This document shows positions 1-64,000 of a DNA stretch of 64,000 bases, one piece after another. The notes under the pieces were generated by a model. That model saw only the letters and a list, made by a program, of their open reading frames with translations, had not been told where the DNA came from and ran no database searches. Source of the DNA: Catellatospora sp. KI3 (GTDB taxonomy: Bacteria; Actinomycetota; Actinomycetes; Mycobacteriales; Micromonosporaceae); contig NZ_JASAMB010000022.1 of NCBI RefSeq assembly GCF_029948125.1, forward strand, positions 79,709 to 143,708. Direction: 5' to 3'. The translations under genes were made by a program, and so were the position numbers. The number at the start of each line of letters is the position of its first letter. The first letter of the stretch is position 1.

Positions 1-6
1 GCCGAC

Positions 7-618
7 GTGCGGGAACTGGGCGAGCTGACCATCGGCAAGGTCTCGGTCGGACCGCACGACAACAACGCGTACCTGCTGCGCTGCCGTAAGACCGGGGAGC
101 AGCTGCTCATCGACGCGGCCAACGACGCGGACACCCTGATCGAACTCGCCGGACCGGCGGGCCTGGCCACCGTGGTGACCACCCACCGGCACGGCGACCA
201 CTGGCAGGCACTGGCCGAAGTGGTCGCCGCGACCGGGGCGACCGCGATCGCACACCCGGCCGACGCGGGCGAGCTGCCGGTCGAGGCCGAGACCGTCGAG
301 GAAGGCTGGCCGGTACGGGTCGGCGACGTCGAGCTGGAGGTCATCCACCTGGTCGGGCACACGCCCGGCTCGATCGCGCTGCTCTACCGCGACCCGCAGG
401 GGCACCCGCACCTGTTCACCGGCGACTCGTTGTTCCCCGGCGGCGTGGGCAACACCTGGGGCGACCCGGCGGCGTTCGCCTCGCTGATCGCCGACGTGCA
501 GACGAAGATCTTCGACCGGCTGCCCGACGACACCTGGTTCTACCCCGGCCACGGCAAGGACAGCACCCTCGGCAGGGAGCGCCCGTCGCTCCCGGAGTGG
601 CGCGCCAGGGGCTGGTGA
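7..618 (+). CDS. MBL-fold metallohydrolase (possibly 5'-truncated by the window edge)
   Basis: A glyoxalase-II-like metallo-beta-lactamase-fold hydrolase of about 203 residues. The zinc-binding HRHGDH motif is near residue 59. It is followed by GHTPGS (metal-ligand His), FTGDSLFPG (bridging Asp) and a YPGHG loop near the C-terminus, so the dinuclear metal site looks complete. The reading frame is open to the first base of the window. The GTG at 7 is only the first visible start, and the real start may lie upstream. No signal peptide is visible, so it is probably cytosolic. The family hydrolyses thioesters, lactones or similar small molecules; the substrate cannot be told from sequence. A long inverted repeat follows the stop codon at 667-730. 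Confidence 0.85.
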   Translation: MRELGELTIGKVSVGPHDNNAYLLRCRKTGEQLLIDAANDADTLIELAGPAGLATVVTTHRHGDHWQALAEVVAATGATAIAHPADAGELPVEAETVEEGWPVRVGDVELEVIHLVGHTPGSIALLYRDPQGHPHLFTGDSLFPGGVGNTWGDPAAFASLIADVQTKIFDRLPDDTWFYPGHGKDSTLGRERPSLPEWRARGW

Positions 619-666
619 CGCGCACCCTGGCACCCGCGCGCCACGTGCGACGCGCCGCGTGCGTTG

Positions 667-730
667 GTGCAGTTTCGGGGAAAGTGCTCGAATCTTGGGC
701 CGCTTTCGTGCAGTTTCCCCGAAACTGCAC
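667..730. repeat. Inverted repeat, TTTCGGGGAAA family, copy 1
   Basis: Two perfect 17-bp arms (667-683 GTGCAGTTTCGGGGAAA and 714-730, its reverse complement) flank a 30-nt loop. The loop edges also resemble each other (GTGCTCGAA against CTGCACGAA when inverted). It lies between convergent genes. Related elements occur at 25335-25396 and 32080-32133. Confidence 0.85.
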
Positions 731-789
731 GCGATCATGGGCGCGCGCGGACGCGCGGGCGGGGCGGGCGGGCGCGGGCGGGGCGGGGG

Positions 790-1290
790 TCAGGCGCCGG
801 TGACCAGGATGGGGTGGAAGGTGTCCGGGGTGGCGGCGCAGGCCAGGTCGAAGCTTTCGCCGATCTCGCCGGAGACGGGCTGCGCCATCAGGAACAGCGA
901 GCTCTTGGCGACGTAGCGCACCGGCTCGGCGTCGGGTGCGGTGCGGACCAGGGCCTCGCCCGCCGCGCAGCCGTTCAGCACGACGATCACGCCGTACAGG
1001 CGGGTGGCCTGGGGTGTGGTGCCGTCGCCGCAGGTGCGGACGGTGTTCGACTCGCCGCTCTTGGGCACCACGGTGAGGTGCCAGCAGGAGGTCTCGGCCG
1101 GGTCGGTCCAGAGCAGCATCCGGCCGCCGCGCACCGGGGTCTCGACGATGACGGCGGCGTCGTCCGGCACCGCCTGCGGCTGCTGGGCCGAGTCGGATCC
1201 GGGCACGCTGATACAGCTGGTGAAGGCGGCGGCGGCACCGGCGGCGGTCAGGGCGAGCAGGGCCGCCAGCAGGCGTTGCCGTCGATCCAC
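790..1290 (-). CDS. Putative exported lipoprotein, unknown function
   Basis: 166 residues. The N-terminus has a basic start (MDRRQR), a hydrophobic stretch rich in Leu/Ala and then FTSC, a passable lipobox with Cys near residue 26, so membrane-anchored export is likely. The mature part has several cysteines (SCWHL, RTCGD, LNGCAAG, DLACAA) that could form disulphides outside the cell. No domain family was recognised. It ends close to the inverted repeat at 667-730 and lies upstream of the GH3 gene on the same strand with a hairpin between, so the two are probably separate transcription units. Confidence 0.6.
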   Translation of the reverse strand: MDRRQRLLAALLALTAAGAAAAFTSCISVPGSDSAQQPQAVPDDAAVIVETPVRGGRMLLWTDPAETSCWHLTVVPKSGESNTVRTCGDGTTPQATRLYGVIVVLNGCAAGEALVRTAPDAEPVRYVAKSSLFLMAQPVSGEIGESFDLACAATPDTFHPILVTGA

Positions 1291-1350
1291 CCGTACCCCC
1301 TGATGGTGTGTCGCCGCTCACGGTCTCGGCGGGTGGGTAGACCGTACCGG

Positions 1351-1379
1351 GTCGGCGGCCGATGCAGAAGGCCGCCGAC
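1351..1379 (-). terminator. Hairpin downstream of the GH3 gene
   Basis: Perfect 10-bp stem, GTCGGCGGCC at 1351-1360 with GGCCGCCGAC at 1370-1379 and a 9-nt loop, placed 14 bp after the stop codon of the minus-strand GH3 gene. There is no clear U-tract, as is usual in very GC-rich actinobacteria. Confidence 0.55.
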
Positions 1380-1393
1380 CAGGCCAGCGCACC

Positions 1394-3229
1394 TCAGTAC
1401 GTAAGCCCGAAGCCCTGCGGGAACAGCGGCGTCTTGCCGTCCCCGGCGTTGATCGGCTGCTGGGACAGCGACGTCATCCAGGTCATCGGGGTCTTGCCGG
1501 TGGGTGCGACCGCGCCGAACAGCACGTCGGCCACGCCCGCGCCCTCGGTGCCGGGCAGCCAGGCGGCGAGCAGCGCGTTCCAGTTCGGCAGCTGGGCGGC
1601 GACGTCCAGCGGCCGGCCGGAGACCAGCACCACGATCACCGGTACGCCCGCCTTGCGCAGCGTGTCGAGGGTGCGCAGGTCGTCGCGGTCCAGGCCCATG
1701 CTGGTGGTCCGGTCGCCCTGGCCCTCGGCGTACGGGGTCTCGCCGACGACCGCGATGGCGGCCCGGTAGCTGCCGTCGATCCCGGTGCCGCGCTGGTTGT
1801 AGGTGACGGTCGTGCCCGACCCGACGGCGGCGCGGATGCCCTGCAGGATCGTGGTGCCGGGCGTGATCGCCCCGGAGCCGCCCTGCCAGGAGACGGTCCA
1901 GCCGCCCGACTGGTAGCCGATGTTGTCGGCGCTCCTGCCGGCCACGAAGATCTTCCCGCCGTCGCGGGCCAGCGGCAGCACCCCGCCCGCGTTCTTGAGC
2001 AGCACCTGCGACCGGCTCACCGCCTGCCGGGCCAGGGCCCGGTGCGTCGTGCCGCCCACCGTCGGCGTGTACGACCGGTCGGTCAGCGGCCGCTCGAACA
2101 GCCCCAGCTCGAACTTCTTGGTCAGGATGCGCCGGTTGGCGTCGTCGACCCGGGCCAGGGTGATGCGGCCGTTCTGCACCTCGGCCTTGAGCGTGGTGAG
2201 GAAGGTCTTCCAGGCGGTCGGCACCATCACCATGTCGATGCCCGCGTTGATCGAGGCGGTCACCTCGGCCGCGGTGAAGCCGGACTGCCCGTCGATCTGG
2301 TCGATGCCGTTCCAGTCTGAGACGACGAACCCGGAGAAGCCCAGCTCGCCCTTGAGCACGTCGGTGATCAGGTACCGGTTGCCGTGCAGCTTCACGCCGT
2401 TCCAGCTGCTGTACGAGATCATCACCGAGCCGACCCCGCGCGACACCGCCGCCTGGAACGGCGGCAGGTGGACCGACCGCAGCTGCGCCTCGGTGAGCTG
2501 CGTGTCGCCCTGGTCGTCCCCGACGGTCGTGCCGCCGTCGCCGATGTAATGCTTCGCGGTGGCCAGCACCGAGGCGGGGCCGCCCAGCGCCGTACCCTGC
2601 AGGCCGGTGATGATCGTGGTCATCGCGGCGGGGATGTCGGGCGTCTCGCCGAACGACTCGTAGGTGCGCCCCCAGCGGTCGTCGCGGGCCACGCACAGGC
2701 AGGGGGCGAAGTCCCAGTCGACGCCGGTTCCGGACACCTCCTCGGCGACCGCCCGGCCGATCTGCTGCACCAGCGCCGGATCGCCGGTCGCGCCCAGGCC
2801 GATGTTGTGCGGGAAGATCGTCGCCCCGACGACGTTGTTGTGGCCGTGCACCGCGTCCACGCCGTAGACCATCGGGATGGCCAGCGGGGTGGCCAGGGCG
2901 GCGCGCTGGAGGTTGTCGTACATGTCGGCCCAGCTCGCGGCGGTGTTGGGCGAGGGGGCCGAGCCGCCGCCGGACAGGATCGAGCCGAGCCGGTAGGCGG
3001 TGACGTCGGCGGGCGTCGCCGAGGCGCGCTCGGCCTGGGTCATCTGGCCCAGCTTCTCGTCCAGGCTCATCCGCGACAGCAGGTCGGCGACGCGGGTCGG
3101 CACCGGCAGCGAAGGATCCTGGTACGGCAGCACGGCCGCCGACGCCGGAGCAGTCGGACCGATCAGGACGGTGAGCAGCAGCAGGGGCACGGCCGCGCGG
3201 CTCAGCCGGCGGCGCAGGGTGTGGTTCAC
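1394..3229 (-). CDS. Secreted glycoside hydrolase family 3 beta-glycosidase
   Basis: 611 residues. It starts with a classical signal peptide (MNHTLRRRLSRAAVPLLLLTVLIGPTAPASA). The GH3 N-terminal TIM barrel follows: WDFAPCLCVARDDRWGR, ESFGETPD, AKHYIGDGGT. The nucleophile is in GFVVSDWNGID (Asp near residue 303). The C-terminal alpha/beta sandwich has IFVAGRSADNIGYQSGGWT and ends in PLFPQGFGLTY, the usual end of GH3 exo-glucosidases. Length fits a two-domain GH3 enzyme without extra modules. It probably releases glucose from beta-glucans outside the cell. The upstream 218 bp holds CGATATAGGGATC (reverse strand of 3261-3273), which weakly resembles the operator seen before the sugar genes at 43 and 56 kb. 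The exact substrate is not determined. Confidence 0.92.
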   Translation of the reverse strand: MNHTLRRRLSRAAVPLLLLTVLIGPTAPASAAVLPYQDPSLPVPTRVADLLSRMSLDEKLGQMTQAERASATPADVTAYRLGSILSGGGSAPSPNTAASWADMYDNLQRAALATPLAIPMVYGVDAVHGHNNVVGATIFPHNIGLGATGDPALVQQIGRAVAEEVSGTGVDWDFAPCLCVARDDRWGRTYESFGETPDIPAAMTTIITGLQGTALGGPASVLATAKHYIGDGGTTVGDDQGDTQLTEAQLRSVHLPPFQAAVSRGVGSVMISYSSWNGVKLHGNRYLITDVLKGELGFSGFVVSDWNGIDQIDGQSGFTAAEVTASINAGIDMVMVPTAWKTFLTTLKAEVQNGRITLARVDDANRRILTKKFELGLFERPLTDRSYTPTVGGTTHRALARQAVSRSQVLLKNAGGVLPLARDGGKIFVAGRSADNIGYQSGGWTVSWQGGSGAITPGTTILQGIRAAVGSGTTVTYNQRGTGIDGSYRAAIAVVGETPYAEGQGDRTTSMGLDRDDLRTLDTLRKAGVPVIVVLVSGRPLDVAAQLPNWNALLAAWLPGTEGAGVADVLFGAVAPTGKTPMTWMTSLSQQPINAGDGKTPLFPQGFGLTY

Positions 3230-3447
3230 GCGTTCTCCCAGGGACGGTAGGAGTTCGACAGATCCCTATATCGTCCGCCGGGGCGGGGGGCCGGGGCACG
3301 GGCCGATCGCCGGATGCGGCTGTCGCGGGCCGGTCGCGGCATCCGCTGAGCTGCTGTGTCGCCGCACACCAAGCCGTGGCGGGGACTTCCCGGCGGGTGC
3401 GGCTTCGGTTAGCTTGGTCAATCCGTACCCCAGGATGAGGTCTTCTC

Positions 3448-3654
3448 ATGGTCACCACCGAGCCCGCCACCGCCGACCGGCTGCTGCTGGTCCAGGTCGT
3501 GGCCGCCGGAGAGTGGCTGGTGGAGCTGGCCGAGACCGTCATGATCCGCCCCGGGCAGCGGCACTGGTTCGACGACGGCACCCTGTACGTCCTCTCGCCG
3601 AGCGGCGCGCTGCGTACGGTGCGGGGTGTCGGGTTTCATCGCTGTGTCCGATAA
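3448..3654 (+). CDS. Small hypothetical protein
   Basis: 68 residues starting at an ATG preceded by a purine-rich AGGATGAGG. The sequence (VVAAGEWLVELAETVMIRPGQRHWFDDGTLYVLSP) alternates hydrophobic and polar residues like a short beta-rich fold. It has no membrane segment or recognised motif. It stands alone between the GH3 promoter region and the kinase gene. It could also be a chance reading frame; codon usage is GC3-rich as in the neighbours. Confidence 0.4.
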   Translation: MVTTEPATADRLLLVQVVAAGEWLVELAETVMIRPGQRHWFDDGTLYVLSPSGALRTVRGVGFHRCVR

Positions 3655-3694
3655 CCGTTCGCCTTCGGCTCACCCGCGCCCCTAGCCTGGGCCG

Positions 3695-4657
3695 ATGCGT
3701 GCTGAGGAGTGGGCGCTGGCCCAGGACTGGATCGCCGCGACACTGGTCGACCGGGGCACCCCGGCGACCGGCCCCGCGGTGGTCGACCGGGTGCGGCCGT
3801 GGTCGACGACGGCCCGGGTGCCGGTCGCGGGCGGGCAGGTGTGGTTCAAGTACAACAACGCCGGTTCGCGCTACGAGGCGGCGCTGATGCGGCTGCTGGC
3901 CTCGATCGCCCCGCACGACATGCTGGTGCCGCTGGCCGTCGACGTCGAGCGCGGCTGGATGCTGCTGCCCGACGGCGGCCCGACGCTGCGCGAGATCACC
4001 GCCGACACGTTCGACCGGGACCGCTGGGAGGAGCTGCTGCGCCGGTACGCGGCCCTGCAGCGCGCCACCGCTCCGCACGCCGCGGACATGCTCGCCGCCG
4101 GGGTCCCCGACTTCCGCCCGCACACCGTCGCCGCCCAGTACGAGAAGCTGCTCACCGACCCGTACGTGCTGGCCAACCTCGACGGCGACCGGATCGGGGC
4201 GCTGCGCGACTGGCTGCCCCGGATCGAGCGGCTGTGCGCGCGGCTGGCCGCCGACGGCATCGCCCCGGGCGTGCAGCACGACGACATGCACCCGAGCAAC
4301 GTCTTCGCCGACGCCGGCGGCGGCCTGCGCTTCTTCGACTTCGGCGACGCCAGCGTGGCGCATCCGTTCGGGTCGATGCTGGTCGCGCTGCGGGTGGTGC
4401 ACCGCGACGCCAAGGTGGAGCACAGGGATCCGCTGCTGTACGAGCTGCGCGACCTCTACCTCTCCGCCTGGACCGCCGACGGCCGCGACCTGCCCGAACT
4501 GCGCGAGCTGTGCCAGGACGCGATCGTGGTCGCCAAGATCGGCAAAGCGCTGTCCTACCAGCGGTCGCTCTGCGACGCCACCGAGGAGGCGCTGGCCGAG
4601 CACGGCGAGAGCATCTACGGGTGGCTGGAGGAGCTGCTCGGCCCGGACGTGATCTGA
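3695..4657 (+). CDS. APH-fold phosphotransferase (aminoglycoside/choline kinase-like)
   Basis: 320 residues of the protein-kinase-like APH superfamily. The Brenner-type catalytic loop QHDDMHPSNVF is near residue 195. The metal-binding RFFDFGDASVAHP follows about 20 residues later. The N-lobe Lys is probably in VWFKYNN. These enzymes phosphorylate small hydroxylated molecules; the substrate is unknown and there is no reason to call it a resistance gene. The ATG at 3695 follows a TAGCCT box (3683-3688) by 6 nt, which suggests a leaderless mRNA and fixes the start. It is a monocistronic-looking gene. Confidence 0.85.
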   Translation: MRAEEWALAQDWIAATLVDRGTPATGPAVVDRVRPWSTTARVPVAGGQVWFKYNNAGSRYEAALMRLLASIAPHDMLVPLAVDVERGWMLLPDGGPTLREITADTFDRDRWEELLRRYAALQRATAPHAADMLAAGVPDFRPHTVAAQYEKLLTDPYVLANLDGDRIGALRDWLPRIERLCARLAADGIAPGVQHDDMHPSNVFADAGGGLRFFDFGDASVAHPFGSMLVALRVVHRDAKVEHRDPLLYELRDLYLSAWTADGRDLPELRELCQDAIVVAKIGKALSYQRSLCDATEEALAEHGESIYGWLEELLGPDVI

Positions 4658-4721
4658 GCCCTCACGTGACCGGGGTGGTGCTCACCCACTAGGTTCGAGG
4701 CGCCATGAGCAACGCGGGTCG

Positions 4722-5009
4722 ATGGGATGGTGCGCCGTGTCGGATGGGTCGGCCGTGCTGTGGACGCTGCTCGCGCTGGCGGTGCTGGCGGTGCTCGCCT
4801 TCCTCGGCATCGTGGTGAAGTTCGTGGCCAACGCGGCCGTCAAGTACTCGCGGCGCAAGCCCGTGCAGGCGGCGGCGTTCTTCGCCGTGCCCGGCGGGCT
4901 GGCGACCTTCACCGCGACCTTCTTCCACGTCGCGCTGGTGCCCGCGATGGTGATCGGCCTCGTCGCGGGCCTGGCCGTGTTCCTGCTGGTCGCCGTCGAA
5001 CTCGGCTGA
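4722..5009 (+). CDS. Small integral membrane protein
   Basis: Up to 95 residues with two hydrophobic helices (VLWTLLALAVLAVLAFLGIVV and an Ala/Val/Leu-rich C-terminal segment after AAFFAVPGGLATFTATFFH) separated by a basic stretch, KYSRRKPVQ. No family was recognised. An alternative GTG start at 4737 (MSDGSAVLWT) would remove five residues and is equally plausible. A TAGGTT box at 4690-4695 may be the promoter. An ATG at 4705 is in another frame and gives an unlikely protein. Confidence 0.55.
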   Translation: MGWCAVSDGSAVLWTLLALAVLAVLAFLGIVVKFVANAAVKYSRRKPVQAAAFFAVPGGLATFTATFFHVALVPAMVIGLVAGLAVFLLVAVELG

Positions 5010-5095
5010 CCGCCGCGGCCGGTCCCGGTCGCGGCCGGACTGATGTTTTTGGACACAGTGGCCGGTCGGCGCGGGCGGTGGGGCACAATGGCGCC

Positions 5096-5389
5096 ATGGT
5101 TCGCTGGGAATACGCACGCTTCGAGTACCGCTCGGCCGGGTCGCTCGGCGGCGACCGCTTCATGGACTGGGACGCCGCCTTCCACCACGCGCGCGGCGTG
5201 GAGCGGTGGGGCACCGACGAGCGCTTCGACGACCTGCGCCACCTCAACCGCCTGGGCCGCGACGGCTGGCAGGTGTACGACCGCGGCGCCGTCTACCTCG
5301 CCTCCGACCCGCACCGGATGCACTCGGTGACCTACTCCCTGCGCCGCGCCATCAAGGTCGGTCCGCCGCCGGGCGCGACGCAGGGCTGA
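5096..5389 (+). CDS. Small hypothetical protein
   Basis: 97 residues, hydrophilic, with many aromatic and charged positions (MVRWEYARFEYRSAG, RLGRDGWQVYDRGAVYLASDPHR). The pattern of a Tyr/Phe-rich first strand followed by LNRLGRDGWQ resembles small DUF4177-like proteins, where a similar LNxLGxEGW motif occurs; this is a resemblance only. The ATG at 5096 is chosen because GGCACAAT ends 6 nt upstream, the same spacing as other leaderless starts here. It is convergent with the methyltransferase gene. Confidence 0.6.
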   Translation: MVRWEYARFEYRSAGSLGGDRFMDWDAAFHHARGVERWGTDERFDDLRHLNRLGRDGWQVYDRGAVYLASDPHRMHSVTYSLRRAIKVGPPPGATQG

Positions 5390-5396
5390 GCCGGGC

Positions 5397-6170
5397 TCAG
5401 GCGGTGCGCCGCCCCAGGTAGAGCAGCGTCTCCACGGACAGCGTCAGCTTCTCCGGCAGCCGCTGCAGCAGCGCGGCGAACAGCGCCTCGCGGGTGGCCT
5501 CGGGCAGCATCCGGTAGGTCGGCTGGGTGGACAGGTAGGACACGTAGTCGTCGGCCGACAGCGTGCGCTCCCACAGGTAGATCCGCTCGGCCAGGTCGCC
5601 GAACTCGGGCAACGCGGCCAGGTCCGGACCCGGCCAGTACTGGGACAGGTCCGTGCCGTCGGCGGGCTCCTCGTCCAGCATCGCGTGCGGCGCGTACGGC
5701 TCGTGCACCTCGCGTACCAGGGCGCGCAGCTCGTCGTCGGCGATGCGGTCGAAGTTCCAGAACAGCGCCAGCACGCCGCCGGGGGCCAGCGCGGCGGCCG
5801 CGCGCGCCCAGCGCTGCGACGAGTCCGTCCACTGCCACGCCTGCGCGCAGTAGAGCAGGTCGAACGGGGCGTCCGGGGTGTAGCCCTCGAACAGCGCCGC
5901 CACGATGCGCACCGCGGACCGCTCGCCCAGCCGCTGCTCCAGCAGCGCCGCCATGGCCGGATCCGGCTCCACCGCCGTGATGTCCAGCCCCCGTACGGCG
6001 AAAGCGGTGGTGGCCTTGCCCGTGCCCGCGCCGACCTCCAGCGCGCGGGTGCCCGGGCCCGTGTAGGCGAGCACGTCGTCGACCAGGGCCGCCGGGTAAC
6101 CCGGCCGGATCCGGTCGAACTCCTCGGCGACTTCCCCGAACACCAGACCCTGTGGGCGCGCAGCACTCAT
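5397..6170 (-). CDS. Class I SAM-dependent methyltransferase
   Basis: 257 residues starting at MSAARPQGLVFGEVAEEFDRIRPGYP, a typical beginning for small-molecule methyltransferases. Motif I ALEVGAGTGKAT binds SAM. Motif II-like ITAVEPDPAM and motif III (DLLYCAQAWQWTD) follow, then an LAPGGVLALFWN strand. The C-terminal half (REVHEPYAPHAML, YLSTQPTYRMLPEATREAL) matches the substrate cap of methyltransferase type 11/25 proteins. The acceptor is unknown. The open frame extends upstream to 6632, but that part lies over another gene. The ATG at 6168-6170 fits the conserved family start. Confidence 0.85.
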   Translation of the reverse strand: MSAARPQGLVFGEVAEEFDRIRPGYPAALVDDVLAYTGPGTRALEVGAGTGKATTAFAVRGLDITAVEPDPAMAALLEQRLGERSAVRIVAALFEGYTPDAPFDLLYCAQAWQWTDSSQRWARAAAALAPGGVLALFWNFDRIADDELRALVREVHEPYAPHAMLDEEPADGTDLSQYWPGPDLAALPEFGDLAERIYLWERTLSADDYVSYLSTQPTYRMLPEATREALFAALLQRLPEKLTLSVETLLYLGRRTA

Positions 6171-6226
6171 GCGGCAGAGATTAGCGGCATCCGAATCCGT
6201 GCGGTATTCGGGGAAACCCGTACGGA

Positions 6227-6643
6227 TCAGTCGTCGCCGGCGTCGAGGCGGCGCTGCAGCATGACCTCCAGCGGCATCGACTCGCCGTCCTTGCCGCCCG
6301 CCCCGATGACCAGCGGCGGATCCGAGGGGAGCACCTCGGCGCCGAGCAGCCGCGCCCGCAGCGAGGACGGGACGCCGAGCACGTAGTAGTTGCCGTCGAC
6401 GTCCACGGCCAGGCCCCGGCCGCGGTGCACGTACCAGCCGCGCAGGCCGGTGCGGTAGCGGCCGCCGCCGTCGTACGCGAAGGCGGTCAGGGCGGTGGGG
6501 CGCAGGCCGCGCTCGCGCGCCTGCGCGACGAACCGCTCGACCATCGCGCGCGCCCTGGCCGCCTCGGCCGCGCGGCGGCGCTCGTCGGCCGCCGCGTGCT
6601 GCGCCACGGCATGGTCCCGCTGCTGCCGCCACTGCTCGTCCAC
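6227..6643 (-). CDS. Hypothetical protein with N-terminal coiled coil
   Basis: 138 residues. The N-terminal 45 residues are Ala/Arg/Glu-rich and likely alpha-helical or coiled coil (QRDHAVAQHAAADERRRAAEAARARAMVERF). A compact domain follows with GLRPTALTAFAYDGGGRYRTGLRGWYVHRGRGLAVDVDGNYYVLG. The sequence resembles small actinobacterial proteins of unknown role. The GTG start is supported by a reverse-strand TACTGT box 6 nt upstream (6650-6655), indicating a leaderless transcript. It may be co-transcribed with the methyltransferase 56 bp downstream. Confidence 0.6.
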   Translation of the reverse strand: MDEQWRQQRDHAVAQHAAADERRRAAEAARARAMVERFVAQARERGLRPTALTAFAYDGGGRYRTGLRGWYVHRGRGLAVDVDGNYYVLGVPSSLRARLLGAEVLPSDPPLVIGAGGKDGESMPLEVMLQRRLDAGDD

Positions 6644-6665
6644 GGCACGACAGTAGCGCGGATGA

Positions 6666-7250
6666 TCAGAGGGTCGACACCGGCGGGTGCTGCGGGCGCC
6701 ACGGCTTCATCCACGGCGTCTCCGGCCAGCCTTCGGCCGCCGCCATCAGCGGGAACGCGGTCGCGCCGTCGATGCTCTCGCGCACGATGTCGGCGTGCCC
6801 GGCGTGCCGGGCCGTCTCCTCGATCACGTGCAGCAGCACCCAGCGCACCGACCACGCGGCCACGTCCGCAGGGAACCAGGGCACCCCCTGCGGCACCGGC
6901 ACCGGGTCGCCCAGGTCGGTGACCAGGGCGACCGCGGCGGCGGTCGCGGCGCCCACGGCGTCGTACCGCTCGATCACCTCCGCCAGCGACTCACCGGGTT
7001 CGAGCCGGAAGCTCGCCGCGTAGTCCACCGGCTGGCCGGCCCGCTGGAGCATGGTGTCGGTCCACTGCGTCTCCATCACGGCGCAGTGCTTGATGAGCCC
7101 GCCGACGCTGAGCGAACCCGCGGTCGGGGTGAGCCGGGCCTGGTCGTCGTCGAGCCCGTACGCGGAGAGCTTCAGCGCCTGCCGCTGCTGGTCCAGGTAG
7201 GCCAGCAGGCCTGCGCGCTCGTCGGCGACGGGTGGCACCAGTCCAGGCAT
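6666..7250 (-). CDS. DinB-family (DUF664-like) protein
   Basis: 194 residues of the DinB four-helix bundle superfamily. Visible pieces are the N-terminal ERAGLLAYLDQQRQAL helix, the motif SVGGLIKHCAVMETQW with a metal-ligand His, and the C-terminal VRWVLLHVIEETARHAGHADIVRESIDG with the HxxxH pair. These are the usual three metal histidines of mycothiol- or bacillithiol-dependent S-transferase-like proteins. It probably acts as a small-molecule thiol transferase in the cytosol; the substrate is unknown. The start is supported by AAAGGGAG about 8 nt before the ATG. Confidence 0.85.
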   Translation of the reverse strand: MPGLVPPVADERAGLLAYLDQQRQALKLSAYGLDDDQARLTPTAGSLSVGGLIKHCAVMETQWTDTMLQRAGQPVDYAASFRLEPGESLAEVIERYDAVGAATAAAVALVTDLGDPVPVPQGVPWFPADVAAWSVRWVLLHVIEETARHAGHADIVRESIDGATAFPLMAAAEGWPETPWMKPWRPQHPPVSTL

Positions 7251-7397
7251 GGCGTGATATCTCCCTTTTGTAGTTGATTCAGCCTAGTCCGGCGCGACCC
7301 GTGCCGACCGCCTACCCCCAGGCCTGGACGACGGCGGGGCGGTCGTGGGCCGCAGCCCCACGGCGCTCAGCGAAGCGGTCGAGCGGACCGATAAGAG

Positions 7398-7880
7398 CTA
7401 GGCGGACTGGGGCTCGGCGTCGGCGTTCGTCCGCCGGGCGCTGCGCTGGTCGGCCCAGCGCATCGCCTCGTCGGCGACCAGCGCCTCCACGTTCTCGACC
7501 AGGGCGGCGTCGGGGCGCTGGCCGTCGTACGGCGCGTTGCCCGCGCTCCACAGCACCGTTTCGCGCTGCAGCGCGATCAGGGTGCCGCTGCTGCGGATCC
7601 AGTTCTCACCGGGGCGCAGCAGCTGGCGCAGGCCGGCCAGGATCGCCACCAGGGCGCCGAGCACGGCGGTGACGGCGGTCGGGGCGCCCAGCGCGGCCGC
7701 GGCGGGGATGCCCGCGGCGAGCACGACGGTGGTGGCCTCCAGCGCGTGGTTGCCGCGGCGCTGCTTCTTGACCTGGTGCTCGTACCAGGACACGCGCTCG
7801 ATGACGCTCAGCGGCAGACTGCTGCCGCTCGGGCTGGTCAGCTGCTGCCACCAGTGCTTGTGCGCCGTGCCGTCCGCCAT
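7398..7880 (-). CDS. DUF4231-type membrane protein
   Basis: 160 residues. The order is a soluble N-terminus (VIERVSWYEHQVKKQRRGNHAL), two close hydrophobic helices (VVLAAGIPAAAALGAPTAVTAVLGALVAILAGLRQLL), and then NWIRSSGTLIALQRETVLW and a polar C-terminus. This is the layout of DUF4231/SLATT-like proteins, predicted pore or stress-associated membrane proteins often linked to effector systems. The start MADGTAHKHWW is chosen because GGAGGG stands 6 nt upstream of its ATG. A start 14 codons earlier is possible. Confidence 0.75.
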   Translation of the reverse strand: MADGTAHKHWWQQLTSPSGSSLPLSVIERVSWYEHQVKKQRRGNHALEATTVVLAAGIPAAAALGAPTAVTAVLGALVAILAGLRQLLRPGENWIRSSGTLIALQRETVLWSAGNAPYDGQRPDAALVENVEALVADEAMRWADQRSARRTNADAEPQSA

Positions 7881-7957
7881 CGCCGGTCCCTCCTGCCCAG
7901 GAATTTCCGATGATGGTGGCACGGCGGGCGGTGGCGCACCAGTCCACAGCGGACAGG

Positions 7958-8230
7958 TCAGCTGTCGTTGTTGCTACGGCGGCCTAGCGCGTAGGCGCCG
8001 AAGCCGAATGCGATGAGGACGACCAGGCAGAGGCAGCAGGCCGGGCCGCCCGAGACGTTGAGATACGGTCCGTCGGCTACCACCGATGCGGCCTGGGCCG
8101 CCGTTCCCCCGAGCAGTGTCATGGCGCCCAAGGTAAGCGGGGTGGTCAATCGCGGGGTCGATTGGCCTGCGGTCGCGTGATCGCCAATTGCGGTCGAGAG
8201 GTGGGCCTGGCGTCGGTGCTTTGACCTCAA
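7958..8230 (-). CDS. Possible small exported or membrane protein
   Basis: The frame encodes up to 90 residues. The C-terminal part has a hydrophobic helix rich in Cys (GPACCLCLVVLIAFGFGAYALG) followed by a basic-polar tail, RRSNNDS. Before it lies TTPLTLGAMTLLGGTAAQAA, which reads like a signal peptide if translation starts at an internal TTG. The upstream 25 residues look non-coding. The start is therefore uncertain, and the gene itself is only plausible. No homology was recognised. Confidence 0.35.
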   Translation of the reverse strand: MRSKHRRQAHLSTAIGDHATAGQSTPRLTTPLTLGAMTLLGGTAAQAASVVADGPYLNVSGGPACCLCLVVLIAFGFGAYALGRRSNNDS

Positions 8231-8413
8231 CCAGCGACCTTGACCCTGGGATTGTCGAAGATCGCTGGCTGCGGGCTGGATGTGGGATGTGTCGGTGCGA
8301 GGTGTGCGAGGTGTGCGGGGTTGTGGTCTGAAGTGGCGAGCTTCGACTCGGGGTCGGCGGGATGATCTCCGCTGCGGGTCGGAAAGGGGACCCGTCGGTC
8401 CGGCGCCGGTGCG

Positions 8414-8818
8414 TCAGCTGTCCGAGGACGGCTCCAGGTCGAGGCTGATGGAGTTGATGCAGTAGCGGGCGTTCTTGGGGGTGAAGCCCTCGCCGTCGAA
8501 GCGGTGGCCCAGGTGCGAGTCGCAGTTGGCGCAGCGCACCTCGACCCGCACCATGCCGTGCGAGCGGTCCTCGATGTAGCGGATCGTGCCCGGCAGCGCC
8601 TCGTCGAACGACGGCCAGCCGCAGTGGCTGTCGAACTTGGTGACGCTCTCGAAGAGCTTCGCGCCGCAGGCGCGGCAGCTGTACGTGCCCGGGGTCTTCG
8701 TATCGACGTACTTGCCCGTCCACGGTGCTTCGGTCCCCGCTTGGCGCAGCACCCGGAACTCCTCGGGATTGAGGCGCACGCGCCACTCTTCCTCGGTCAG
8801 GTGGCTGATGTTCTCCAT
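8414..8818 (-). CDS. msrB: Peptide-methionine (R)-S-oxide reductase MsrB
   Basis: 134 residues, normal for MsrB, which repairs methionine-R-sulfoxide in oxidised proteins. The structural zinc site is complete (CRAC and CANC pairs). KFDSHCGWPSFDEAL is the hallmark of the family. The catalytic Cys is in RYCINS near residue 117, and HLGHRFDGEGF precedes it. It is probably cytosolic and thioredoxin-recycled. The ATG lies 6 nt from a reverse-strand TACTGT box (8825-8830). That box is interlaced with the promoter of the divergent LigD polymerase gene. Confidence 0.95.
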   Translation of the reverse strand: MENISHLTEEEWRVRLNPEEFRVLRQAGTEAPWTGKYVDTKTPGTYSCRACGAKLFESVTKFDSHCGWPSFDEALPGTIRYIEDRSHGMVRVEVRCANCDSHLGHRFDGEGFTPKNARYCINSISLDLEPSSDS

Positions 8819-8824
8819 ACCCGC

Positions 8825-8841
8825 ACAGTACGCGGTAGGTT
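8825..8841. promoter_or_regulatory. Divergent -10 boxes for msrB and the LigD polymerase gene
   Basis: Only 29 bp separate the two start codons. TACTGT (minus strand, 8825-8830) lies 6 nt before the msrB ATG. TAGGTT (plus strand, 8836-8841) lies 6 nt before the polymerase ATG. Both fit TANNNT leaderless promoters typical of actinobacteria. No clear -35 boxes were seen. Confidence 0.5.
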
Positions 8842-8847
8842 CGTGCC

Positions 8848-9891
8848 ATGCCCAAGGCGGAAGCGCTCGAGTACCAGGTCGGTAATCGATCGGTAAGACT
8901 CAGCAGCCCGGACAAGATCTACTTCCCGGAGCGCGGGTACACCAAGCGCGACGTGTTCGAGTACTACCTCGCCGTCGCCGAGCCGATGCTGCGGGCCATG
9001 CGCGACCGCCCGACGGCGCTGCAGCGCTTCCCCGAGGGCATCGAAGGCGAGATGTTCTACCAGAAGCGGGTGCCCACCCGTGGCGTGCCCGACTGGATCA
9101 CCACCGCCGAGATCAAGTTCCCGTCCGGGCGCAAGGCCGACGAACTGTGCCCGAAAGAGCCCGGTGCGCTGCTGTGGGCGGCCCAGATGGGCACCATCGT
9201 GTTCCACCCGTGGCCGGTGCGGGCGCCGGAGACGGAGCTGCCCGACGAGCTGCGCATCGACCTCGACCCGCAGCCGGGGACCGACTTCACCGACGCGGTG
9301 CACGTGGCGGGGCTGGCGCGGGAGGTGCTCGCCGACGCCGGGCTGACCGGATACCCGAAGACCTCCGGTGGGCGGGGGGTGCACATCTACGTGCGGATCC
9401 AGCCGCGGTGGTCGTTCATCGACGCGCGGCACGCCGCGATCGCGTTCGCGCGGGAGCTGGAGCGGCGCGACCCCGACCGGATCACCACGGCGTGGTGGAA
9501 GGAGGAGCGGGGCGAGAAGGTGTTCATCGACTTCAACCAGATGGCCCGGGACCGGACCATCGCGGCGCCGTACTCGCTGCGCGCCAACCCCCGGGCGACG
9601 GTCAGCACGCCGGTGACCTGGGAGGAGTTGGCGTCGGTCGAGCCGGACGACTTCGACCTGCGTACGGTGCCGGCGCGGTTGGAGAAGGCGGGGGATCCGT
9701 ACGCGGGGATGGACGAGGTCGCGCACGACCTGTCGACGCTGCTGGAGTGGTGGGCGCGCGACGAGCGGGACCACGGCGTCGGCGAGATGCCGTACCCGCC
9801 CGACTACCCGAAGATGCCCGGCGAACCCATGCGCGTCCAGCCCAGCCGCGCACGCGACACCAGTAGCGAGAACAGCTCTGCTGCTGACTAA
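8848..9891 (+). CDS. ligD: LigD-type primase-polymerase (NHEJ polymerase domain)
   Basis: 347 residues of the archaeo-eukaryotic primase superfamily found as the polymerase module of bacterial LigD. The first metal motif is DLDP near residue 137. Upstream are TALQRFPEGIEGEMFYQKR and MGTIVFHPWP. TSGGRGVHIY contributes the nucleotide-binding loop, and VFIDFNQMARDRTIAAPYSLR is the third catalytic Asp region. It fills gaps at double-strand breaks during Ku-dependent end joining. Here it is a stand-alone gene. A separate ATP-dependent ligase gene of the LigD type lies at 14199-15263; no ku gene is in the window. Confidence 0.92.
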   Translation: MPKAEALEYQVGNRSVRLSSPDKIYFPERGYTKRDVFEYYLAVAEPMLRAMRDRPTALQRFPEGIEGEMFYQKRVPTRGVPDWITTAEIKFPSGRKADELCPKEPGALLWAAQMGTIVFHPWPVRAPETELPDELRIDLDPQPGTDFTDAVHVAGLAREVLADAGLTGYPKTSGGRGVHIYVRIQPRWSFIDARHAAIAFARELERRDPDRITTAWWKEERGEKVFIDFNQMARDRTIAAPYSLRANPRATVSTPVTWEELASVEPDDFDLRTVPARLEKAGDPYAGMDEVAHDLSTLLEWWARDERDHGVGEMPYPPDYPKMPGEPMRVQPSRARDTSSENSSAAD

Positions 9892-10072
9892 CGTGGGTGG
9901 TAGGCGAGCAGTGCGGGCCGAGGCTTCGAACCTCGCTGTCGTACGGCTCCGACCGCGGCCGATTACCTGCGGACCAGGACCGAAGTCCGGCGGTTGACGC
10001 CGAAGCAGCCGACCCGCTGTGGCGATCGACCGCTAGCCTGGGCCATCCACCCTCAGGACTTCGGAGGCTCCC

Positions 10073-10180
10073 ATGTTCAGCGGCGCGCTCAAGGGCTGGC
10101 ACCTGCTTCTCGCAGCTCCCTGCTGCGTGGTCGTGGTCGGTGTCGTCGTCGCTGTGGTGCTGCTGGCCCGCCGGAGGTAG
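10073..10180 (+). CDS. Very small single-span membrane peptide
   Basis: A 35-codon frame with an ATG 6 nt after a good ribosome site (TCGGAGG) and a possible -10 box TAGCCT at 10034-10039. The peptide begins MFSGALKGWHLLL, then a Val/Leu/Ala-rich helix of about 20 residues, and ends ARRR. This gives one membrane span with a positive-inside C-terminus. It is too short for homology recognition. The translation signals are better than expected by chance. Confidence 0.5.
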   Translation: MFSGALKGWHLLLAAPCCVVVVGVVVAVVLLARRR

Positions 10181-10428
10181 CGCGCCCCCTGCTCGGTGCG
10201 CCTCCGCGATTTGGAATCGCCGCGCCTCCTGCTGTCCGGCCATGTCCTCGCCATGGCGGGCCATACCCCCTCCGGCATGCGGCCACGTTACGACCGGGCC
10301 GCAGTCGCGCCACTCCGACGATCGGGGCGTGCTGGCCACCAGCGGTCGCGGACACCGGGCCGACTTCCTGACGTGCATTCACGCTGGTCGCGGATACGGT
10401 CGCCTCTTCCATCCAGAAACGAGGATCA

Positions 10429-10836
10429 GTGAAGACACGACTTCTGGCGCTGACCGCCATGCTCGCCCTGGCCACCACCGGATGCACCTCGACGCCCAGC
10501 GTCGGGCAGCCCGGCCCGGCCGCCTCGACGACGGTCGACTACAAGGCCGAGCTGTCCGCGTTCATCGCGAAGCGCGGTGCCGACCAGGGCAAAGCCGCGG
10601 GGGCGATGATGATGACGAGCGCCATCAAGTCGGTGACCGTGACCGGCACGGAATGGGTGATCGTGGCCGAGTTCGAGTCACTGCTGATCGCCGCCGACGT
10701 GCAGAAGCAGGTCGCGTACATGGTCGGGGTGTACGACCCGACGGTCACGAAGGTGACCATCAAGACGCCGGGCGGACAGGAACTGTTCGCGGGCGCACCA
10801 CCGAAGCAGCCGATCACCGCCAGCCCCGACGCGTGA
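10429..10836 (+). CDS. Putative lipoprotein, unknown function
   Basis: 135 residues starting at GTG (MKTRLLALTAMLALATTGC). The N-terminus is a textbook lipoprotein signal with lipobox ATTGC and Cys at residue 19. The mature part (TVDYKAELSAFIAKRGADQGKAAGAMMMTSAIKSVTVTGTEWVIVAEFESL) looks like one small alpha/beta domain; no family was recognised. A GAGGAT lies just before the start. It is 61 bp upstream of the next small membrane protein gene, so co-transcription is possible. Confidence 0.65.
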   Translation: MKTRLLALTAMLALATTGCTSTPSVGQPGPAASTTVDYKAELSAFIAKRGADQGKAAGAMMMTSAIKSVTVTGTEWVIVAEFESLLIAADVQKQVAYMVGVYDPTVTKVTIKTPGGQELFAGAPPKQPITASPDA

Positions 10837-10897
10837 CCGTGTGACGACGATGACGCTGAAGGCGGGCCGAATCAGCTCGTCCTGGCATACGCTCCAC

Positions 10898-11164
10898 GTG
10901 ACGATGGTGGTGATGACCCGCGGCTGGTGGGCGCTGGTCTACGCGGCGCACGTGGTGATCTGGTCGTTGAACCGGCCCACGGTGACGGTCGAGGTGCCGG
11001 CGGGCGGGCGCATCGAGTACCGCGACGGCTATCCGAACGTGCTGGCCGAGGATGAGTACCTGGTCCCGCGCACCCGGGAGGAGAAGGTGCGGACCTTCCT
11101 GCCGTGGCTCGTGCCCATCGGCCTGGTGGTGTTGCTGTTCGTGGTCGCGCTGAACCGACCCTGA
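10898..11164 (+). CDS. Small two-span membrane protein
   Basis: 88 residues from the GTG at 10898. There is one helix near the N-terminus (GWWALVYAAHVVIWSL), a central soluble part (VTVEVPAGGRIEYRDGYPNVLAEDEYLVPRTREEK) and a second helix at the C-terminus (FLPWLVPIGLVVLLFVVAL). A TACGCT box at 10888-10893 supports a start at 10898 or the ATG at 10904. The open frame also reaches back to 10841. No function was recognised. A strong hairpin follows the stop. Confidence 0.5.
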   Translation: MTMVVMTRGWWALVYAAHVVIWSLNRPTVTVEVPAGGRIEYRDGYPNVLAEDEYLVPRTREEKVRTFLPWLVPIGLVVLLFVVALNRP

Positions 11165-11170
11165 GCGCGA

Positions 11171-11206
11171 GCCAGGGCCCGCCTGTCCGCGGTGGCGGGC
11201 CCTGGC
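11171..11206 (+). terminator. Hairpin terminator
   Basis: Perfect 13-bp stem GCCAGGGCCCGCC (11171-11183) with its complement at 11194-11206 and a 10-nt loop, beginning 7 nt after the stop codon of the small membrane protein. Confidence 0.7.
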
Positions 11207-11310
11207 CAACCATGACCTGGCTACGCGCTGCTCTAGACGAGCGGGTCGCTGACGTGCTCGCCGTCAGCCGGGCACGTGACAGCGGGTGCAGGAACGGCCC
11301 GGCGACCTGC

Positions 11311-11754
11311 TCAGGCGGGCCAGAACTTGGGCGGGCTGACGGTTGGATCGGTCACCTGCAGGCGTCCACTGCTGGTCGGGTCGATGCCCTTGAGGTAGAC
11401 CAGCCGTTGCGACGGTGCCTCCGCCAGCTCGGCCAACGCCACGGGCAGTCCGGCGCACACTGCGCCGATGGCGACTCCGAGCCCGGTCAGTCCTGGGTGC
11501 CGCTGGGAGTATTCGATGCGATGGATGCCTGACGCGGCGATCGCGGCCACCTCGTTCGCCCGCTGCATCTGCCTGGCGTCTGTGGTGAGGACCGCCTGGT
11601 AGCCCTCCTGGGCGGCGCGTTTGTAAAGCTCCACGTCGGAGGTGCCCGACCAGGCGGCTTCCTCGCTCACATGGCGCAGGTCGTGGGTGAAGAGGAACGA
11701 GCGCAGTGCGTTCGTCAGCGGCATCGCGACGTTCTCGTCGAGCAGGATCTTCAA
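11311..11754 (-). CDS. DUF5615 PIN-like protein (putative toxin of a TA pair)
   Basis: 147 residues. It begins MKILLDENVAMPL, the first acidic strand of DUF5615/PIN-like nucleases. HDLRHVSEEAAWSGTSDVELYKRAAQEG and VLTTDARQM follow, carrying the second conserved Asp (usual family form TxDxDF). The last Asp is replaced in the TTDARQM segment, so catalytic competence is uncertain. A C-terminal extension of about 60 residues is unusual. It overlaps the 3' end of the DUF433 gene by 4 nt (ATGA), the usual arrangement for DUF433-DUF5615 pairs. Confidence 0.75.
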   Translation of the reverse strand: MKILLDENVAMPLTNALRSFLFTHDLRHVSEEAAWSGTSDVELYKRAAQEGYQAVLTTDARQMQRANEVAAIAASGIHRIEYSQRHPGLTGLGVAIGAVCAGLPVALAELAEAPSQRLVYLKGIDPTSSGRLQVTDPTVSPPKFWPA

Positions 11755-12386
11755 GCTGCGGCCTGCCGCTGGTAGCTGTCGGCGTAGTCCGCGAAGTCGA
11801 CGGCGTCCTCGGCGGCCGCCGCGCTGACGCCCGGGTAGATGGAGGCGATCTGCTGCGGCTGGACCCCGTCTCGGATGAGGCTGGCGACCTGCATCGCCGG
11901 CACCCGGGTTCCCGTGATGACCGGCTCGCCGCCGCGTACGGCCGGGTTGACGCTCAGATGGCTGCGGGGCTGGAACAGCGCGGGCACATGGCGTCCGTCG
12001 TAGTAGTAGGGCCCCAGCACCTGGACCATCTGGTGGATGACGATGTTGCCCCGGCTGTGGACCAGGTCGACGGCTTCGTCGTTCGTCGCCAGGTAGATCG
12101 TGTCACTGTCGGCGACCAGGGTGTACCGCGAGAGGTGGTCGCGCTCGTCCAGGTCGACCCGCAGCGTCGTCAGCGCGCGGCGGATCTTCTGGAGCGACGA
12201 GGCGCGGCGCAGGGTGATGCACATGCGCAGGGCGATGATGTCGCGGAACGAGTACAGGATCGGCCGGGTCGCGGACAGCTCCGGCAGCAGGATCGCGCCC
12301 TCGCCGTCGGTCCCTTTGCGCCAGTGCCCGAGTTGGGCGAGAGTCGCGCCTGACAGAGCGGCTGCCAACTTGGGTTCGTAGGACAT
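11751..12386 (-). CDS. DUF433-domain protein (putative antitoxin/regulator)
   Basis: 211 residues. The C-terminal 70 residues are a DUF433 winged-helix-like domain (HLSVNPAVRGGEPVITGTRVPAMQVASLIRDGVQPQQIASIYPGVSAAAAEDAVDFAD). The N-terminal part (AALSGATLAQLGHWRKGTDGE, FRDIIALRMCITLRRASSLQKIRRALTTLR) looks like a MerR-type DNA-binding domain, a common fusion in this family. It is probably the DNA-binding antitoxin for the downstream PIN-like protein and may autoregulate the operon. The ATG follows GAGGGGGTG. Confidence 0.75.
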   Translation of the reverse strand: MSYEPKLAAALSGATLAQLGHWRKGTDGEGAILLPELSATRPILYSFRDIIALRMCITLRRASSLQKIRRALTTLRVDLDERDHLSRYTLVADSDTIYLATNDEAVDLVHSRGNIVIHQMVQVLGPYYYDGRHVPALFQPRSHLSVNPAVRGGEPVITGTRVPAMQVASLIRDGVQPQQIASIYPGVSAAAAEDAVDFADYADSYQRQAAA

Positions 12387-12568
12387 TCACACCCCCTCGC
12401 GTCACCCCTGCCATGGACGGCAGTCGCTTCGACCATCGTGCCATCGAGTGGCTGTGGCCAGCGAATTCAACGGGGCGACATTCGCCCGCCGACGCTGCCG
12501 CCGGTCGAATCATATGACTTAGTCGATGTTGTGTCCAATCGGTCGGCACGCCCTGGCTGAGGCTGAGT

Positions 12569-12619
12569 TAAGAAGGGCCCCTTCTACATCGCAATGCGAT
12601 AAGAAGGGGCCCTTCCTTA
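12569..12619 (-). terminator. Composite palindromic terminator after the TAP-family gene
   Basis: Near-perfect 25-bp arms meet at a 1-nt centre. The left arm contains AAGAAGGGCCCCTTCT, the right arm AAGAAGGGGCCCTTCC, and the centre is ATCGCA-A-TGCGAT. Each half is itself a palindrome around GGGCCC, so it can form one long hairpin or three small ones. It begins 11 bp beyond the stop codon of the minus-strand peptidase gene. Confidence 0.75.
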
Positions 12620-12629
12620 CCTCAAAGGG

Positions 12630-14174
12630 CTACTGGGCGGGGCAGACGGTGCCGTTGGCGGGGACGTCGAGGTCGATCAGGTACTTGTTGACGGCGCTGC
12701 TGATGCAGCGGGTCTCCGGGTACGCCGTGTGCCCTTCGCCGTCCCAGGTGAGGACGGTGCCGGTGCCCAGCATGTCGGCGAGCTTCTGCGTCTGCTCGTA
12801 CGGCGTGGCCGGGTCGCCCTTGGTGCCCACGACCAGGATCGGCGGCGCCCCCTTGGCCTCGCCGGTCGGGAACGGGTCCCGCGGCCCGGGCCATACCGAG
12901 CAGGTCAGCATGCCCACGGCCAGCGGCGCCCCGAACATCGGGTACTTCTGGCGCCACTCCTCCTGGTACTTGCGGATCTGCTCGACCGGCACCGGCTTGG
13001 CCTCGTCGGCGCAGTTGACGGCCGCGTTGGCGTCGAACAGGTTGGTGTAGACGCCGTTGTCGTCGCGGTCGGCGTACGAGTCGGCCAGTGCCATGATCGC
13101 CCCGGCCTTGCCCTGCTGCAGGTCGCCCAGCGCCTCACCGAGGTCGGGCCAGCGGGCCTTGGTGTAGAGCGCCGACACCACGCCCCAGAAGATCCAGCCG
13201 GGGGTGGCGTACCGGCCGTCGCTGTTGCCGACGGGCTTGGTGCGCGCCTCCTCCATCAGCTTCATGGTGACCTCGCGGGCGTTGCCGTCGATCGGGCAGC
13301 GGCTGTGGTTGTCGTCGCACCAGGCGGTGAAGTTGTCGAAGGCCCGCTCGAAGCCCATCGCCTGGCTCTGCGCCGACGCGGTGGAGTCCAGGGTCGGGTC
13401 GACCGCGCCGTCGAGCACCATGGCCCGGATCCGGTCGGGGAACAGCTGCGCGTAGACGGCGCCGAGCAGGGTGCCGTACGAGTAGCCGAGGTAGTTGATT
13501 TTGTCCTCGCCCAGGTCCTGGCGGATCTTGTCCATGTCCCGGGCGGCCTGCTCGGTGGAGAACTTGTTGAGGCGGTCGCCGTACTTGGCCTTGCAGCCGT
13601 CGACCATCCGCTTCGTGAGGTCCACGTTCTCGTCGAACTCGGGCTGGGTCTTCGGGTCGGGGTCGGCGCCGAACGTGGCGTCGAGGTCGGCGTCGGAGTA
13701 GCAGTCGACCGGGCTGGACCGGCCGACGCCGCGCGGGTCGAAGCCGACGATGTCGAAGCGCCTGGTGACCTCGGCGGGCAGGCCCCGGGTCAGGTACGAG
13801 GCCAGGTCGATGCCGGAGGCGCCCGGTCCACCGGGGTTGACCATGAGCGAGCCGATGCGGTCGCGCTGGTCGGTGGCGCGGGCGCGCATCACCGCGATGT
13901 CGAAGGTGTTCCCGTCGTCGGGCTTGCTCCAGTCCTGCGGCACCTCGACCGTGCGGCATTCGAAGGTGTACCCGGAGGGTGCCTTGCCGAGCAGCTCGGC
14001 GGGCACCTCCGGGCACAGCCGCCAGCCGGGTTCCGGGCTCTGCGCCGCGGCCGGGCGCCGCCCGAAGTCGGGCAGCGGCAGCACGCACCCGGTCAGGGTG
14101 GCCGCGCTCGCCACCAACGCGACGGACAGCCGTACCACGCGGTGATCGATCCTGAGACGCACGAGCGTGTTCAC
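12630..14174 (-). CDS. Exported alpha/beta-hydrolase, tripeptidyl-aminopeptidase (TAP/S33) family lipoprotein
   Basis: 514 residues. The N-terminal signal ends in ATLTGC, a lipobox, so it is probably membrane-anchored outside the cell. The hydrolase fold shows SLMVNPGGPGASG (oxyanion region), FDIVGFDPRGVGRSSPVDC and the nucleophile elbow GYSYGT with Ser near residue 231. The C-terminal TAP-like domain has TKGDPATPY (acid) and DGEGHTAY (His), so the triad is complete. Relatives (Streptomyces TAP, SlpD/SlpE) remove tripeptides from protein N-termini. The GTG start is preceded by a GGGGGGA site and a TAGGCT box. Confidence 0.9.
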   Translation of the reverse strand: MNTLVRLRIDHRVVRLSVALVASAATLTGCVLPLPDFGRRPAAAQSPEPGWRLCPEVPAELLGKAPSGYTFECRTVEVPQDWSKPDDGNTFDIAVMRARATDQRDRIGSLMVNPGGPGASGIDLASYLTRGLPAEVTRRFDIVGFDPRGVGRSSPVDCYSDADLDATFGADPDPKTQPEFDENVDLTKRMVDGCKAKYGDRLNKFSTEQAARDMDKIRQDLGEDKINYLGYSYGTLLGAVYAQLFPDRIRAMVLDGAVDPTLDSTASAQSQAMGFERAFDNFTAWCDDNHSRCPIDGNAREVTMKLMEEARTKPVGNSDGRYATPGWIFWGVVSALYTKARWPDLGEALGDLQQGKAGAIMALADSYADRDDNGVYTNLFDANAAVNCADEAKPVPVEQIRKYQEEWRQKYPMFGAPLAVGMLTCSVWPGPRDPFPTGEAKGAPPILVVGTKGDPATPYEQTQKLADMLGTGTVLTWDGEGHTAYPETRCISSAVNKYLIDLDVPANGTVCPAQ

Positions 14175-14198
14175 TCCCCCCAGTGGATTCGCCCGAGC

Positions 14199-15263
14199 CT
14201 ACGGGGTAGCCAGTACCTCGTCGACGTTGAGGCTGATCGGACGGTCGAGCTGGTCGTACCGGCAGGACTGCGGGGTGCGGTCGGGCCGCCACCGCTGGAA
14301 CTGCGCGGTATGCCGGAACCGGTCGCCCTCCATCGCGTCGTAGCCGACCTCGACGACGAGTTCGGGGCGCAGCGGTTCGAACGACAGGTCCTTGGTGCCG
14401 CTCCAGCGGCTGGGGGCGCCCGGCACGCGCTGGCCCTCGCCCGCCACGGCCCACGGGTGCTCGGCCGGGTCGCGGTACGGCTCCAGCTCGTCCAGCAGCT
14501 CCTTGCGCCTGGCGGCGGTGAACGACGAGCTGACCCCGACGTGGTGCAGGGTGCCCTCGTCGTCGTACAGGCCGAGCAGCAGCGAGCCGACGATCGGGCC
14601 GGAGGTGTGGTAGCGGAAGCCGGCGACGACGACATCGGCGGTACGCGCATGCTTGATCTTGAACATCAGCCGCTTACCCGGCACGTACGCCATGTCGGCG
14701 GGCTTGGCGATCAGCCCGTCGAGCCCGGCGCCCTCGAACGCGGTGAACCACTCGCGCGCGGTGCCCGCGTCGGTGGTCACCGGCGTCAGGTGCACCGGCG
14801 GCGTCACGCCCTTCAGCGCGTCGGCCAGCAGCGCCCGGCGCACCGAGTACGGCTCGTCCATCAGTAGCCGGTCGTCCAGCGCCAGCAGGTCGAACGCGAT
14901 CACGTCGGCGGGTGTCTCGACCGACAGCTTCTTCACCCGGGAGGCGGCTGGGTGGATGCGCTGCCCCAGCAGGTCGAAGTTCAGCCGGGGGAGCTGCCCT
15001 TCCTCCCGCCGGATCACCACGATCTCGCAGTCGATCACCGACCGCACCGGAAACTGCTTCTTGACCAGCTCCACGACCTCGGGAAAGTACCGCGTCAACG
15101 ACTTCCCGCCCCGGCTGGCGAGCTCGACCTCGTCACCGTCCCGGAAGATGATGCAGCGATAACCGTCCCACTTGGGCTCGAACGTCATACCCGGTTCGTC
15201 AGGCAGCTTCGACACCGGCTTGGCCAGCATCGGCTCCAGCGGGGGGAGTACGGGCAATTCCAT
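14199..15263 (-). CDS. ligD: ATP-dependent DNA ligase, LigD ligase-domain type
   Basis: 354 residues. The adenylation motif KWDGYR (nucleophilic Lys near residue 31) is preceded by LEPMLAKPVSKLPDEPGM, typical of LigD-type ligases. Further motifs are ELASRGGKSLTRYFPE, DCEIVV, the IAFDLLALD strand, GLIAKP, MFKIKHARTADVVVAGFR and the OB-fold end with LSFEPLRPELVVEVGYD. It seals double-strand breaks in the NHEJ pathway, presumably with the separate polymerase at 8848-9891. The ATG is chosen at MELPVLPPLEPML; the upstream frame is open but unlike the family. Confidence 0.92.
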   Translation of the reverse strand: MELPVLPPLEPMLAKPVSKLPDEPGMTFEPKWDGYRCIIFRDGDEVELASRGGKSLTRYFPEVVELVKKQFPVRSVIDCEIVVIRREEGQLPRLNFDLLGQRIHPAASRVKKLSVETPADVIAFDLLALDDRLLMDEPYSVRRALLADALKGVTPPVHLTPVTTDAGTAREWFTAFEGAGLDGLIAKPADMAYVPGKRLMFKIKHARTADVVVAGFRYHTSGPIVGSLLLGLYDDEGTLHHVGVSSSFTAARRKELLDELEPYRDPAEHPWAVAGEGQRVPGAPSRWSGTKDLSFEPLRPELVVEVGYDAMEGDRFRHTAQFQRWRPDRTPQSCRYDQLDRPISLNVDEVLATP

Positions 15264-15353
15264 ACCCCCAGTCAACCAGCAAACCCCCCACCCCGTGCGC
15301 AACCACCCGTTTTCCCAGCTCCCTCGCAGCTCCCTGCCCACCCCCTCTCAGGT

Positions 15354-15410
15354 TGATCATGAACTTATGGCACGGCTCGACGGTGTGTCGGAGGCACAGC
15401 TTCCTGATCA
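15354..15410. repeat. 57-bp dispersed repeat bounded by TGATCA, copy A
   Basis: Begins and ends with TGATCA and contains TGAACTTATGGCACGGCTCG and a small internal hairpin CGAC-GGTGT-GTCG. The right-hand TGATCA supplies the stop codon of the minus-strand histidine kinase gene (15408-15410). Copies of exactly the same length are at 19812-19868 and, inverted, 24307-24363. Confidence 0.85.
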
Positions 15411-17084
15411 CTCCGGCGAATCGAGGGCCGGGAGGCGGATGGTGAAGGTGGTGCCCTGGGCGAGTTCGCTGATGAGGGTGATGTCGCCCTGGTGGTCGAG
15501 GACGATCTGGCGGGTGATGGCCAGGCCGAGGCCGCTGCCGCCGCTGGTACGGCTGCGGGCCCGGTCCGCGCGCCAGAACCGGTCGAAGACGTGCGCCCGG
15601 TCGGCGGCCGCGATACCGCTGCCCCGGTCGGTCACCGCGAGCACCGCGCTCGGCCCGGACCGGGCGGCCGACAGCGTGACCGTCGAACCCGCGGGGGAGT
15701 GCCGGACCGCGTTGGTGACGAGGTTGCCCAGGGCCTGGCGCAGCCGGTACGCGTCGGCCCGGACGAAGACGCCCGGCTCGGCCGTCACCTTCAGCTCGAC
15801 CGCGGCCGTCGACGCCGACGGCTGGTGCGCCGTCCGGCAGCTCTCCAGCAGCTCGCTCAGGCTGACCGTGGACCAGTGGTAGCGCAGCCGCCCGGCCTCG
15901 GCCAGCGCGAGGGTCTGCAGGTCGTCGACGATCCGCTGCTGCAGCAGCACCTCCTCGTGCAGCGAGTGGAACAGGGCCGCGTCCGGCGTGACCAGCCCGT
16001 CCTCCAGCGCCTCCAGGTACGCGCGCAGGTTGGACAGCGGCGTACGCAGCTCGTGCGCCACGTCGGCGATCATGCGCCGCTGCTGCTCCTCGCTGCGCTG
16101 CAGCGAGTCGGCCATGTTGTTGAAGTCCTGCGCCAGCCGTGCCAGCTCGCCGCCGCCCGCGACGGCGACCCGCTGGTCCAGGGCACCCTGGCCGAACCGG
16201 CGCGCGGCCAGCGTCAGCTCGCGGATCGGGCGCAGCACGTGCCGGCTCAGCAGCAGCGTGCACAGGATGATGGGCACCGCGACCGCGCTGACCGCCAGCG
16301 CCACCGGTGTCGCGGAGATCGTCGTCTCCTCGACCGCGACCGCCAGCTGCAGCGGCTCCGGCCCGGTGCCGCTGATCCGCGTCAGGTACGCCTCCTGCAG
16401 GCAGGTCTGCTCGGCGAGCACGGCCGCCGACTCCGTGCGGGTGCCCTTGGCGGGGTCCGTCGGGTACGTAGCCAGCTCGCACTGCTGGATCTCGATGCGG
16501 TCGTCGTCGAGCACCCGCGGCATGCTGACCAGGCCCTGCCGGCAGTCCTGGACGACGGTGGGCGCAGCGTCGAAGTAGGAGAAGGTCGGCACGCCGCCCT
16601 GCAGGGAGACGGCGACGGGGTCCACGCTGTTGCGGGTCAGGCAGGCGGCGAAGCGGATCTCCTGCCGGTACAGCTCCATGGCCTGCAGCACGGCGGAACG
16701 ACCCTTGACCCACTCCGCGCGGTTCAGCTCGAACTGCGGCCGGGGGTCGACCGAGGCGGTCATCTCCGTCACGGGATCGTTCGGTTGGCCCAGCAGCAGC
16801 GCCGTGTCGACGATGACCACGCGGGTCTCCTGCGTCTCCAGGCGGATGCGCTTGCCGTTCTGCTGCGCCAGCTGCCGGGCCAGGTCCGCGACCCGCTCCC
16901 AGGTGCCGTGGTCGCGGCCGTACTTCGTGATGCGGTCGGCCAGCTCGCGCAGGGTCTGCTGCTGCGACTGGGTGGAGGAGGCCACCTGGTTCTCGGCGAA
17001 GCGCAGGGTGAGGTACGTGCTGACGCCCATGGCCACCAGCGCGACCAGCGCCACGAGGACGAAGACCCGCAGCTTGAAGGTCAC
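15408..17084 (-). CDS. Sensor histidine kinase
   Basis: 558 residues. Membrane helix 1 is VFVLVALVALVAMGVSTYLT. A sensor region of about 220 residues outside the cell with several Cys follows, then helix 2 (VALAVSAVAVPIILCTLLL), a HAMP linker (LRPIRELTLAARRFGQGALDQRV), HisKA with DVAHELRTPLSNLRAYLEAL (His near residue 340) and HATPase_c with NLVTNAVRHSP, DRGSGI and GGSGLGLAI boxes. It phosphorylates the response regulator encoded just upstream. The GTG start overlaps that gene's stop (GTGA, 17081-17084). The open frame continues far upstream, but that part is a shadow. The signal sensed is unknown. Confidence 0.93.
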   Translation of the reverse strand: MTFKLRVFVLVALVALVAMGVSTYLTLRFAENQVASSTQSQQQTLRELADRITKYGRDHGTWERVADLARQLAQQNGKRIRLETQETRVVIVDTALLLGQPNDPVTEMTASVDPRPQFELNRAEWVKGRSAVLQAMELYRQEIRFAACLTRNSVDPVAVSLQGGVPTFSYFDAAPTVVQDCRQGLVSMPRVLDDDRIEIQQCELATYPTDPAKGTRTESAAVLAEQTCLQEAYLTRISGTGPEPLQLAVAVEETTISATPVALAVSAVAVPIILCTLLLSRHVLRPIRELTLAARRFGQGALDQRVAVAGGGELARLAQDFNNMADSLQRSEEQQRRMIADVAHELRTPLSNLRAYLEALEDGLVTPDAALFHSLHEEVLLQQRIVDDLQTLALAEAGRLRYHWSTVSLSELLESCRTAHQPSASTAAVELKVTAEPGVFVRADAYRLRQALGNLVTNAVRHSPAGSTVTLSAARSGPSAVLAVTDRGSGIAAADRAHVFDRFWRADRARSRTSGGSGLGLAITRQIVLDHQGDITLISELAQGTTFTIRLPALDSPE

Positions 17085-17773
17085 GCGGGCGCCTGCGGCA
17101 TCCGGTACCCCCGGCCGTAGACCGTCTGCACGTAGCGCGGTTCGGCCGGGTCCAGCTCCAGCTTGCGGCGCAGGTTCATCACGTGCACGTCGACGGTGCG
17201 CTCCAGCACGTCCTGGTCGAAGCCGAAGGCCCGGTCGATGATCTGCGCCCGGGTGAAGGCCCGGCCCGGCTCGGCGGCCAGCACCTCCAGGATGCCGAAC
17301 TCCTTGGCCGTCAGCGCGACCGGCCGGCCGTCCACCCGTACCTCGAACCGGGCCGCGTCCACGACCAGGTCGCCGACGACCAGCGGCGCCTTGGCCTCGC
17401 CCGCCAGCACCCCGGTGCGGCGCAGCAGCGCGCGGATGCGCGCGACGAGCTGGCGCGGGCTGTACGGCTTGGTGATGTAGTCGTCGGCACCGACGTCGAG
17501 CCCGAGCAGGATGTCGTTCTCGGTGCTGCGGGCGGTGAGCAGGATGATCGGCACGTCGGACTCGGCGCGCAGGATGTGGCACACGTCCAGCCCGTCGACC
17601 AGCGGCATCATCACGTCCAGCACCACCAGGTCGGGGCGGCGGGCGCGGCACTGGTCCAGCGCGGCGCGGCCGTCGGCCACCGACAGCACGCTGTGGCCCT
17701 CGTGCTCCAGATACATGCGGATGACGTTGGCCTGCTTCGGGTCGTCCTCGGCCACCAGGATCCGAGCCGTCAC
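17081..17773 (-). CDS. OmpR-family response regulator
   Basis: 230 residues. The receiver domain has acidic residues EDD near the start (ILVAEDDPKQ), the phospho-acceptor Asp near residue 54 in VVLDVMMPLVDG, and the conserved Lys in ITKPYSPRQL. The C-terminal winged helix (VALTAKEFGILEVLAAEPGRAFTRAQIIDRAF, RTVDVHVMNLRRKLE, VQTVYGRGYRM) binds DNA. It forms a two-gene operon with the kinase. The start at GTG 17773 (MTARILVAEDD) follows a GGGGGAGGTGGGG site. The gene is divergent from the asparagine synthetase gene with 169 bp between, so it may control it; this is inference. Confidence 0.93.
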   Translation of the reverse strand: MTARILVAEDDPKQANVIRMYLEHEGHSVLSVADGRAALDQCRARRPDLVVLDVMMPLVDGLDVCHILRAESDVPIILLTARSTENDILLGLDVGADDYITKPYSPRQLVARIRALLRRTGVLAGEAKAPLVVGDLVVDAARFEVRVDGRPVALTAKEFGILEVLAAEPGRAFTRAQIIDRAFGFDQDVLERTVDVHVMNLRRKLELDPAEPRYVQTVYGRGYRMPQAPA

Positions 17774-17942
17774 GCCCCACCTCCCCCTCGGTCTGCGGGC
17801 ATTGTGCCCACCCGCCTGTGAAGGACCTGTTAAGCCCGCGCCCAGCCGGAGCACATCGTTCGCGCATCACATCTTGATACGGCCTTAACAAGTCCCCCCA
17901 TACCTTCCGGTCGATTGCCTGCGACGGGAGGAGGGCACCACA

Positions 17943-19814
17943 ATGTGTGGCTTCGTAGTCTTCATCAGCGCCTCTGGGCTCGGCGACGCGTGCGACGCGG
18001 TGTCGGCGGGGCTGGACCTGATCCGGCACCGGGGACCCGACGACATGGTCGTCACGGCTCCGCAGCCCGGAGTGACCATGGGTTTCCAGCGGCTGGCCAT
18101 CATCGACGTGGACGGCAGCCGCCAGCCGCTGACCCACGAGCAGCGCTGGGACCTGTGCTTCAACGGCGAGATCTACAACTACCGCGAGCTGCGCGAGGAG
18201 CTGGTCCACGAGTGCGGCGCGGTGTTCGCCACCGCCGGCGACGCCGAGGTGCTGGCCGCGGCGTTCCACCACTGGGGCGCGGCCGCCGTCGAGCGGCTGC
18301 GGGGCATGTTCGCGTACGTGCTGTGGGACCGCCAGGAGCGCCGGCTCCACGCCGGACGGGACCCGTTCGGCATCAAGCCGCTGCACTACGCCCATACCCC
18401 CGACGGGTTGTGGCTGGCCAGCGAGCGCAAGTCGCTGGCGGGCGGCGGCGGGACGCTCGACGCCGACGCGCTGGCCCACTACCTGTCGCTGCAGTACGTG
18501 CCGGAGCCGTACACGATGAGCGCCGAGGTGCGCCGGGTGCCCGCCGGGTGCTCGCTCACCTACGAGCCGGGCGGCCAGGTCCAGGTGCACCGCCACTTCC
18601 AGCCGACCTTCGCCGCGGCCACGGGGGCCGACGAGAAGGCGCTGGCGGCGCAGCTGCGCGGGGCACTGCGCGACAGCGTACGGGCGCACCTGGTCGCCGA
18701 CGTGCCCGTCGGGGCGTTCCTGTCCGGCGGCGTCGACTCCAGCGCGGTCGTCGCGCTGGCCGCCGAGGTCAAGCCGGACCTGCAGGTCTTCTCCGCCGGG
18801 TTCGACATCGACGGCTACTCCGAACTGGACCTGGCCCAGGAGACCGCCATAGGGCTGGGTCTGCGGTTCACCCCGACCGTCGTCACCGCCGCCGACGTGC
18901 TGCGCGAGCTGCCCCGCATCGTGTGGCACCTGGACGACCCGCTGGCCGACCCGTCGCTGATCCCGCTGTACTTCCTGGCCCGTACCGCCTCCGAGCACGT
19001 GCGGGTGGTGCTGTCCGGCGAGGGCTCCGACGAGCTGTTCGGCGGGTACGAGATCTACCGCGAGCCGTTCGCCACCGCGCCGGTGCAGCGGCTGCCCCGC
19101 TCGGTCCAGGGCGCGCTGCGCCGCGTCTCCGCGGCGATGCCTGAGGGCGTACGCGGCAAGAGCTACCTGGCCCGCGCGACGACGCCGCTGGAGCGGCGCT
19201 ACTACGGCAACGCCCGGATGTTCGACGCCGAGCAGAAGGCGCTGCTGCTGCGCGGCCGGGCGGCGGCGCCGCGCACCGACGTGACCGACGGGGTGTACGC
19301 CCGCACGGCCGCCCTGGACCCGGTCAGCCGGATGCAGCTCATCGACCTGCACACCTGGCTGCCCGGCGACATCCTCACCAAGGCCGACCGCATGTCGATG
19401 GCCCACTCGCTGGAACTGCGCGTCCCGTTCCTGGACCGCCGCGTGTACGCGGTCGCCGCCCGCATCCCGGCGCACCTGCGCGTCTCACCCGACACCCCGC
19501 AGACCAAGAAGCTGCTCCGGTCCGCGGTGTCCGACCTGCTCCCCGCCCCGGTGGCGCAGCGCCGCAAGGTCGGCTTCGCCACCCCCGCCCGGGTATGGCT
19601 GCGCGGCGACATCGGCGACTGGGCCCACGACCTCCTGTCCACCTCCGCCGCGAGCGAGCACCTGGACCTGGAGTACGCCCGCACCCTCCTCATCGCCCAC
19701 CAGCGCTCGGAGGCCGACAACTCCCGCAAGGTCTGGACCGTCCTGATGTTCTGCCTCTGGCACGCCACCTTCATCGAACAGTCCACCCCCACCCCGGTTG
19801 CTCTGCTGCGGTGA
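17943..19814 (+). CDS. asnB: Asparagine synthase (glutamine-hydrolysing)
   Basis: 623 residues. The N-terminal class-II glutamine amidotransferase domain begins with the catalytic Cys (MCGFVVF). It has RHRGPDD, FNGEIYNYRELREEL and a glutamine-site GDAEVL. The synthetase domain carries the PP-loop GAFLSGGVDSSAV near residue 260, VLSGEGSDELFGGYE and LPGDILTKADRMSMAHSLELRVPFLD. It converts aspartate and glutamine to asparagine using ATP. AsnB-like enzymes also occur in peptide modification and envelope amidation, so physiological use is uncertain. A GGGAGGAGG site precedes the ATG. The stop codon lies in the TGATCA that opens repeat copy B. Confidence 0.93.
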   Translation: MCGFVVFISASGLGDACDAVSAGLDLIRHRGPDDMVVTAPQPGVTMGFQRLAIIDVDGSRQPLTHEQRWDLCFNGEIYNYRELREELVHECGAVFATAGDAEVLAAAFHHWGAAAVERLRGMFAYVLWDRQERRLHAGRDPFGIKPLHYAHTPDGLWLASERKSLAGGGGTLDADALAHYLSLQYVPEPYTMSAEVRRVPAGCSLTYEPGGQVQVHRHFQPTFAAATGADEKALAAQLRGALRDSVRAHLVADVPVGAFLSGGVDSSAVVALAAEVKPDLQVFSAGFDIDGYSELDLAQETAIGLGLRFTPTVVTAADVLRELPRIVWHLDDPLADPSLIPLYFLARTASEHVRVVLSGEGSDELFGGYEIYREPFATAPVQRLPRSVQGALRRVSAAMPEGVRGKSYLARATTPLERRYYGNARMFDAEQKALLLRGRAAAPRTDVTDGVYARTAALDPVSRMQLIDLHTWLPGDILTKADRMSMAHSLELRVPFLDRRVYAVAARIPAHLRVSPDTPQTKKLLRSAVSDLLPAPVAQRRKVGFATPARVWLRGDIGDWAHDLLSTSAASEHLDLEYARTLLIAHQRSEADNSRKVWTVLMFCLWHATFIEQSTPTPVALLR

Positions 19815-19868
19815 TCATGAACCTATGGCACGGCTCGACGGCGTGTCGCCGGCACAGCTTCCTGATCA
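19812..19868. repeat. 57-bp dispersed repeat bounded by TGATCA, copy B
   Basis: Same orientation as copy A at 15354-15410 and nearly identical to it: only a few substitutions in 57 bp. The opening TGATCA supplies the asnB stop codon. The rest is non-coding. Confidence 0.85.
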
Positions 19869-19916
19869 CCAAGGTGGGCCACGGGTAGCGGGCGCCTGTT
19901 CGGCGGTCGACAGCCG

Positions 19917-19983
19917 GATGATCGGCGTCCTCGGACACAATCGCGCTGACAGGCCGAGGGTTAGACCGAGGACGCCGATCATC
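19917..19983. repeat. Long inverted repeat in the asnB-DUF4352 gap
   Basis: Perfect 18-bp arms GATGATCGGCGTCCTCGG (19917-19934) and its complement (19966-19983) around a 31-nt loop. With copy B and the next hairpin it fills most of the 352-bp space (19815-20166) between convergent genes, in which no gene was found. Confidence 0.75.
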
Positions 19984-20106
19984 GACCGAAATGACCCCGG
20001 AGATCACGACCTCAGGTCACAACACTGCACAGCTAGACAGCCGAGACCCCGCTTTTCGTCCGCATTCGCCGATCGCCGACGAGAAGGGCGGCTCAGATCG
20101 GCATGA

Positions 20107-20151
20107 AGATCCGTCGACCTTGTTATGGCGGGTAACAAGGTCGACGGATCT
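20107..20151 (-). terminator. 19-bp perfect hairpin after the DUF4352-like gene
   Basis: Perfect arms AGATCCGTCGACCTTGTTA (20107-20125) and complement (20133-20151) with a 7-nt loop, 15 bp beyond the stop codon of the minus-strand gene. It could act as terminator; the length of the stem also fits the palindromic repeat elements seen elsewhere in the window. Confidence 0.65.
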
Positions 20152-20166
20152 GTCGAAGCGAGGGCG

Positions 20167-20850
20167 TCAGGTGGTCCAGTAGCCCTGCGGATCACCGAAG
20201 TCGTCGGACAGTTCGACCTTGAGATGCGCGACCTTCTCCGGGTCGACGTCGAAGATGACGTAACCGTTCTTTCGCTGACCCTGCTGGACGGTCGTCATGA
20301 AATCGAGCTGCGGCTCGATGCCGACGACGAGCACCTCGGTCTGATAGACCGTTCCGTCGGTGGCCACCAGGCGGAAGTTGGTCGGACCGAGATCGGTGGT
20401 CCCCTTGGTGGCGAGAATATCGACCATGACCGCAACGAACTGACCGCGGTTCGGCTGAGTGAACTGGTTGTCTGACTTCGCCTTCTTGACCGACTTGATG
20501 GTTACTCGCGTCTCAGTACTGCGGGACTTCATGTTCACCGCCTGACCTACCTTGACGGTGACCGGACCGTCCGGCTCGGCGGGAGGCGGGGCGGAGGATG
20601 CAGATGGGGATGGCGCCGGGACGCTCGGATCGCTTTTCGCATCGGCGGCCGGGGCTGCCGCACCGGGTGCGTCGGGCGTGTCGTCGCCACTGGTCAGCAC
20701 GATGACCGTGCCCATTCCGCAGCAGGCGAGAATGAGCACTCCGACGACTATCGCGATAATTCCGCCGGTGCCGAGGCCTTTCTTGGGCGGGGCCGCCTGA
20801 TACACGGGGCCGTTCGGATATGTCGGCGGGCCGTAGTTCTCATTTGTCAC
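20167..20850 (-). CDS. Membrane-anchored DUF4352-like protein
   Basis: 227 residues from a GTG start (MTNENYGPPTYPNGP). A short Pro-rich cytosolic head is followed by one membrane helix (GGIIAIVVGVLILACCGMGTVIVL). An Ala/Pro/Ser-rich linker of about 50 residues leads to an extracellular beta-sandwich domain with KVGQAVNMKSRSTETRVTIKSVKKA, FVAVMVDILATKGTTDLGPTNFRLVATDGTVYQ and GQRKNGYVIFDVD. This pattern matches DUF4352 (telokin/immunoglobulin-like). The role of such proteins is unknown. The open frame continues upstream to 21051, but the added part is atypical. Confidence 0.7.
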   Translation of the reverse strand: MTNENYGPPTYPNGPVYQAAPPKKGLGTGGIIAIVVGVLILACCGMGTVIVLTSGDDTPDAPGAAAPAADAKSDPSVPAPSPSASSAPPPAEPDGPVTVKVGQAVNMKSRSTETRVTIKSVKKAKSDNQFTQPNRGQFVAVMVDILATKGTTDLGPTNFRLVATDGTVYQTEVLVVGIEPQLDFMTTVQQGQRKNGYVIFDVDPEKVAHLKVELSDDFGDPQGYWTT

Positions 20851-21513
20851 CTGCCAAATGCTAGGCAGATCGTGGCCTGGGGAAACGGGGTCAACGGCCA
20901 CGTTTGGTGTCGGACAGGTCACGCTGAGGCGTCGAAGCGCCCCCTGCGGGCACGCCGTTTCGTCGGACATCTGCCGCGTTGGGTGATCCACGACGACGCC
21001 CGGAGCCGATCGGCGGCACGAGGGCGGGCATGGGCGGAGTCGATCGGGCAATGCCGGTTCGCGATCGGTCCTCCCCCGTTGTCCGCAGCGGCATTTCCGC
21101 GAATGTCACCTATGATGTGCCGGCGTGTTCAATGCGGCCCTGTCGGCTGCCAGTCCGCGAAATGTGCGATCAACTTTCCGCCATGCAGGCGTTGCTCGCA
21201 TGGGTGCGACCGACCGCATTGTCTGCAGCATCCCGTCGTATCCCGGCGGTGCGCCGACAGCAGGCCTGCTCCGTAGGCTGCTTGAGCCTTCGCATAGCGG
21301 CTGAACTCTCTTTCGCCGATCGGATCTCCCGTATCCGGCCTCTCTTGACGTCGAAGGTCGCCGTAGTGCTTACTTAACCTAGTAGCTGACCATTGTGGAC
21401 ATGTGCTGGATTGCGACAGAGCCGAAGGCGTCCTGACGTTAGCCCCGGGAACGGGACAGGCACGTCGGCCACTGGGTAGGCCACGTTGTGGACCGGCGAA
21501 CTGTGGGGTGGGT
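20851..21513. other. 663-bp intergenic region
   Basis: No convincing gene. Frames present on both strands have irregular codon use and no recognisable product. The right end is less GC-rich; TTGACG at about 21343 and an AT-rich TACTTAACCTAG about 20 nt later could be the promoter of the XRE regulator gene. No long repeat was seen. Confidence 0.4.
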
Positions 21514-22833
21514 GTGCAGCCGTATCGCGAGTCATTGGGGGCGCTGATCGCGAGTCGGCGACGGGAACTCGGTCAGAGCCAGGATCGACTGGCCGACCAG
21601 CTGTGTGCCGTCGTCGGCAGACCGACCTTCACCAAGAACGAGATCTCCCGCTACGAACGGGAGGAGCGCCTGCCGACCGGCGACATCCTGCGCGCGCTGG
21701 CGGAAGTGCTCGGCTTGTCCATCAGCCGCCTCGAAGCGGCGGCCGCGCTGACCCGGAGGCTCCGGCGGGCGGGCGCCACCGCGAAGCGACTCGACCGAGG
21801 GACTCCATCGGGCAATCTCGACGGTACCGTGGAGGCAGGCGGGCTGCGTCCCGAGGAGGTTGAGACGGAACGGCGAGAGCTGTTGCGAAGCGGGGTTGCG
21901 GCGAGCCTGGTAGTTGCAGGCTGGCCGGTCTCCGCTGGCCCGCATCTTGACCTGCCCCGCCGGATCACGCTCGAGCATGCCGCTGAGCTACGCGACACCA
22001 CGAGCCTCTATCGAACCTGGGTGAGCCGCCATGGTGGCGGCGGCCTCGGCCGCCACGTCTCCGTGCTGCTTGAGCGCGCCGCCGTGATGCACAGTGCCGC
22101 ATCCGGCGAGTCTGTACGTCAGGCACTGCTGGAACGCATCGCGGACATCGCGGGCCTGGGTGCGTACGTCGCGAGAGATGTCGAGGACCACGACAACGCC
22201 CAGCAGCTCTACGGCCTCGCGTTGCAGGCCGCCCGAGCGGCAGGCGATCCCCGGCTGGGCGGCCACCTGATCGCGCGGATGGCGGGCCACAACATCGAGA
22301 TGCGCCGCCCCGACGACACCCTCGACCTGCTCGACGGGGCCCGCCGCGCGGCCAGGTCCGTCCTAGGCCCAGCGGAGCGCGCCAATCAGCTCTGTATCGA
22401 GGCATGGGCAAACGCCCAGCGCGGCGACGCCCAGGCGGTGGCCCGATCGGTCGGCCAAGCGGAGGAGGAGTTCAGCCGCGCGGGAGGCGGTGCGGCACAC
22501 GACTGGGGCAGCCAGCACGTGACCGAGGCGGAGCTGTACAGCCTGACCGGCGCCGCCCACGCCGACCTGGCCAGGTCGAACCCGCGCTACGGCGAGGAGG
22601 CGGTGCGGCGTCTCCGCCGGGCGATCAGTCTCCGCGACCCGGCGCAGGCCCGCAACCGGACTCTCGACCTGGTCAGCCTGGCCGAGGTCTTGGCGGTGTC
22701 GGGCGACCGCCGCGAGGCGACCGTGTACGCGGGCCAGGCCGTCGCCAACGTCGAAGCCATCACCTCAGCCCGCCTCAACCGCCGCATCGTCGATCTCAGC
22801 CGCCTGCTGGGCCGAGCGCCGCAGCCGTCCTGA
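21514..22833 (+). CDS. XRE-family transcriptional regulator with TPR-like C-terminus
   Basis: 439 residues. The N-terminal helix-turn-helix (LGALIASRRRELGQSQDRLADQLC, FTKNEISRYEREERLPTGDILRALAEVLGLS) is of the Cro/XRE type. A linker leads to about 300 residues of alpha-helical repeats (NAQQLYGLALQAARAAGDPRLGGHLIARM, WANAQRGDAQAVARSVGQAEEEF, REATVYAGQAVANVEAI) resembling TPR regulators common in streptomycetes and relatives, where the repeats sense a ligand or peptide. The start codon is one of two nearby GTGs (21508, 21514). No target is evident; the P-loop kinase gene follows after 42 bp. Confidence 0.8.
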   Translation: MQPYRESLGALIASRRRELGQSQDRLADQLCAVVGRPTFTKNEISRYEREERLPTGDILRALAEVLGLSISRLEAAAALTRRLRRAGATAKRLDRGTPSGNLDGTVEAGGLRPEEVETERRELLRSGVAASLVVAGWPVSAGPHLDLPRRITLEHAAELRDTTSLYRTWVSRHGGGGLGRHVSVLLERAAVMHSAASGESVRQALLERIADIAGLGAYVARDVEDHDNAQQLYGLALQAARAAGDPRLGGHLIARMAGHNIEMRRPDDTLDLLDGARRAARSVLGPAERANQLCIEAWANAQRGDAQAVARSVGQAEEEFSRAGGGAAHDWGSQHVTEAELYSLTGAAHADLARSNPRYGEEAVRRLRRAISLRDPAQARNRTLDLVSLAEVLAVSGDRREATVYAGQAVANVEAITSARLNRRIVDLSRLLGRAPQPS

Positions 22834-22875
22834 ACTCGCGCGACGCCTCGATCATGAGCGGGCACGATGGGCGCC

Positions 22876-23412
22876 ATGAGATCACGCCCGACGCTGTACG
22901 TCATGATCGGCCAGCCTGGTGCGGGTAAGACGACCAGGGCTCGCGAGCTGGAACGCGACCACGGCGCACTGCGGTTCACCCCCGACGACTGGATGATCCC
23001 GCTGTTCGGTGAGCCTGAGGCCGACGGCCGCCGTGACATCCTGGAGGGCCGCTTCGTCTGGCTGGCCATGCGGGCCCTGCGCCTGGGCACGAACGTCATC
23101 CTGGATTTCGGCGTATGGACGAAAGCCGAGCGCTCCGCCCTCCGCCACCTCGCCGCTCAGGCCGGCGCGGACTGCGTCCTGGTCTACCTCCCGATCGACC
23201 CGCCCGAGCAACTCGCCCGCGTCCAGTCCCGCCAGGCCACCGACCCCGGCTCGACCTTCCCCATCACCCCCGCCGACCTGACCGAGTACCGCCGCCTGTT
23301 CCAGGCTCCGGACGGCGCGGAACTGGCTGGTGAGCATGTCGAGCCACCTCCGACGGGCTGCGCCGACTGGGCCGCGTGGGCGGCAGGACGCTGGCCGACC
23401 TCGCTCGGGTGA
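22876..23412 (+). CDS. P-loop kinase (AAA/zeta-toxin-like ATP-binding protein)
   Basis: 178 residues. Walker A GQPGAGKTT is at residues 14-22. A Walker-B-like NVILDFGVWT follows, then a LID-like region (QLARVQSRQATDPGSTFPITPADLTEYRRLFQAPDGAE), as in small nucleotide or sugar kinases and in zeta-toxin-like P-loop proteins. Substrate unknown. An in-frame ATG at 22867 is possible, but the start at 22876 stands 7 nt after a CACGAT box, matching other leaderless genes here. Confidence 0.75.
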   Translation: MRSRPTLYVMIGQPGAGKTTRARELERDHGALRFTPDDWMIPLFGEPEADGRRDILEGRFVWLAMRALRLGTNVILDFGVWTKAERSALRHLAAQAGADCVLVYLPIDPPEQLARVQSRQATDPGSTFPITPADLTEYRRLFQAPDGAELAGEHVEPPPTGCADWAAWAAGRWPTSLG

Positions 23413-23613
23413 CGGGGCGGACCTCCGGCGCCACGCTTAGGTACAGGCAGGAGACATGATCCGCGCCCGATATCCGAGGGCTGGTCGGCGCCATGGTGTG
23501 CCGTGGCAGCCGACCGAAAAGGGCTGATCGGCCAACGCCGACGCCGACGATTCGTGCATCTATGTCTCATCGTCGGACAGTGATCAGGCGTGTACGGCGG
23601 GTACGGTTCGCTG

Positions 23614-24123
23614 ATGTCCGATGCAGAGTTCCGGGTTGGTCCCGGCGTGCCCATGCCTAGCGACCCTCATTTCATGCCGCCGACACCGATGCAGCCGAGG
23701 AAGCGCAGAACGGGTCTCCTCATCGGCCTTGGGGCGTTTGCCGCCGTCGCGGTGATAGTGGGTGCGGGACTGCTGGTGTGGGTGATGCTCGACAAGACTC
23801 CGGTAGGTGAGGCCGCAGCCGCGGTCACTCAGTCGCCGCTTGAGAAGGCTGCTAGACAGTGCGCCAACGGCAACCGCTTCGTGACCATTGGTGACGGCGG
23901 CAAGACGCTCATGTTCAACACTCAGGGTGAGGAGCGCGACGGCGTCAGCATCACGACGCTTGAATGCTTCCTGCGGGAGCTGGAAGTCAGCGACGCCATC
24001 ATCGCGGAGATCGATACGACCCGCGCCCTTGACGGTCGCCAGACCGGAGACTGGGGCGACTATCACGGCTCATGGACATACCATCCTGACAACGGCCTCC
24101 AGATGATCGTCACGATGAAGTAG
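23614..24123 (+). CDS. Single-span membrane protein, unknown function
   Basis: 169 residues. A Pro-rich cytosolic head (VGPGVPMPSDPHFMPPTPMQPRKRR) precedes one hydrophobic helix (GLLIGLGAFAAVAVIVGAGLLVWVML). The external domain of about 90 residues has two Cys (ARQCANGNRFVT, TTLECFLREL) that may pair. No family was recognised. The ATG at 23614 follows a TACGGT box (23602-23607) by 6 nt; a GTG at 23590 is an alternative. Confidence 0.55.
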   Translation: MSDAEFRVGPGVPMPSDPHFMPPTPMQPRKRRTGLLIGLGAFAAVAVIVGAGLLVWVMLDKTPVGEAAAAVTQSPLEKAARQCANGNRFVTIGDGGKTLMFNTQGEERDGVSITTLECFLRELEVSDAIIAEIDTTRALDGRQTGDWGDYHGSWTYHPDNGLQMIVTMK

Positions 24124-24306
24124 CTTGCCACGCGAGCCGTATGCATAGCGGGCCACGAGAGCAGCTTGCTTAACCGACCAAGGCTGCATACCGATGCGAC
24201 GTCCGCCGTGCGAGAGCTACCCGGATCCGGACCGTTTGCTGGCACCCGTCGTCCGCGTTGTGTCCCCTGGCTGCGGGTTCCTACCCGCCGGTTCACCTCG
24301 GCCAGG

Positions 24307-24363
24307 TGATCACGGTGCCGGGGTGGGGACACGCCGCCGAGCATGTCCATAAGTTCATGATCA
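24307..24363. repeat. 57-bp dispersed repeat bounded by TGATCA, copy C (inverted)
   Basis: On the minus strand it begins TGATCATGAACTTATGG like copies A and B and ends with TGATCA at exactly the same distance. The middle is more diverged. It lies 25 bp beyond the stop codon of the DNA glycosylase gene, so all three copies sit at 3' ends of genes. Confidence 0.7.
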
Positions 24364-24388
24364 ACCGGGGCGGGCGGGGGCCCCGGGG

Positions 24389-25288
24389 TCAGAAGGTGTG
24401 GAAGGTGCGGATCGGCATGCGGGGGCCGTATTTGGGGGCGCCGAGGCCGGATGCCTCGATCAGGTGGCAGACGCGGCCGCGGTGGCCCGCGAAAGGGGAC
24501 AGGAGGTCCAGCATGCGGGCGTCGGTGCCGCGGGGTTCGCCGGCCAGGGCGTAGCAGACGAAATTGGGCAGGTGGAAGTCGCCGACGCTGACCGCGTCGG
24601 GGTCGCCGTGTACGACCGCCGCCGCCTCGGCCGCCGTCCACGGGCCGATGCCCCGGATCGCGAGCAGCCGTGCGGTCAGCGACGCGCTGTCGGGGCACGC
24701 CTCCAGGCGGGCGGCCTGGGCGGCGACGCGGCACAGCGTGTCGGCGCGCTTCTGCTCCAGCCCCAGCGGGTGGAACTCCCAGTACGGCGCCGCCGCGATG
24801 TCCGCCGGGTCAGGCGGCAGGTACAGCCGCTCCACCGGGCCGGGGGCGGGGCCGCTGAACCGGCGGACGATCGCCGCGTACGCGCGGTAGGCCTCGGTGC
24901 CGGTGACCTTCTGCTCGCAGACGGCGCGCAGCAGCCGGGAGAAGGCCAGGCCGGTGGCGGGCAGGCGCAGCCCGGCGAAGTCGCGGGACAGCCGGGCGAC
25001 CAGCGGATGGGCCTGGGCGAGGGTGCCGAAGCCGGTGAGGTCGTCGTGCAGCCCGGCGATGGCGTCGGCGCGGTCGAGCAGCCAGGCGGCGCCCGGCCCG
25101 TACCCGGTGGTGATCAGCTTGCCGCCCGCCTTGCGCAGGCCGAGCGTGCCGGGGCCCTGCGGGGTGCGCGCAGCCAGCCAGTAGACGCCGTCGACCCAGC
25201 GGCTGCACGGGTCGTGTCGGCCGAGGCTGAGCTGCGCGAGCGTACCGGCGATGTCGTATCGCTCGGGCAGCTCCCACTCCTGCGTCAC
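24389..25288 (-). CDS. DNA-3-methyladenine glycosylase II-like (HhH-GPD) protein
   Basis: 299 residues. The HhH-GPD core is clear: FSRLLRAVCEQKVTGTEAYRAYAAIVRRF, then LLAIRGIGPWTAAEAAAV (helix-hairpin-helix) and DAVSVGDFHLPNFV, which holds the catalytic Asp. The family removes alkylated purines from DNA in base-excision repair. There is no Fe-S cluster motif. The GTG start (MTQEWELPERYD) is chosen because the upstream frame passes through the inverted repeat at 25335-25396. It lies downstream of the DSB-repair operon on the same strand but has its own upstream hairpin. Confidence 0.88.
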   Translation of the reverse strand: MTQEWELPERYDIAGTLAQLSLGRHDPCSRWVDGVYWLAARTPQGPGTLGLRKAGGKLITTGYGPGAAWLLDRADAIAGLHDDLTGFGTLAQAHPLVARLSRDFAGLRLPATGLAFSRLLRAVCEQKVTGTEAYRAYAAIVRRFSGPAPGPVERLYLPPDPADIAAAPYWEFHPLGLEQKRADTLCRVAAQAARLEACPDSASLTARLLAIRGIGPWTAAEAAAVVHGDPDAVSVGDFHLPNFVCYALAGEPRGTDARMLDLLSPFAGHRGRVCHLIEASGLGAPKYGPRMPIRTFHTF

Positions 25289-25334
25289 GCCCTCGAATCT
25301 GCCACCCGCGCCCGCCTTACCGCAGGTCGGGGTC

Positions 25335-25396
25335 TGCAGTTTCGGGGAAAGTGCAGGAATCCGGCGCATGATTCGTGCACTTTCCCCGAAACTGCA
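25335..25396. repeat. Inverted repeat, TTTCGGGGAAA family, copy 2
   Basis: 26-bp arms with one mismatch (25335-25360, core TGCAGTTTCGGGGAAAGTGC, and 25371-25396) around a 10-nt loop, placed directly after the nurA stop codon, where it could terminate the operon. Confidence 0.88.
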
Positions 25397-25397
25397 C

Positions 25398-26372
25398 CTA
25401 CCCCGCCGCCGCAGGCCCGGCGGGCCCGGCGGCGGTGCGCTGGGCGGCGATGACCAGGGAGCGGTGCAGGAGCTTGCCGTCGCCGAGCAGGTGGCGCAGC
25501 TTGCGCTCCAGGCCCGCGATCGGTACGAGGTTCTGCGGCGCCCGCGGGTCCTTGTACGGCAGCGACGCGAACCGCGGAATCGTCGCCGTCGACAGCTCCG
25601 CCAGCTCGACAGCCTCGTAGTCGGGCACCTCCGCCGAGCACTCGACCCGCACGATGCCCGCCCACGGCGACCCGCCCGCGTGCGGCAGGCGCAGGTACCA
25701 GGTGAGGCGCTCGTACACGCCGGTGATCCGGAAGACGGGCGTACGCTGCCCGGCGCGCAGCGCCGCGACCACGCTGATCAGCCGGTCGGGCAGGTACTGC
25801 TTCTGCTGCGTCTTGATGTAGCCCAGCGTGCGCGGCAGCGCGTCGCGGCTGCGCAGCGGCCCGTCCACGATCAGCAGGTCGCCGTCGGTGCGCAGCTGCC
25901 GCGACACCGCGATCTCCAGCTCGGTCAGCGCCCCCTGCACCCGGTTGGACAGGTCGGCCTCGTCGGCGCCGACGACGGTCTGGGCCGTGTAGCGGGCGGC
26001 CTGGCCGCAGTCGACATCGGCGGCGGCCTCGGCGGCGGTGAACAGGCTCCGCTCGACCTTCACGCCGGTGACGCTGGCCCCGGCGCGCTCGCAGCGCACC
26101 ACCCCCGCCGCGTACGAGCAGGCCAGGCCGGGGCGGGTGACCCCGTCGGCGTCCTCGATCCAGAGGCGGGCGTCGGTGCGGCGCACGCCGTCGACGAGCA
26201 GGACGCTCTCGGGGGCGGCCAGGCCGGGCGGCGTGTCCAGGGGACGCCACGCGCCCACCGGGAGCTCGATCTCGGCGTCGAGCTTGGCGGAGCTGGTCTC
26301 GGCCGGGCCGCGTTCGGCAGCGTCGAGGCTGGTGCCGAACCCGGGATCCCAGGCGTCCACATGGAACTTCAT
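25398..26372 (-). CDS. nurA: NurA-like 5'-3' nuclease
   Basis: 324 residues. Two RNase-H-like acidic strands typical of NurA are visible: VLLVDGVRRTDARLWI near residue 58 and LLIVDGPLRSRD near residue 168. A C-terminal region rich in conserved hydrophobics follows (GIVRVECSAEVPDYEAVELAELSTATIPRFASLPYKDPRAPQNLVPI), where NurA has its final catalytic segment. NurA works with the HerA motor to resect DNA ends together with Mre11-Rad50. It is last in the operon, 24 bp after sbcC. Assignment rests on motifs and on the herA-sbcD-sbcC context. Confidence 0.8.
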   Translation of the reverse strand: MKFHVDAWDPGFGTSLDAAERGPAETSSAKLDAEIELPVGAWRPLDTPPGLAAPESVLLVDGVRRTDARLWIEDADGVTRPGLACSYAAGVVRCERAGASVTGVKVERSLFTAAEAAADVDCGQAARYTAQTVVGADEADLSNRVQGALTELEIAVSRQLRTDGDLLIVDGPLRSRDALPRTLGYIKTQQKQYLPDRLISVVAALRAGQRTPVFRITGVYERLTWYLRLPHAGGSPWAGIVRVECSAEVPDYEAVELAELSTATIPRFASLPYKDPRAPQNLVPIAGLERKLRHLLGDGKLLHRSLVIAAQRTAAGPAGPAAAG

Positions 26373-26396
26373 GACAGTCTGTGTACCAGAATCCGG

Positions 26397-28874
26397 CTAA
26401 CCCAGCCTTTCCACTCGGGCTGTTCGCGCATCCTTCGTGATCTCGAAACGTACCGGAATGCGTTCTGCCAGGGCCTGCACGTGCGTCACCACCCCTACCA
26501 TCCGGTCGCCGCTGGCGGCCAGATTCTCCAGAGTCGCGGCCACGGTGTCCAGGGTGGACGCGTCGAGGGTGCCGAAGCCCTCGTCGAGCATGATGGACTC
26601 CAGGCTCGCCGTCGGCGACAGGCCGCCGAGCTGGTCGGCCAGCGCCAGCGCCAGTGCCAGCGACGCCTGGAACGTCTCCCCGCCCGACAGCGTCCGCACC
26701 GGACGCCGCAGGCCCGCGTCGTGGTGGTCCACCACGTAGAACTCGCGGTCGTCGTGGATCAGGTCGTACTGGCCGCCGGAGAGTTCGCGCAGGATCGCCG
26801 ACGCACCGTCGACCAGCGCGTCCAGCGCCTCCTGCAGCAGCCACGCCTCGAAGTTGTTGGCGCGCAGGTGCTGGGCCAGCGCCGTGGCGACCTGCCGGTC
26901 GGCCTCGACCGCGGCCCGCTGCGCCCGCAGCGCCTCGGCCTGGGCCCGGCGCTCCAGCAGCACGTCGTGGCCGCTCACGGCCCGCTCGACCGCCACGGCC
27001 GCGTCGCGCTGGTGCGCGCCGGGGCGGGGGACGGGCAGCTCGGCGGCGGTGAACAGCTCGTCGAGCGCCGCCTGCGCGGTGGCGGCCCGGTCGCGGGCGG
27101 CGGCCAGCCGGGCCCGCTCGCCGTCGCGTTCGGCCTGGGCGGCGCTCGCCTGCTCGCGGGCCCAGCCGGCCAGGGCGGCCCAGGCCGCGGCCAGGTCGTC
27201 GCGGTCGGCCGGGGGCGGGGTCAGGGCGGCGACCGTGTCGCGTACGCGGTCGAAGTGCTTCCACGCCGCGGCCAGCCGCTCGGTCGCCTGCTGCGCCCGG
27301 CCCGCCGCCGCGCGCTGGGCCTCGCGGGCCTCGCGCAGGCGGCCGCGCGCCTCGGCCAGCTCGCCGCGCAGCGCCTCGACCGACGCCAGGTCGGCGCGCA
27401 GCGTCGGGACCGGCGCGGCACCTTCGAGCAGCCGGGCGACCTCGGCCGAACGACGGGCGAGTTCTTCCCGGCGGACCGTGGCCTGGTCCAGGCGCTTGGC
27501 CGCCTCCAGCACCCGGCGGTCCAGCTCGGCGCGGCCGGTGCGGGCAGTGGTCAGGGCCTGCTCGGCCTCGGCGACGACCTTCTTGGCCGCGTTCATCGCG
27601 GGCTGGTCGGGCATCGCCGGGACGGTGGCCACGGGCTGCGTGCAGACCGGGCACTCGTGCCCGGCGACCAGGTCGCGGCGCAGCCAGGCGGCCCGGTCGG
27701 CGGTCTGCGCGACCAGCATCGCCTGCTGCGCGCGGTCCAGGCCCTGCTGGGCGGAGTGCTCGCGCTCGGTCGCGGTCCGCTGGGCGGCCAGCGCCGACTC
27801 GTGCACCTCGCGGGCCTGCAGCGCGGTCGCGTCCAGTTCGGCGAGCTTCGTCGACAGCTGCCCCGACTGGACGTGCGCCTCCAGCAGGCTGCGCAGCACG
27901 GTCGGGTCGGGCGCGTCGTCGAGCTGCGTACGCAGCTTGTCCTCGGCCTCCTCGGCGGTGCCCGCGGCCACGGCCGCGTCGGCGGCGGCGGTCGCGGCGG
28001 ACCTCGCCGCCCCGGCCAGCGTCGCGGCCTCGGCGGGGGCGACGACCGAGGTGAGCACCGTCAACCGGCGCTCGGCCGCCGTCGTCGCCTCGGCGACCAG
28101 CTCGACCTCGCGCTGCGCCTGGGCCAGGGCGGGCAGGGCCGCCTCGACGTCGGCGCTGAGCTTGCGCGCGGCGTCCACCCGCTGCTCGGCGGCGGCCAGG
28201 GCCTCGTCGGAGGCGGCGGCGGTCAGCTCGGCCAGCACCGGCTCGGTCGCGGCCAGCTTGCCGTTGGCCTCGGCGACCAGCGCGGCGGCCTTCTCCCTGA
28301 CCTTCTCGTACACGTCCAGGCCCAGCAGGCGGACCAGGATCTCCTGCCGCTCGGCCGGGCGGGCGTGCAGGAACGCCGCGAAGTCGCCCTGCGGCAGCAC
28401 CACGCACTTGGTGAACTGGTCGTAGGGCAGGCCGACCACGTCGGCGACGGCGTGGTCCAGCTCGGCCGGGGTCCCGGCCAGCGCCTCGCCCAGCTCGTCG
28501 AGCAGGTCCTCGCCGTCCAGGCTGGACGCGTCGAAGCCGGGGGACAGGGCCTGCAGTCCGGCGGCGCGGGTGGCGACGCGGCCCTTGCCGTCGCGGCGGA
28601 CCACCCGGGTCGCCGCGTACCGGGTGCCGCCCGCTTCGAAGATCAGCCGGACCGCCGCCTCGGACGCCGACGGGGCCAGCGCGTGCGCGACGCTCTTGCC
28701 GCCGCCCCAGCGCGGGGCGGTGCCGTACAGCGCGAAGCAGATCGCGTCCAGCAGCGTCGACTTGCCCGAACCGGTCGGGCCGACCAGGGCGAAGAAGTCG
28801 CAGTCGGTCAGGTCGACCGTGGTCGGCTCCCGGAACACCGTGAAGCCGCGCAGGTCCAACCGTAGAGGGCGCAT
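26397..28874 (-). CDS. sbcC: SbcC/Rad50-type SMC ATPase
   Basis: 825 residues. It starts MRPLRLDLRGFTVFREPTTVDL with the Walker A GPTGSGKST. Long Ala/Glu/Arg-rich coiled-coil arms surround a zinc hook CPVC near residue 406. The C-terminal half has LSGGETFQASLALALALADQLG (signature) and IMLDEGFGTLD (Walker B). Length and layout fit actinobacterial SbcC. With SbcD it forms the nuclease complex that opens hairpins and processes double-strand breaks. The ATG overlaps the sbcD stop (TAATG), so the two are translationally coupled. Confidence 0.95.
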   Translation of the reverse strand: MRPLRLDLRGFTVFREPTTVDLTDCDFFALVGPTGSGKSTLLDAICFALYGTAPRWGGGKSVAHALAPSASEAAVRLIFEAGGTRYAATRVVRRDGKGRVATRAAGLQALSPGFDASSLDGEDLLDELGEALAGTPAELDHAVADVVGLPYDQFTKCVVLPQGDFAAFLHARPAERQEILVRLLGLDVYEKVREKAAALVAEANGKLAATEPVLAELTAAASDEALAAAEQRVDAARKLSADVEAALPALAQAQREVELVAEATTAAERRLTVLTSVVAPAEAATLAGAARSAATAAADAAVAAGTAEEAEDKLRTQLDDAPDPTVLRSLLEAHVQSGQLSTKLAELDATALQAREVHESALAAQRTATEREHSAQQGLDRAQQAMLVAQTADRAAWLRRDLVAGHECPVCTQPVATVPAMPDQPAMNAAKKVVAEAEQALTTARTGRAELDRRVLEAAKRLDQATVRREELARRSAEVARLLEGAAPVPTLRADLASVEALRGELAEARGRLREAREAQRAAAGRAQQATERLAAAWKHFDRVRDTVAALTPPPADRDDLAAAWAALAGWAREQASAAQAERDGERARLAAARDRAATAQAALDELFTAAELPVPRPGAHQRDAAVAVERAVSGHDVLLERRAQAEALRAQRAAVEADRQVATALAQHLRANNFEAWLLQEALDALVDGASAILRELSGGQYDLIHDDREFYVVDHHDAGLRRPVRTLSGGETFQASLALALALADQLGGLSPTASLESIMLDEGFGTLDASTLDTVAATLENLAASGDRMVGVVTHVQALAERIPVRFEITKDARTARVERLG

Positions 28875-30034
28875 TACCCGCTCACCTCCGTGTACAGCCG
28901 CTCGAACAGCGCGCGGGTGGCCTCGTCGGCGTGGCCGCGGTGCTTCAGGTAGTCGGCGAACAGCTCCGGGGCGCTGCGGCCGGTGTGCCGGGGGCGGGCG
29001 TTGCGGGTGGCCGCGTCCGGCAGCATCGAGGGGTCGACGCGGATCTCCAGGGCGCGCGGGAACAGCTCCTGCACCTGCTCGCGCAGGCCCGCGCGGGGCG
29101 GCTCGGCGACGTACACCCGCAGCCAGGGCTCGTCGTCGAGCTGCTCGGCCATGACGGCCAGGTCGGCGAGCGTGCCGCGCAGCGTACGCAGCGGGACCGC
29201 GTCGGTCAGCGGCACCGTGCGCGCCTTGGCCGCCGTATGCGCGGTGACCTCGACGATCGTCACGCTCGGCCGGTTCTCCTCCTCGCCGAAGTCGACCGCG
29301 ATCGGCGAGCCGCTGTAGCGCACCGGGCACGGGCCGGGCAGCAGCTGCGCCCGGTGCAGATGCCCCAGCGCCACGTAGTGGGCGTTGGACGGGAACACCG
29401 TCGCGGGCACCGAGTAGCCGAGGATGCAGTGGGCGTCGCGCTCGCCGCCGCCCATGGTCCCGCCGGTGACGGTCAGGTGCGCGGTGACCAGGTTGACCGT
29501 GTCCGGCTCGGTGAACGCCTCCTGCGCCAGCCGCGTCAGCAGCCGCGCCAGGTGGTCGGCGTACGTCGCCTGCGCCTGCGCCTCGGTCAGCGAGAACATC
29601 TCCAGCGCGCGGATCGCGTACCGCTGGGACAGGAACGGCAGGGCCACGCAGCGCCACTTCTCGCCGCCGGGCGTGATGCCGGAGACGATGTGATCGGCGG
29701 GGTGCTCGCTGATCCGGCCGCGCAGGATGATCCCGGCCGCGTCGGCCCAGGAGCGCAGCGCGTCCAGGGCGGCGCCGTTGTCGTGGTTGCCCGCGATCGC
29801 GACCACCTCGGCGCCGGTGGCGCGCAGCGCGCTGAGCGCCCGGGTCACCACCTTCGTCGCCTCCGGCGAGGGCGCGGCCACGTCGAACAAGTCACCGGCC
29901 ACGATGATCAGGTCAGGGCTCTCGGCCTTCGCGACCTGGACCACCGCGGCCAGGGAGGCGATCTGCTCCTTCACGCGCGAGCGCCCCTTGAGCACCTTGC
30001 CGACGTGCCAGTCGGAGGTGTGCAGGATCTTCAC
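28874..30034 (-). CDS. sbcD: SbcD/Mre11-type exonuclease
   Basis: 386 residues. The calcineurin-like phosphoesterase motifs are complete: DWHVGK, VAGDLFD, AGNHDN, VTAHL and ALGHLHRAQ. They hold the two manganese ions of Mre11 nucleases. The C-terminal capping region ends DEATRALFERLYTEVSG. The GTG start (MKILHTSDWH) is 11 nt downstream of the herA stop and preceded by GAGAGGG. The long upstream open frame is a shadow of herA. It acts with SbcC at DNA ends. Confidence 0.95.
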   Translation of the reverse strand: MKILHTSDWHVGKVLKGRSRVKEQIASLAAVVQVAKAESPDLIIVAGDLFDVAAPSPEATKVVTRALSALRATGAEVVAIAGNHDNGAALDALRSWADAAGIILRGRISEHPADHIVSGITPGGEKWRCVALPFLSQRYAIRALEMFSLTEAQAQATYADHLARLLTRLAQEAFTEPDTVNLVTAHLTVTGGTMGGGERDAHCILGYSVPATVFPSNAHYVALGHLHRAQLLPGPCPVRYSGSPIAVDFGEEENRPSVTIVEVTAHTAAKARTVPLTDAVPLRTLRGTLADLAVMAEQLDDEPWLRVYVAEPPRAGLREQVQELFPRALEIRVDPSMLPDAATRNARPRHTGRSAPELFADYLKHRGHADEATRALFERLYTEVSG

Positions 30035-30045
30035 TGGCGGCCCTC

Positions 30046-31797
<1,752 letters not shown>

Positions 31798-31804
31798 CCG
31801 CACG

Positions 31805-31810
31805 ACCCTA
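31805..31810 (-). promoter_or_regulatory. -10 box of the herA-sbcD-sbcC-nurA operon
   Basis: TAGGGT on the minus strand, 7 nt before the herA GTG, fits a leaderless actinobacterial promoter (TANNNT). No clear -35 was seen. Confidence 0.4.
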
Positions 31811-31922
31811 GCGGTCACCGGCGACAATGCCAGCCTCACAACCCCGCGTCAGTGACCGACGACGCCGAAACTGTCGCCCCTCCGACGCAACCGGTGGCGA
31901 CCGGGCGGGCCTGGACACCTTG

Positions 31923-31995
31923 CGCCATGATCGCTACTCGCGGTCAGAAAGTGCGCTTTCAACACGGGTTCTGACCTGCAGTAGCGATCATGGCG
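31923..31995. repeat. Nested palindromic element
   Basis: Outer perfect 15-bp arms CGCCATGATCGCTAC (31923-31937) and complement (31981-31995) enclose inner 8-bp arms GGTCAGAA (31942-31949) and TTCTGACC (31969-31976). It lies in the 362-bp gap 31798-32159 upstream of herA. With the next element it occupies much of that gap, in which no gene is supported. Confidence 0.75.
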
Positions 31996-32079
31996 AGCTC
32001 TGTCCGCCGTCTCCGCTCCCGCCCGCCACCCGCTCCGGCCCGCCACCCGTGCCCGGCGCCGCAGCGTCGACCACGCTGC

Positions 32080-32133
32080 GTCTCGGGGAGAGTGCACGAA
32101 TCGCGACGTCCATTCCTGCACTTTCCCCGAAAC
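32080..32133. repeat. Inverted repeat, TTTCGGGGAAA family, copy 3 (diverged)
   Basis: 22-bp arms (32080-32101 and 32112-32133) with three mismatches and a 10-nt loop. The right arm CACTTTCCCCGAAAC matches copy 2 exactly. It is placed 26 bp beyond the stop codon of the minus-strand membrane protein. Confidence 0.8.
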
Positions 32134-32159
32134 CCTCGCGGAGGCGCCCGACTGGTTCG

Positions 32160-33203
32160 TCAGCGCGGCGGTGGCGGTGGGGGCGGGGGTGACAGCGGGG
32201 TGTCCGCCTGGACCAGCAGCTGCCAGTCGCCGGTGACGTGCTCGGGGATCACCGTGATCGTGACGCCTCCGGGCTTGCCTGCGTCGTAGACCGGGCCGCC
32301 CAGGTAGCAGGTGAACACGCGCAGCTCGGCGTCGTAGCCCCACCACTGCGCGGACTGGAGGTCGACTCCGTCCAGCTGGATGCGCAGCGACCCGGGGGTC
32401 ACCGACTGGGCGATGAACGAGTAGCCGTCCCTGGCGTGCACGGTGACGGTCCGCGGGCGCAGCGGGTCCTGCGGGTCGCTGCGCAGCCACAGCAGGGGGT
32501 CCCAGACCTTGTCCGTGACCGGTCTGCCTTCGGGGGTCAGGCCCTCCCATCCGGCGAGCAGCTGCCTGGCGTCGGCGGCCGCGCCCAGGACGGCGGGCCG
32601 GTCGGGCAGCGGATAGGCGTCGTAGGGCACCGGCACCCCGACCGCCATGGCGATCGTCGCCCCCGGCGGGAACGCCGTGTTCTTCTGGGTCTCGCGGTCG
32701 GCCGCGATCACGCGGAGTTTGACGCTCATCTCCTGCCCCTGCTGCTCCGGTTCGATCTGCCAGCTCAGGACCAGGTCGTCGCCGCCGCAGGAGCCGCTCT
32801 GCCGGACCATCCCGTCGACTCCCAGCTCACCGCGCAGCTCCAGGCCGGCCGCGCCGGTGCAGTCGGTGAAGACCTTGAACGGGCTCAGGCCGGGCGGAGT
32901 GAAGGTGAGCGTGAGGCTGTTGATCCCCGGCTGCGAGCGGGTGGTGGCGATGATCCGGGTGCCCTCGAGGTACTGCGGGAACCCGGCGCCGGGGCCCGCG
33001 GGCTGGGACACCCCGCCGTCGCGCAGGGCCGGGACGAGGCCGTACCCGATGGCGCCGAGGGCGACCACGGCGGCGAGGACGCCGCCGATCCGCCGGTTGC
33101 GCCGGACGGCGATCCGGTGGCGCAGGTCGGCTAGGCGCAGGTGCTGGGCCAGGTCGGCGGGCGGGGCGGAACGTTCGTCCATCAGTTCCCTCAGATCGAT
33201 CAT
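32160..33203 (-). CDS. Membrane protein co-encoded with an ECF sigma factor (possible anti-sigma)
   Basis: 347 residues. A cytosolic N-terminus of about 60 residues (MIDLRELMDERSAPPADLAQHLRLADLRHRIAVRRNRR) precedes one helix (IGGVLAAVVALGAIGYGLVPAL). A large external domain ends in a proline run. The start overlaps the sigma factor stop by 4 nt (ATGA). Translational coupling and topology fit a regulator of that sigma factor, but no zinc-anti-sigma HxxxCxxC motif is present. A direct anti-sigma role is therefore an inference from context. Confidence 0.7.
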   Translation of the reverse strand: MIDLRELMDERSAPPADLAQHLRLADLRHRIAVRRNRRIGGVLAAVVALGAIGYGLVPALRDGGVSQPAGPGAGFPQYLEGTRIIATTRSQPGINSLTLTFTPPGLSPFKVFTDCTGAAGLELRGELGVDGMVRQSGSCGGDDLVLSWQIEPEQQGQEMSVKLRVIAADRETQKNTAFPPGATIAMAVGVPVPYDAYPLPDRPAVLGAAADARQLLAGWEGLTPEGRPVTDKVWDPLLWLRSDPQDPLRPRTVTVHARDGYSFIAQSVTPGSLRIQLDGVDLQSAQWWGYDAELRVFTCYLGGPVYDAGKPGGVTITVIPEHVTGDWQLLVQADTPLSPPPPPPPPR

Positions 33204-33694
33204 CGCGTCGCTCCCTCCAACATCAGCGAGTCGTCCAGGCGCAGCTTGGACAGGGCCTTGGCGTGCTGGCTCTTGACGGTGCCGACGGACACGCCCATGG
33301 TCTCGGCGATCTGCGCCTCGCTCAGGTCGTCGAAGTAGCGCAGCACCAGCACCGCGCGCTGGCGGCGGGGCAGTCGGCTCAGGGCCCGCCAGATCTCGTC
33401 GCGGGCGGCGACCGCGTCACCTGGGTCCGCGGTGGCGGCCTCCGCCGGCCGCTCGGTCGGCTGCTCGCCGTGCCAGCGGCGGCGCCACCAGGTCGAGTAC
33501 GTGTTGATCAGGATGCGCCGCACGTACGGTTCGGGGTCGGCGTCGACCCGGCGCCACGCGCTCCACGCCTTGGCCAGGCTGGTCTGCAGCAGGTCCTCGG
33601 CGAGTCCCCAGTCGTGGGTGAGCAGGTAGGCGGTGCGGAGCAGGCGTGGCGAGCGGGTCGTCACGAAGTCCGCGAAGGTGTCGCTGCGCGTCAC
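33200..33694 (-). CDS. ECF (SigE-family) RNA polymerase sigma factor
   Basis: 164 residues. Region 2 is FADFVTTRSPRLLRTAYLLTHDWGLAEDLLQTSLAKAWSAWRRV, with the SigE-family DPEPYVRRILINTYSTWWRRRWHGEQP continuation. Region 4 is LPRRQRAVLVLRYFDDLSEAQIAETMGVSVGTVKSQHAKALSKLR, a normal helix-turn-helix for the -35 box. The GTG start (VTRSDTFADF) follows GGAGGACC. It heads a two-gene operon with the membrane protein, and may respond to an envelope signal. Confidence 0.92.
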   Translation of the reverse strand: MTRSDTFADFVTTRSPRLLRTAYLLTHDWGLAEDLLQTSLAKAWSAWRRVDADPEPYVRRILINTYSTWWRRRWHGEQPTERPAEAATADPGDAVAARDEIWRALSRLPRRQRAVLVLRYFDDLSEAQIAETMGVSVGTVKSQHAKALSKLRLDDSLMLEGATR

Positions 33695-33777
33695 CGGTCC
33701 TCCCAATGGATAGGTCGCCGGTAATACCAGTCGATCCGGTCCCAGGGTTGCCCGGCGTACGGAAGGCGCGCACGGCA

Positions 33778-33819
33778 CCGCCCGGGGCCGGCGGATGCTG
33801 GGACGCCGGCCCCGGGCGG
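33778..33819 (-). terminator. Strong terminator after the ThuA-fascin gene
   Basis: Perfect 16-bp stem CCGCCCGGGGCCGGCG (33778-33793) with complement at 33804-33819 and a 10-nt loop, 14 bp beyond the stop codon of the minus-strand ThuA gene. It also separates that gene from the sigma-factor operon. Confidence 0.8.
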
Positions 33820-33833
33820 TGGACTTCCCGCGC

Positions 33834-35006
33834 TCAGCTGCCCTGGTCGAACTTCTCCCAGGTGCCGATCGCGGTGCGGTTGGCGATGAGCGCGGCCGCT
33901 CCCGCGTTCTCCGCCACCACGTACTTGCCGTTGGCCTGGGCGCGCAGGCTGATCGTGCCGTCGCTGTTGACGATGCGGGCGAACGTCTCCCACGGGCCGA
34001 CGGCGGTCCGGTTGGCGATCAGGGGGTTGGCCCCGGCGTTGTCGGCGCAGACGTACTTGCCGTTGGCCCGGGACTTCAGCGCGATGTTGCCGCCGCCCAG
34101 GTCGACGATGTCGTACCGCTCGGACAGGGTGGCCGCGGTGGTGGCGCCGGCTATCAGGTTGCCGGTGCCGCCGCCGGGGGCGGTCACGAACTTGCTGTTG
34201 GCGCGCGCCTTGAGGGTCGCGCCGGTGACCGGCGGCTGCGAGGTGGGCGTGCAGTCGGCCGCGACCGAGCCGGCCGCGATCTGCAGGCCGCCGAGCAGCA
34301 TCTTCGTGAAGTTGGTGTCGGTGTAGCTGGCCTCGGTGTGGCCGAGGCCGGTGTACCAGGAGCGCCCGCCGCCGTAGTTCTGGCACCAGGTGATCGGGTG
34401 GTCGCCCATGGTGCCGCCGGTGTACGACGCCTCGTTCAGGTTCATCAGCACCCGCACGTTGGGGCGGGGGTTGGTGCGGTAGTTGTACCACTCGTCCGAG
34501 CGGCTCCAGGTCGACGGCAGGTGCGCCGTCGAGGCGTTGACCGGGGTCTCCACCCGCACCTGGGCGGTCTGGATCGCCGGGTGGGAGGAGAAGTACGCGC
34601 CGACCAGGCCGCCGTACCAGGGCCAGTCGTACTCGGTGTCGGCGGCGGCGTGCACGCCGACGTAGCCGCCGCCGGCGGCGATGTAGTTCTGGAACGCGGT
34701 CTGCTGGGTGGCGTCGAGGACGTCGCCGGTGGTCATCAGCCACACCACCGCCTGGTACTGGGCCAGGTTGGCGGCGTTGAACTGGGTCGCGTCCTCGGTG
34801 GCGGTGACGGTGAAGCCGTTGGCCGAGCCGAGGGCCTGGATGGCGGCGATGCCGTTGGGGATGGACGAGTGCCGGAAACCGGCGGTCTTCGAGAACACCA
34901 GGACCTTCGTCAGCGGCGCCGCCGCTGCCGGGGTCGCCGGGCCGACCAGCACCGTCGCCACCAGGGCGACGAGGGCGGCGGCCAGGGACAGGAGGCGTTT
35001 GCGCAT
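33834..35006 (-). CDS. Secreted ThuA-domain protein with fascin-like C-terminal module (ThuA-1)
   Basis: 390 residues. A signal peptide (MRKRLLSLAAALVALVATVLVGPATPAAA) precedes a ThuA / class-I glutamine-amidotransferase-like domain (VLVFSKTAGFRHSSIPNG, GGGYVGVHAAADTEYDW, GDHPITWCQNYGGGRSWYTGLGHTEASY). ThuA proteins act in disaccharide metabolism; secreted forms are poorly known. The C-terminal 130 residues are a beta-trefoil, fascin-like module (GGGNIALKSRANGKYVCADN, SLRAQANGKYVVAEN, TWEKFDQGS), probably glycan-binding. Residues 30-140 are almost identical to ThuA-2 at 50175. It is divergent from the ebo-like operon. Confidence 0.88.
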   Translation of the reverse strand: MRKRLLSLAAALVALVATVLVGPATPAAAAPLTKVLVFSKTAGFRHSSIPNGIAAIQALGSANGFTVTATEDATQFNAANLAQYQAVVWLMTTGDVLDATQQTAFQNYIAAGGGYVGVHAAADTEYDWPWYGGLVGAYFSSHPAIQTAQVRVETPVNASTAHLPSTWSRSDEWYNYRTNPRPNVRVLMNLNEASYTGGTMGDHPITWCQNYGGGRSWYTGLGHTEASYTDTNFTKMLLGGLQIAAGSVAADCTPTSQPPVTGATLKARANSKFVTAPGGGTGNLIAGATTAATLSERYDIVDLGGGNIALKSRANGKYVCADNAGANPLIANRTAVGPWETFARIVNSDGTISLRAQANGKYVVAENAGAAALIANRTAIGTWEKFDQGS

Positions 35007-35217
35007 GTGCCCGCTCCTTCGCGCGGAGGTGCCGCGGTCGGCCGGGCGCCGGCCGCGACGGGAGGGGGACACGCCGGTCTGGCGGCCTGGGGCAGGGCCG
35101 GGCAAGGGGGTACGCGGCGACGCAGACACGGAGCATCCTTCATGCCGTTCGCGGGGGTCGCCCGCGAACCGGAGCCGGGTCGCCGATCCGAGGCTCCAGG
35201 TGGACATTGACATCCGT

Positions 35218-35236
35218 GAAACATCCTATACGGATC
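35218..35236. promoter_or_regulatory. Candidate operator, variant site between ThuA-1 and the ebo-like operon
   Basis: GAAACATCCTATACGGATC matches GAAATATCCTATAGGATC at 56770-56787 except for one substitution and one inserted base between the half-sites ATCC and GGAT. A TTGACA lies just upstream on the plus strand (35207-35212). The 443-bp gap 35007-35449 otherwise holds only AT-rich promoter-like DNA and no gene. Confidence 0.5.
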
Positions 35237-35402
35237 TTGGTCGTGAACGGAAGAGCGGCAGCGCCGCCCCGGCCAAGCCGATCGCGAAGTTATGCCCTAC
35301 TTTAACCGTTTCTTCTGTCGCCCGGAGGTGCAGTATCGCCAGGCGGAGGCCAACTTTTGCTAGATCCGAAAAAACTATTGCTCTCTATCTAGAAACTTTT
35401 AG

Positions 35403-35431
35403 TTGAACCGATCTAACATGGCCGCTACTTA
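35403..35431 (+). promoter_or_regulatory. Putative promoter of the ebo-like operon
   Basis: TTGAAC at 35403-35408, a 17-nt spacer and TACTTA at 35426-35431, in an AT-rich patch. A start of transcription near 35438 would leave only the AGGAGG ribosome site (35440-35445) before the GTG at 35450. Confidence 0.4.
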
Positions 35432-35449
35432 GGCGTAACAGGAGGCCCT

Positions 35450-36589
35450 GTGCGTACCGGACTTTGGCTCATCGGAGCACGTGGTGCCGTGGCGGTGACC
35501 GGCATCGTGGGCGCGCTCGCGGTCCGGGCCGGCCTCGCGGAACCGACCGGCTGCGTGACCGAACTGCCCCCGCTGCGCGACGCTGCGCTGCCCACCCTCG
35601 CCGACCTCGTCATCGGCGGCCACGACGTCGTCGAGCTCGGCCTCGACAAGAAGGCGCAGGCGTTGGTCACCGCCGGCGTCCTGCCCGCCGCCATCGTGGC
35701 CGCCGTCGCCGACGACCTGGCCGCCGTGGAGGCCGAGCTGCGCTGCGCCCCGCACGGCGCCACCCAGCACGAGACCGCGGTCCGCATCGCCGCCGACCTG
35801 GACGAATTCCGGCGGCGCCACGCCCTGGCGCACGTGGTGGTGGTCAACGTCGCCTCCACCGAGGCGGCGGCGGTGCCGCACCCCGCGCACGCCGACCCCG
35901 AGGCGCTGGCTGCCGCGCTGCACACCGAGCAGGTGCTCCCGCCCAGCTCGCTCTACGCGTACGCGGCCTTCACCGCCGGGTGCTCGTACGTGGACTTCAC
36001 CCCGTCGACCGGGGCGCGGCTGCCCGCGCTGCACGAGCTGGCGCTGCGGGCCGGGGTCGCCTACGCCGGGCACGACGGCAAGACCGGCGAGACGCTGCTC
36101 AAGTCGGTGCTGGCGCCCATGTTCGCCATGCGCAACCTGCATGTGCGCTCCTGGTCGGGGACCAACCTGCTCGGCGGCGGCGACGGGGCCAACCTGGCCC
36201 GGCCCGACGCCAACGCGGCCAAGGTCGCCAGCAAGCAGCGGGTGCTCAAGGAGACGCTGGGCTACGAGCCGGAGGGCCACACCCGCATCGACTACGTGCC
36301 CGACATCGGCGACCTGAAGACCGCCTGGGACCTGATCACGTTCAGCGGGTTCCTGGGCAGCCGGATGCGGCTGGAGTTCACCTGGCACGGCTGCGACTCG
36401 GCGCTGGCCGCGCCGCTGGTGCTGGACCTGGCCCGGCTGACCGCCGCCGCGCACGCGCACGGGGTGTCCGGTCCGCTGCCGCAGCTCGCGTTCTTCTTCA
36501 AGGACCCGCTCGGCGACGTCCCGCACGGGCTGGCCGACCAGTGGCGTGACCTGTGCGCATGGGTGGGGGGCTGGGATGCGGCTGCGTGA
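35450..36589 (+). CDS. Inositol-3-phosphate synthase-like enzyme of an ebo-type cluster
   Basis: 379 residues. An N-terminal NAD-binding region (LWLIGARGAVAVTGIVGAL) is followed by the myo-inositol-phosphate synthase core: YVDFTPSTGARLPAL, GHDGKTGETLLKSVLAPMF, RSWSGTNLLGGGDGANL, KVASKQRVLKETLGY and a C-terminal catalytic-lid part with FTWHGCDSALAAPLVLDLARL. The family cyclises glucose-6-phosphate to inositol phosphate. This divergent member may make a related cyclitol. In many ebo clusters a dehydroquinate-synthase-like sugar cyclase (EboD) is present instead, so this enzyme may take that step. GTG start after AGGAGG. It overlaps the next gene by 14 nt. Confidence 0.88.
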   Translation: MRTGLWLIGARGAVAVTGIVGALAVRAGLAEPTGCVTELPPLRDAALPTLADLVIGGHDVVELGLDKKAQALVTAGVLPAAIVAAVADDLAAVEAELRCAPHGATQHETAVRIAADLDEFRRRHALAHVVVVNVASTEAAAVPHPAHADPEALAAALHTEQVLPPSSLYAYAAFTAGCSYVDFTPSTGARLPALHELALRAGVAYAGHDGKTGETLLKSVLAPMFAMRNLHVRSWSGTNLLGGGDGANLARPDANAAKVASKQRVLKETLGYEPEGHTRIDYVPDIGDLKTAWDLITFSGFLGSRMRLEFTWHGCDSALAAPLVLDLARLTAAAHAHGVSGPLPQLAFFFKDPLGDVPHGLADQWRDLCAWVGGWDAAA

Positions 36590-37415
36590 CCTGGCCGAGC
36601 TGGTCCGCGCGCCCGCCGCGCTGTCGGTGCCCGGCGACGCCGTCGCCGGGGCCGCCGCCGCGGGCAGCCTCGACGGGCGCACCGCCGGGGTCGCCGCCGC
36701 CTCGGTCTGCCTGTACTGGGCCGGGATGGCCGCCAACGACTGGGCCGACCGGGACCTCGACGCGGTCGAGCGCCCCGAGCGGCCGATCCCGTCCGGCCGC
36801 GTCGCGCCGAACACCGCGCTGGCGATCGCGGGCGGCCTGACCGCCGCCGGGCTGGCGCTGGCCGCCGCGTCGGGCGGGCGCCGCACGCTGGGCACGGCCA
36901 CCGCGCTGGCGGCGGCGGTCTGGGCGTACGACGTGCAGGCCAAGAACACCGCCGCCGGCCCCGCCGCGATGGCGGTGTGCCGGGGTCTGGACGTGCTGCT
37001 GGGCGCCAGCACCGGCCGGATGCGCCGCGCGGTGCGCCCGGCGTTGACCGTCGCCGCCCACACGTACGCGGTGACCGCGCTGTCGCGGCGCGAGGTCACC
37101 GGAGCCGACCGGTCGCTGCCCGCGCTGACGCTGGCCGGGACCGCCGCCGTCGCGTACGCGGCGTCCGGTCGGCGCGGCTGGGCCCCGGTCGGCCTGGCCG
37201 CCTGGTACGCGCTCAGGTTCGGGCGGGCGCAGCGCGACGTGCTGCGCGATCCTGCCGCCGGACGCGTGCGCGCCGCGGTCGGCGCGGGGATAACCTCGCT
37301 GCCCGCACTGCAGGGCGCGCTGATCGCCGCGTCGGGGCGGCCGCTGGCCGGGGCACTGGTCGCGGCCGGTGCCCCGGCCGGGGCGAAGCTGGCCAGGGCG
37401 GTGTCCCCGACATGA
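36576..37415 (+). CDS. eboC: UbiA-family prenyltransferase, EboC-like
   Basis: 279 residues, mostly hydrophobic, with about seven or eight membrane helices. The Asp-rich prenyl-diphosphate motif NDWADRDLDAVERPERPIPSGR lies at about residue 54. The second Asp motif expected after the middle helices is weak (AYDVQAKNT). UbiA enzymes join a polyprenyl chain to an acceptor in the membrane. Its neighbours supply a possible cyclitol acceptor and a prenyl donor. The ATG start sits after GGGGGG inside the end of the preceding gene, and the stop overlaps the next start (ATGA). Confidence 0.85.
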   Translation: MRLRDLAELVRAPAALSVPGDAVAGAAAAGSLDGRTAGVAAASVCLYWAGMAANDWADRDLDAVERPERPIPSGRVAPNTALAIAGGLTAAGLALAAASGGRRTLGTATALAAAVWAYDVQAKNTAAGPAAMAVCRGLDVLLGASTGRMRRAVRPALTVAAHTYAVTALSRREVTGADRSLPALTLAGTAAVAYAASGRRGWAPVGLAAWYALRFGRAQRDVLRDPAAGRVRAAVGAGITSLPALQGALIAASGRPLAGALVAAGAPAGAKLARAVSPT

Positions 37416-38716
37416 GCATCCGCTGGGGGTACGGCACCAACGGCTTCGCCAACCACCGCCTCGACGACGCGCTGGCGATCATCGCCGAGCTCGGCTACCA
37501 GGGCGTGGCGCTGACCCTGGACCACGGCCACCTCGACCCGTACGCCCCCGACCTGCGCGCCCAGGTCGACCGGACCGCGCACCGGCTCGCCGAGCTGGGC
37601 CTGACCGTGGTGATCGAGACCGGCGCCCGCTACCTGCTCGACCCCCGGCGCAAGCACAGCCCGACGTTCCTGCACGACGACCCGGCCCCGCGGCTCGACT
37701 TCCTGAAACGGGCCGCCGACATCGCCGCCGACCTCGGCGCCCAGGCGATGTCGTGCTGGTCCGGCGTACGCCCCGCGCACGTGCCCGAGGCCGCGGCCTG
37801 GGACCGGCTGGCCGACGGCGTGGCCCAGGTGCTGGAGCACGCGCGGCAGCGGCAGGTCGTGGTCGGCTTCGAGCCGGAGCCCGGCATGCTCGTCGACACC
37901 CTGGCCACCTGGCGCGAGCTGCGCGACCGGGTCGGCGACGGGCTCGGGCTCACCCTCGACATCGGCCACTGCCGGGCCAACGAGCCCGCCGACGTGCCCG
38001 AGTGCGTCCGGCAGGCCGGGCCGCACCTGGTCAACGTGCAGATCGACGACATGGTCCGGGGCGTGCACGAGCACCTGGAGTTCGGCGAAGGTGAGATCGA
38101 CTTCCCGCCGGTGCTGCGGGCGCTGGCCGACACCGGCTACGACGGCCTGGTCGCGGTCGAGCTGGCCCGGCACTCGCACGCCGCGCCCGAGGTGGCCGCC
38201 CGGTCGCTCACCTTCCTGCGCGCGGCGCAGTGGCTCGGCGACGCCCTCGCGCGGGTGCGCCGCGACCCGGCGGCGCTGGCCGTGCTGCTGCCCGCCGCCC
38301 GGCGCCACGTCGGCGCCGACGGTGCCGAGGGCGCCCGGATCCGGCTGCTGCAGGCCACCCTGCTCTCGCCAGAGCAGGCCACCGACCTGTACCGCTACGG
38401 CGACAACGACGAGAAGCGGGCCGTGCTGCGCGCCTGGCCCTCGGCCGAGCTGCTGCGCGACGCGCTGCGCAGCAACGACACCCGGCTGGTCGCCGCCGCC
38501 CTCGGCCAGGGCGCGGAGCTGCTCAGCGACGCCGAGTGGCGCCAGGCCGTGCTCAAGAGCGTGTTCATGGGCCTGCCGCTGGCGCAGGTGCACGACCTCG
38601 ACCGCCGCGCCGACGCCGAACTCGGCCGGATGCTCGACGGCCTGCGGCGCGAGCGTGAAGCCGCCGGCCGGACCATGCCCGCCGACGCCGTACGCCTGCT
38701 GGAAAGGCTGCTGTGA
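37412..38716 (+). CDS. eboA: Sugar-phosphate isomerase-like TIM barrel fused to an EboA domain
   Basis: 434 residues. The first 280 are a xylose-isomerase-like TIM barrel (GYGTNGFANHRLDDALAIIAELGYQGVALTLDHGH, VVGFEPEPGM, LTLDIGHCRANEP, VNVQIDDMVRGVHEHLEFGEGEIDF) with the usual metal-binding Glu, Asp and His residues. The last 150 residues are alpha-helical (LPAARRHVGADGAEGARIRLLQATLLSPEQATDLYRYGDNDEKRAVLRAWP) and match the EboA domain. EboA is a separate protein in cyanobacterial and pseudomonad clusters. The barrel probably isomerises or epimerises the sugar or cyclitol intermediate. Coupled to both neighbours. Confidence 0.82.
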   Translation: MSIRWGYGTNGFANHRLDDALAIIAELGYQGVALTLDHGHLDPYAPDLRAQVDRTAHRLAELGLTVVIETGARYLLDPRRKHSPTFLHDDPAPRLDFLKRAADIAADLGAQAMSCWSGVRPAHVPEAAAWDRLADGVAQVLEHARQRQVVVGFEPEPGMLVDTLATWRELRDRVGDGLGLTLDIGHCRANEPADVPECVRQAGPHLVNVQIDDMVRGVHEHLEFGEGEIDFPPVLRALADTGYDGLVAVELARHSHAAPEVAARSLTFLRAAQWLGDALARVRRDPAALAVLLPAARRHVGADGAEGARIRLLQATLLSPEQATDLYRYGDNDEKRAVLRAWPSAELLRDALRSNDTRLVAAALGQGAELLSDAEWRQAVLKSVFMGLPLAQVHDLDRRADAELGRMLDGLRREREAAGRTMPADAVRLLERLL

Positions 38717-39564
38717 TGCGCATCTTCGACCCGCACATCCACATGACCTCACGCACCACCGACGACTACGCGGCGATGGCCGCCGCGGGCGTGCTCGCCC
38801 TGGTCGAGCCCGCGTTCTGGCTCGGCCAGCCGCGTACCAACCCGGGCTCGTTCACCGACTACTTCGACGCGCTGCTGGGCTGGGAGCCGTTCCGGGCCAG
38901 CCAGTTCGGCATCCGGCACCACTGCACCATCGCGCTGAACCCGAAGGAGGCCAACGACCCGCGCTGCCGCGAGGTGCTGCCGCTGCTGCCGCGCTACCTG
39001 GCCAAGGACCGGGTCGTCGCGGTCGGCGAGATCGGGTACGACTCGATGACCCCCGACGAGGACGAGGTCTTCGCGGCGCAGCTCGAAATGGCCGTCGACG
39101 CCGACCTGCCGGCCCTCGTGCACACCCCGCACCGGGACAAGCTCGTCGGCACCCGGCGCAGCATCGACGTGGTCAAGGAATCCGGCATCGAACCCGGCCG
39201 GGTCGTGCTGGACCACCTCAACGAGCTGACCGTCGCCGAGGTCGCCGCCTCCGGCTGCTGGATGGGCTTCTCGATCTACCCCGACACCAAGATGTCGCCG
39301 GACCGGATGGTCGCCATCCTGCGCGAGCACGGGCTGGAGCGGATGCTGGTCAACTCCGCGGCCGACTGGGGCAAGTCGGATCCGCTGCTCACCTTGCGCA
39401 CCGGGGAGGCGATGCTGGCGGCCGGGTTCACCTCCGACGACGTGGACCGGGTGCTGTGGCGCAACCCGGTCGAGTTCTACGGGCAGTCCAAGCGGCTGGA
39501 CCTCGACGGGATCAGCGACGGGGCGACGTACGCGGGCAACTCGATCCTGCGCGGGGGGTCGTGA
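38716..39564 (+). CDS. eboB: TatD-family metal-dependent hydrolase of the ebo-like cluster
   Basis: 282 residues. The amidohydrolase-type metal motif is at the N-terminus (IFDPHIHMTSRTTDDY), an additional ligand region is VAVGEIGYDSMTPDEDE, and later HTPHRDK, LDHLNELTV and VNSAADWGKSDP complete the barrel. TatD proteins hydrolyse nucleic acids or small phosphoesters; in ebo clusters the substrate is not known. The ATG at 38716 overlaps the previous stop (TGATG). A GTG at 38713 is less likely. The stop overlaps the next start in the same way. Confidence 0.85.
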   Translation: MRIFDPHIHMTSRTTDDYAAMAAAGVLALVEPAFWLGQPRTNPGSFTDYFDALLGWEPFRASQFGIRHHCTIALNPKEANDPRCREVLPLLPRYLAKDRVVAVGEIGYDSMTPDEDEVFAAQLEMAVDADLPALVHTPHRDKLVGTRRSIDVVKESGIEPGRVVLDHLNELTVAEVAASGCWMGFSIYPDTKMSPDRMVAILREHGLERMLVNSAADWGKSDPLLTLRTGEAMLAAGFTSDDVDRVLWRNPVEFYGQSKRLDLDGISDGATYAGNSILRGGS

Positions 39565-40682
39565 TGCGGCTGCGCAGAGCCGACGGCTCGACCGTGCACC
39601 TGGCGTACTGCACGAACGTGCACCCGGCCGACGACCTGCCCGGGGTGCTGGCGCAGCTGGACCGCTTCGCGGTCCCGGTACGCGAACACCTCGGCGCAGA
39701 CCTGCTGGGGCTGGGCCTGTGGCTGGCCGCGCCGGTCGCGTCCGCGCTGGCCGCCGACCCGGCGCTGCGCCGCAAGGTGCGCGCCGAACTGTCCGCCCGG
39801 GGGCTGGAGACGGTGACCCTCAACGGCTTCCCCTACCAGGCCTTCCACGCACCCGTCGTCAAGCACGACGTCTACCGTCCGGACTGGACCGATCCGCGCC
39901 GCCTGCGCTACACCCAGGACCTCGCGATCGTGCTGGCCGACCTGCTGCCCGACGACGCGGCGCGCGGCTCGATCTCGACCCTGCCGCTGGCCTGGCGCGA
40001 ACCGTGGGACCGGCCCCGCTGGCAGGCCGCGCGGGCCCAGCTGCGCGCGCTGGGGCAGGCCCTGGCCGACAGCGACCGGGAGATCCGGGTGGCGCTGGAG
40101 CCGGAACCGGGCTGCGTGGTGGAGAACATCGACCAGGCCGTGGCGGCGCTGTCGGGGGTCGGCAGCGACCGCCTGGGCATCTGCGTCGACCTGGCCCACC
40201 TCGCCTGCGCCTGGGAGGACCCGCGCGACGCGGTGGCCAAGCTCGAAGCCGCCGGGGTGCCGGTGGTGAAGGTGCAGGTGTCGGCGGCCCTGGAGGTCGA
40301 GGACCCGCAGAATGCGGCCGAGGTGCTGGCGACGTACGCCGAACCCCGGTTCCTGCACCAGACGCGCAGCGCGGGCGGGGCCGTCTTCGACGACCTGCCG
40401 CAGGCGCTGGCCTCCTCGGCGAACGGGCCGTGGCGGGTGCACTTCCACGCCCCGCTGCACGCCGCCCCGCCCGCCCCGCTGGCCGCGAGCACGCCCGTGC
40501 TCGTCGAGGGCCTGGCCGCGCTGCTGGCGGGCAGCTCGTGCGACCACTTCGAGGTGGAGACGTACACCTGGGAGGTGCTGCCGAAGGCGGCCCGCCCGAC
40601 CGACGACGCCGGGCTGGCCGCGGGCATCGCCGCCGAGCTCGCGTACGCCCGTGCCCAGATGTCGACGTGTGGGGTGAGCTGA
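39564..40682 (+). CDS. eboE: Metabolite traffic protein EboE-like
   Basis: 372 residues of the TIM-barrel sugar-isomerase superfamily. It opens with STVHLAYCTNVHPADDLPGVLAQLDRFA, the recognised start of EboE proteins. NGFPYQAFHAPVVKHDVYRPDW, RVALEPEPGCVVENIDQAV, LGICVDLAHLACAWEDP, VVKVQVSAALEV and LLAGSSCDHFEVETYTWEVLP follow. In cyanobacteria the ebo genes are needed to move a precursor across the inner membrane. The biochemical role of EboE is not established. Four of the five shared cluster proteins are adjacent and coupled here. Confidence 0.88.
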   Translation: MRLRRADGSTVHLAYCTNVHPADDLPGVLAQLDRFAVPVREHLGADLLGLGLWLAAPVASALAADPALRRKVRAELSARGLETVTLNGFPYQAFHAPVVKHDVYRPDWTDPRRLRYTQDLAIVLADLLPDDAARGSISTLPLAWREPWDRPRWQAARAQLRALGQALADSDREIRVALEPEPGCVVENIDQAVAALSGVGSDRLGICVDLAHLACAWEDPRDAVAKLEAAGVPVVKVQVSAALEVEDPQNAAEVLATYAEPRFLHQTRSAGGAVFDDLPQALASSANGPWRVHFHAPLHAAPPAPLAASTPVLVEGLAALLAGSSCDHFEVETYTWEVLPKAARPTDDAGLAAGIAAELAYARAQMSTCGVS

Positions 40683-40683
40683 G

Positions 40684-42057
40684 ATGGACCGTCCCGTGGT
40701 GGTGCTCGACGTGGTCGGGCTGAGCCCGCGCCTGCTGGCGCACATGCCCCGGCTGCGCGCGGCGTTCGCGACGGGCGCCACCGCCCGCCTCGACCCGGTG
40801 CTGCCCGCCGTCACGTGCAGCGTGCAGGCCAGCTTCCTCACCGGGCTGACCCCGACCGACCACGGCATCGTCGGCAACGGCTGGTACTTCCGCGACCTCG
40901 GCGACGTGCTGCTGTGGCGCCAGCACCACGCGCTGGTCCAGGGCGAGCGGGTGTGGGACGCGATCCGGCGCGCGCGCCCCGGCTACACCGTGGCCAACAT
41001 CTGCTGGTGGTACGCCATGGGCGCCGACGTCGACTGGACGATCACGCCGCGGCCGATCTACCGCGCCGACGGCCGCAAGGACCCCGACTGCTACACGGTC
41101 CCGGCGGAGCTGCACGACGAGCTGCCGGTGTTCCCGCTGTTCACGTACTGGGGGCCGGGGGCGGGGATCGCGTCGTCGGCGTGGATCGCGGCCGCGGCCG
41201 TACACGTGATGCAGACCCGCGACCCGGACCTGACCCTGGTCTACCTGCCGCACCTCGACTACGACCTGCAGCGCTTCGGCCCGTCCGGCCCGGAGGCGGC
41301 CAAGGCCGCCGCCGAGCTGGACGAGGTGCTCGGCCCGCTGCTGGACGCGGCCGCCGCCCGGGGCGCCGCCATCGTGGCCCTGTCCGAGTACGCCATCACC
41401 GACGTCTCGAAGCCGGTGCACGTCAACCGCGCCCTGCGCGAGGCCGGGCTGCTGCGCGTGCACACCCAGGACGGCATGGAGTACCTCGACCCCTGGACCT
41501 CGCGCGCCTTCGCCGTCGCCGACCACCAGCTCGCCCACGTGTACGTCCGCGACCCCGCCGACACCGCCGAGGTCGCCAAGCTCTGCGCCGGGCTGCCCGG
41601 CGTCGCGCAGGTGCTCGACGAGGCGGGCAAGGCCGAGCACGGCCTGGCCCACGAGCGCAGCGGCGAACTCGTCCTGCTCGCCGAGCCGGACGCCTGGTTC
41701 ACGTACTACTACTGGCTCGACGACGCCCGCGCGCCCGACTTCGCCACCCACGTCGAGATCCACCGCAAACCGGGCTACGACCCCGCCGAGCTGTTCTTCG
41801 ACCCGGCCGGGCCGGGCGCGGCCAAAGCCCGCGCCGCCAAGGCACTGGTACGCAAGAAGCTGGGCCTGCGCTACCGCTTGAACGTGGTCGGCCTGGACGC
41901 CGGAGCCGACGCGGTCCGGGGCTCGCACGGGCTGCTGCCGCCCTCCGACCAGGATGCCCCGGTGCTGCTGTGCACCGAGGCCGCCGGGCTCGGGCAGCGC
42001 ATCGCCGCGACCGAGGTCAAGGCGCTGCTGCTGCGGCTGGCGGGGGTGGCAGAGTAA
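40684..42057 (+). CDS. Nucleotide pyrophosphatase/phosphodiesterase-like protein (ebo-type)
   Basis: 457 residues of the alkaline-phosphatase superfamily. The nucleophile is probably the Thr of PAVTCSVQASFLTGL near residue 42. Metal residues are in VVVLDVVGLSP at the start, in YLPHLDYDLQRFG, in VALSEYAITDV and in GSHGLLPP near the end. Related nucleotide pyrophosphatases cleave phosphodiesters or diphosphates such as nucleotide sugars. No signal peptide is visible, so it is cytosolic. It may hydrolyse a phospho-intermediate of the pathway. One base separates it from eboE, and its stop overlaps the next start (TAATG). Confidence 0.87.
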   Translation: MDRPVVVLDVVGLSPRLLAHMPRLRAAFATGATARLDPVLPAVTCSVQASFLTGLTPTDHGIVGNGWYFRDLGDVLLWRQHHALVQGERVWDAIRRARPGYTVANICWWYAMGADVDWTITPRPIYRADGRKDPDCYTVPAELHDELPVFPLFTYWGPGAGIASSAWIAAAAVHVMQTRDPDLTLVYLPHLDYDLQRFGPSGPEAAKAAAELDEVLGPLLDAAAARGAAIVALSEYAITDVSKPVHVNRALREAGLLRVHTQDGMEYLDPWTSRAFAVADHQLAHVYVRDPADTAEVAKLCAGLPGVAQVLDEAGKAEHGLAHERSGELVLLAEPDAWFTYYYWLDDARAPDFATHVEIHRKPGYDPAELFFDPAGPGAAKARAAKALVRKKLGLRYRLNVVGLDAGADAVRGSHGLLPPSDQDAPVLLCTEAAGLGQRIAATEVKALLLRLAGVAE

Positions 42058-43226
42058 TGACGCTGGCCCCGGCCGTGCCGACGCTGCCCGCGCGGGTGGA
42101 CGCGGTGCTGGCCCGGTTCCTCACCGCCCGCGCGGTGTTCGGCCGCGACGAGGACCTGCGCGACCTGCTCGCCGTCATCCGCCGCTTCGTCCTGCACGGC
42201 GGCAAGCGGCTGCGCCCGGCCCTGTGCTACTGGGCCTGGCACGGCACCGGCGGCACGGACGGGCAGGACGAGGAGGCCGTCGTCGCCGGGGCGGCGCTGG
42301 AGCTGTTCCACTGCTTCGCCCTGATCCACGACGACATCATCGACGCCAGCGGGTTCCGGCGCGGCCGCCCGTCGCTGCACGAGGAGTTCGGGCAGCGGCA
42401 CGCCGGTCAGGGCTGGGGCGGCGACGCGGCGGCGTTCGGCCGCGGCGCCGCGATGCTCTGCGGCGACCTGTGCGCGATGTGGGCCGAGGAGCTGCTCGCG
42501 GCCTGCGGCGCCGCGCCCGACCGCCTGCGCGCCGCGCAGTCCCTGTTCACCCTGATGCGCGCCGAAGCCATGGCCGGCGAGTACCTGGACCTCCTGGGCA
42601 CCGCCACCGGCCACCGCCCGTCCCCGCCTCCGCTTCAAGTTGCCGGGCAATCGGGGGAGACAGTGCCCCCTATCGCCCCGATCGCCCGGCAACTTGAGCG
42701 AGGTCGGGGCGAGGGGCCGGATTCGCGGCGGGTGCTGCGGGTGGTGCGGTTGAAGACGGCGCGGTACTCGATCGTGCGGCCGCTGCAGATCGGGGTGGTG
42801 CTGGCGGGGGCGCAGGAGCGGGCCCTGGCCGCGTGCGCGGCGTTCGGGGAGCCGCTGGGGCGGGCGTTCCAGCTGCGCGACGACGTGCTGGGGGTGTTCG
42901 GCGATCCGGTCGAGACCGGCAAGTCGGTGCTGGACGACCTGCGGCAGGCCAAGCCGACGATGCTGCTGGCCGAGACCTGGGCGCGGGCGGCGGGGTCGGA
43001 CCGGGAGGTGCTGCGTACGCATGTGGGGGAGCCGGAGCTGGACGAGGCGGGGGCGGCCCGGGTGCGGGAGGTGATGACCGGATGCGGGGCGCTGGCGGCG
43101 GTGGAGCGGCGGATCGGCTCGGCGCACCGGCGGGCCCGGTACGCGCTGGCGGCGTGGGAGTTGACGGAGCAGGCGCGGCGGGAGCTGTCGGGGCTGGCCG
43201 ACGCGGCCGTGCGGCGATCTCGTTGA
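42057..43226 (+). CDS. Polyprenyl diphosphate synthase with inserted palindrome-encoded segment
   Basis: 389 residues. The family core is complete: GGKRLRPALCYWAW, first Asp-rich motif LIHDDIIDASGFRRGRPSLH (near residue 91), MRAEAMAGEYLDLLG, RVVRLKTARYSIVRPLQIG, and second motif FQLRDDVLGVFGD (near residue 274). It makes a C15-C20 or longer prenyl diphosphate, presumably the donor for EboC. Residues about 185-220 (HRPSPPP to GEGPDS) interrupt the normal short link between the fourth and fifth helices. They are encoded largely by a 63-bp inverted repeat (42635-42697), yet the frame stays open. It is the last gene of the operon. Confidence 0.9.
   Translation: MTLAPAVPTLPARVDAVLARFLTARAVFGRDEDLRDLLAVIRRFVLHGGKRLRPALCYWAWHGTGGTDGQDEEAVVAGAALELFHCFALIHDDIIDASGFRRGRPSLHEEFGQRHAGQGWGGDAAAFGRGAAMLCGDLCAMWAEELLAACGAAPDRLRAAQSLFTLMRAEAMAGEYLDLLGTATGHRPSPPPLQVAGQSGETVPPIAPIARQLERGRGEGPDSRRVLRVVRLKTARYSIVRPLQIGVVLAGAQERALAACAAFGEPLGRAFQLRDDVLGVFGDPVETGKSVLDDLRQAKPTMLLAETWARAAGSDREVLRTHVGEPELDEAGAARVREVMTGCGALAAVERRIGSAHRRARYALAAWELTEQARRELSGLADAAVRRSR
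42635..42697. repeat. Palindromic element inserted inside the prenyl synthase gene (TTGCCGGGCAATCGGG family, copy 1)
   Basis: 22-bp arms (42635-42656, core AAGTTGCCGGGCAATCGGGG, and 42676-42697) with one mismatch and a 19-nt loop. It contributes 21 codons without stop or frameshift. A related element outside genes lies at 46506-46558. Confidence 0.85.
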
Positions 43227-43274
43227 TAAACCGAAATTTCATGGTGTATCGAGTTACTTCCGATCACGACTGTA

Positions 43275-43292
43275 GATCCTATAGGATATTTC
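43275..43292. promoter_or_regulatory. Candidate operator upstream of the GH95-like gene
   Basis: GATCCTATAGGATATTTC is the exact reverse complement of the 18-bp site at 56770-56787. Its core ATCCTATAGGAT is a perfect 12-bp palindrome. It lies 66 bp before the ATG at 43359, in the only AT-rich part of the gap. A TTGATA at 43223-43228 is a possible -35. Confidence 0.65.
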
Positions 43293-43358
43293 ATAGATGT
43301 GATTCCGGAAACACAGCTGACACCCTCACCCGATCCCGTCCCCCGGGAGGTCCAGCTC

Positions 43359-46300
43359 ATGCGCCAACGCACCGTCCCGCGCCTGCTCGCGGCAGCCGTG
43401 CTGGCCGCGGGCCTGCTCACCGCGGCCCCGGCCGGCCCGGCCGCCGCCTCGCCCACCGACGCCGCCTTCAACTCCGGCACCGGCGCGCTGAACGTCGACT
43501 ACGCCGGCTACCTGTCCAAGCACGACCTCGTCTACAACAAGCCCAACACCAACCCGCTGCACGGCCTCACCGTCGGCAACGGCCGCACCGGTGCCATGGC
43601 CTGGTCGGCCAACGGCCTGACCATGCAGGTGTCCGGCGTCGACCTGTCCCAGCAGTCGGCTTTCGCGGCGGGCAACCTGAACTTCAACACCAGCCCGTCG
43701 CTCGACTCCGGCTACACCACCTACCAGCAGCGCCTGTCGCTCTATGACGGCACGCTGACCACGAAGTACGACGGCAACCGCACCGTCACCGTCATGGGGT
43801 CGCCCAACTCCGAGGTGATGGGCGTCCACGTCGACGATTCGCGCGGCGGCGTGGCCGGCGCGACTCTGGAGCTGAGCCTGTGGGACCCCAACGGGGTCTC
43901 CAACAGCGCCGACGTGCCGAACCTGACCACCTGGCGCACCGTGCAGACCGGCTCGGACGCCTCCGCCGCCTGGTTCAGCCGGGGCCAGGCCGACCCGAAC
44001 AACTTCGGCTACACCTTCGCCGCCACGGTCGAGGGGGCGGCGTACTCGGCGTCGGTGGTCAACGGCACCCGGGTCCGGTTGAGCATCACCCCGACCAGCA
44101 GCTACACCATCTGGTTCACGGCGGCCAGCCGGCTCAACTCGCCGAACCTGGACTCGGTCGCCCAGGCCAAGAACCAGCTCGCCTCGGTCAAGTCGACCGG
44201 CTACGCCACCACGCTGAACAACTACCGGAACTGGTGGCACAGCTTCTGGCAGAAGTCGTTCGTGCAGTACTCGAACTCCGCCGGCGACGCAGACTACCTG
44301 GAGAACGTGTACTACCTGGCCACCTACATGATCGCGGCGGGCGGGCACGGCAACTACCCGTACCACTTCATCAACGGCGTGTTCCGGGCCACCGGCGACC
44401 AGACCAAGTGGAGCAACGGCTACTGGTACTGGAACCAGCGCGACGTCTACAACTCGTTCTTCGCCAGCAACCACGCCGACCTGATGGCGGGCTTCAACAA
44501 GCTCTACAGCCGCAACTTCAACGCGCTGAAGGCGTACACGCAGACGCGCTACGGCACCGACTCGCTGTGGGTGCCGGAGACGATGGGCTGGGACGGCAAC
44601 GCCCGCGGCACCATCGGCAGCGACTTCGTCAACGACATCTACTCCACCGGCACCGAAGCCGCCTACAACATGTACCTGCAGTACAAGTACACGAACGACA
44701 CGACCTACCTGCGTGACGTCGCGTACCCGTACATGCGGGAGGCGCTGCGGTTCTACCAGAACCGGTTCCAGCTGATCAACGGCAGGTATCAGATGCCGAC
44801 CTCGAACGCGCACGAGACGTACTGGGACGTGCGCAACGCGATCACGGACCTGGCCGCGGTGCGGCTGCTGGCGCCGCTGACCATCCAGGTCAGCACGCAG
44901 CTCGGGCTCGACTCGGGGCTGCGCGCGGGCTGGCAGAACCTGGTCGACAACCTGTGGCCGTACCAGGTGTCCAACAACGCCTGGCTGCCGCACGACCCGC
45001 CGACGGCGCAGACGCGCAACGGCGAGAACGTGTCGGCCGAGCTGATCTGGCCCTATGACCGCACGGGCATCGGCGCCGCCGACTACGGCACGGCCGTGAA
45101 CACGTGGAACGTGCGGCCCAACCCGTACAGCAACGTGTGGGCCAACGACCACGCGCAGGCGGCCCGCCTGGGCCTGGGCGACCAGGCGTTCAGCGGCATG
45201 CGCCTGATGCTGCAGCGCTACCAGAACTACCCCAACGGCATGACCAACAACACCAACGGGGTCTTCGAATACCTCGGCATCCACCTGGTGGCGATGAACG
45301 AGTCGCTGCTGCAGAGCTACAACGGCCGGATCCGGGTGTTCCCGGCGGTGCCGACCGACTCCTCGATGGTCACCAGGTTCACGCTGCTGGCCCAGGACGG
45401 CTTCCTGGTCAGCTCGGAGCGCGAGGCCGGTGAGATCAAGTACGTCGGCCTGAAGAGCCAGTTCGGCAAGGACGCCCGCGTGGTCAACCCCTGGGGCACC
45501 CAGCAGGTCCGGGTGCGCCGCACCTCCGACAACGCGATCATCACCACCTCCACCGCGGCCGAAGTCACCTTCAGCACCGCCGCCAACACGGTCTACGTGC
45601 TGGAACGCACCGCCAAGCCGCTGACGAACTACAGCGCGGCCACGCTGACGGGCACCGCCAACAACGACGTGAAGTCGCTGCGCAACACCGCCTCGACGCT
45701 GGGCCTGCCCGGCGGTGCGGTCGGCGGCCTGGTCAACGACACCGAGCTGAGCTACGACGCGAACTGGTTCCAGACCACGAACCGGGGCTACGGCGACTAC
45801 AACGACGACACCCACCACACGACCACGGTCAACGCGGCGGCGTCGTACACGTTCACCGGCACCGGGGTCGAGTACCTGTCCGAGCGCTTCAGCGACATGG
45901 GCAACGTCGACGTGTACCTGGACAACGTCCTCCAGGCCAACGTCAACCTGAACGTCGGCGGCGCCCGGCAGGCGCAGCAGGTGGTCTGGTCCAAGACGGG
46001 CCTGGCGAGCGGCCAGCACACCATCCGCATCGTCAACAAGACCACCTCGGTGGCGATCGTCGACGCGCTGCGGATCACCACCGGCGGCACCCCGCCCGGC
46101 ACCACCTACGTCGGCCTGAAAGCCCAGGCCAACGCGCAGTGGGTGTCCGCGCCCAACGCCACCACCGCGCTCATCGCCAACAAGACCGCGGTCGGGACCA
46201 CCGAGCAGTTCGAGGTGGTCGACCGGGGCGGCGGCTCGGTGTGGCTGCGCTCGCGCGCCAACGGCCAGTACGTCTGCGCCGAGAACGCCGGAGCCAACCC

Positions 46301-46493
46301 GCTGGTCGCCAACCGCGCCTCGGCCGGGGCCTGGGAGACGTTCACCCTGGTCCGCAACTCCGACGGCACGGTCAGCTTCCTCGCCCAGGTCAACAACCGC
46401 TACGTGGTCGCCGAGAACGGCGGCGCCGCCGCCCTGATCGCCAACCGCACCGCCATCGGCCCCTGGGAGAAGTTCGACATGATCACCCAGTAG
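43359..46493 (+). CDS. Secreted GH95-like / DUF5703-type glycoside hydrolase, multimodular
   Basis: 1044 residues. A signal peptide (MRQRTVPRLLAAAVLAAGLLTAAPAGPAAA) is followed by an N-terminal beta-sandwich with GLTVGNGRTGAMAW, the GH95-like hallmark. The (alpha/alpha)6 barrel includes WHSFWQKSFVQYSN, ETMGWDGNARGT and NNAWLPHDPPTAQTRNGENVSAELIWPYDRTG. A galactose-binding-like sandwich is at about 765-905, and a fascin-like beta-trefoil at about 915-1044 (TYVGLKAQANAQWVSAP to PWEKFDMITQ). GH95 enzymes release alpha-L-fucose or L-galactose. The pairing with an L-fuconate-dehydratase-like gene downstream fits, but specificity is not proven. Start chosen after GGGAGG; an earlier GTG (43299) lies in the operator region. 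Confidence 0.82.
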   Translation: MRQRTVPRLLAAAVLAAGLLTAAPAGPAAASPTDAAFNSGTGALNVDYAGYLSKHDLVYNKPNTNPLHGLTVGNGRTGAMAWSANGLTMQVSGVDLSQQSAFAAGNLNFNTSPSLDSGYTTYQQRLSLYDGTLTTKYDGNRTVTVMGSPNSEVMGVHVDDSRGGVAGATLELSLWDPNGVSNSADVPNLTTWRTVQTGSDASAAWFSRGQADPNNFGYTFAATVEGAAYSASVVNGTRVRLSITPTSSYTIWFTAASRLNSPNLDSVAQAKNQLASVKSTGYATTLNNYRNWWHSFWQKSFVQYSNSAGDADYLENVYYLATYMIAAGGHGNYPYHFINGVFRATGDQTKWSNGYWYWNQRDVYNSFFASNHADLMAGFNKLYSRNFNALKAYTQTRYGTDSLWVPETMGWDGNARGTIGSDFVNDIYSTGTEAAYNMYLQYKYTNDTTYLRDVAYPYMREALRFYQNRFQLINGRYQMPTSNAHETYWDVRNAITDLAAVRLLAPLTIQVSTQLGLDSGLRAGWQNLVDNLWPYQVSNNAWLPHDPPTAQTRNGENVSAELIWPYDRTGIGAADYGTAVNTWNVRPNPYSNVWANDHAQAARLGLGDQAFSGMRLMLQRYQNYPNGMTNNTNGVFEYLGIHLVAMNESLLQSYNGRIRVFPAVPTDSSMVTRFTLLAQDGFLVSSEREAGEIKYVGLKSQFGKDARVVNPWGTQQVRVRRTSDNAIITTSTAAEVTFSTAANTVYVLERTAKPLTNYSAATLTGTANNDVKSLRNTASTLGLPGGAVGGLVNDTELSYDANWFQTTNRGYGDYNDDTHHTTTVNAAASYTFTGTGVEYLSERFSDMGNVDVYLDNVLQANVNLNVGGARQAQQVVWSKTGLASGQHTIRIVNKTTSVAIVDALRITTGGTPPGTTYVGLKAQANAQWVSAPNATTALIANKTAVGTTEQFEVVDRGGGSVWLRSRANGQYVCAENAGANPLVANRASAGAWETFTLVRNSDGTVSFLAQVNNRYVVAENGGAAALIANRTAIGPWEKFDMITQ

Positions 46494-46505
46494 CCCCCTG
46501 GGGAG

Positions 46506-46558
46506 TTGCCGGGCAATCGGGCGTATCAAGCCCTGTCATACGCCCGATTGCCCGGCAA
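46506..46558 (+). repeat. Palindromic element, TTGCCGGGCAATCGGG family, copy 2
   Basis: Perfect 21-bp arms (46506-46526, core TTGCCGGGCAATCGGGCG, and 46538-46558) with an 11-nt loop, starting 12 bp after the GH95-like stop codon, where it can serve as terminator. The gap 46494-46838 contains this, a second hairpin and no gene. Confidence 0.85.
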
Positions 46559-46655
46559 TCTGACCCCGCACACCAGCTCGCGCGGGCCGACCGGTCCGCG
46601 CGGAACGACTCTCGGAGCGGTCTTCGGCGACCAGGCTCCGAGGCCGGGACCTCGC

Positions 46656-46687
46656 CCCGGGTGCAGGCAGGACTTGCCGCACCCGGG
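46656..46687 (+). terminator. Hairpin in the GH95-PQQ-1 gap
   Basis: CCCGGGTGC (46656-46664) pairs with GCACCCGGG (46679-46687), extended by GGCA and TGCC inside, with one bulged base. It lies about 150 bp before the next start codon. It may be an RNA structure of the leader or a second terminator. Confidence 0.4.
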
Positions 46688-46838
46688 TCGACCCCGGACG
46701 TACCGAGGGATCGCGAGATGCCATCCGCCTGGTCGCCGTCGCTCCGGACCCCATGGGCCTACCGGCTCAGGGGTGCGGGTGGTCCGTGCGCCCTCGGCAC
46801 GCACGACCATCCCACCCCCACCCCACCGGAGTGTTCCC

Positions 46839-49800
46839 ATGGTCCGAAGTCCAAGCCGAGGCCTGGCCGCGGCAGCGGCCGCGCTGCTGGTCGCCGCGCT
46901 CGCCGCAGCCGTCACCGCCGACCCTGAACCGGCGGCTGCCGCGCCCCCCGTCACCAGCAGCTTCGAGAAGGTGAAGCTCGACGGCGGCCTGTCGATGGGC
47001 GAGCCGATCGAGCTGTCGGTGCTGCCCGACGGCAAGGTCCTGTACATCAACCGGGGCACCAGCTCCGGCGGCGGCCAGGTGCGGCTCTACAACCCGGCCA
47101 CCGCGACCACGACCGTGGCCCTGACGCTGGCGCTGGACGCCCGCTTCGAGGACGGCCTGATCGGCATCACGCTGCACCCGCAGTTCGCCGGCAACCGCTG
47201 GGTGTACCTGTTCTACTCCCCGGCGGTGACGCCGCTGGTCAACCGGATCTCGCGGTTCACCTTCAACCCGTCCACGCTGGTGCTGGACGCGGCCAGCGAG
47301 ACCAAGCTGATCGAGTGGCCGACCGAGCGGCGGCTGTGCTGCCACTCGGCGGGGTCGATGACCTGGGACTCCAACGGCAACCTGTACTTCGCCGTCGGGG
47401 ACAACACCAACTCGGGCGGCGACTCGGCGGGCATGGCCCCGATCGACGAGCGCACCAGCCGCGACGCGCAGTACGACGCCCAGCGCACCGCGGGCAACAC
47501 CAACGACCTGCGCGGGAAGATCAACCGGATCCACCCGGAGAGCAACGGGACCTACACCATCCCGGCAGGCAACCTGTTCCCGGTCGGCACGGCGCAGACC
47601 CGGCCCGAGATCTACACGATGGGCAACCGGAACCCGTACCGGATCTGGGTCGACAAGCAGGCGGGCAACACCCTGTACTGGGGCGAGGTCGGGCCGGACG
47701 CGGGCGCCACCATCGCCAACCGGGGCCCGGCCGCCTACGACGAGTACAACCGCGCCACCAGCCCCGGCAACTACGGCTGGCCCTACTGCGGCGGCCCGAA
47801 CACGGCCTACAACGACTGGGACTTCGCGGCCAACGCGCCGCGCGGCTGGTTCCCGTGCGGCGGCAGCACCGGCCCGGTCAACAACTCCCCGCGCAACACC
47901 GGCCTCCAGCAGCTCCCGCCGACCCGCTCGGCGCTGGTGTGGGAGCAGCACGGCGGCAGCCGCGAATGGCCCGCGCTGGACAACCCGGGCGGCTGCGGCT
48001 CGCCCAACCACGCCGAGGTCTACCACTACAACGCGGGCCTGAACTCGCCGTACAAGTGGCCGGCCTACTACGACAACAAGCTGATCATCACCGAGTACTG
48101 CCGGAACTGGATCAAGGAGGTCCAGTTCGACAACGGCAACCCGGCCACCGGCAACCCGACCGTGATCGAGCCGGTGGTGGCCGGCATGCCGCTGGTGCAC
48201 CCGATCGACATGGAGTTCGGCCCCGACGGCTCGCTCTACCTGCTGGAGTACGGCAACGGCTACTTCTCCGGTGACGCGGCGGCGGGCCTGTACAAGATCA
48301 ATTACGTGGCGGGCGGCCGGTCGCCGCTGGCCGTCGCCACGGTCAACCGAGACAACGGCCTCGCGCCGCTGGCCGTGCAGTTCAACGGCACCGGCAGCTC
48401 CGATCCCGACGGCGACCCGCTCACCTACGCCTGGGACTTCGACAACAACGGGACGACGGACTCGACGTCGGCCAACCCGAGCTACACGTACAGCACGGTC
48501 GGCGACAAGCGGGCCCGGCTGACCGTCAACGACGGCACCGGCCGGTCGGGGACCACCCTGGTCCCGATCGTGGTCGGCAACGACCGGCCGACGGTGACCG
48601 TGGGCGGCGTGCCGGACGGCGGCCTGTTCGGCTGGGGCGACAACCTGACCTCGACCGCCGCCGCCACCGACCCGCAGGACGGCGCCATCGCCTGCGCGAA
48701 CGTGGTGGTCCGGGCCGCGCTCGGGCACCAGGAGCACGCGCACGAGGAGGGCCAGGGCACCGGCTGCGGCTTCACCGTCAACACCGGCCCGGTGCACGCC
48801 GGACCCGACTCGGTGCTGTTCTTCGTGCTGCGCGGCGGCTACACCGACCGGGGCGCGAGCGGCACCGTGGCGCTGACCGGCGAGAAGCAGCTGACGCTGT
48901 GGCCCAAGCAGTGGCAGGCCGAGCACTTCGTGACCCTCAACGGGCCGAAGGTGGTCGACCAGGCCGCCGCCGAGGGCGGCAAGCGGCTCGGCGACATCCA
49001 GAACGGCGAGAACGTCCGGCACCACGGGGTGTCCCTGAAGGGCATCACCGGGGTCAAGGCCCGGGTGAGCTCGGCGGGCGCCGGGGGCACGCTGTCCTTC
49101 CGGTACGACTCGCCGACCGGCCCCGAGGTCGCCCGCCTGACGGTGCCCGGCACCGGCGGCTGGGACAACTACACCGAGGTCAGCGGCACGGTCACCCGCC
49201 CCGACGACGGCACGCACGACCTGTACCTGGTCTTCTCGGGCACGGGCACCGGCGCGCTGTTCGACGTGGACAGCTACACGTTCACCGGCGCGGGCGTCGG
49301 CACCCCGGACACCGACCCGGACCGCGCCCAGGGCCGCCCGGTGACCGTGTCCAGCACCGAGGCGGGCACCAACGTGGCCGCCAACGCCGTCGACGGCAAC
49401 TCGGCGACGCGCTGGAGCAGCGTGTACGCGGCCGACCCGCAGTGGATCACCGTGGACCTGGGCGCGAGCCACGCGGTGAACCGGGTGCGGATCAACTGGG
49501 AGGCGGCGTACGGCAAGGCGTACCAGGTGCAGACGTCGCCCGACAACAGCACCTGGACCACGGTCTACTCGACCACCACCGGCGACGGCGGAGTCGACGA
49601 CCTGACCGTGTCCGGCACCGGCCGCTACGTGCGCGTCTACGGCACCCAGCGCGGGCTGGCCCAGTACGGCTACTCGCTCTGGGACCTCAACGTCTACGGC
49701 ACCCCGACGACCACGGCGACGCTGCTGTCGCGGGGCAGGCCGACGGCCGTCTCCAGCGTCGCGGACGGCACGGTCGGGGCCGGCGCGGTGGACGGCAACG

Positions 49801-50099
49801 CGACCACGCGGTGGAGCAGCGCGTACAGCGACCCGCAGTGGATCTCGGTGGACCTCGGTTCGGTGAAGTCGCTGAGCCGGGTGGTGCTGAGCTGGGAGAC
49901 CGCCTTCGGCAAGGCGTACCAGATCCAGACCTCGCCGGACAACGCCACCTGGACCACGGTCTTCGGCACCACCACCGGTGACGGCGGCAGCGACGACATC
50001 GCGCTGTCCGGCTCCGGCCGCTACGTGCGCGTCTACGGCACGCAGCGCGGCACCCAGTGGGGCTACTCGCTGTGGGAGTTCGACGTCTACGGCTCCTGA
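46839..50099 (+). CDS. Secreted PQQ-type sugar dehydrogenase with PKD, CBM6-like and two F5/8C modules (PQQ-1)
   Basis: 1086 residues. After a signal peptide (MVRSPSRGLAAAAAALLVAALAAAV) comes a glucose/sorbosone-dehydrogenase beta-propeller (EPIELSVLPDGKVLYINRG, GLIGITLHPQFAGNRWVYLFYSP, EIYTMGNRNPYRIWVD, MEFGPDGSLYLLEYG) to about residue 490. A PKD domain (PLAVQFNGTGSSDPDGDPLTYAWDFDNNG), a CBM6-like sandwich (about 690-815) and two discoidin-like F5/8C domains (about 826-1086, each with AVDGNSATRWSS-type cores and YVRVYGTQRG ends) follow. The propeller oxidises sugars using PQQ or a similar cofactor. The C-terminal modules probably bind glycans. Start after CCGGAG. Confidence 0.87.
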   Translation: MVRSPSRGLAAAAAALLVAALAAAVTADPEPAAAAPPVTSSFEKVKLDGGLSMGEPIELSVLPDGKVLYINRGTSSGGGQVRLYNPATATTTVALTLALDARFEDGLIGITLHPQFAGNRWVYLFYSPAVTPLVNRISRFTFNPSTLVLDAASETKLIEWPTERRLCCHSAGSMTWDSNGNLYFAVGDNTNSGGDSAGMAPIDERTSRDAQYDAQRTAGNTNDLRGKINRIHPESNGTYTIPAGNLFPVGTAQTRPEIYTMGNRNPYRIWVDKQAGNTLYWGEVGPDAGATIANRGPAAYDEYNRATSPGNYGWPYCGGPNTAYNDWDFAANAPRGWFPCGGSTGPVNNSPRNTGLQQLPPTRSALVWEQHGGSREWPALDNPGGCGSPNHAEVYHYNAGLNSPYKWPAYYDNKLIITEYCRNWIKEVQFDNGNPATGNPTVIEPVVAGMPLVHPIDMEFGPDGSLYLLEYGNGYFSGDAAAGLYKINYVAGGRSPLAVATVNRDNGLAPLAVQFNGTGSSDPDGDPLTYAWDFDNNGTTDSTSANPSYTYSTVGDKRARLTVNDGTGRSGTTLVPIVVGNDRPTVTVGGVPDGGLFGWGDNLTSTAAATDPQDGAIACANVVVRAALGHQEHAHEEGQGTGCGFTVNTGPVHAGPDSVLFFVLRGGYTDRGASGTVALTGEKQLTLWPKQWQAEHFVTLNGPKVVDQAAAEGGKRLGDIQNGENVRHHGVSLKGITGVKARVSSAGAGGTLSFRYDSPTGPEVARLTVPGTGGWDNYTEVSGTVTRPDDGTHDLYLVFSGTGTGALFDVDSYTFTGAGVGTPDTDPDRAQGRPVTVSSTEAGTNVAANAVDGNSATRWSSVYAADPQWITVDLGASHAVNRVRINWEAAYGKAYQVQTSPDNSTWTTVYSTTTGDGGVDDLTVSGTGRYVRVYGTQRGLAQYGYSLWDLNVYGTPTTTATLLSRGRPTAVSSVADGTVGAGAVDGNATTRWSSAYSDPQWISVDLGSVKSLSRVVLSWETAFGKAYQIQTSPDNATWTTVFGTTTGDGGSDDIALSGSGRYVRVYGTQRGTQWGYSLWEFDVYGS

Positions 50100-50127
50100 T
50101 CCCGCACCCCGATACCCCCGCAACACC

Positions 50128-50156
50128 GGGGAGGCGGCCGCCCGAGCCGCCTCCCC
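50128..50156 (+). terminator. Hairpin between PQQ-1 and ThuA-2
   Basis: Perfect 11-bp stem GGGGAGGCGGC (50128-50138) with complement (50146-50156) and a 7-nt loop, between the stop codon and the next ribosome site; a terminator or a partial terminator within a longer transcript. Confidence 0.6.
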
Positions 50157-50174
50157 ACCCTCAGAGGAGAAGTG

Positions 50175-52286
50175 ATGAAGAGGCGAATCCTGTCCCTGCT
50201 CACCGGCGCCGCGCTGGTGGCGGGCCTGGCCGCGGTGGCTCCGGCCACCACGGCGTCGGCCGCGCCGCTGACGAAGGTGCTGGTGTTCTCGAAGACCGCC
50301 GGTTTCCGGCACTCGTCCATTCCCAACGGCATCGCCGCCATCCAGGCCCTCGGCTCGGCCAACGGCTTCACCGTCACCGCCACCGAGGACGCGACCCAGT
50401 TCAACGCCGCCAACCTGGCCCAGTACCAGGCGGTGGTGTGGCTGTCGACCACCGGCGACGTGCTGGACGCGACGCAGCAGACCGCGTTCCAGAACTACAT
50501 CGCCGCCGGCGGCGGCTACGTCGGCGTGCACGCCGCCGCCGACACCGAGTACGACTGGCCCTGGTACGGCGGCCTGGTCGGCGCCTGGTTCTCGTCGCAC
50601 CCGGCGACCCAGCAGGCCACGATCGCGGTCGAGGACCGGTCGAACATCTCGACCTCGCACCTGCCGAGCACGTGGACCCGCACCGACGAGTGGTACAACT
50701 ACCGCACCAACCCGCGCGCCAACGCGAAGGTGCTGGCCAGCCTGGTCGAGTCGTCGTACTCGGGCGGCACCATGGGCGACCACCCGATCACCTGGTGCCA
50801 GCACTACGGCGGCGGGCGCTCCTGGTACACCGGCCTCGGCCACACCGAGGAGACCTACGCCGACCCGCTGTTCCGGACCATGCTGCTGGGCGGCATCCAG
50901 ATCGCGGGCGGGTCCAAGCCTGCCGACTGCCGCCCGGAGATGGGCTACACAGCCCTGTTCGACGGTACGCAGAGCACCTTCAACCAGTGGCGGATGGCCG
51001 GTCCGGGCGGGTTCACCCTGGCCGACGGCACGCTGACCTCGTTCGGCGGCATGGGCCTGCTGTGGTACCCGGTCCGCACGTTCAGCGACTACTCGCTGAA
51101 GCTCGACTGGATGATGCCGGGCGACGACAACGGCGGCGTCTTCATCGGCTTCCCCGATCCGCAGGGCGACCCGTGGAATCCGGTCAACGCGGGCCACGAG
51201 ATCCAGATCGACGCCACCGACGCCGACCCCACCCGCACCACGGGCAGCGTATACAGCTTCAAGGCGCCCGACACCACGGCCCGCGCGGCGGCGCTGAACC
51301 CGCCGGGGCAGTGGAACACGTACGAGATCGGCCTGCACGGCCAGCGGGTCGAGATCTGGCTCAACGGCGTGAAGATCAACGACTACACCAGCACCCGCAG
51401 CATCGCCACCGGCTACATCGGCGTGCAGAACGACGGCGCCGGGGCGGACATCAACTACCGCAACATCCGGATCAAGGCGGGCAGCACCCCGCAGCCCACC
51501 GACCTGGCCCAGGGGCGGCCGACCACCACCTCCAGCGTGGAGAGCGGCAACGTGCTGGTCGGCGCGAACGCGGTCGACGGCAACTCGGCCACCCGCTGGG
51601 GCAGCCTGTACGCCGACCCGCAGTGGATCTCCGTCGACCTCGGCGCGAGCTACGCGCTGAACCGGGTGCGGCTGAACTGGGAGACGGCCTACGGCAAGGC
51701 GTACCAGATCCAGATCTCGCCCGACAACGCCGCCTGGACCACCGTCTACAGCACCACGACCAGTGACGGCGGCGTCGACGACGTCACGCTGACCGGCACC
51801 GGCCGCTACGTGCGCGTCTACGGCACCCAGCGCGCCACCCAGTGGGGCTACTCGCTGTTCGACCTCAACGTCTACGGCACCCCGGCCACCGGCCCGCAGC
51901 TGCTGTCCCGCAACCGGCCGGTCGCGGTCTCCAGCGTGGAACCCGGCAGCGCCCACAACGGCGCCAACGCCGTCGACGGCAGCACCACCACCCGCTGGGG
52001 CAGCGCCTACGCCGACCCGCAGTGGATCTCGGTCGATCTGGGCGCGAGCAGGAGCGTCCAGCGGGTGAAGCTCACCTGGGAAGCCGCCTACGGCAAGGCG
52101 TACCAGATCCAGACCTCGCCCGACAACGCCGCCTGGACCACGGTCTACAGCACCACGGCCGGCGACGGCGGCGTGGACGACGTCACCCTCACCGGGACCG
52201 GCCGCTACGTGCGCGTCTACGGCACCCAGCGCGGGCTCACCCAGTACGGCTACTCGCTCTGGGCGCTCGAGGTCTACGGCAGCTAG
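50175..52286 (+). CDS. Secreted ThuA - DUF1080 (3-keto-glycoside hydrolase-like) protein with two F5/8C modules (ThuA-2)
   Basis: 703 residues. The signal peptide (MKRRILSLLTGAALVAGLAAVAPATTASA) is followed by a ThuA domain (about 30-250) nearly identical over its first 110 residues to ThuA-1. A DUF1080 concanavalin-like domain (about 255-435: YTALFDGTQSTFNQWRMAGPGGF, YSLKLDWMMPGDDNGGVFIGFPD, WNTYEIGLHGQRVEIWLNG) follows. Two F5/8C domains (about 440-703) resemble those of PQQ-1. DUF1080 members include 3-keto-disaccharide hydrolases, so a joint pathway with the flanking sugar dehydrogenases is plausible. ATG after AGAGGAGAAG. Confidence 0.88.
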   Translation: MKRRILSLLTGAALVAGLAAVAPATTASAAPLTKVLVFSKTAGFRHSSIPNGIAAIQALGSANGFTVTATEDATQFNAANLAQYQAVVWLSTTGDVLDATQQTAFQNYIAAGGGYVGVHAAADTEYDWPWYGGLVGAWFSSHPATQQATIAVEDRSNISTSHLPSTWTRTDEWYNYRTNPRANAKVLASLVESSYSGGTMGDHPITWCQHYGGGRSWYTGLGHTEETYADPLFRTMLLGGIQIAGGSKPADCRPEMGYTALFDGTQSTFNQWRMAGPGGFTLADGTLTSFGGMGLLWYPVRTFSDYSLKLDWMMPGDDNGGVFIGFPDPQGDPWNPVNAGHEIQIDATDADPTRTTGSVYSFKAPDTTARAAALNPPGQWNTYEIGLHGQRVEIWLNGVKINDYTSTRSIATGYIGVQNDGAGADINYRNIRIKAGSTPQPTDLAQGRPTTTSSVESGNVLVGANAVDGNSATRWGSLYADPQWISVDLGASYALNRVRLNWETAYGKAYQIQISPDNAAWTTVYSTTTSDGGVDDVTLTGTGRYVRVYGTQRATQWGYSLFDLNVYGTPATGPQLLSRNRPVAVSSVEPGSAHNGANAVDGSTTTRWGSAYADPQWISVDLGASRSVQRVKLTWEAAYGKAYQIQTSPDNAAWTTVYSTTAGDGGVDDVTLTGTGRYVRVYGTQRGLTQYGYSLWALEVYGS

Positions 52287-52308
52287 CTCCCCTCCCGCAC
52301 ACCCCCGG

Positions 52309-52336
52309 CCCCGGCGCGCGCCCGATCGCGCCGGGG
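52309..52336 (+). terminator. Hairpin between ThuA-2 and PQQ-2
   Basis: 10-bp stem CCCCGGCGCG (52309-52318) with CGCGCCGGGG (52327-52336) and an 8-nt loop, located 23 bp after the stop codon and 23 bp before the next start. Confidence 0.55.
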
Positions 52337-52359
52337 CACCCCCACCGGAAGGAACCCGC

Positions 52360-55176
52360 ATGAGGCACATCCCTCGGCGGCGGCTGTGGTTCACCGCCGT
52401 CGCCACCCTCGCGGCCACCACGGTCGTGTCGGCCGGCTCGCCGACCACCGCGCTGGCCGCGCCCATCCCGGCAGCCGACTACCAGCAGGTGTCGCTGGCC
52501 ACCGGCTCGGCCGAGCTCGGCGAACCCATGTCGCTGGCGGTGCTGCCCAACCGCTCGGTCATCCACACCGCCCGCGACGGCACGGTCCGGGTCACCGACG
52601 TCAACGGCAACACCAAGCAGGCGGGAAAGCTGTCCGTCTACACCCACGACGAGGAGGGCCTGCAGGGCGTCGCGGTCGACCCGGGCTTCGCGACCAACCG
52701 CTACGTCTGGCTGTACTACTCGCCCACGCTGAGCACCCCGGCCGGGGACGCGCCGACCACCGGCACCGCGGCCGACTTCAACGCCTGGAAGGGCCACCTG
52801 AACCTGTCCCGGTTCACCCTGAAGGCGGACGACACGCTCGACCTGGCCAGTGAGAAGGTGGTGCTGACCGTCGACAACGACCGGGGCCAGTGCTGCCACG
52901 TCGGCGGCGACATCGACTTCGACGCGGCCGGGAACCTGTACCTGACCACCGGCGACGACACCAACCCGTTCGACTCGGCCGGGTACGCCCCGATCGACGA
53001 GCGGACCAACCGCAACCCGCAGTTCGACGCGCAGCGCTCCTCGGGCAACACCAACGACCTGCGCGGCAAGGTGCTGCGGATCAAGCCGCAGGCCGACGGT
53101 ACGTACACGATCCCGTCCGGGAACCTGTTCGCGCCGGGCACGGCGAACACCCGCGCCGAGATCTACGCGATGGGCTTCCGCAACCCGTTCCGGATGAGCG
53201 TGGACAAGGCCACCGGCATCGTCTACCTCGGCGACTACGGCCCCGACGCGGGCACCACCGACGCCAACCGGGGGCCGCAGGGGCAGGTCGAGTTCGACCG
53301 GATCACCGGGCCGGGCAACTACGGCTGGCCGTACTGCACCGGCACGAACACCACCACCGAGACGTACAACGAGTGGAACTTCGCCACCAACGCGACCGGC
53401 CCGAAGTTCAACTGCGCCAGCCCGACCAACAACTCGTTCCGCAACACGGGCCTGGGCACCCTGCCCGCCGCCAAGCCCGCCTGGATCCGGTACGCCGGCG
53501 ACGCGGGCACCCCGCCGGAGTTCGGCGGCGGCTCTGAGTCGCCGATGGGCGGCCCGGTCTACCGCTACAACGCCTCCTCCACCTCGACCGTCAAGTTCCC
53601 GCAGTCGCTGGACGGCCGCTTCTTCGCGGGCGAGTACGGCCGCAAGTGGATCAAGGCGATCGCGGTCAACGGCGACGGCACCCCGGGCGAGATCTCGGCG
53701 TTCCCGTGGACCGGCACCCAGGTCATGGACATGGCCTTCGGCCCCGACGGCGCGCTCTACGTGCTCGACTACGGCACCGGCAGCAACAACGCGGGGCTGT
53801 TCCGGGTCGAGTACATCGCCGGGGCCAACCGCAACCCGGTCGCGGTCGCCGCGGCGAACAAGACCTCCGGCCCGGCGCCGCTGGCCGTCACCTTCTCCTC
53901 GGCGGGCAGCTCCGACCCCGAGGGCGGCGCGCTGAGCTACCTGTGGACCTTCGGCGACGGTACGACCTCGACGGCGGCCAACCCGACCAAGACGTACAGC
54001 GCCAACGGCACGTACACCCCGACCCTGAAGGTCACCGACCCCGGCGGCCTGTCCGGCACGGCGAGCCTGGTCATCACGGTCGGCAACACCGCGCCCACGG
54101 TCAACCTCCAGCTTCCCGGCGACGGGCAGCTGTTCAACTTCGGTGACACCATCCCGTTCCAGGTCAGCGCCAGCGACCCGGAGGACGGCACGATCAACTG
54201 CGCCCGGGTGACCGTCACCTACTCGCTCGGCCACGACAGCCACGCGCACCAGATCACCTCGAAGACCGGCTGCACCGGCTCGATCACCGTCCCGGTGGAC
54301 GGCGAGCACGACGCGGCCGCGAACATCTTCGGGGTCTTCGACGCCAGCTACACCGACAACGGCGGGCTGGTCTCGCACAGCATCCGCACCCTGCAGCCCA
54401 AGCACCGCCAGGGTGAGCACTTCAGCTCGCAGTCGGGCATCCAGCTGGCCGACCACGCGGCGGCCGAGGGCGGGCGCACCGCCGGGTTCATCGAGAACGG
54501 CGACTGGATCGCGTTCGCGCCGTACAACCTGTCCAACGCCACCTCGATCACCGTCCGGGCCGCCTCGGCGGGCGCGGGCGGCACCATCGAGGTCCGCGCG
54601 GGCTCGGCCACCGGCACGCTGCTCGGCACGGTGACCGTGCCGGTGACCGGCAGCTGGGAGACGTTCACCAACGTGTCGGCGAACCTGTCCGGCGCGCCGG
54701 CCGGCTCCACCTCGCTGTACCTGGTGTTCAAGGGCGGCACGGGCAACCTGTTCGACGTCGACGCGTTCACCTTCAACACCGGCGGCACGGGTCCGGTGAC
54801 CACCTGGAAGGCACGCATCAACAGCAGGTACGTCACCGCGGGCAGCACCGCGCTGATCGCCAGCGCGACCACGGTGGCGCTGGCCCAGCAGTACGACCTG
54901 GTCAACCTGGGCGGCGGCAACATCGCGCTGCGCGCCAAGGTCAACGGGATGTACGTCTGCGCCGACAACGCCGGCGCCGCGGCGCTGATCGCCAACCGCA
55001 CCGCGATCGGCCCGTGGGAGACGTTCGCGCTGATCACGAACAGCGACGGCAGCGTCAGCCTGCGCGCGCAGGCCAACAACCAGTACGTCACGGCGGAGAA
55101 CGCCGGGGCCAACCCGCTCATCGCCAACCGGGCCGCCATCGGCCCGTGGGAGAAGTTCGACCTGGTCACCTCGTGA
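52360..55176 (+). CDS. Secreted PQQ-type sugar dehydrogenase with PKD, CBM6-like and fascin-like modules (PQQ-2)
   Basis: 938 residues. The signal peptide ends near ALAAP. The beta-propeller shows EPMSLAVLPNRSVIHTARDGTVRV, LQGVAVDPGFATNRYVWLYYSP, CCHVGGDIDFDAAGNLYLTTGD, IYAMGFRNPFRMSVD and MAFGPDGALYVLDYG. A PKD domain (FSSAGSSDPEGGALSYLWTFGDG), a bacterial Ig-like part, a CBM6-like domain (about 685-800, GGRTAGFIENGDWIAFAPYNL) and a fascin-like trefoil (about 810-938) follow. It is a paralogue of PQQ-1 with a different C-terminal module. The conserved Cys-Cys-His in the propeller is shared by both. It probably oxidises sugars at the cell surface. Confidence 0.88.
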   Translation: MRHIPRRRLWFTAVATLAATTVVSAGSPTTALAAPIPAADYQQVSLATGSAELGEPMSLAVLPNRSVIHTARDGTVRVTDVNGNTKQAGKLSVYTHDEEGLQGVAVDPGFATNRYVWLYYSPTLSTPAGDAPTTGTAADFNAWKGHLNLSRFTLKADDTLDLASEKVVLTVDNDRGQCCHVGGDIDFDAAGNLYLTTGDDTNPFDSAGYAPIDERTNRNPQFDAQRSSGNTNDLRGKVLRIKPQADGTYTIPSGNLFAPGTANTRAEIYAMGFRNPFRMSVDKATGIVYLGDYGPDAGTTDANRGPQGQVEFDRITGPGNYGWPYCTGTNTTTETYNEWNFATNATGPKFNCASPTNNSFRNTGLGTLPAAKPAWIRYAGDAGTPPEFGGGSESPMGGPVYRYNASSTSTVKFPQSLDGRFFAGEYGRKWIKAIAVNGDGTPGEISAFPWTGTQVMDMAFGPDGALYVLDYGTGSNNAGLFRVEYIAGANRNPVAVAAANKTSGPAPLAVTFSSAGSSDPEGGALSYLWTFGDGTTSTAANPTKTYSANGTYTPTLKVTDPGGLSGTASLVITVGNTAPTVNLQLPGDGQLFNFGDTIPFQVSASDPEDGTINCARVTVTYSLGHDSHAHQITSKTGCTGSITVPVDGEHDAAANIFGVFDASYTDNGGLVSHSIRTLQPKHRQGEHFSSQSGIQLADHAAAEGGRTAGFIENGDWIAFAPYNLSNATSITVRAASAGAGGTIEVRAGSATGTLLGTVTVPVTGSWETFTNVSANLSGAPAGSTSLYLVFKGGTGNLFDVDAFTFNTGGTGPVTTWKARINSRYVTAGSTALIASATTVALAQQYDLVNLGGGNIALRAKVNGMYVCADNAGAAALIANRTAIGPWETFALITNSDGSVSLRAQANNQYVTAENAGANPLIANRAAIGPWEKFDLVTS

Positions 55177-55190
55177 GGAGGGCGGCACCG

Positions 55191-56630
55191 ATGAAGCAGC
55201 TGTTCCGATTACTGGCGGCGTGCGCGCTGCTGCTCGGCTTCGCCGTGGGCCTGCCCGCCCCGGCGCACGCCGCGCTGCCCGTCTCGCCGAACGTGCACAT
55301 CTTCTACTACTCCTGGTACGGCAGCCCGGCCGTGAACGGGTCGTACCGGCACTGGCAGCAGGGCGGGCACACCCCGCCCGGCGACGTCGGGGCCAACCTG
55401 TACCCGGTGCTCGGCGCGTACGACTCGGGCGCCGTGGCCGCCGTCGACCAGCACATGGCCTGGATCGCCCAGGCCGGGGTCGGCGTCATCGTGTACAGCT
55501 GGTGGGGCCAGGGATCCTACGAGGACCGCCTGGTCCCGATGGTGCTCGACGCCGCCGCCCGGCAGGGGATCAAGGTCGCCTGGCACCTGGAGCCGTACTC
55601 GGGGCGCACCGCCGCCTCGACCGTCTCCGACGTCGGCTACCTCAACTCCCGCTACGGCGGCCACCCGGCGTACTACCGCGACGCCGGGCACGGCAACCGG
55701 CCCGCGTTCTACGTGTTCGAGAGCCTGCGCATCGCGGACTGGTCCGCCATCGCCCCGCTGCGCAGCGCCAACATCATCCTGGCGCAGACCACGGACACCT
55801 CGAAGGTGGCCGGGTTCGGCGGGATGTACACGTACGACGCGATCGCCGGGGCATCCGCGCCGGGCTGGGCGAACGCCGCGGCGTTCTGCAAGGCCAACGG
55901 CCTGGTCTGGGCACCCTCGGTCGGTCCGGGCTACATCGACGACCGGGCGGTGCCCGGCAACACCACCCCGACCCTGGACCGGGACAACGGGGCGACCTAC
56001 GACCGCGAGTGGGGCAACGCCCTGGCCGCGGCCAACGGCGGCCCGCCCACCTGGGTCTCGATCACGTCGTTCAACGAGTGGCACGAGGGCTCGGTCATCG
56101 AGCCCGCCAGCGCCACCCCACCCGGCGGCCAGGGCTACCTGAGCTACGTCGGCGCCTACGGCACCACGGGCGCCGCGTCGCAGACGGCGTACCTGGACCG
56201 CACCCGCTACTGGGTGAACAGGTTCAGCCCGCCCCCGCAGCAGTCCTTCCTCGCGCTGCGGGCCAGGGCCAACGGGAAGTTCGTCACGGCCGACAACGGG
56301 AACCCGCTGCTGGCCAAGGGCACCGGCATCGGCCTGTGGGAGCAGTACGACCAGCTCACCCTGGGCGGCGGCAACATCGCGCTGCGCTCGAAGGCCAACG
56401 GCCTGATCGTGACCGCCGAGAACGCCGGGGCGTCCCCGCTCATCGCCAACCGCACCGCGGTCGGCCCCTGGGAGACGTTCGCCCTGGTCAACAACGGTGA
56501 CGGCAGTTTCAGCCTGCGCGCGCAGGCCAACGGCCGCTACGTCACCGCCGAGAACGCGGGCGCCAGCCCGCTGATCGCCAACCGCACCGCCATCGGCACC
56601 TGGGAGAAGTTCGACCTGGTCACGAGCTGA
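55191..56630 (+). CDS. Secreted GH99-like glycosidase with fascin-like module
   Basis: 479 residues. After a signal peptide (MKQLFRLLAACALLLGFAVGLPAPAHA) the catalytic domain (about 32-345) has the family's FYYSWYGSP start, GVGVIVYSWWGQGSYEDR, IKVAWHLEPYSGR, PAFYVF and SITSFNEWHEGSVIEPA, which contains the catalytic-site glutamates of GH99-like endo-mannosidases. The C-terminal 130 residues form a fascin-like trefoil nearly identical to those in ThuA-1 and PQQ-2. It probably cleaves alpha-mannan-type or related glycans outside the cell. The ribosome site GAGGAGGG overlaps the PQQ-2 stop, so the two are co-transcribed. Confidence 0.87.
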   Translation: MKQLFRLLAACALLLGFAVGLPAPAHAALPVSPNVHIFYYSWYGSPAVNGSYRHWQQGGHTPPGDVGANLYPVLGAYDSGAVAAVDQHMAWIAQAGVGVIVYSWWGQGSYEDRLVPMVLDAAARQGIKVAWHLEPYSGRTAASTVSDVGYLNSRYGGHPAYYRDAGHGNRPAFYVFESLRIADWSAIAPLRSANIILAQTTDTSKVAGFGGMYTYDAIAGASAPGWANAAAFCKANGLVWAPSVGPGYIDDRAVPGNTTPTLDRDNGATYDREWGNALAAANGGPPTWVSITSFNEWHEGSVIEPASATPPGGQGYLSYVGAYGTTGAASQTAYLDRTRYWVNRFSPPPQQSFLALRARANGKFVTADNGNPLLAKGTGIGLWEQYDQLTLGGGNIALRSKANGLIVTAENAGASPLIANRTAVGPWETFALVNNGDGSFSLRAQANGRYVTAENAGASPLIANRTAIGTWEKFDLVTS

Positions 56631-56641
56631 CCCCCGCACCG

Positions 56642-56682
56642 CGGACGCCCGGACCGGCCACATCGGCCAGTCCGGGCGTCCG
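56642..56682 (+). terminator. Terminator after the GH99-like gene
   Basis: Perfect 13-bp stem CGGACGCCCGGAC (56642-56654) with complement (56670-56682), beginning 11 bp after the stop codon; an inner CGGCC pairing can extend it. Confidence 0.75.
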
Positions 56683-56735
56683 TGCTGTTCGGAGCCTACG
56701 CAAGTGATCATCGCCAATTGCGCGGCCGGGAAGGG

Positions 56736-56764
56736 TTGACGGCGCCGCTGTGACCGAGTAAACA
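56736..56764 (+). promoter_or_regulatory. Promoter of the sugar ABC transporter operon
   Basis: TTGACG (56736-56741), a 17-nt spacer and TAAACA (56759-56764). The predicted start point (about 56771) falls in the operator at 56770-56787, a layout expected for repression. Confidence 0.6.
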
Positions 56765-56769
56765 TCTAG

Positions 56770-56787
56770 GAAATATCCTATAGGATC
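56770..56787. promoter_or_regulatory. Candidate operator of the sugar ABC transporter operon
   Basis: GAAATATCCTATAGGATC with the perfect 12-bp palindrome ATCCTATAGGAT (56775-56786). It is the same 18 bp, inverted, as the site before the GH95-like gene. The natural candidate to bind it is the GntR/FCD regulator encoded at the end of this operon. Confidence 0.65.
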
Positions 56788-56866
56788 GTGGATTTCCAAG
56801 AGCAGCTGCCCGTTCTCCGGAACCCGATCACTACAAACCCGATCATTCACCAGGGAGGAACCGGTC

Positions 56867-57916
56867 ATGAGACCGTTGGTTCGACTGGGCTCCACCATCG
56901 GCGTCGCGATGCTGCTCACCCTCGCCGCCGCCGCGTGCACCAAGAAGTCGGACGACCCGGACAAGGGCTCGTCGGCGCTCACTCCCGCCCAGGTCAAGGT
57001 CGCGCTCGTGCCCGGCGGCGCGCACCCCTACTTCCAGCCGTGGAAGACCGCCGGTGACAAGGCCAAGGCCGACTTCGGCCTCGGCGACGTCACCTACAAC
57101 GAGACCGCCGGCTGGGACCAGACCAAGCAGAACGACGTGCTGACCTCGCTCGCCGCGCAGGGCTACAACGCGTTCGGCATCTTCGGCGTCGCCCCGGAGA
57201 ACATCAACGCCACCTTCACCAACCTCAAGGGCAAGGGCTTCCACGTCGCGTCGCTGGCGTCCTGCCCCGCCGGCGACAGGAACGAAGCCGACTTCTGCCT
57301 GTCGACGGACGTGCAGGAGGCGGCGTACAAGGCGGCCAAGGCCGCGATCGAGGCGATGGGCGGCCAGGGCAACCTGGTCCACCTGACCGGCAACAAGGTC
57401 GACTCCAACACCCAGCGCCGCATCGCGGGCGTGCAGAAGGCCGTCGACGAGACCGGCGGCAAGGTCAAGCTGCTCGACACCATCACCGACATCGACAAGG
57501 ACCTGCAGACCGCGCAGAAGGCCGTAGCCGACCTGCTCGCGGCCAAGGGCACCCAGGTCAACGGCATCGTCACCACCGCCTACAACCCGGCGGTCGCGGC
57601 CGCGGGCGGCGTGAAGCAGGCCAAACTGCCGATCAAGGTCATCGCGATCGACGACGACCCGACCATCATCGACGGCATCAAGGACGGCTCGGTCGCGGCG
57701 ACCGTGCTGCAGAACCCGCTCGGCCAGGGCTACGTCGGCTCGTACGCGCTGGAGAAGCTGGCCGGCGGCTGCACGATGACCACCCCCGGCGTCATCATCG
57801 ACTCCGGCTCCTTCGTGGTCACCACCGCCAACGTCGCCACCTACGACACCGACCGCCAAACCAAAACGGACTCCCTCAAGCAGGACTTCGACACCAAGTA
57901 CCTCACCTGCAACTAG
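56867..57916 (+). CDS. Sugar ABC transporter substrate-binding lipoprotein (ribose-type)
   Basis: 349 residues. The lipoprotein signal has lipobox LAAAAC with Cys at residue 24. The mature protein is a periplasmic-binding-protein type 1 fold (VKVALVPGGAHPYFQPWKTAGDKAKADFG, DVLTSLAAQGYNAFGIFGVAPENI, GNLVHLTGNKVDSNTQRRIAGVQKAVDET, VIAIDDDPTIIDGIKDGSVAATVLQNPLGQGYVG), as in RbsB-like proteins. It captures a sugar for the two permeases and the ATPase encoded downstream. Start after GGGAGGAACCGG. First gene of a repressible operon. Confidence 0.93.
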   Translation: MRPLVRLGSTIGVAMLLTLAAAACTKKSDDPDKGSSALTPAQVKVALVPGGAHPYFQPWKTAGDKAKADFGLGDVTYNETAGWDQTKQNDVLTSLAAQGYNAFGIFGVAPENINATFTNLKGKGFHVASLASCPAGDRNEADFCLSTDVQEAAYKAAKAAIEAMGGQGNLVHLTGNKVDSNTQRRIAGVQKAVDETGGKVKLLDTITDIDKDLQTAQKAVADLLAAKGTQVNGIVTTAYNPAVAAAGGVKQAKLPIKVIAIDDDPTIIDGIKDGSVAATVLQNPLGQGYVGSYALEKLAGGCTMTTPGVIIDSGSFVVTTANVATYDTDRQTKTDSLKQDFDTKYLTCN

Positions 57917-57924
57917 CCCCACCG

Positions 57925-57964
57925 GGCGCGGCGCCGTTCGCACGACCAACGACGGCGCCGCGCC
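57925..57964 (+). terminator. Intra-operon hairpin after the binding-protein gene
   Basis: Perfect 13-bp stem GGCGCGGCGCCGT (57925-57937) with complement (57952-57964). In ABC operons such hairpins often protect or attenuate the mRNA so that more binding protein than permease is made. Confidence 0.65.
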
Positions 57965-57988
57965 GTCCCGACCCCTCCGGAGACCGCC

Positions 57989-59032
57989 GTGACCGACGCC
58001 GCGCCACCCGCAACATCCGCACCGCCCCGATCCCTGCCGCTGTGGGCCAACCCCCGCATCGGCCTGGTCGTGCTCCTGACCGCCCTCGTCGCGCTGTTCG
58101 CCACGCTGCGGCCGGGCTTCCTCAACACCTACCTGACCCTGGTGCCCCTGCAGGCCGACATCAGCGTGTACGTCGTCGTCGGCCTGGCCCAGCTGGCCGT
58201 GCTGTCGCTGGGCCACATGAACATGGCCGTCGGCCGGATGGCCGCGTTCAGCGCGTTCGCCGCCGGACTCGTGCACGACCGGTTCGACGTGTCGCTGCCG
58301 GTCGCGCTGCTGGCCGGGATGGCCGCGGCGGGGCTGCTCGGCGCGCTGGCCGGGCTCATCATCACCGCCACCGGCGTCAACTCCTTCGTGGTGACCCTCG
58401 CCCTCGACTTCGCGCTGATCGGCCTGGTCTCGCTGCTGTACGCCGAGTTCACGCCCGGGGTCGCGTTCGCGGGCCAGCCCGACGGGATGGCGCAGATGCG
58501 CGCCGACACCTTCGCCGACTACTGCGTCGGCGACGTGTGCGGCCCGCCGATCCCGCTGCAGGTGCCGTTCGCACTCGTCGCGGTGCTGCTGGTGGGGCTG
58601 GTGTTCCGGTGGTCGCGGGTCGGCCGCGAGGTGCTGATGGTCGGCGCCAACGAGAAGGCGGCCAAGCTGTCCGGTATCCCGGTGCGGGCCCGGATCATCC
58701 AGGCGCACGCGCTGTCGGGCGTGCTCGCGGGCCTGGCCGGATTCCTGCTCGCCGCCAGCAACGGCGCCTTCTCGGCCAGCATCGGCGACGGCTTCCTGCT
58801 GCCGTCGTTCCTCGCCCCGGTGCTCGGGGGGACGCTGCTGGTCGGCGGTGCGGTGAGCGTGCTCGGCACGGTGCTGGGCACCGCCATCGTGCAGGTGATC
58901 TACAAGGGACTGAACCTGCTGCAGTTCCAGGTCGACGAGCTCAAGCTCTACATCGGGCTGATCCTGCTGCTCGCGCTGTCGCTGGACCGGGTACGCCACG
59001 TGGTGGCCGAGAAGCGGGGAGTTCCGGCATGA
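57989..59032 (+). CDS. Sugar ABC transporter permease 1 (RbsC-like)
   Basis: 347 residues with about nine or ten membrane helices. Recognisable stretches are VPLQADISVYVVVGLAQLAVLSLGHMNMAVGRMAAFSAFAAG, VNSFVVTLALDFALIGLVSLLYAEF, VGANEKAAKLSGIPVRARIIQAHALSGVLAGLAGFLLA (the cytoplasmic loop contacting the ATPase) and LGGTLLVGGAVSVLGTVLGTAIVQVIYKGLNLLQ. It forms half of the transport pore. GTG start after CCTCCGGAGA. The stop overlaps the next start (ATGA). Confidence 0.92.
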   Translation: MTDAAPPATSAPPRSLPLWANPRIGLVVLLTALVALFATLRPGFLNTYLTLVPLQADISVYVVVGLAQLAVLSLGHMNMAVGRMAAFSAFAAGLVHDRFDVSLPVALLAGMAAAGLLGALAGLIITATGVNSFVVTLALDFALIGLVSLLYAEFTPGVAFAGQPDGMAQMRADTFADYCVGDVCGPPIPLQVPFALVAVLLVGLVFRWSRVGREVLMVGANEKAAKLSGIPVRARIIQAHALSGVLAGLAGFLLAASNGAFSASIGDGFLLPSFLAPVLGGTLLVGGAVSVLGTVLGTAIVQVIYKGLNLLQFQVDELKLYIGLILLLALSLDRVRHVVAEKRGVPA

Positions 59033-60029
59033 CCGCCGCCGAGACCTTGACCGCGCAGCCGGTCGCCGCGCCGCGGCGGGGCTGGCGGCGTACCGTGCGC
59101 GGCTCCGAGTTCACGCTGGTCACGATCGCGCTGATCGGGTTCGTGGCGCTGACGGTCGCCACCGACGGCAACATGCTCACCGCCGGTACCCTCGCCGCGT
59201 TCTTCCGGTTCCTGGCCGTGCCGATGGTGATCGGGCTGGCGCAGATGACGGTGCTGGCGATCGGGCAGATGAACCTGTCGGTGGGCGTGCTCACCGGCTT
59301 CTGCGCGATGGTGTCGGCCTGGCTCATGCTGGCGGCGGGGTGGCCCGCGGTGCTGGCGGTGCCGGGCGCGCTCCTGCTGGGCGCGCTGGTCGGCCTGGTC
59401 AACGGCATCCTGGTGGTGCGGACCAGGATCAACGCCTTCATCGTCACGCTGGCCACGATGACCATCGTCGACGGGCTGCGCTACGGGGTGAACGGACCCC
59501 GTACCTACCAGGACTACTCGCCCGGCCTGCAGCGGCTCGGGCAGGCCTCGGTGCTCGGCATCCCGGTCGTGTTCATCGTGGCGGTGCTGGTCGCCGTCGC
59601 GGTGTGGCTGTTCTTCGCGCGTACCGTCGCCGGGCGGCACCTGCTGGCCAGCGGCGGCAGCCCGTTCGCGGCCCGGCTGTCCGGCGTCTCCAACGACCGC
59701 TCGATCCTGGTCGCGCACACCGTGTCCGGCCTGCTCGCCGGGGTCGCCGCGGTGCTGACGCTGGCCCAGTCGGGCTCGGTCAACGCCACCATCGGCGACG
59801 ACCTGCTGCTGCCCAGCTTCGCGGCTCCGATCATCGGCGGCGTCGCGCTGGCCGGCGGCGTGGTCAGCGTGCTGGGCACCAGCGTCGCGGCGTTCATCGT
59901 GCGGCTGGTGGACGTCACCCAGGCCCAGTTCGGCATCAACCGGCGCTGGGTGGACCTGATCGTCGGGGCGGTGGTGCTCGGCGCGGTGCTGGTCGGCGCC
60001 GTACGCCAGAGACTCTCCCGGAGGTCGTC

Positions 60030-60033
<4 letters not shown>
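59029..60033 (+). CDS. Sugar ABC transporter permease 2 (RbsC-like)
   Basis: 334 residues, similar in layout to permease 1: [116 protein letters not shown] and [35 protein letters not shown]. It probably forms a heterodimeric pore with permease 1. Two different permeases in one ribose-type operon is common in actinobacteria. It overlaps both neighbours by 4 nt. Confidence 0.92.
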
Positions 60034-61540
<1,507 letters not shown>

Positions 61541-61544
<4 letters not shown>

Positions 61545-62851
61545 GGGTCCGGGCCGTCGAGACGTACGACATCCGCTTTCCGACCTCGCGGGACCTGGAC
61601 GGTTCCGACGCGATGAACCCGGACCCGGACTACTCGGTGGCGTACGTCGTGCTGTCCACCGACACCGAGCTGGAGGGCCACGGGTTCACCTTCACCATCG
61701 GGCGCGGCAACGAGATCTGCCGCGCCGCGATCGAGTCGCTGGCCCCGCTGGTGATCGGGCAGGGCGTGGACGACCTGGGCGAGTTCGCCCGGCGGCTCAC
61801 CCACGACTCGCAGACCCGCTGGCTGGGCCCCGAGAAGGGCGTCGTCCACCTGGCCGCCGCGGCGCTCATCAACGCCGCCTGGGACCTGGCCGCCCGCTTC
61901 GCCCGCAAGCCGGTCTGGCGGCTGCTGTCCGAGATGCCCTCCGACCAGCTGCTGGACCTGGTCGACTGGCGCTACCTGTCCGACGCGCTGCCCCGCGCCC
62001 GAGCCGCCGACATCCTCGCCGCCGCCGAACCCGGCCGCGCCGAGCGGACCCGCTCCATCCTCGCGAGCGGCTACCCGGCGTACCACACCTCGGCCGGCTG
62101 GCTCGGCTACGACGACGCCAAGCTCACCCGGCTGGCCAAGGAGGCCGTCGCCGACGGGTACGGCCAGCTCAAACTCAAGGTCGGCGCCGACCTCGACGAC
62201 GACCTGCGCCGGTTCGCGCTGGTACGCAAGGCGGTCGGGCCGGACGTGCGCATCGCCGTCGACGCCAACCAGCGGTGGGACGTCGCCGAGGCGGTCGCGT
62301 GGATGACCGCGCTCGCGCCGTACGACCCGTGGTGGATCGAGGAGCCGACCAGCCCCGACGACATCCTCGGCCACGCCGACATCCGCCGCGCCCTCGGTGC
62401 GGCCGGACCCGGCGGCACCCCGATCCGGGTCGCCACCGGCGAGCACGTCGCCAACCGGGTCATGTTCAAGCAGCTGCTGCGCGCCGACGCGGTCGACGTG
62501 GTGCAGCTGGACGCGTGCCGGGTCGGCGGCGTCAACGAGAACGTGGCGATCCTGCTGCTGGCCGCCGCGTACGGCCGCCCCGTCTGCCCGCACGCCGGGG
62601 GAGTGGGCCTGTGCGAGCTGGTCCAGCACCTGGCCGTGTTCGACTACGTGGCCGTCTCCGCCGACCTCGCCGACCGCGCCATCGAGTACGTCGACCACCT
62701 GCACGAGCACTTCGTCGACCCGGTCGTGGTGCACCGGGGCGCCTACCGGGTCCCGCGCACGCCCGGCTTCTCGGCGCAGCTGCGCCCGGAGACGCTCGCA
62801 CGGTTCGCGTACCCCGACGGCGTCGCCTGGCGGGGACGCGTGCCCGCATGA
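61541..62851 (+). CDS. L-fuconate dehydratase-like enzyme (enolase superfamily)
   Basis: 436 residues. The N-terminal cap begins [36 protein letters not shown], typical of L-fuconate dehydratases. The barrel carries the catalytic Lys pair [10 protein letters not shown] (about 210-212), metal ligands in AVDANQRWD (about 241), [11 protein letters not shown] (about 266) and [14 protein letters not shown] (about 300), and the catalytic His in [11 protein letters not shown] (about 350). The reaction is removal of water from L-fuconate to give 2-keto-3-deoxy-L-fuconate. This suggests that the transporter imports L-fucose, L-fuconate or a close analogue. AGGAGG precedes the ATG, which overlaps the ATPase stop. 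Confidence 0.9.
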
Positions 62852-62868
62852 TCGCAAATGGACGAACC

Positions 62869-62874
62869 TAGGAT
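62869..62874 (+). promoter_or_regulatory. -10 box of the GntR gene
   Basis: TAGGAT lies 7 nt before the ATG at 62882, giving a leaderless transcript. The surrounding AACCTAGGATGT looks like a shortened operator (ATCC-TATA-GGAT), so autoregulation is possible. Confidence 0.4.
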
Positions 62875-62881
62875 GTTTCCC

Positions 62882-63568
62882 ATGGCCCAACCCGCTCCGA
62901 TCCCGCGCCTGCGCCGATCGACCCTGGGCGACGACGTCTACGAGACCATGACCGCACTGATCATGGAGCACACCCTCGCGCCGGGCGACCGCATCAACAT
63001 CGACGCGCTCGCCCGGCAGCTGGAGGTGTCGGCGACCCCGGTCCGGGAAGCGCTGGCCCGGCTCGAGTCCGACGGCCTGGTCCGCAAGCGCGCGCTCGCC
63101 GGGTACACGGTGTCGCCGCTGCTGACCAGGCAGGAGTTCATGGACATGTTCGACATGCGCATCCTGCTGGAGTCGGCCGCCGCCCGCTGGGCCGCGCAGC
63201 GGGCCGACGCCGCCGCCCGGGACCGGATCGTCGCCGACGCGGCACCCGAGGCCGCCCCGGCCGCACCGGACTCCGACGCGTGGCGGGCGCACGCCGCGTT
63301 CACCAAACTGGACGCGGCGTTCCACGACCTGATCGCGCACGCGGCGGGGAACACGCTGCTGCGGGACGGGATCGTCCGGCTGCACGCCCACCTGCACCTG
63401 CACCGGCTGTTCTTCCCGTACGCCCAGGCGGGCACCACGGCGGGGGAGCACCGCCGGATCGCCGGGGCCATCGCGGCCGGGGACGCGGACGGGGCGGAGA
63501 CGGCGATGCGCGACCACCTCACCCTGGCCCGCGAACGCCACCTGGCCGGCTTCGACCGCACCCACTGA
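62882..63568 (+). CDS. GntR-family regulator with FCD domain
   Basis: 228 residues. The N-terminal winged helix is DDVYETMTALIMEHTLAPGDRINIDALARQLEVSATPVREALARLESDGLVRKRALAGYTVSPL, the FadR-type form. The all-helical FCD effector domain follows (FMDMFDMRILLESAAARWAAQ, FTKLDAAFHDLIAHAAGNTLL, EHRRIAGAIAAGDADGAETAMRDHLTLARERH) with the metal-binding Asp and His residues. It probably represses the sugar operon, released by a sugar acid. The ATG at 62882 is preferred because of the TAGGAT box 7 nt upstream; an in-frame ATG at 62858 is possible. Confidence 0.9.
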   Translation: MAQPAPIPRLRRSTLGDDVYETMTALIMEHTLAPGDRINIDALARQLEVSATPVREALARLESDGLVRKRALAGYTVSPLLTRQEFMDMFDMRILLESAAARWAAQRADAAARDRIVADAAPEAAPAAPDSDAWRAHAAFTKLDAAFHDLIAHAAGNTLLRDGIVRLHAHLHLHRLFFPYAQAGTTAGEHRRIAGAIAAGDADGAETAMRDHLTLARERHLAGFDRTH

Positions 63569-63687
63569 CCCGCCGGCCCGACCTGGAACCGGAGATACCG
63601 AACACTCACCCCTGCCGCCCCCACTCGCCGCCCCGCCCGCGCGCCGCCCGCCGCCCCGCCCCGCCGCCCCGCCGCCCGTCTTGAATA

Positions 63688-63746
63688 GACGTTGGCCTAT
63701 TACGTGGAAGATGATCTCGAAAAATCCGCCGTGATAGGCCAGCGTC
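63688..63746. repeat. Imperfect inverted repeat downstream of the GntR gene
   Basis: 17-bp arms GACGTTGGCCTATTACG (63688-63704) and the near complement at 63730-63746 (two mismatches), loop 25 nt. It lies in the gene-free end of the window (63569-64000), after a C-rich tract at about 63600-63680. Confidence 0.6.
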
Positions 63747-63814
63747 AATGTATGGCGGGGTGTGGTGGGCCGGAATGCAGCCATCGGAGCTGGTGTGTGA
63801 GTTGTCCGGGTGGG

Positions 63815-64000
63815 AGATCGGCGTCTGCGGTCCGAACGCGGGGCTGGACGGCGCGAAATGACCGCAACTCGTGATCTCGCTGAGGAGATCACGAGTTGCG
63901 GTCCGACGGCGTGGATGGGCGGCGCGAAATGACCGCAACCAGTGATCTCGCTGAGGAGATCACAGGCTGCGGTCCGATGGTGGGGATGGGCGGCGCGGAA
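63815..64000. repeat. Tandem array of palindromic units, running off the window
   Basis: Two full units spaced by 71 bp: perfect 19-bp arms at 63860-63878 and 63885-63903, and 63931-63949 with 63956-63974 (two mismatches). Both have the loop GCTGAG and are separated by GATGGGCGGCGCGAAAT. A partial earlier unit (right arm near 63812-63838, GTCTGCGGTCCGA) and the start of another unit at the last ten bases show that the array is longer. Confidence 0.85.

Follow-up and report, generated by a model that had tools for sequence, protein, structure and literature searches.

The best-known cases of palindromic repeats entering genes without disrupting them come from Rickettsia and Wolbachia, and intragenic REPs and MITEs are known from some other species. 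Here, we describe the same outcome in a large-genome, GC-rich actinomycete, the free-living Catellatospora sp. KI3. The Rickettsia palindromic elements (RPEs) reportedly go back to Ogata et al. (2000). Excerpts of three papers present RPEs as keeping reading frames open and as lying in exposed regions (PMC2229807, PMC3767692, PMC10969869). REP/REPIN sequences and the CGTC-type REP dimers are treated in excerpts of another (PMC3733652); a further paper in this area is PMC3116915.

The window, the whole stretch of 64,000 nucleotides that was analysed, contains a palindrome within a prenyl synthase gene. We regard this palindrome with good confidence as a copy of a clade-limited family, and the 90-bp in-frame insert as likely derived from a non-autonomous mobile repeat in an ancestor shared with the sister species C. 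tritici.

The prenyl synthase insert and its empty allele

The 63-bp inverted repeat occupies positions 42635..42697 of the window and has the layout TCAAG-TTGCCGGGCAATCGGG ... CCCGATCGCCCGGCAA-CTTGA, with an exact left arm of 16 bp (42640..42655, + strand), a variable loop of 21 nt (42656..42676) and a right arm with one mismatch (42677..42692, - strand). It lies in a + strand gene (42057..43226) whose translation is a polyprenyl (geranylgeranyl-type) diphosphate synthase of 389 aa (PF00348, E 3.4e-45). A match to the profile of the repeat family, referred to here as family T, covers 42633-42706. The RNA-fold z-score of the repeat was -7.0, and none of 200 shuffles folded equally well. The initial annotation had placed an inverted repeat at exactly these coordinates and a related element at 46506..46558, and both are real; the second copy has two exact arms and a z-score of -8.4. 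It lies 12 bp 3' of the stop codon of the preceding gene (43359..46493, + strand), which has GH95-like domains barely above the cut-offs, and is common to C. tritici and missing in the other sister species, TT07R-123. No Rfam 15 covariance model gave a hit above the gathering score in the 64-kb window.

The TT07R-123 orthologue, about 90% identical at the DNA level, is continuous over a 90-bp gap and constitutes a clean empty allele. The whole in-frame insert by this comparison spans 42623..42712 (+ strand, ends within a few bases), and a predicted peptide spanning it is, for example, LQVAGQSGETVPPIAPIAR. An earlier estimate of about 21 codons added in frame was correct as to the frame and too low as to the size, which is 90 bp or 30 codons. 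C. tritici carries an insert at the same place, and its 129-bp indel relative to TT07R-123 contains the same palindrome. The insert residues are lacking in six named Catellatospora species, and in eight of eight non-carrier congeners the match is interrupted at the insert point.

Alignment with insert-free relatives, suggested as a check, covered 60 homologues drawn from the 120 matches listed of 4940 under the cut-off. Only the window protein and that of C. tritici had the insert, which bears out the suggestion that relatives lack it; TT07R-123 and the remaining 57 homologues in the alignment were without it. The flanking positions were separated by 43 residues in the window protein, 56 in C. 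tritici and 7-17 in the other 58. Because of this presence/absence distribution, a single insertion before this strain and C. tritici separated is likely, rather than repeated loss. In an AlphaFold2 model with a mean pLDDT of 90.6, the insert is predicted as a low-confidence loop (block means of 62-72) between two helices (154-184 and 223-249). An ordinary variable loop that is palindromic by chance would fit the varying loop length among homologues and the variation of another loop in the enzyme, but the same sequence stands at about 75 sites in the genome and folds with a z-score of -7; this explanation is refuted, with practically no probability left to it.

Two further observations concern the same gene and its surroundings. 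Near residue 66 of the prenyl synthase, an extra loop (GFDAAAVLAGLA...) is present in C. tritici and TT07R-123 and lacking in this strain, and no palindrome was seen in it by eye. The gene lies 3' of an ebo-like operon (window 36576-42057) that encodes an SCO3242-family (EboC-like) prenyltransferase, an EboA-domain protein, a TatD-like protein (below cut-off), EboE (profile score 400.7 bits, cut-off 250) and a phosphodiesterase.

Family T in three Catellatospora genomes

A family-T unit consists of the 16-bp arm TTGCCGGGCAATCGGG, a loop mostly of 21 nt and the inverted arm. The genome-wide search proposed by the initial annotation found 42 exact arm matches in the 8.2-Mb genome and none for the reversed control, so the palindrome is not unique, and all 42 lay inside full copies. 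A covariance model built from 23 copies gave matches at all of the 150 candidates scored in this genome. Together with the stretches examined, these amount to at least 75 distinct copies, with one weak match left out of the count. Together with 64 copies from TT07R-123 and 33 from C. tritici, 172 distinct copies were examined; the latter two counts are a non-random sample, since most copies outside the 400-kb blocks round the orthologous gene were picked for two exact arms. Inside these blocks, TT07R-123 had 11 copies and C. tritici 13, while this genome had two in one block of 320 kb and five in another of 144 kb. Extrapolated totals are roughly 250 copies for TT07R-123 and 310 for C. tritici.

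The pattern with two exact arms occurred in three of 354 Micromonosporaceae genomes (six times in this genome, 28 times in C. tritici and 63 times in TT07R-123), and exact copies were absent from the other 351, including eight congeners. All 295 arms carrying no more than one mismatch in the stretches examined in the three genomes lay inside full copies (overlaps count some twice), i.e., no solitary arm was found there. The unit measured 53 bp, with a loop spacing of 21 nt, in 155 of the 172 copies.

Eleven of the 172 copies lie in coding sequence, at eight loci in unrelated genes, as called by a codon-score caller made for this analysis rather than a published one. These loci are the prenyl synthase (two genomes), what we take to be an ABC-ATPase-like gene (all three genomes), a metallophosphoesterase, a DUF58 protein, a GT87 protein, the C-terminal end of a DUF6999 protein, a ROK protein and a presumably saccharopine-dehydrogenase-like protein; the metallophosphoesterase, DUF58, GT87, DUF6999 and ROK names come from Pfam. 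The C. tritici ROK insert has no counterpart in the closest match of each of 10 other genomes, that of TT07R-123 being 89-96% identical. The DUF58 insert of this genome is missing in both sister species (92-94% identity), and the GT87 insert is missing in TT07R-123. At the ABC insert, seven of eight non-carriers are interrupted, and the eighth (G002) is 19 codons shorter across the site. The metallophosphoesterase copy, common to all three carriers, is unproven as an insertion because outgroup linkers vary in length. The saccharopine-like copy lies in a linker where C. tritici has other sequence of similar length. That these two of the eight coding loci are not proven to be insertions counts against the mobile-repeat reading.

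Coding copies stand mostly where relatives have shorter linkers or none. The translated frames at the eight loci were VAGQSG...PIARQL (five), CxAIG (two) and LPG (one). In non-coding copies, these three frames were stop-free in 201, 222 and 253 of 288 readings, respectively (both strands), so a reading frame can take up the element with ease. A reading-frame preference was considered and rejected, as five of eight loci sharing a frame gives a hand-calculated binomial tail of about 0.09, which is not significant.

The 159 intergenic copies (two more lie at stretch ends) were distributed between convergent (60, 38%), tandem (86) and divergent (13, 8%) genes, compared with 17%, 54% and 29% of random intergenic points in a 1.26-Mb sample. 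In other words, 146 were between co-directional or convergent genes. Most copies stand directly behind stop codons, and 72 of the 86 in tandem gaps are closer to the stop than to the next start. Both the convergent excess and the proximity to stops would be expected if the repeats served as hairpins at 3' ends, either terminating transcription in both directions or stabilising mRNA, and were kept there by selection, with coding copies as by-products. The conservation of arms in place points the same way, and an excerpt on Streptomyces clavuligerus describes U-poor, structured 3' ends (PMC8269248). However, purging of promoter inserts predicts the same positions, which fit terminators and loss from promoters equally; the arms show no compensatory change above shuffles, the loops are less paired than shuffles, and the frequency of swaps between families at orthologous slots does not clearly exceed that expected from occupancy. 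We treat selected hairpins as a tentative alternative that is rather unlikely to account for the family.

Four further palindromic families (G, A, M and C) were found de novo in 1.26 Mb, making five with T. Their tandem copies were likewise nearer the stop (G 15/18, A 6/6, M 13/16, C 25/27). The five families occupy 36 of 100 non-divergent gaps of at least 100 bp in C. tritici and 42 of 101 in TT07R-123 (400-kb blocks).

Several other repeats were recorded in passing. A second palindromic family, with TGCAGTTTCGGGGAAAGTGC arms and the same loop of unlike halves as family T, has 62 copies in 1.26 Mb and lies in the window at 658-738, 25327-25405 and 32080-32133. It also stands in frame in a gene that is presumably MFS-transporter-like (G000:C1:51096-51168 in this genome, G005:C44:28925-28998 in C. 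tritici); in TT07R-123, the corresponding part of the orthologue has about 30 fewer codons. Copies of family M lie at window positions 15342-15410, 19802-19878 and 24327-24368, of family G at 19915-19989 and 31923-31998, and of family A at 63674-63760. Orthologous 3' gaps hold different families in the sister species C. tritici (G005) and TT07R-123 (G009) at G005:C44:334502 versus G009:C2:3119309 and at G009:C2:3423373 versus G005:C44:15817. The window further contains two tandem 71-bp units with a TGCGGTC motif (63813-63954, 82% alike) and a 697-bp inverted duplication (34251-34947 and 50234-50930, 87% alike).

Arm and loop variation and the question of movement

Loops were nearly all distinct (154 among the 155 copies of 53 bp), with arms alike. 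This diversity is not what simple copying from a master would give, and it counts against the mobile-repeat reading. Complementarity of the loop halves was 0.436 in the 155 copies versus 0.490 (sd 0.012) for shuffled halves, and 1000 of 1000 shuffles were at or above the observed value. Loop halves of family C were likewise less complementary (0.635 vs 0.693). Loop position 6 is C in one half and G in its partner in 86 of the 155 copies, where about 63 are expected (column counts, by hand), and the C half reads CGTATCTTG in 51 copies. The orientation of the unlike halves had no clear bias with respect to the gene (tandem 24 vs 15, convergent 15 vs 18). The low complementarity of the loop halves suggests that perfect palindromes may have been purged as unstable, leaving unlike halves. 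An unexplained preference for unlike halves appears in an excerpt on REP dimers (PMC3733652).

Among 10 orthologous family-T pairs, differing positions made up 18/290 in arms (6%), 34/181 in loops (19%) and 260/2275 in distant, partly coding flanks. The divergence of arms at 6% versus loops at 19% counts against the mobile-repeat reading, as it points to a function rather than to purely selfish DNA. Family C gave a similar picture (arms 0.078, loops 0.246, flanks 0.175), and the other three families pooled had no arm conservation (arms 0.151, flanks 0.153). We rejected a mere detection effect, since a simulation at 19% divergence left 15.5% among detected copies versus 6.2% observed; as 453 of 775 simulated copies were detected, part of the low divergence is ascertainment. 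No compensatory change in the arms exceeded shuffles among 23 copies, which had been chosen for one exact arm and from which three with indels (L009, L010 and L022) were dropped before the count. The lack of arm covariation and the loops less paired than shuffles indicate that base pairing as such is not kept, and arms that change so slowly may be recognised as sequence. Recognition by a dyad-binding protein, at sites that arose and were kept by selection rather than by insertion, would account for the conserved arms, the dyad symmetry and the 21-nt spacing in 155 of 172 copies. It sits poorly with inserts of 64-129 bp relative to empty alleles and with copies in unrelated coding sequences, and we judge it improbable.

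The range of 64-129 bp was measured against empty alleles at the cleaner sites. Considering all five families, 47 alignable slots of TT07R-123 corresponded in C. tritici to 19 same-family, 12 other-family and 16 empty slots; in the opposite direction, 41 slots corresponded to 19, nine and 13, respectively. Family swaps were rejected as proof of functional exchange, being not clearly above occupancy (12/28 vs 36/100 and 9/22 vs 42/101). Target duplications were not regular: one, of 11 bp, was seen among 20 comparisons of occupied and empty sites (17 copies); the rest gave 0-2 bp, and several pairs were not clean. This irregularity weighs against the mobile-repeat reading. It also weighs against a MITE that an insertion sequence with the same ends would mobilise in trans, as does the fact that none of the 295 arm occurrences in the stretches examined lay outside a unit or flanked a longer element. 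Short, palindromic, high-copy elements that are present or absent between species are what such a MITE would produce, and we consider this origin unlikely, though worth keeping in mind.

The initial annotation had suggested a REP-type tyrosine transposase as the associated enzyme, and this was not supported. No match to the RAYT profile (PF01797) was found in this genome, C. tritici or TT07R-123; matches were present in six of the eight congeners without exact copies, two of these with a stop and one partial. The opposed near-palindromic halves behind genes do recall REP dimers, as excerpted (PMC3733652), but a RAYT-driven REP/REPIN system is, as far as PF01797 detects RAYTs, largely refuted and very improbable given this distribution and a consensus with neither GTAG nor CGTC tag (26 and 23 copies, by eye). 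No mobilising enzyme was found, which counts against the mobile-repeat reading. As for the wider claim of a small mobile repeat family, the existence of a repeat family with sites that differ between species was upheld. That it is still able to move in this genome was not; copies with both arms exact are fewest here (six vs 28 and 63).

Returning to the non-autonomous mobile repeat that we prefer, whole units would have been inserted in trans by an enzyme other than a RAYT. Selection would then remove inserts from promoters and from most coding positions, and coding inserts may survive where a stop-free frame meets a tolerant loop. A surviving insert would leave a probably exposed peptide (LQVAGQSGETVPPIAPIARQLE here) with a roughly neutral effect.

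Comparison with described palindromic repeats

Family T is an unrelated, clade-limited family that works like RPEs. The resemblance to RPEs noted in the initial annotation extends to behaviour and not to sequence, size or host. As in the excerpted accounts of RPEs, there are several palindromic families per genome (five in 1.26 Mb here), open reading frames are entered without a frame break (eight loci, 172 copies here), different families sometimes stand at neighbouring sites of orthologues, and no transposase is known. Insertion into reading frames is backed by empty alleles in relatives at the prenyl synthase, ROK, DUF58 and ABC loci. RPE inserts are described from exposed positions; the prenyl synthase insert is predicted as a low-confidence loop between helices. 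According to the same excerpts, however, RPEs measure 100-150 bp, come from Rickettsia and Wolbachia and, in R. conorii, lie in coding sequence in nearly half of cases. Family T is shorter (a 63-bp repeat in an insert of about 90 bp), has a different sequence in a GC-rich actinomycete and is coding in 11 of 172 copies. Unlike RPEs, it combines like arms with a hypervariable loop and stands mostly at gene 3' ends.

REP dimers, as excerpted, are also inverted short near-palindromes behind genes with some copies inside genes, many REP families prefer unlike halves, and CGTC REPs likewise lack a dedicated transposase. Family T differs from REP/REPIN in having no GTAG/CGTC tag, no PF01797 gene in the carriers and no solitary half in the stretches examined. 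The MITEs RUP, Correia/NEMIS and ERIC share with it small inverted repeats, high copy number and occasional in-frame fusion to genes, as excerpted (PMC2229807), whereas in family T target duplications are not regular, no insertion sequence with the same ends turned up in the stretches examined, and the unit is nearly all palindrome. Such elements in Catellatospora or Micromonosporaceae were not named in the titles and abstract openings of a partial set of papers, including Micromonospora papers with the word 'palindromic', which is weak evidence of absence.

A more far-reaching proposal, which we put forward speculatively and think doubtful, is that family T represents a new class of small repeats, in which the arms are constrained in sequence and the loop has to avoid pairing with itself, and which a recombinase inserts whole behind genes. 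Together with its four sister families, it would fill more than a third of 3' gaps of at least 100 bp, and unrelated enzymes would have received the same peptide again and again, an origin of coding palindromes separate from that in the Rickettsiales. Sister species with empty alleles at about 90% identity make both the mover of the elements and the effect of the extra peptide on the enzyme testable. The pattern of conserved arms and a self-avoiding loop offers a rule to be compared with the preference of REP dimers for unlike halves.
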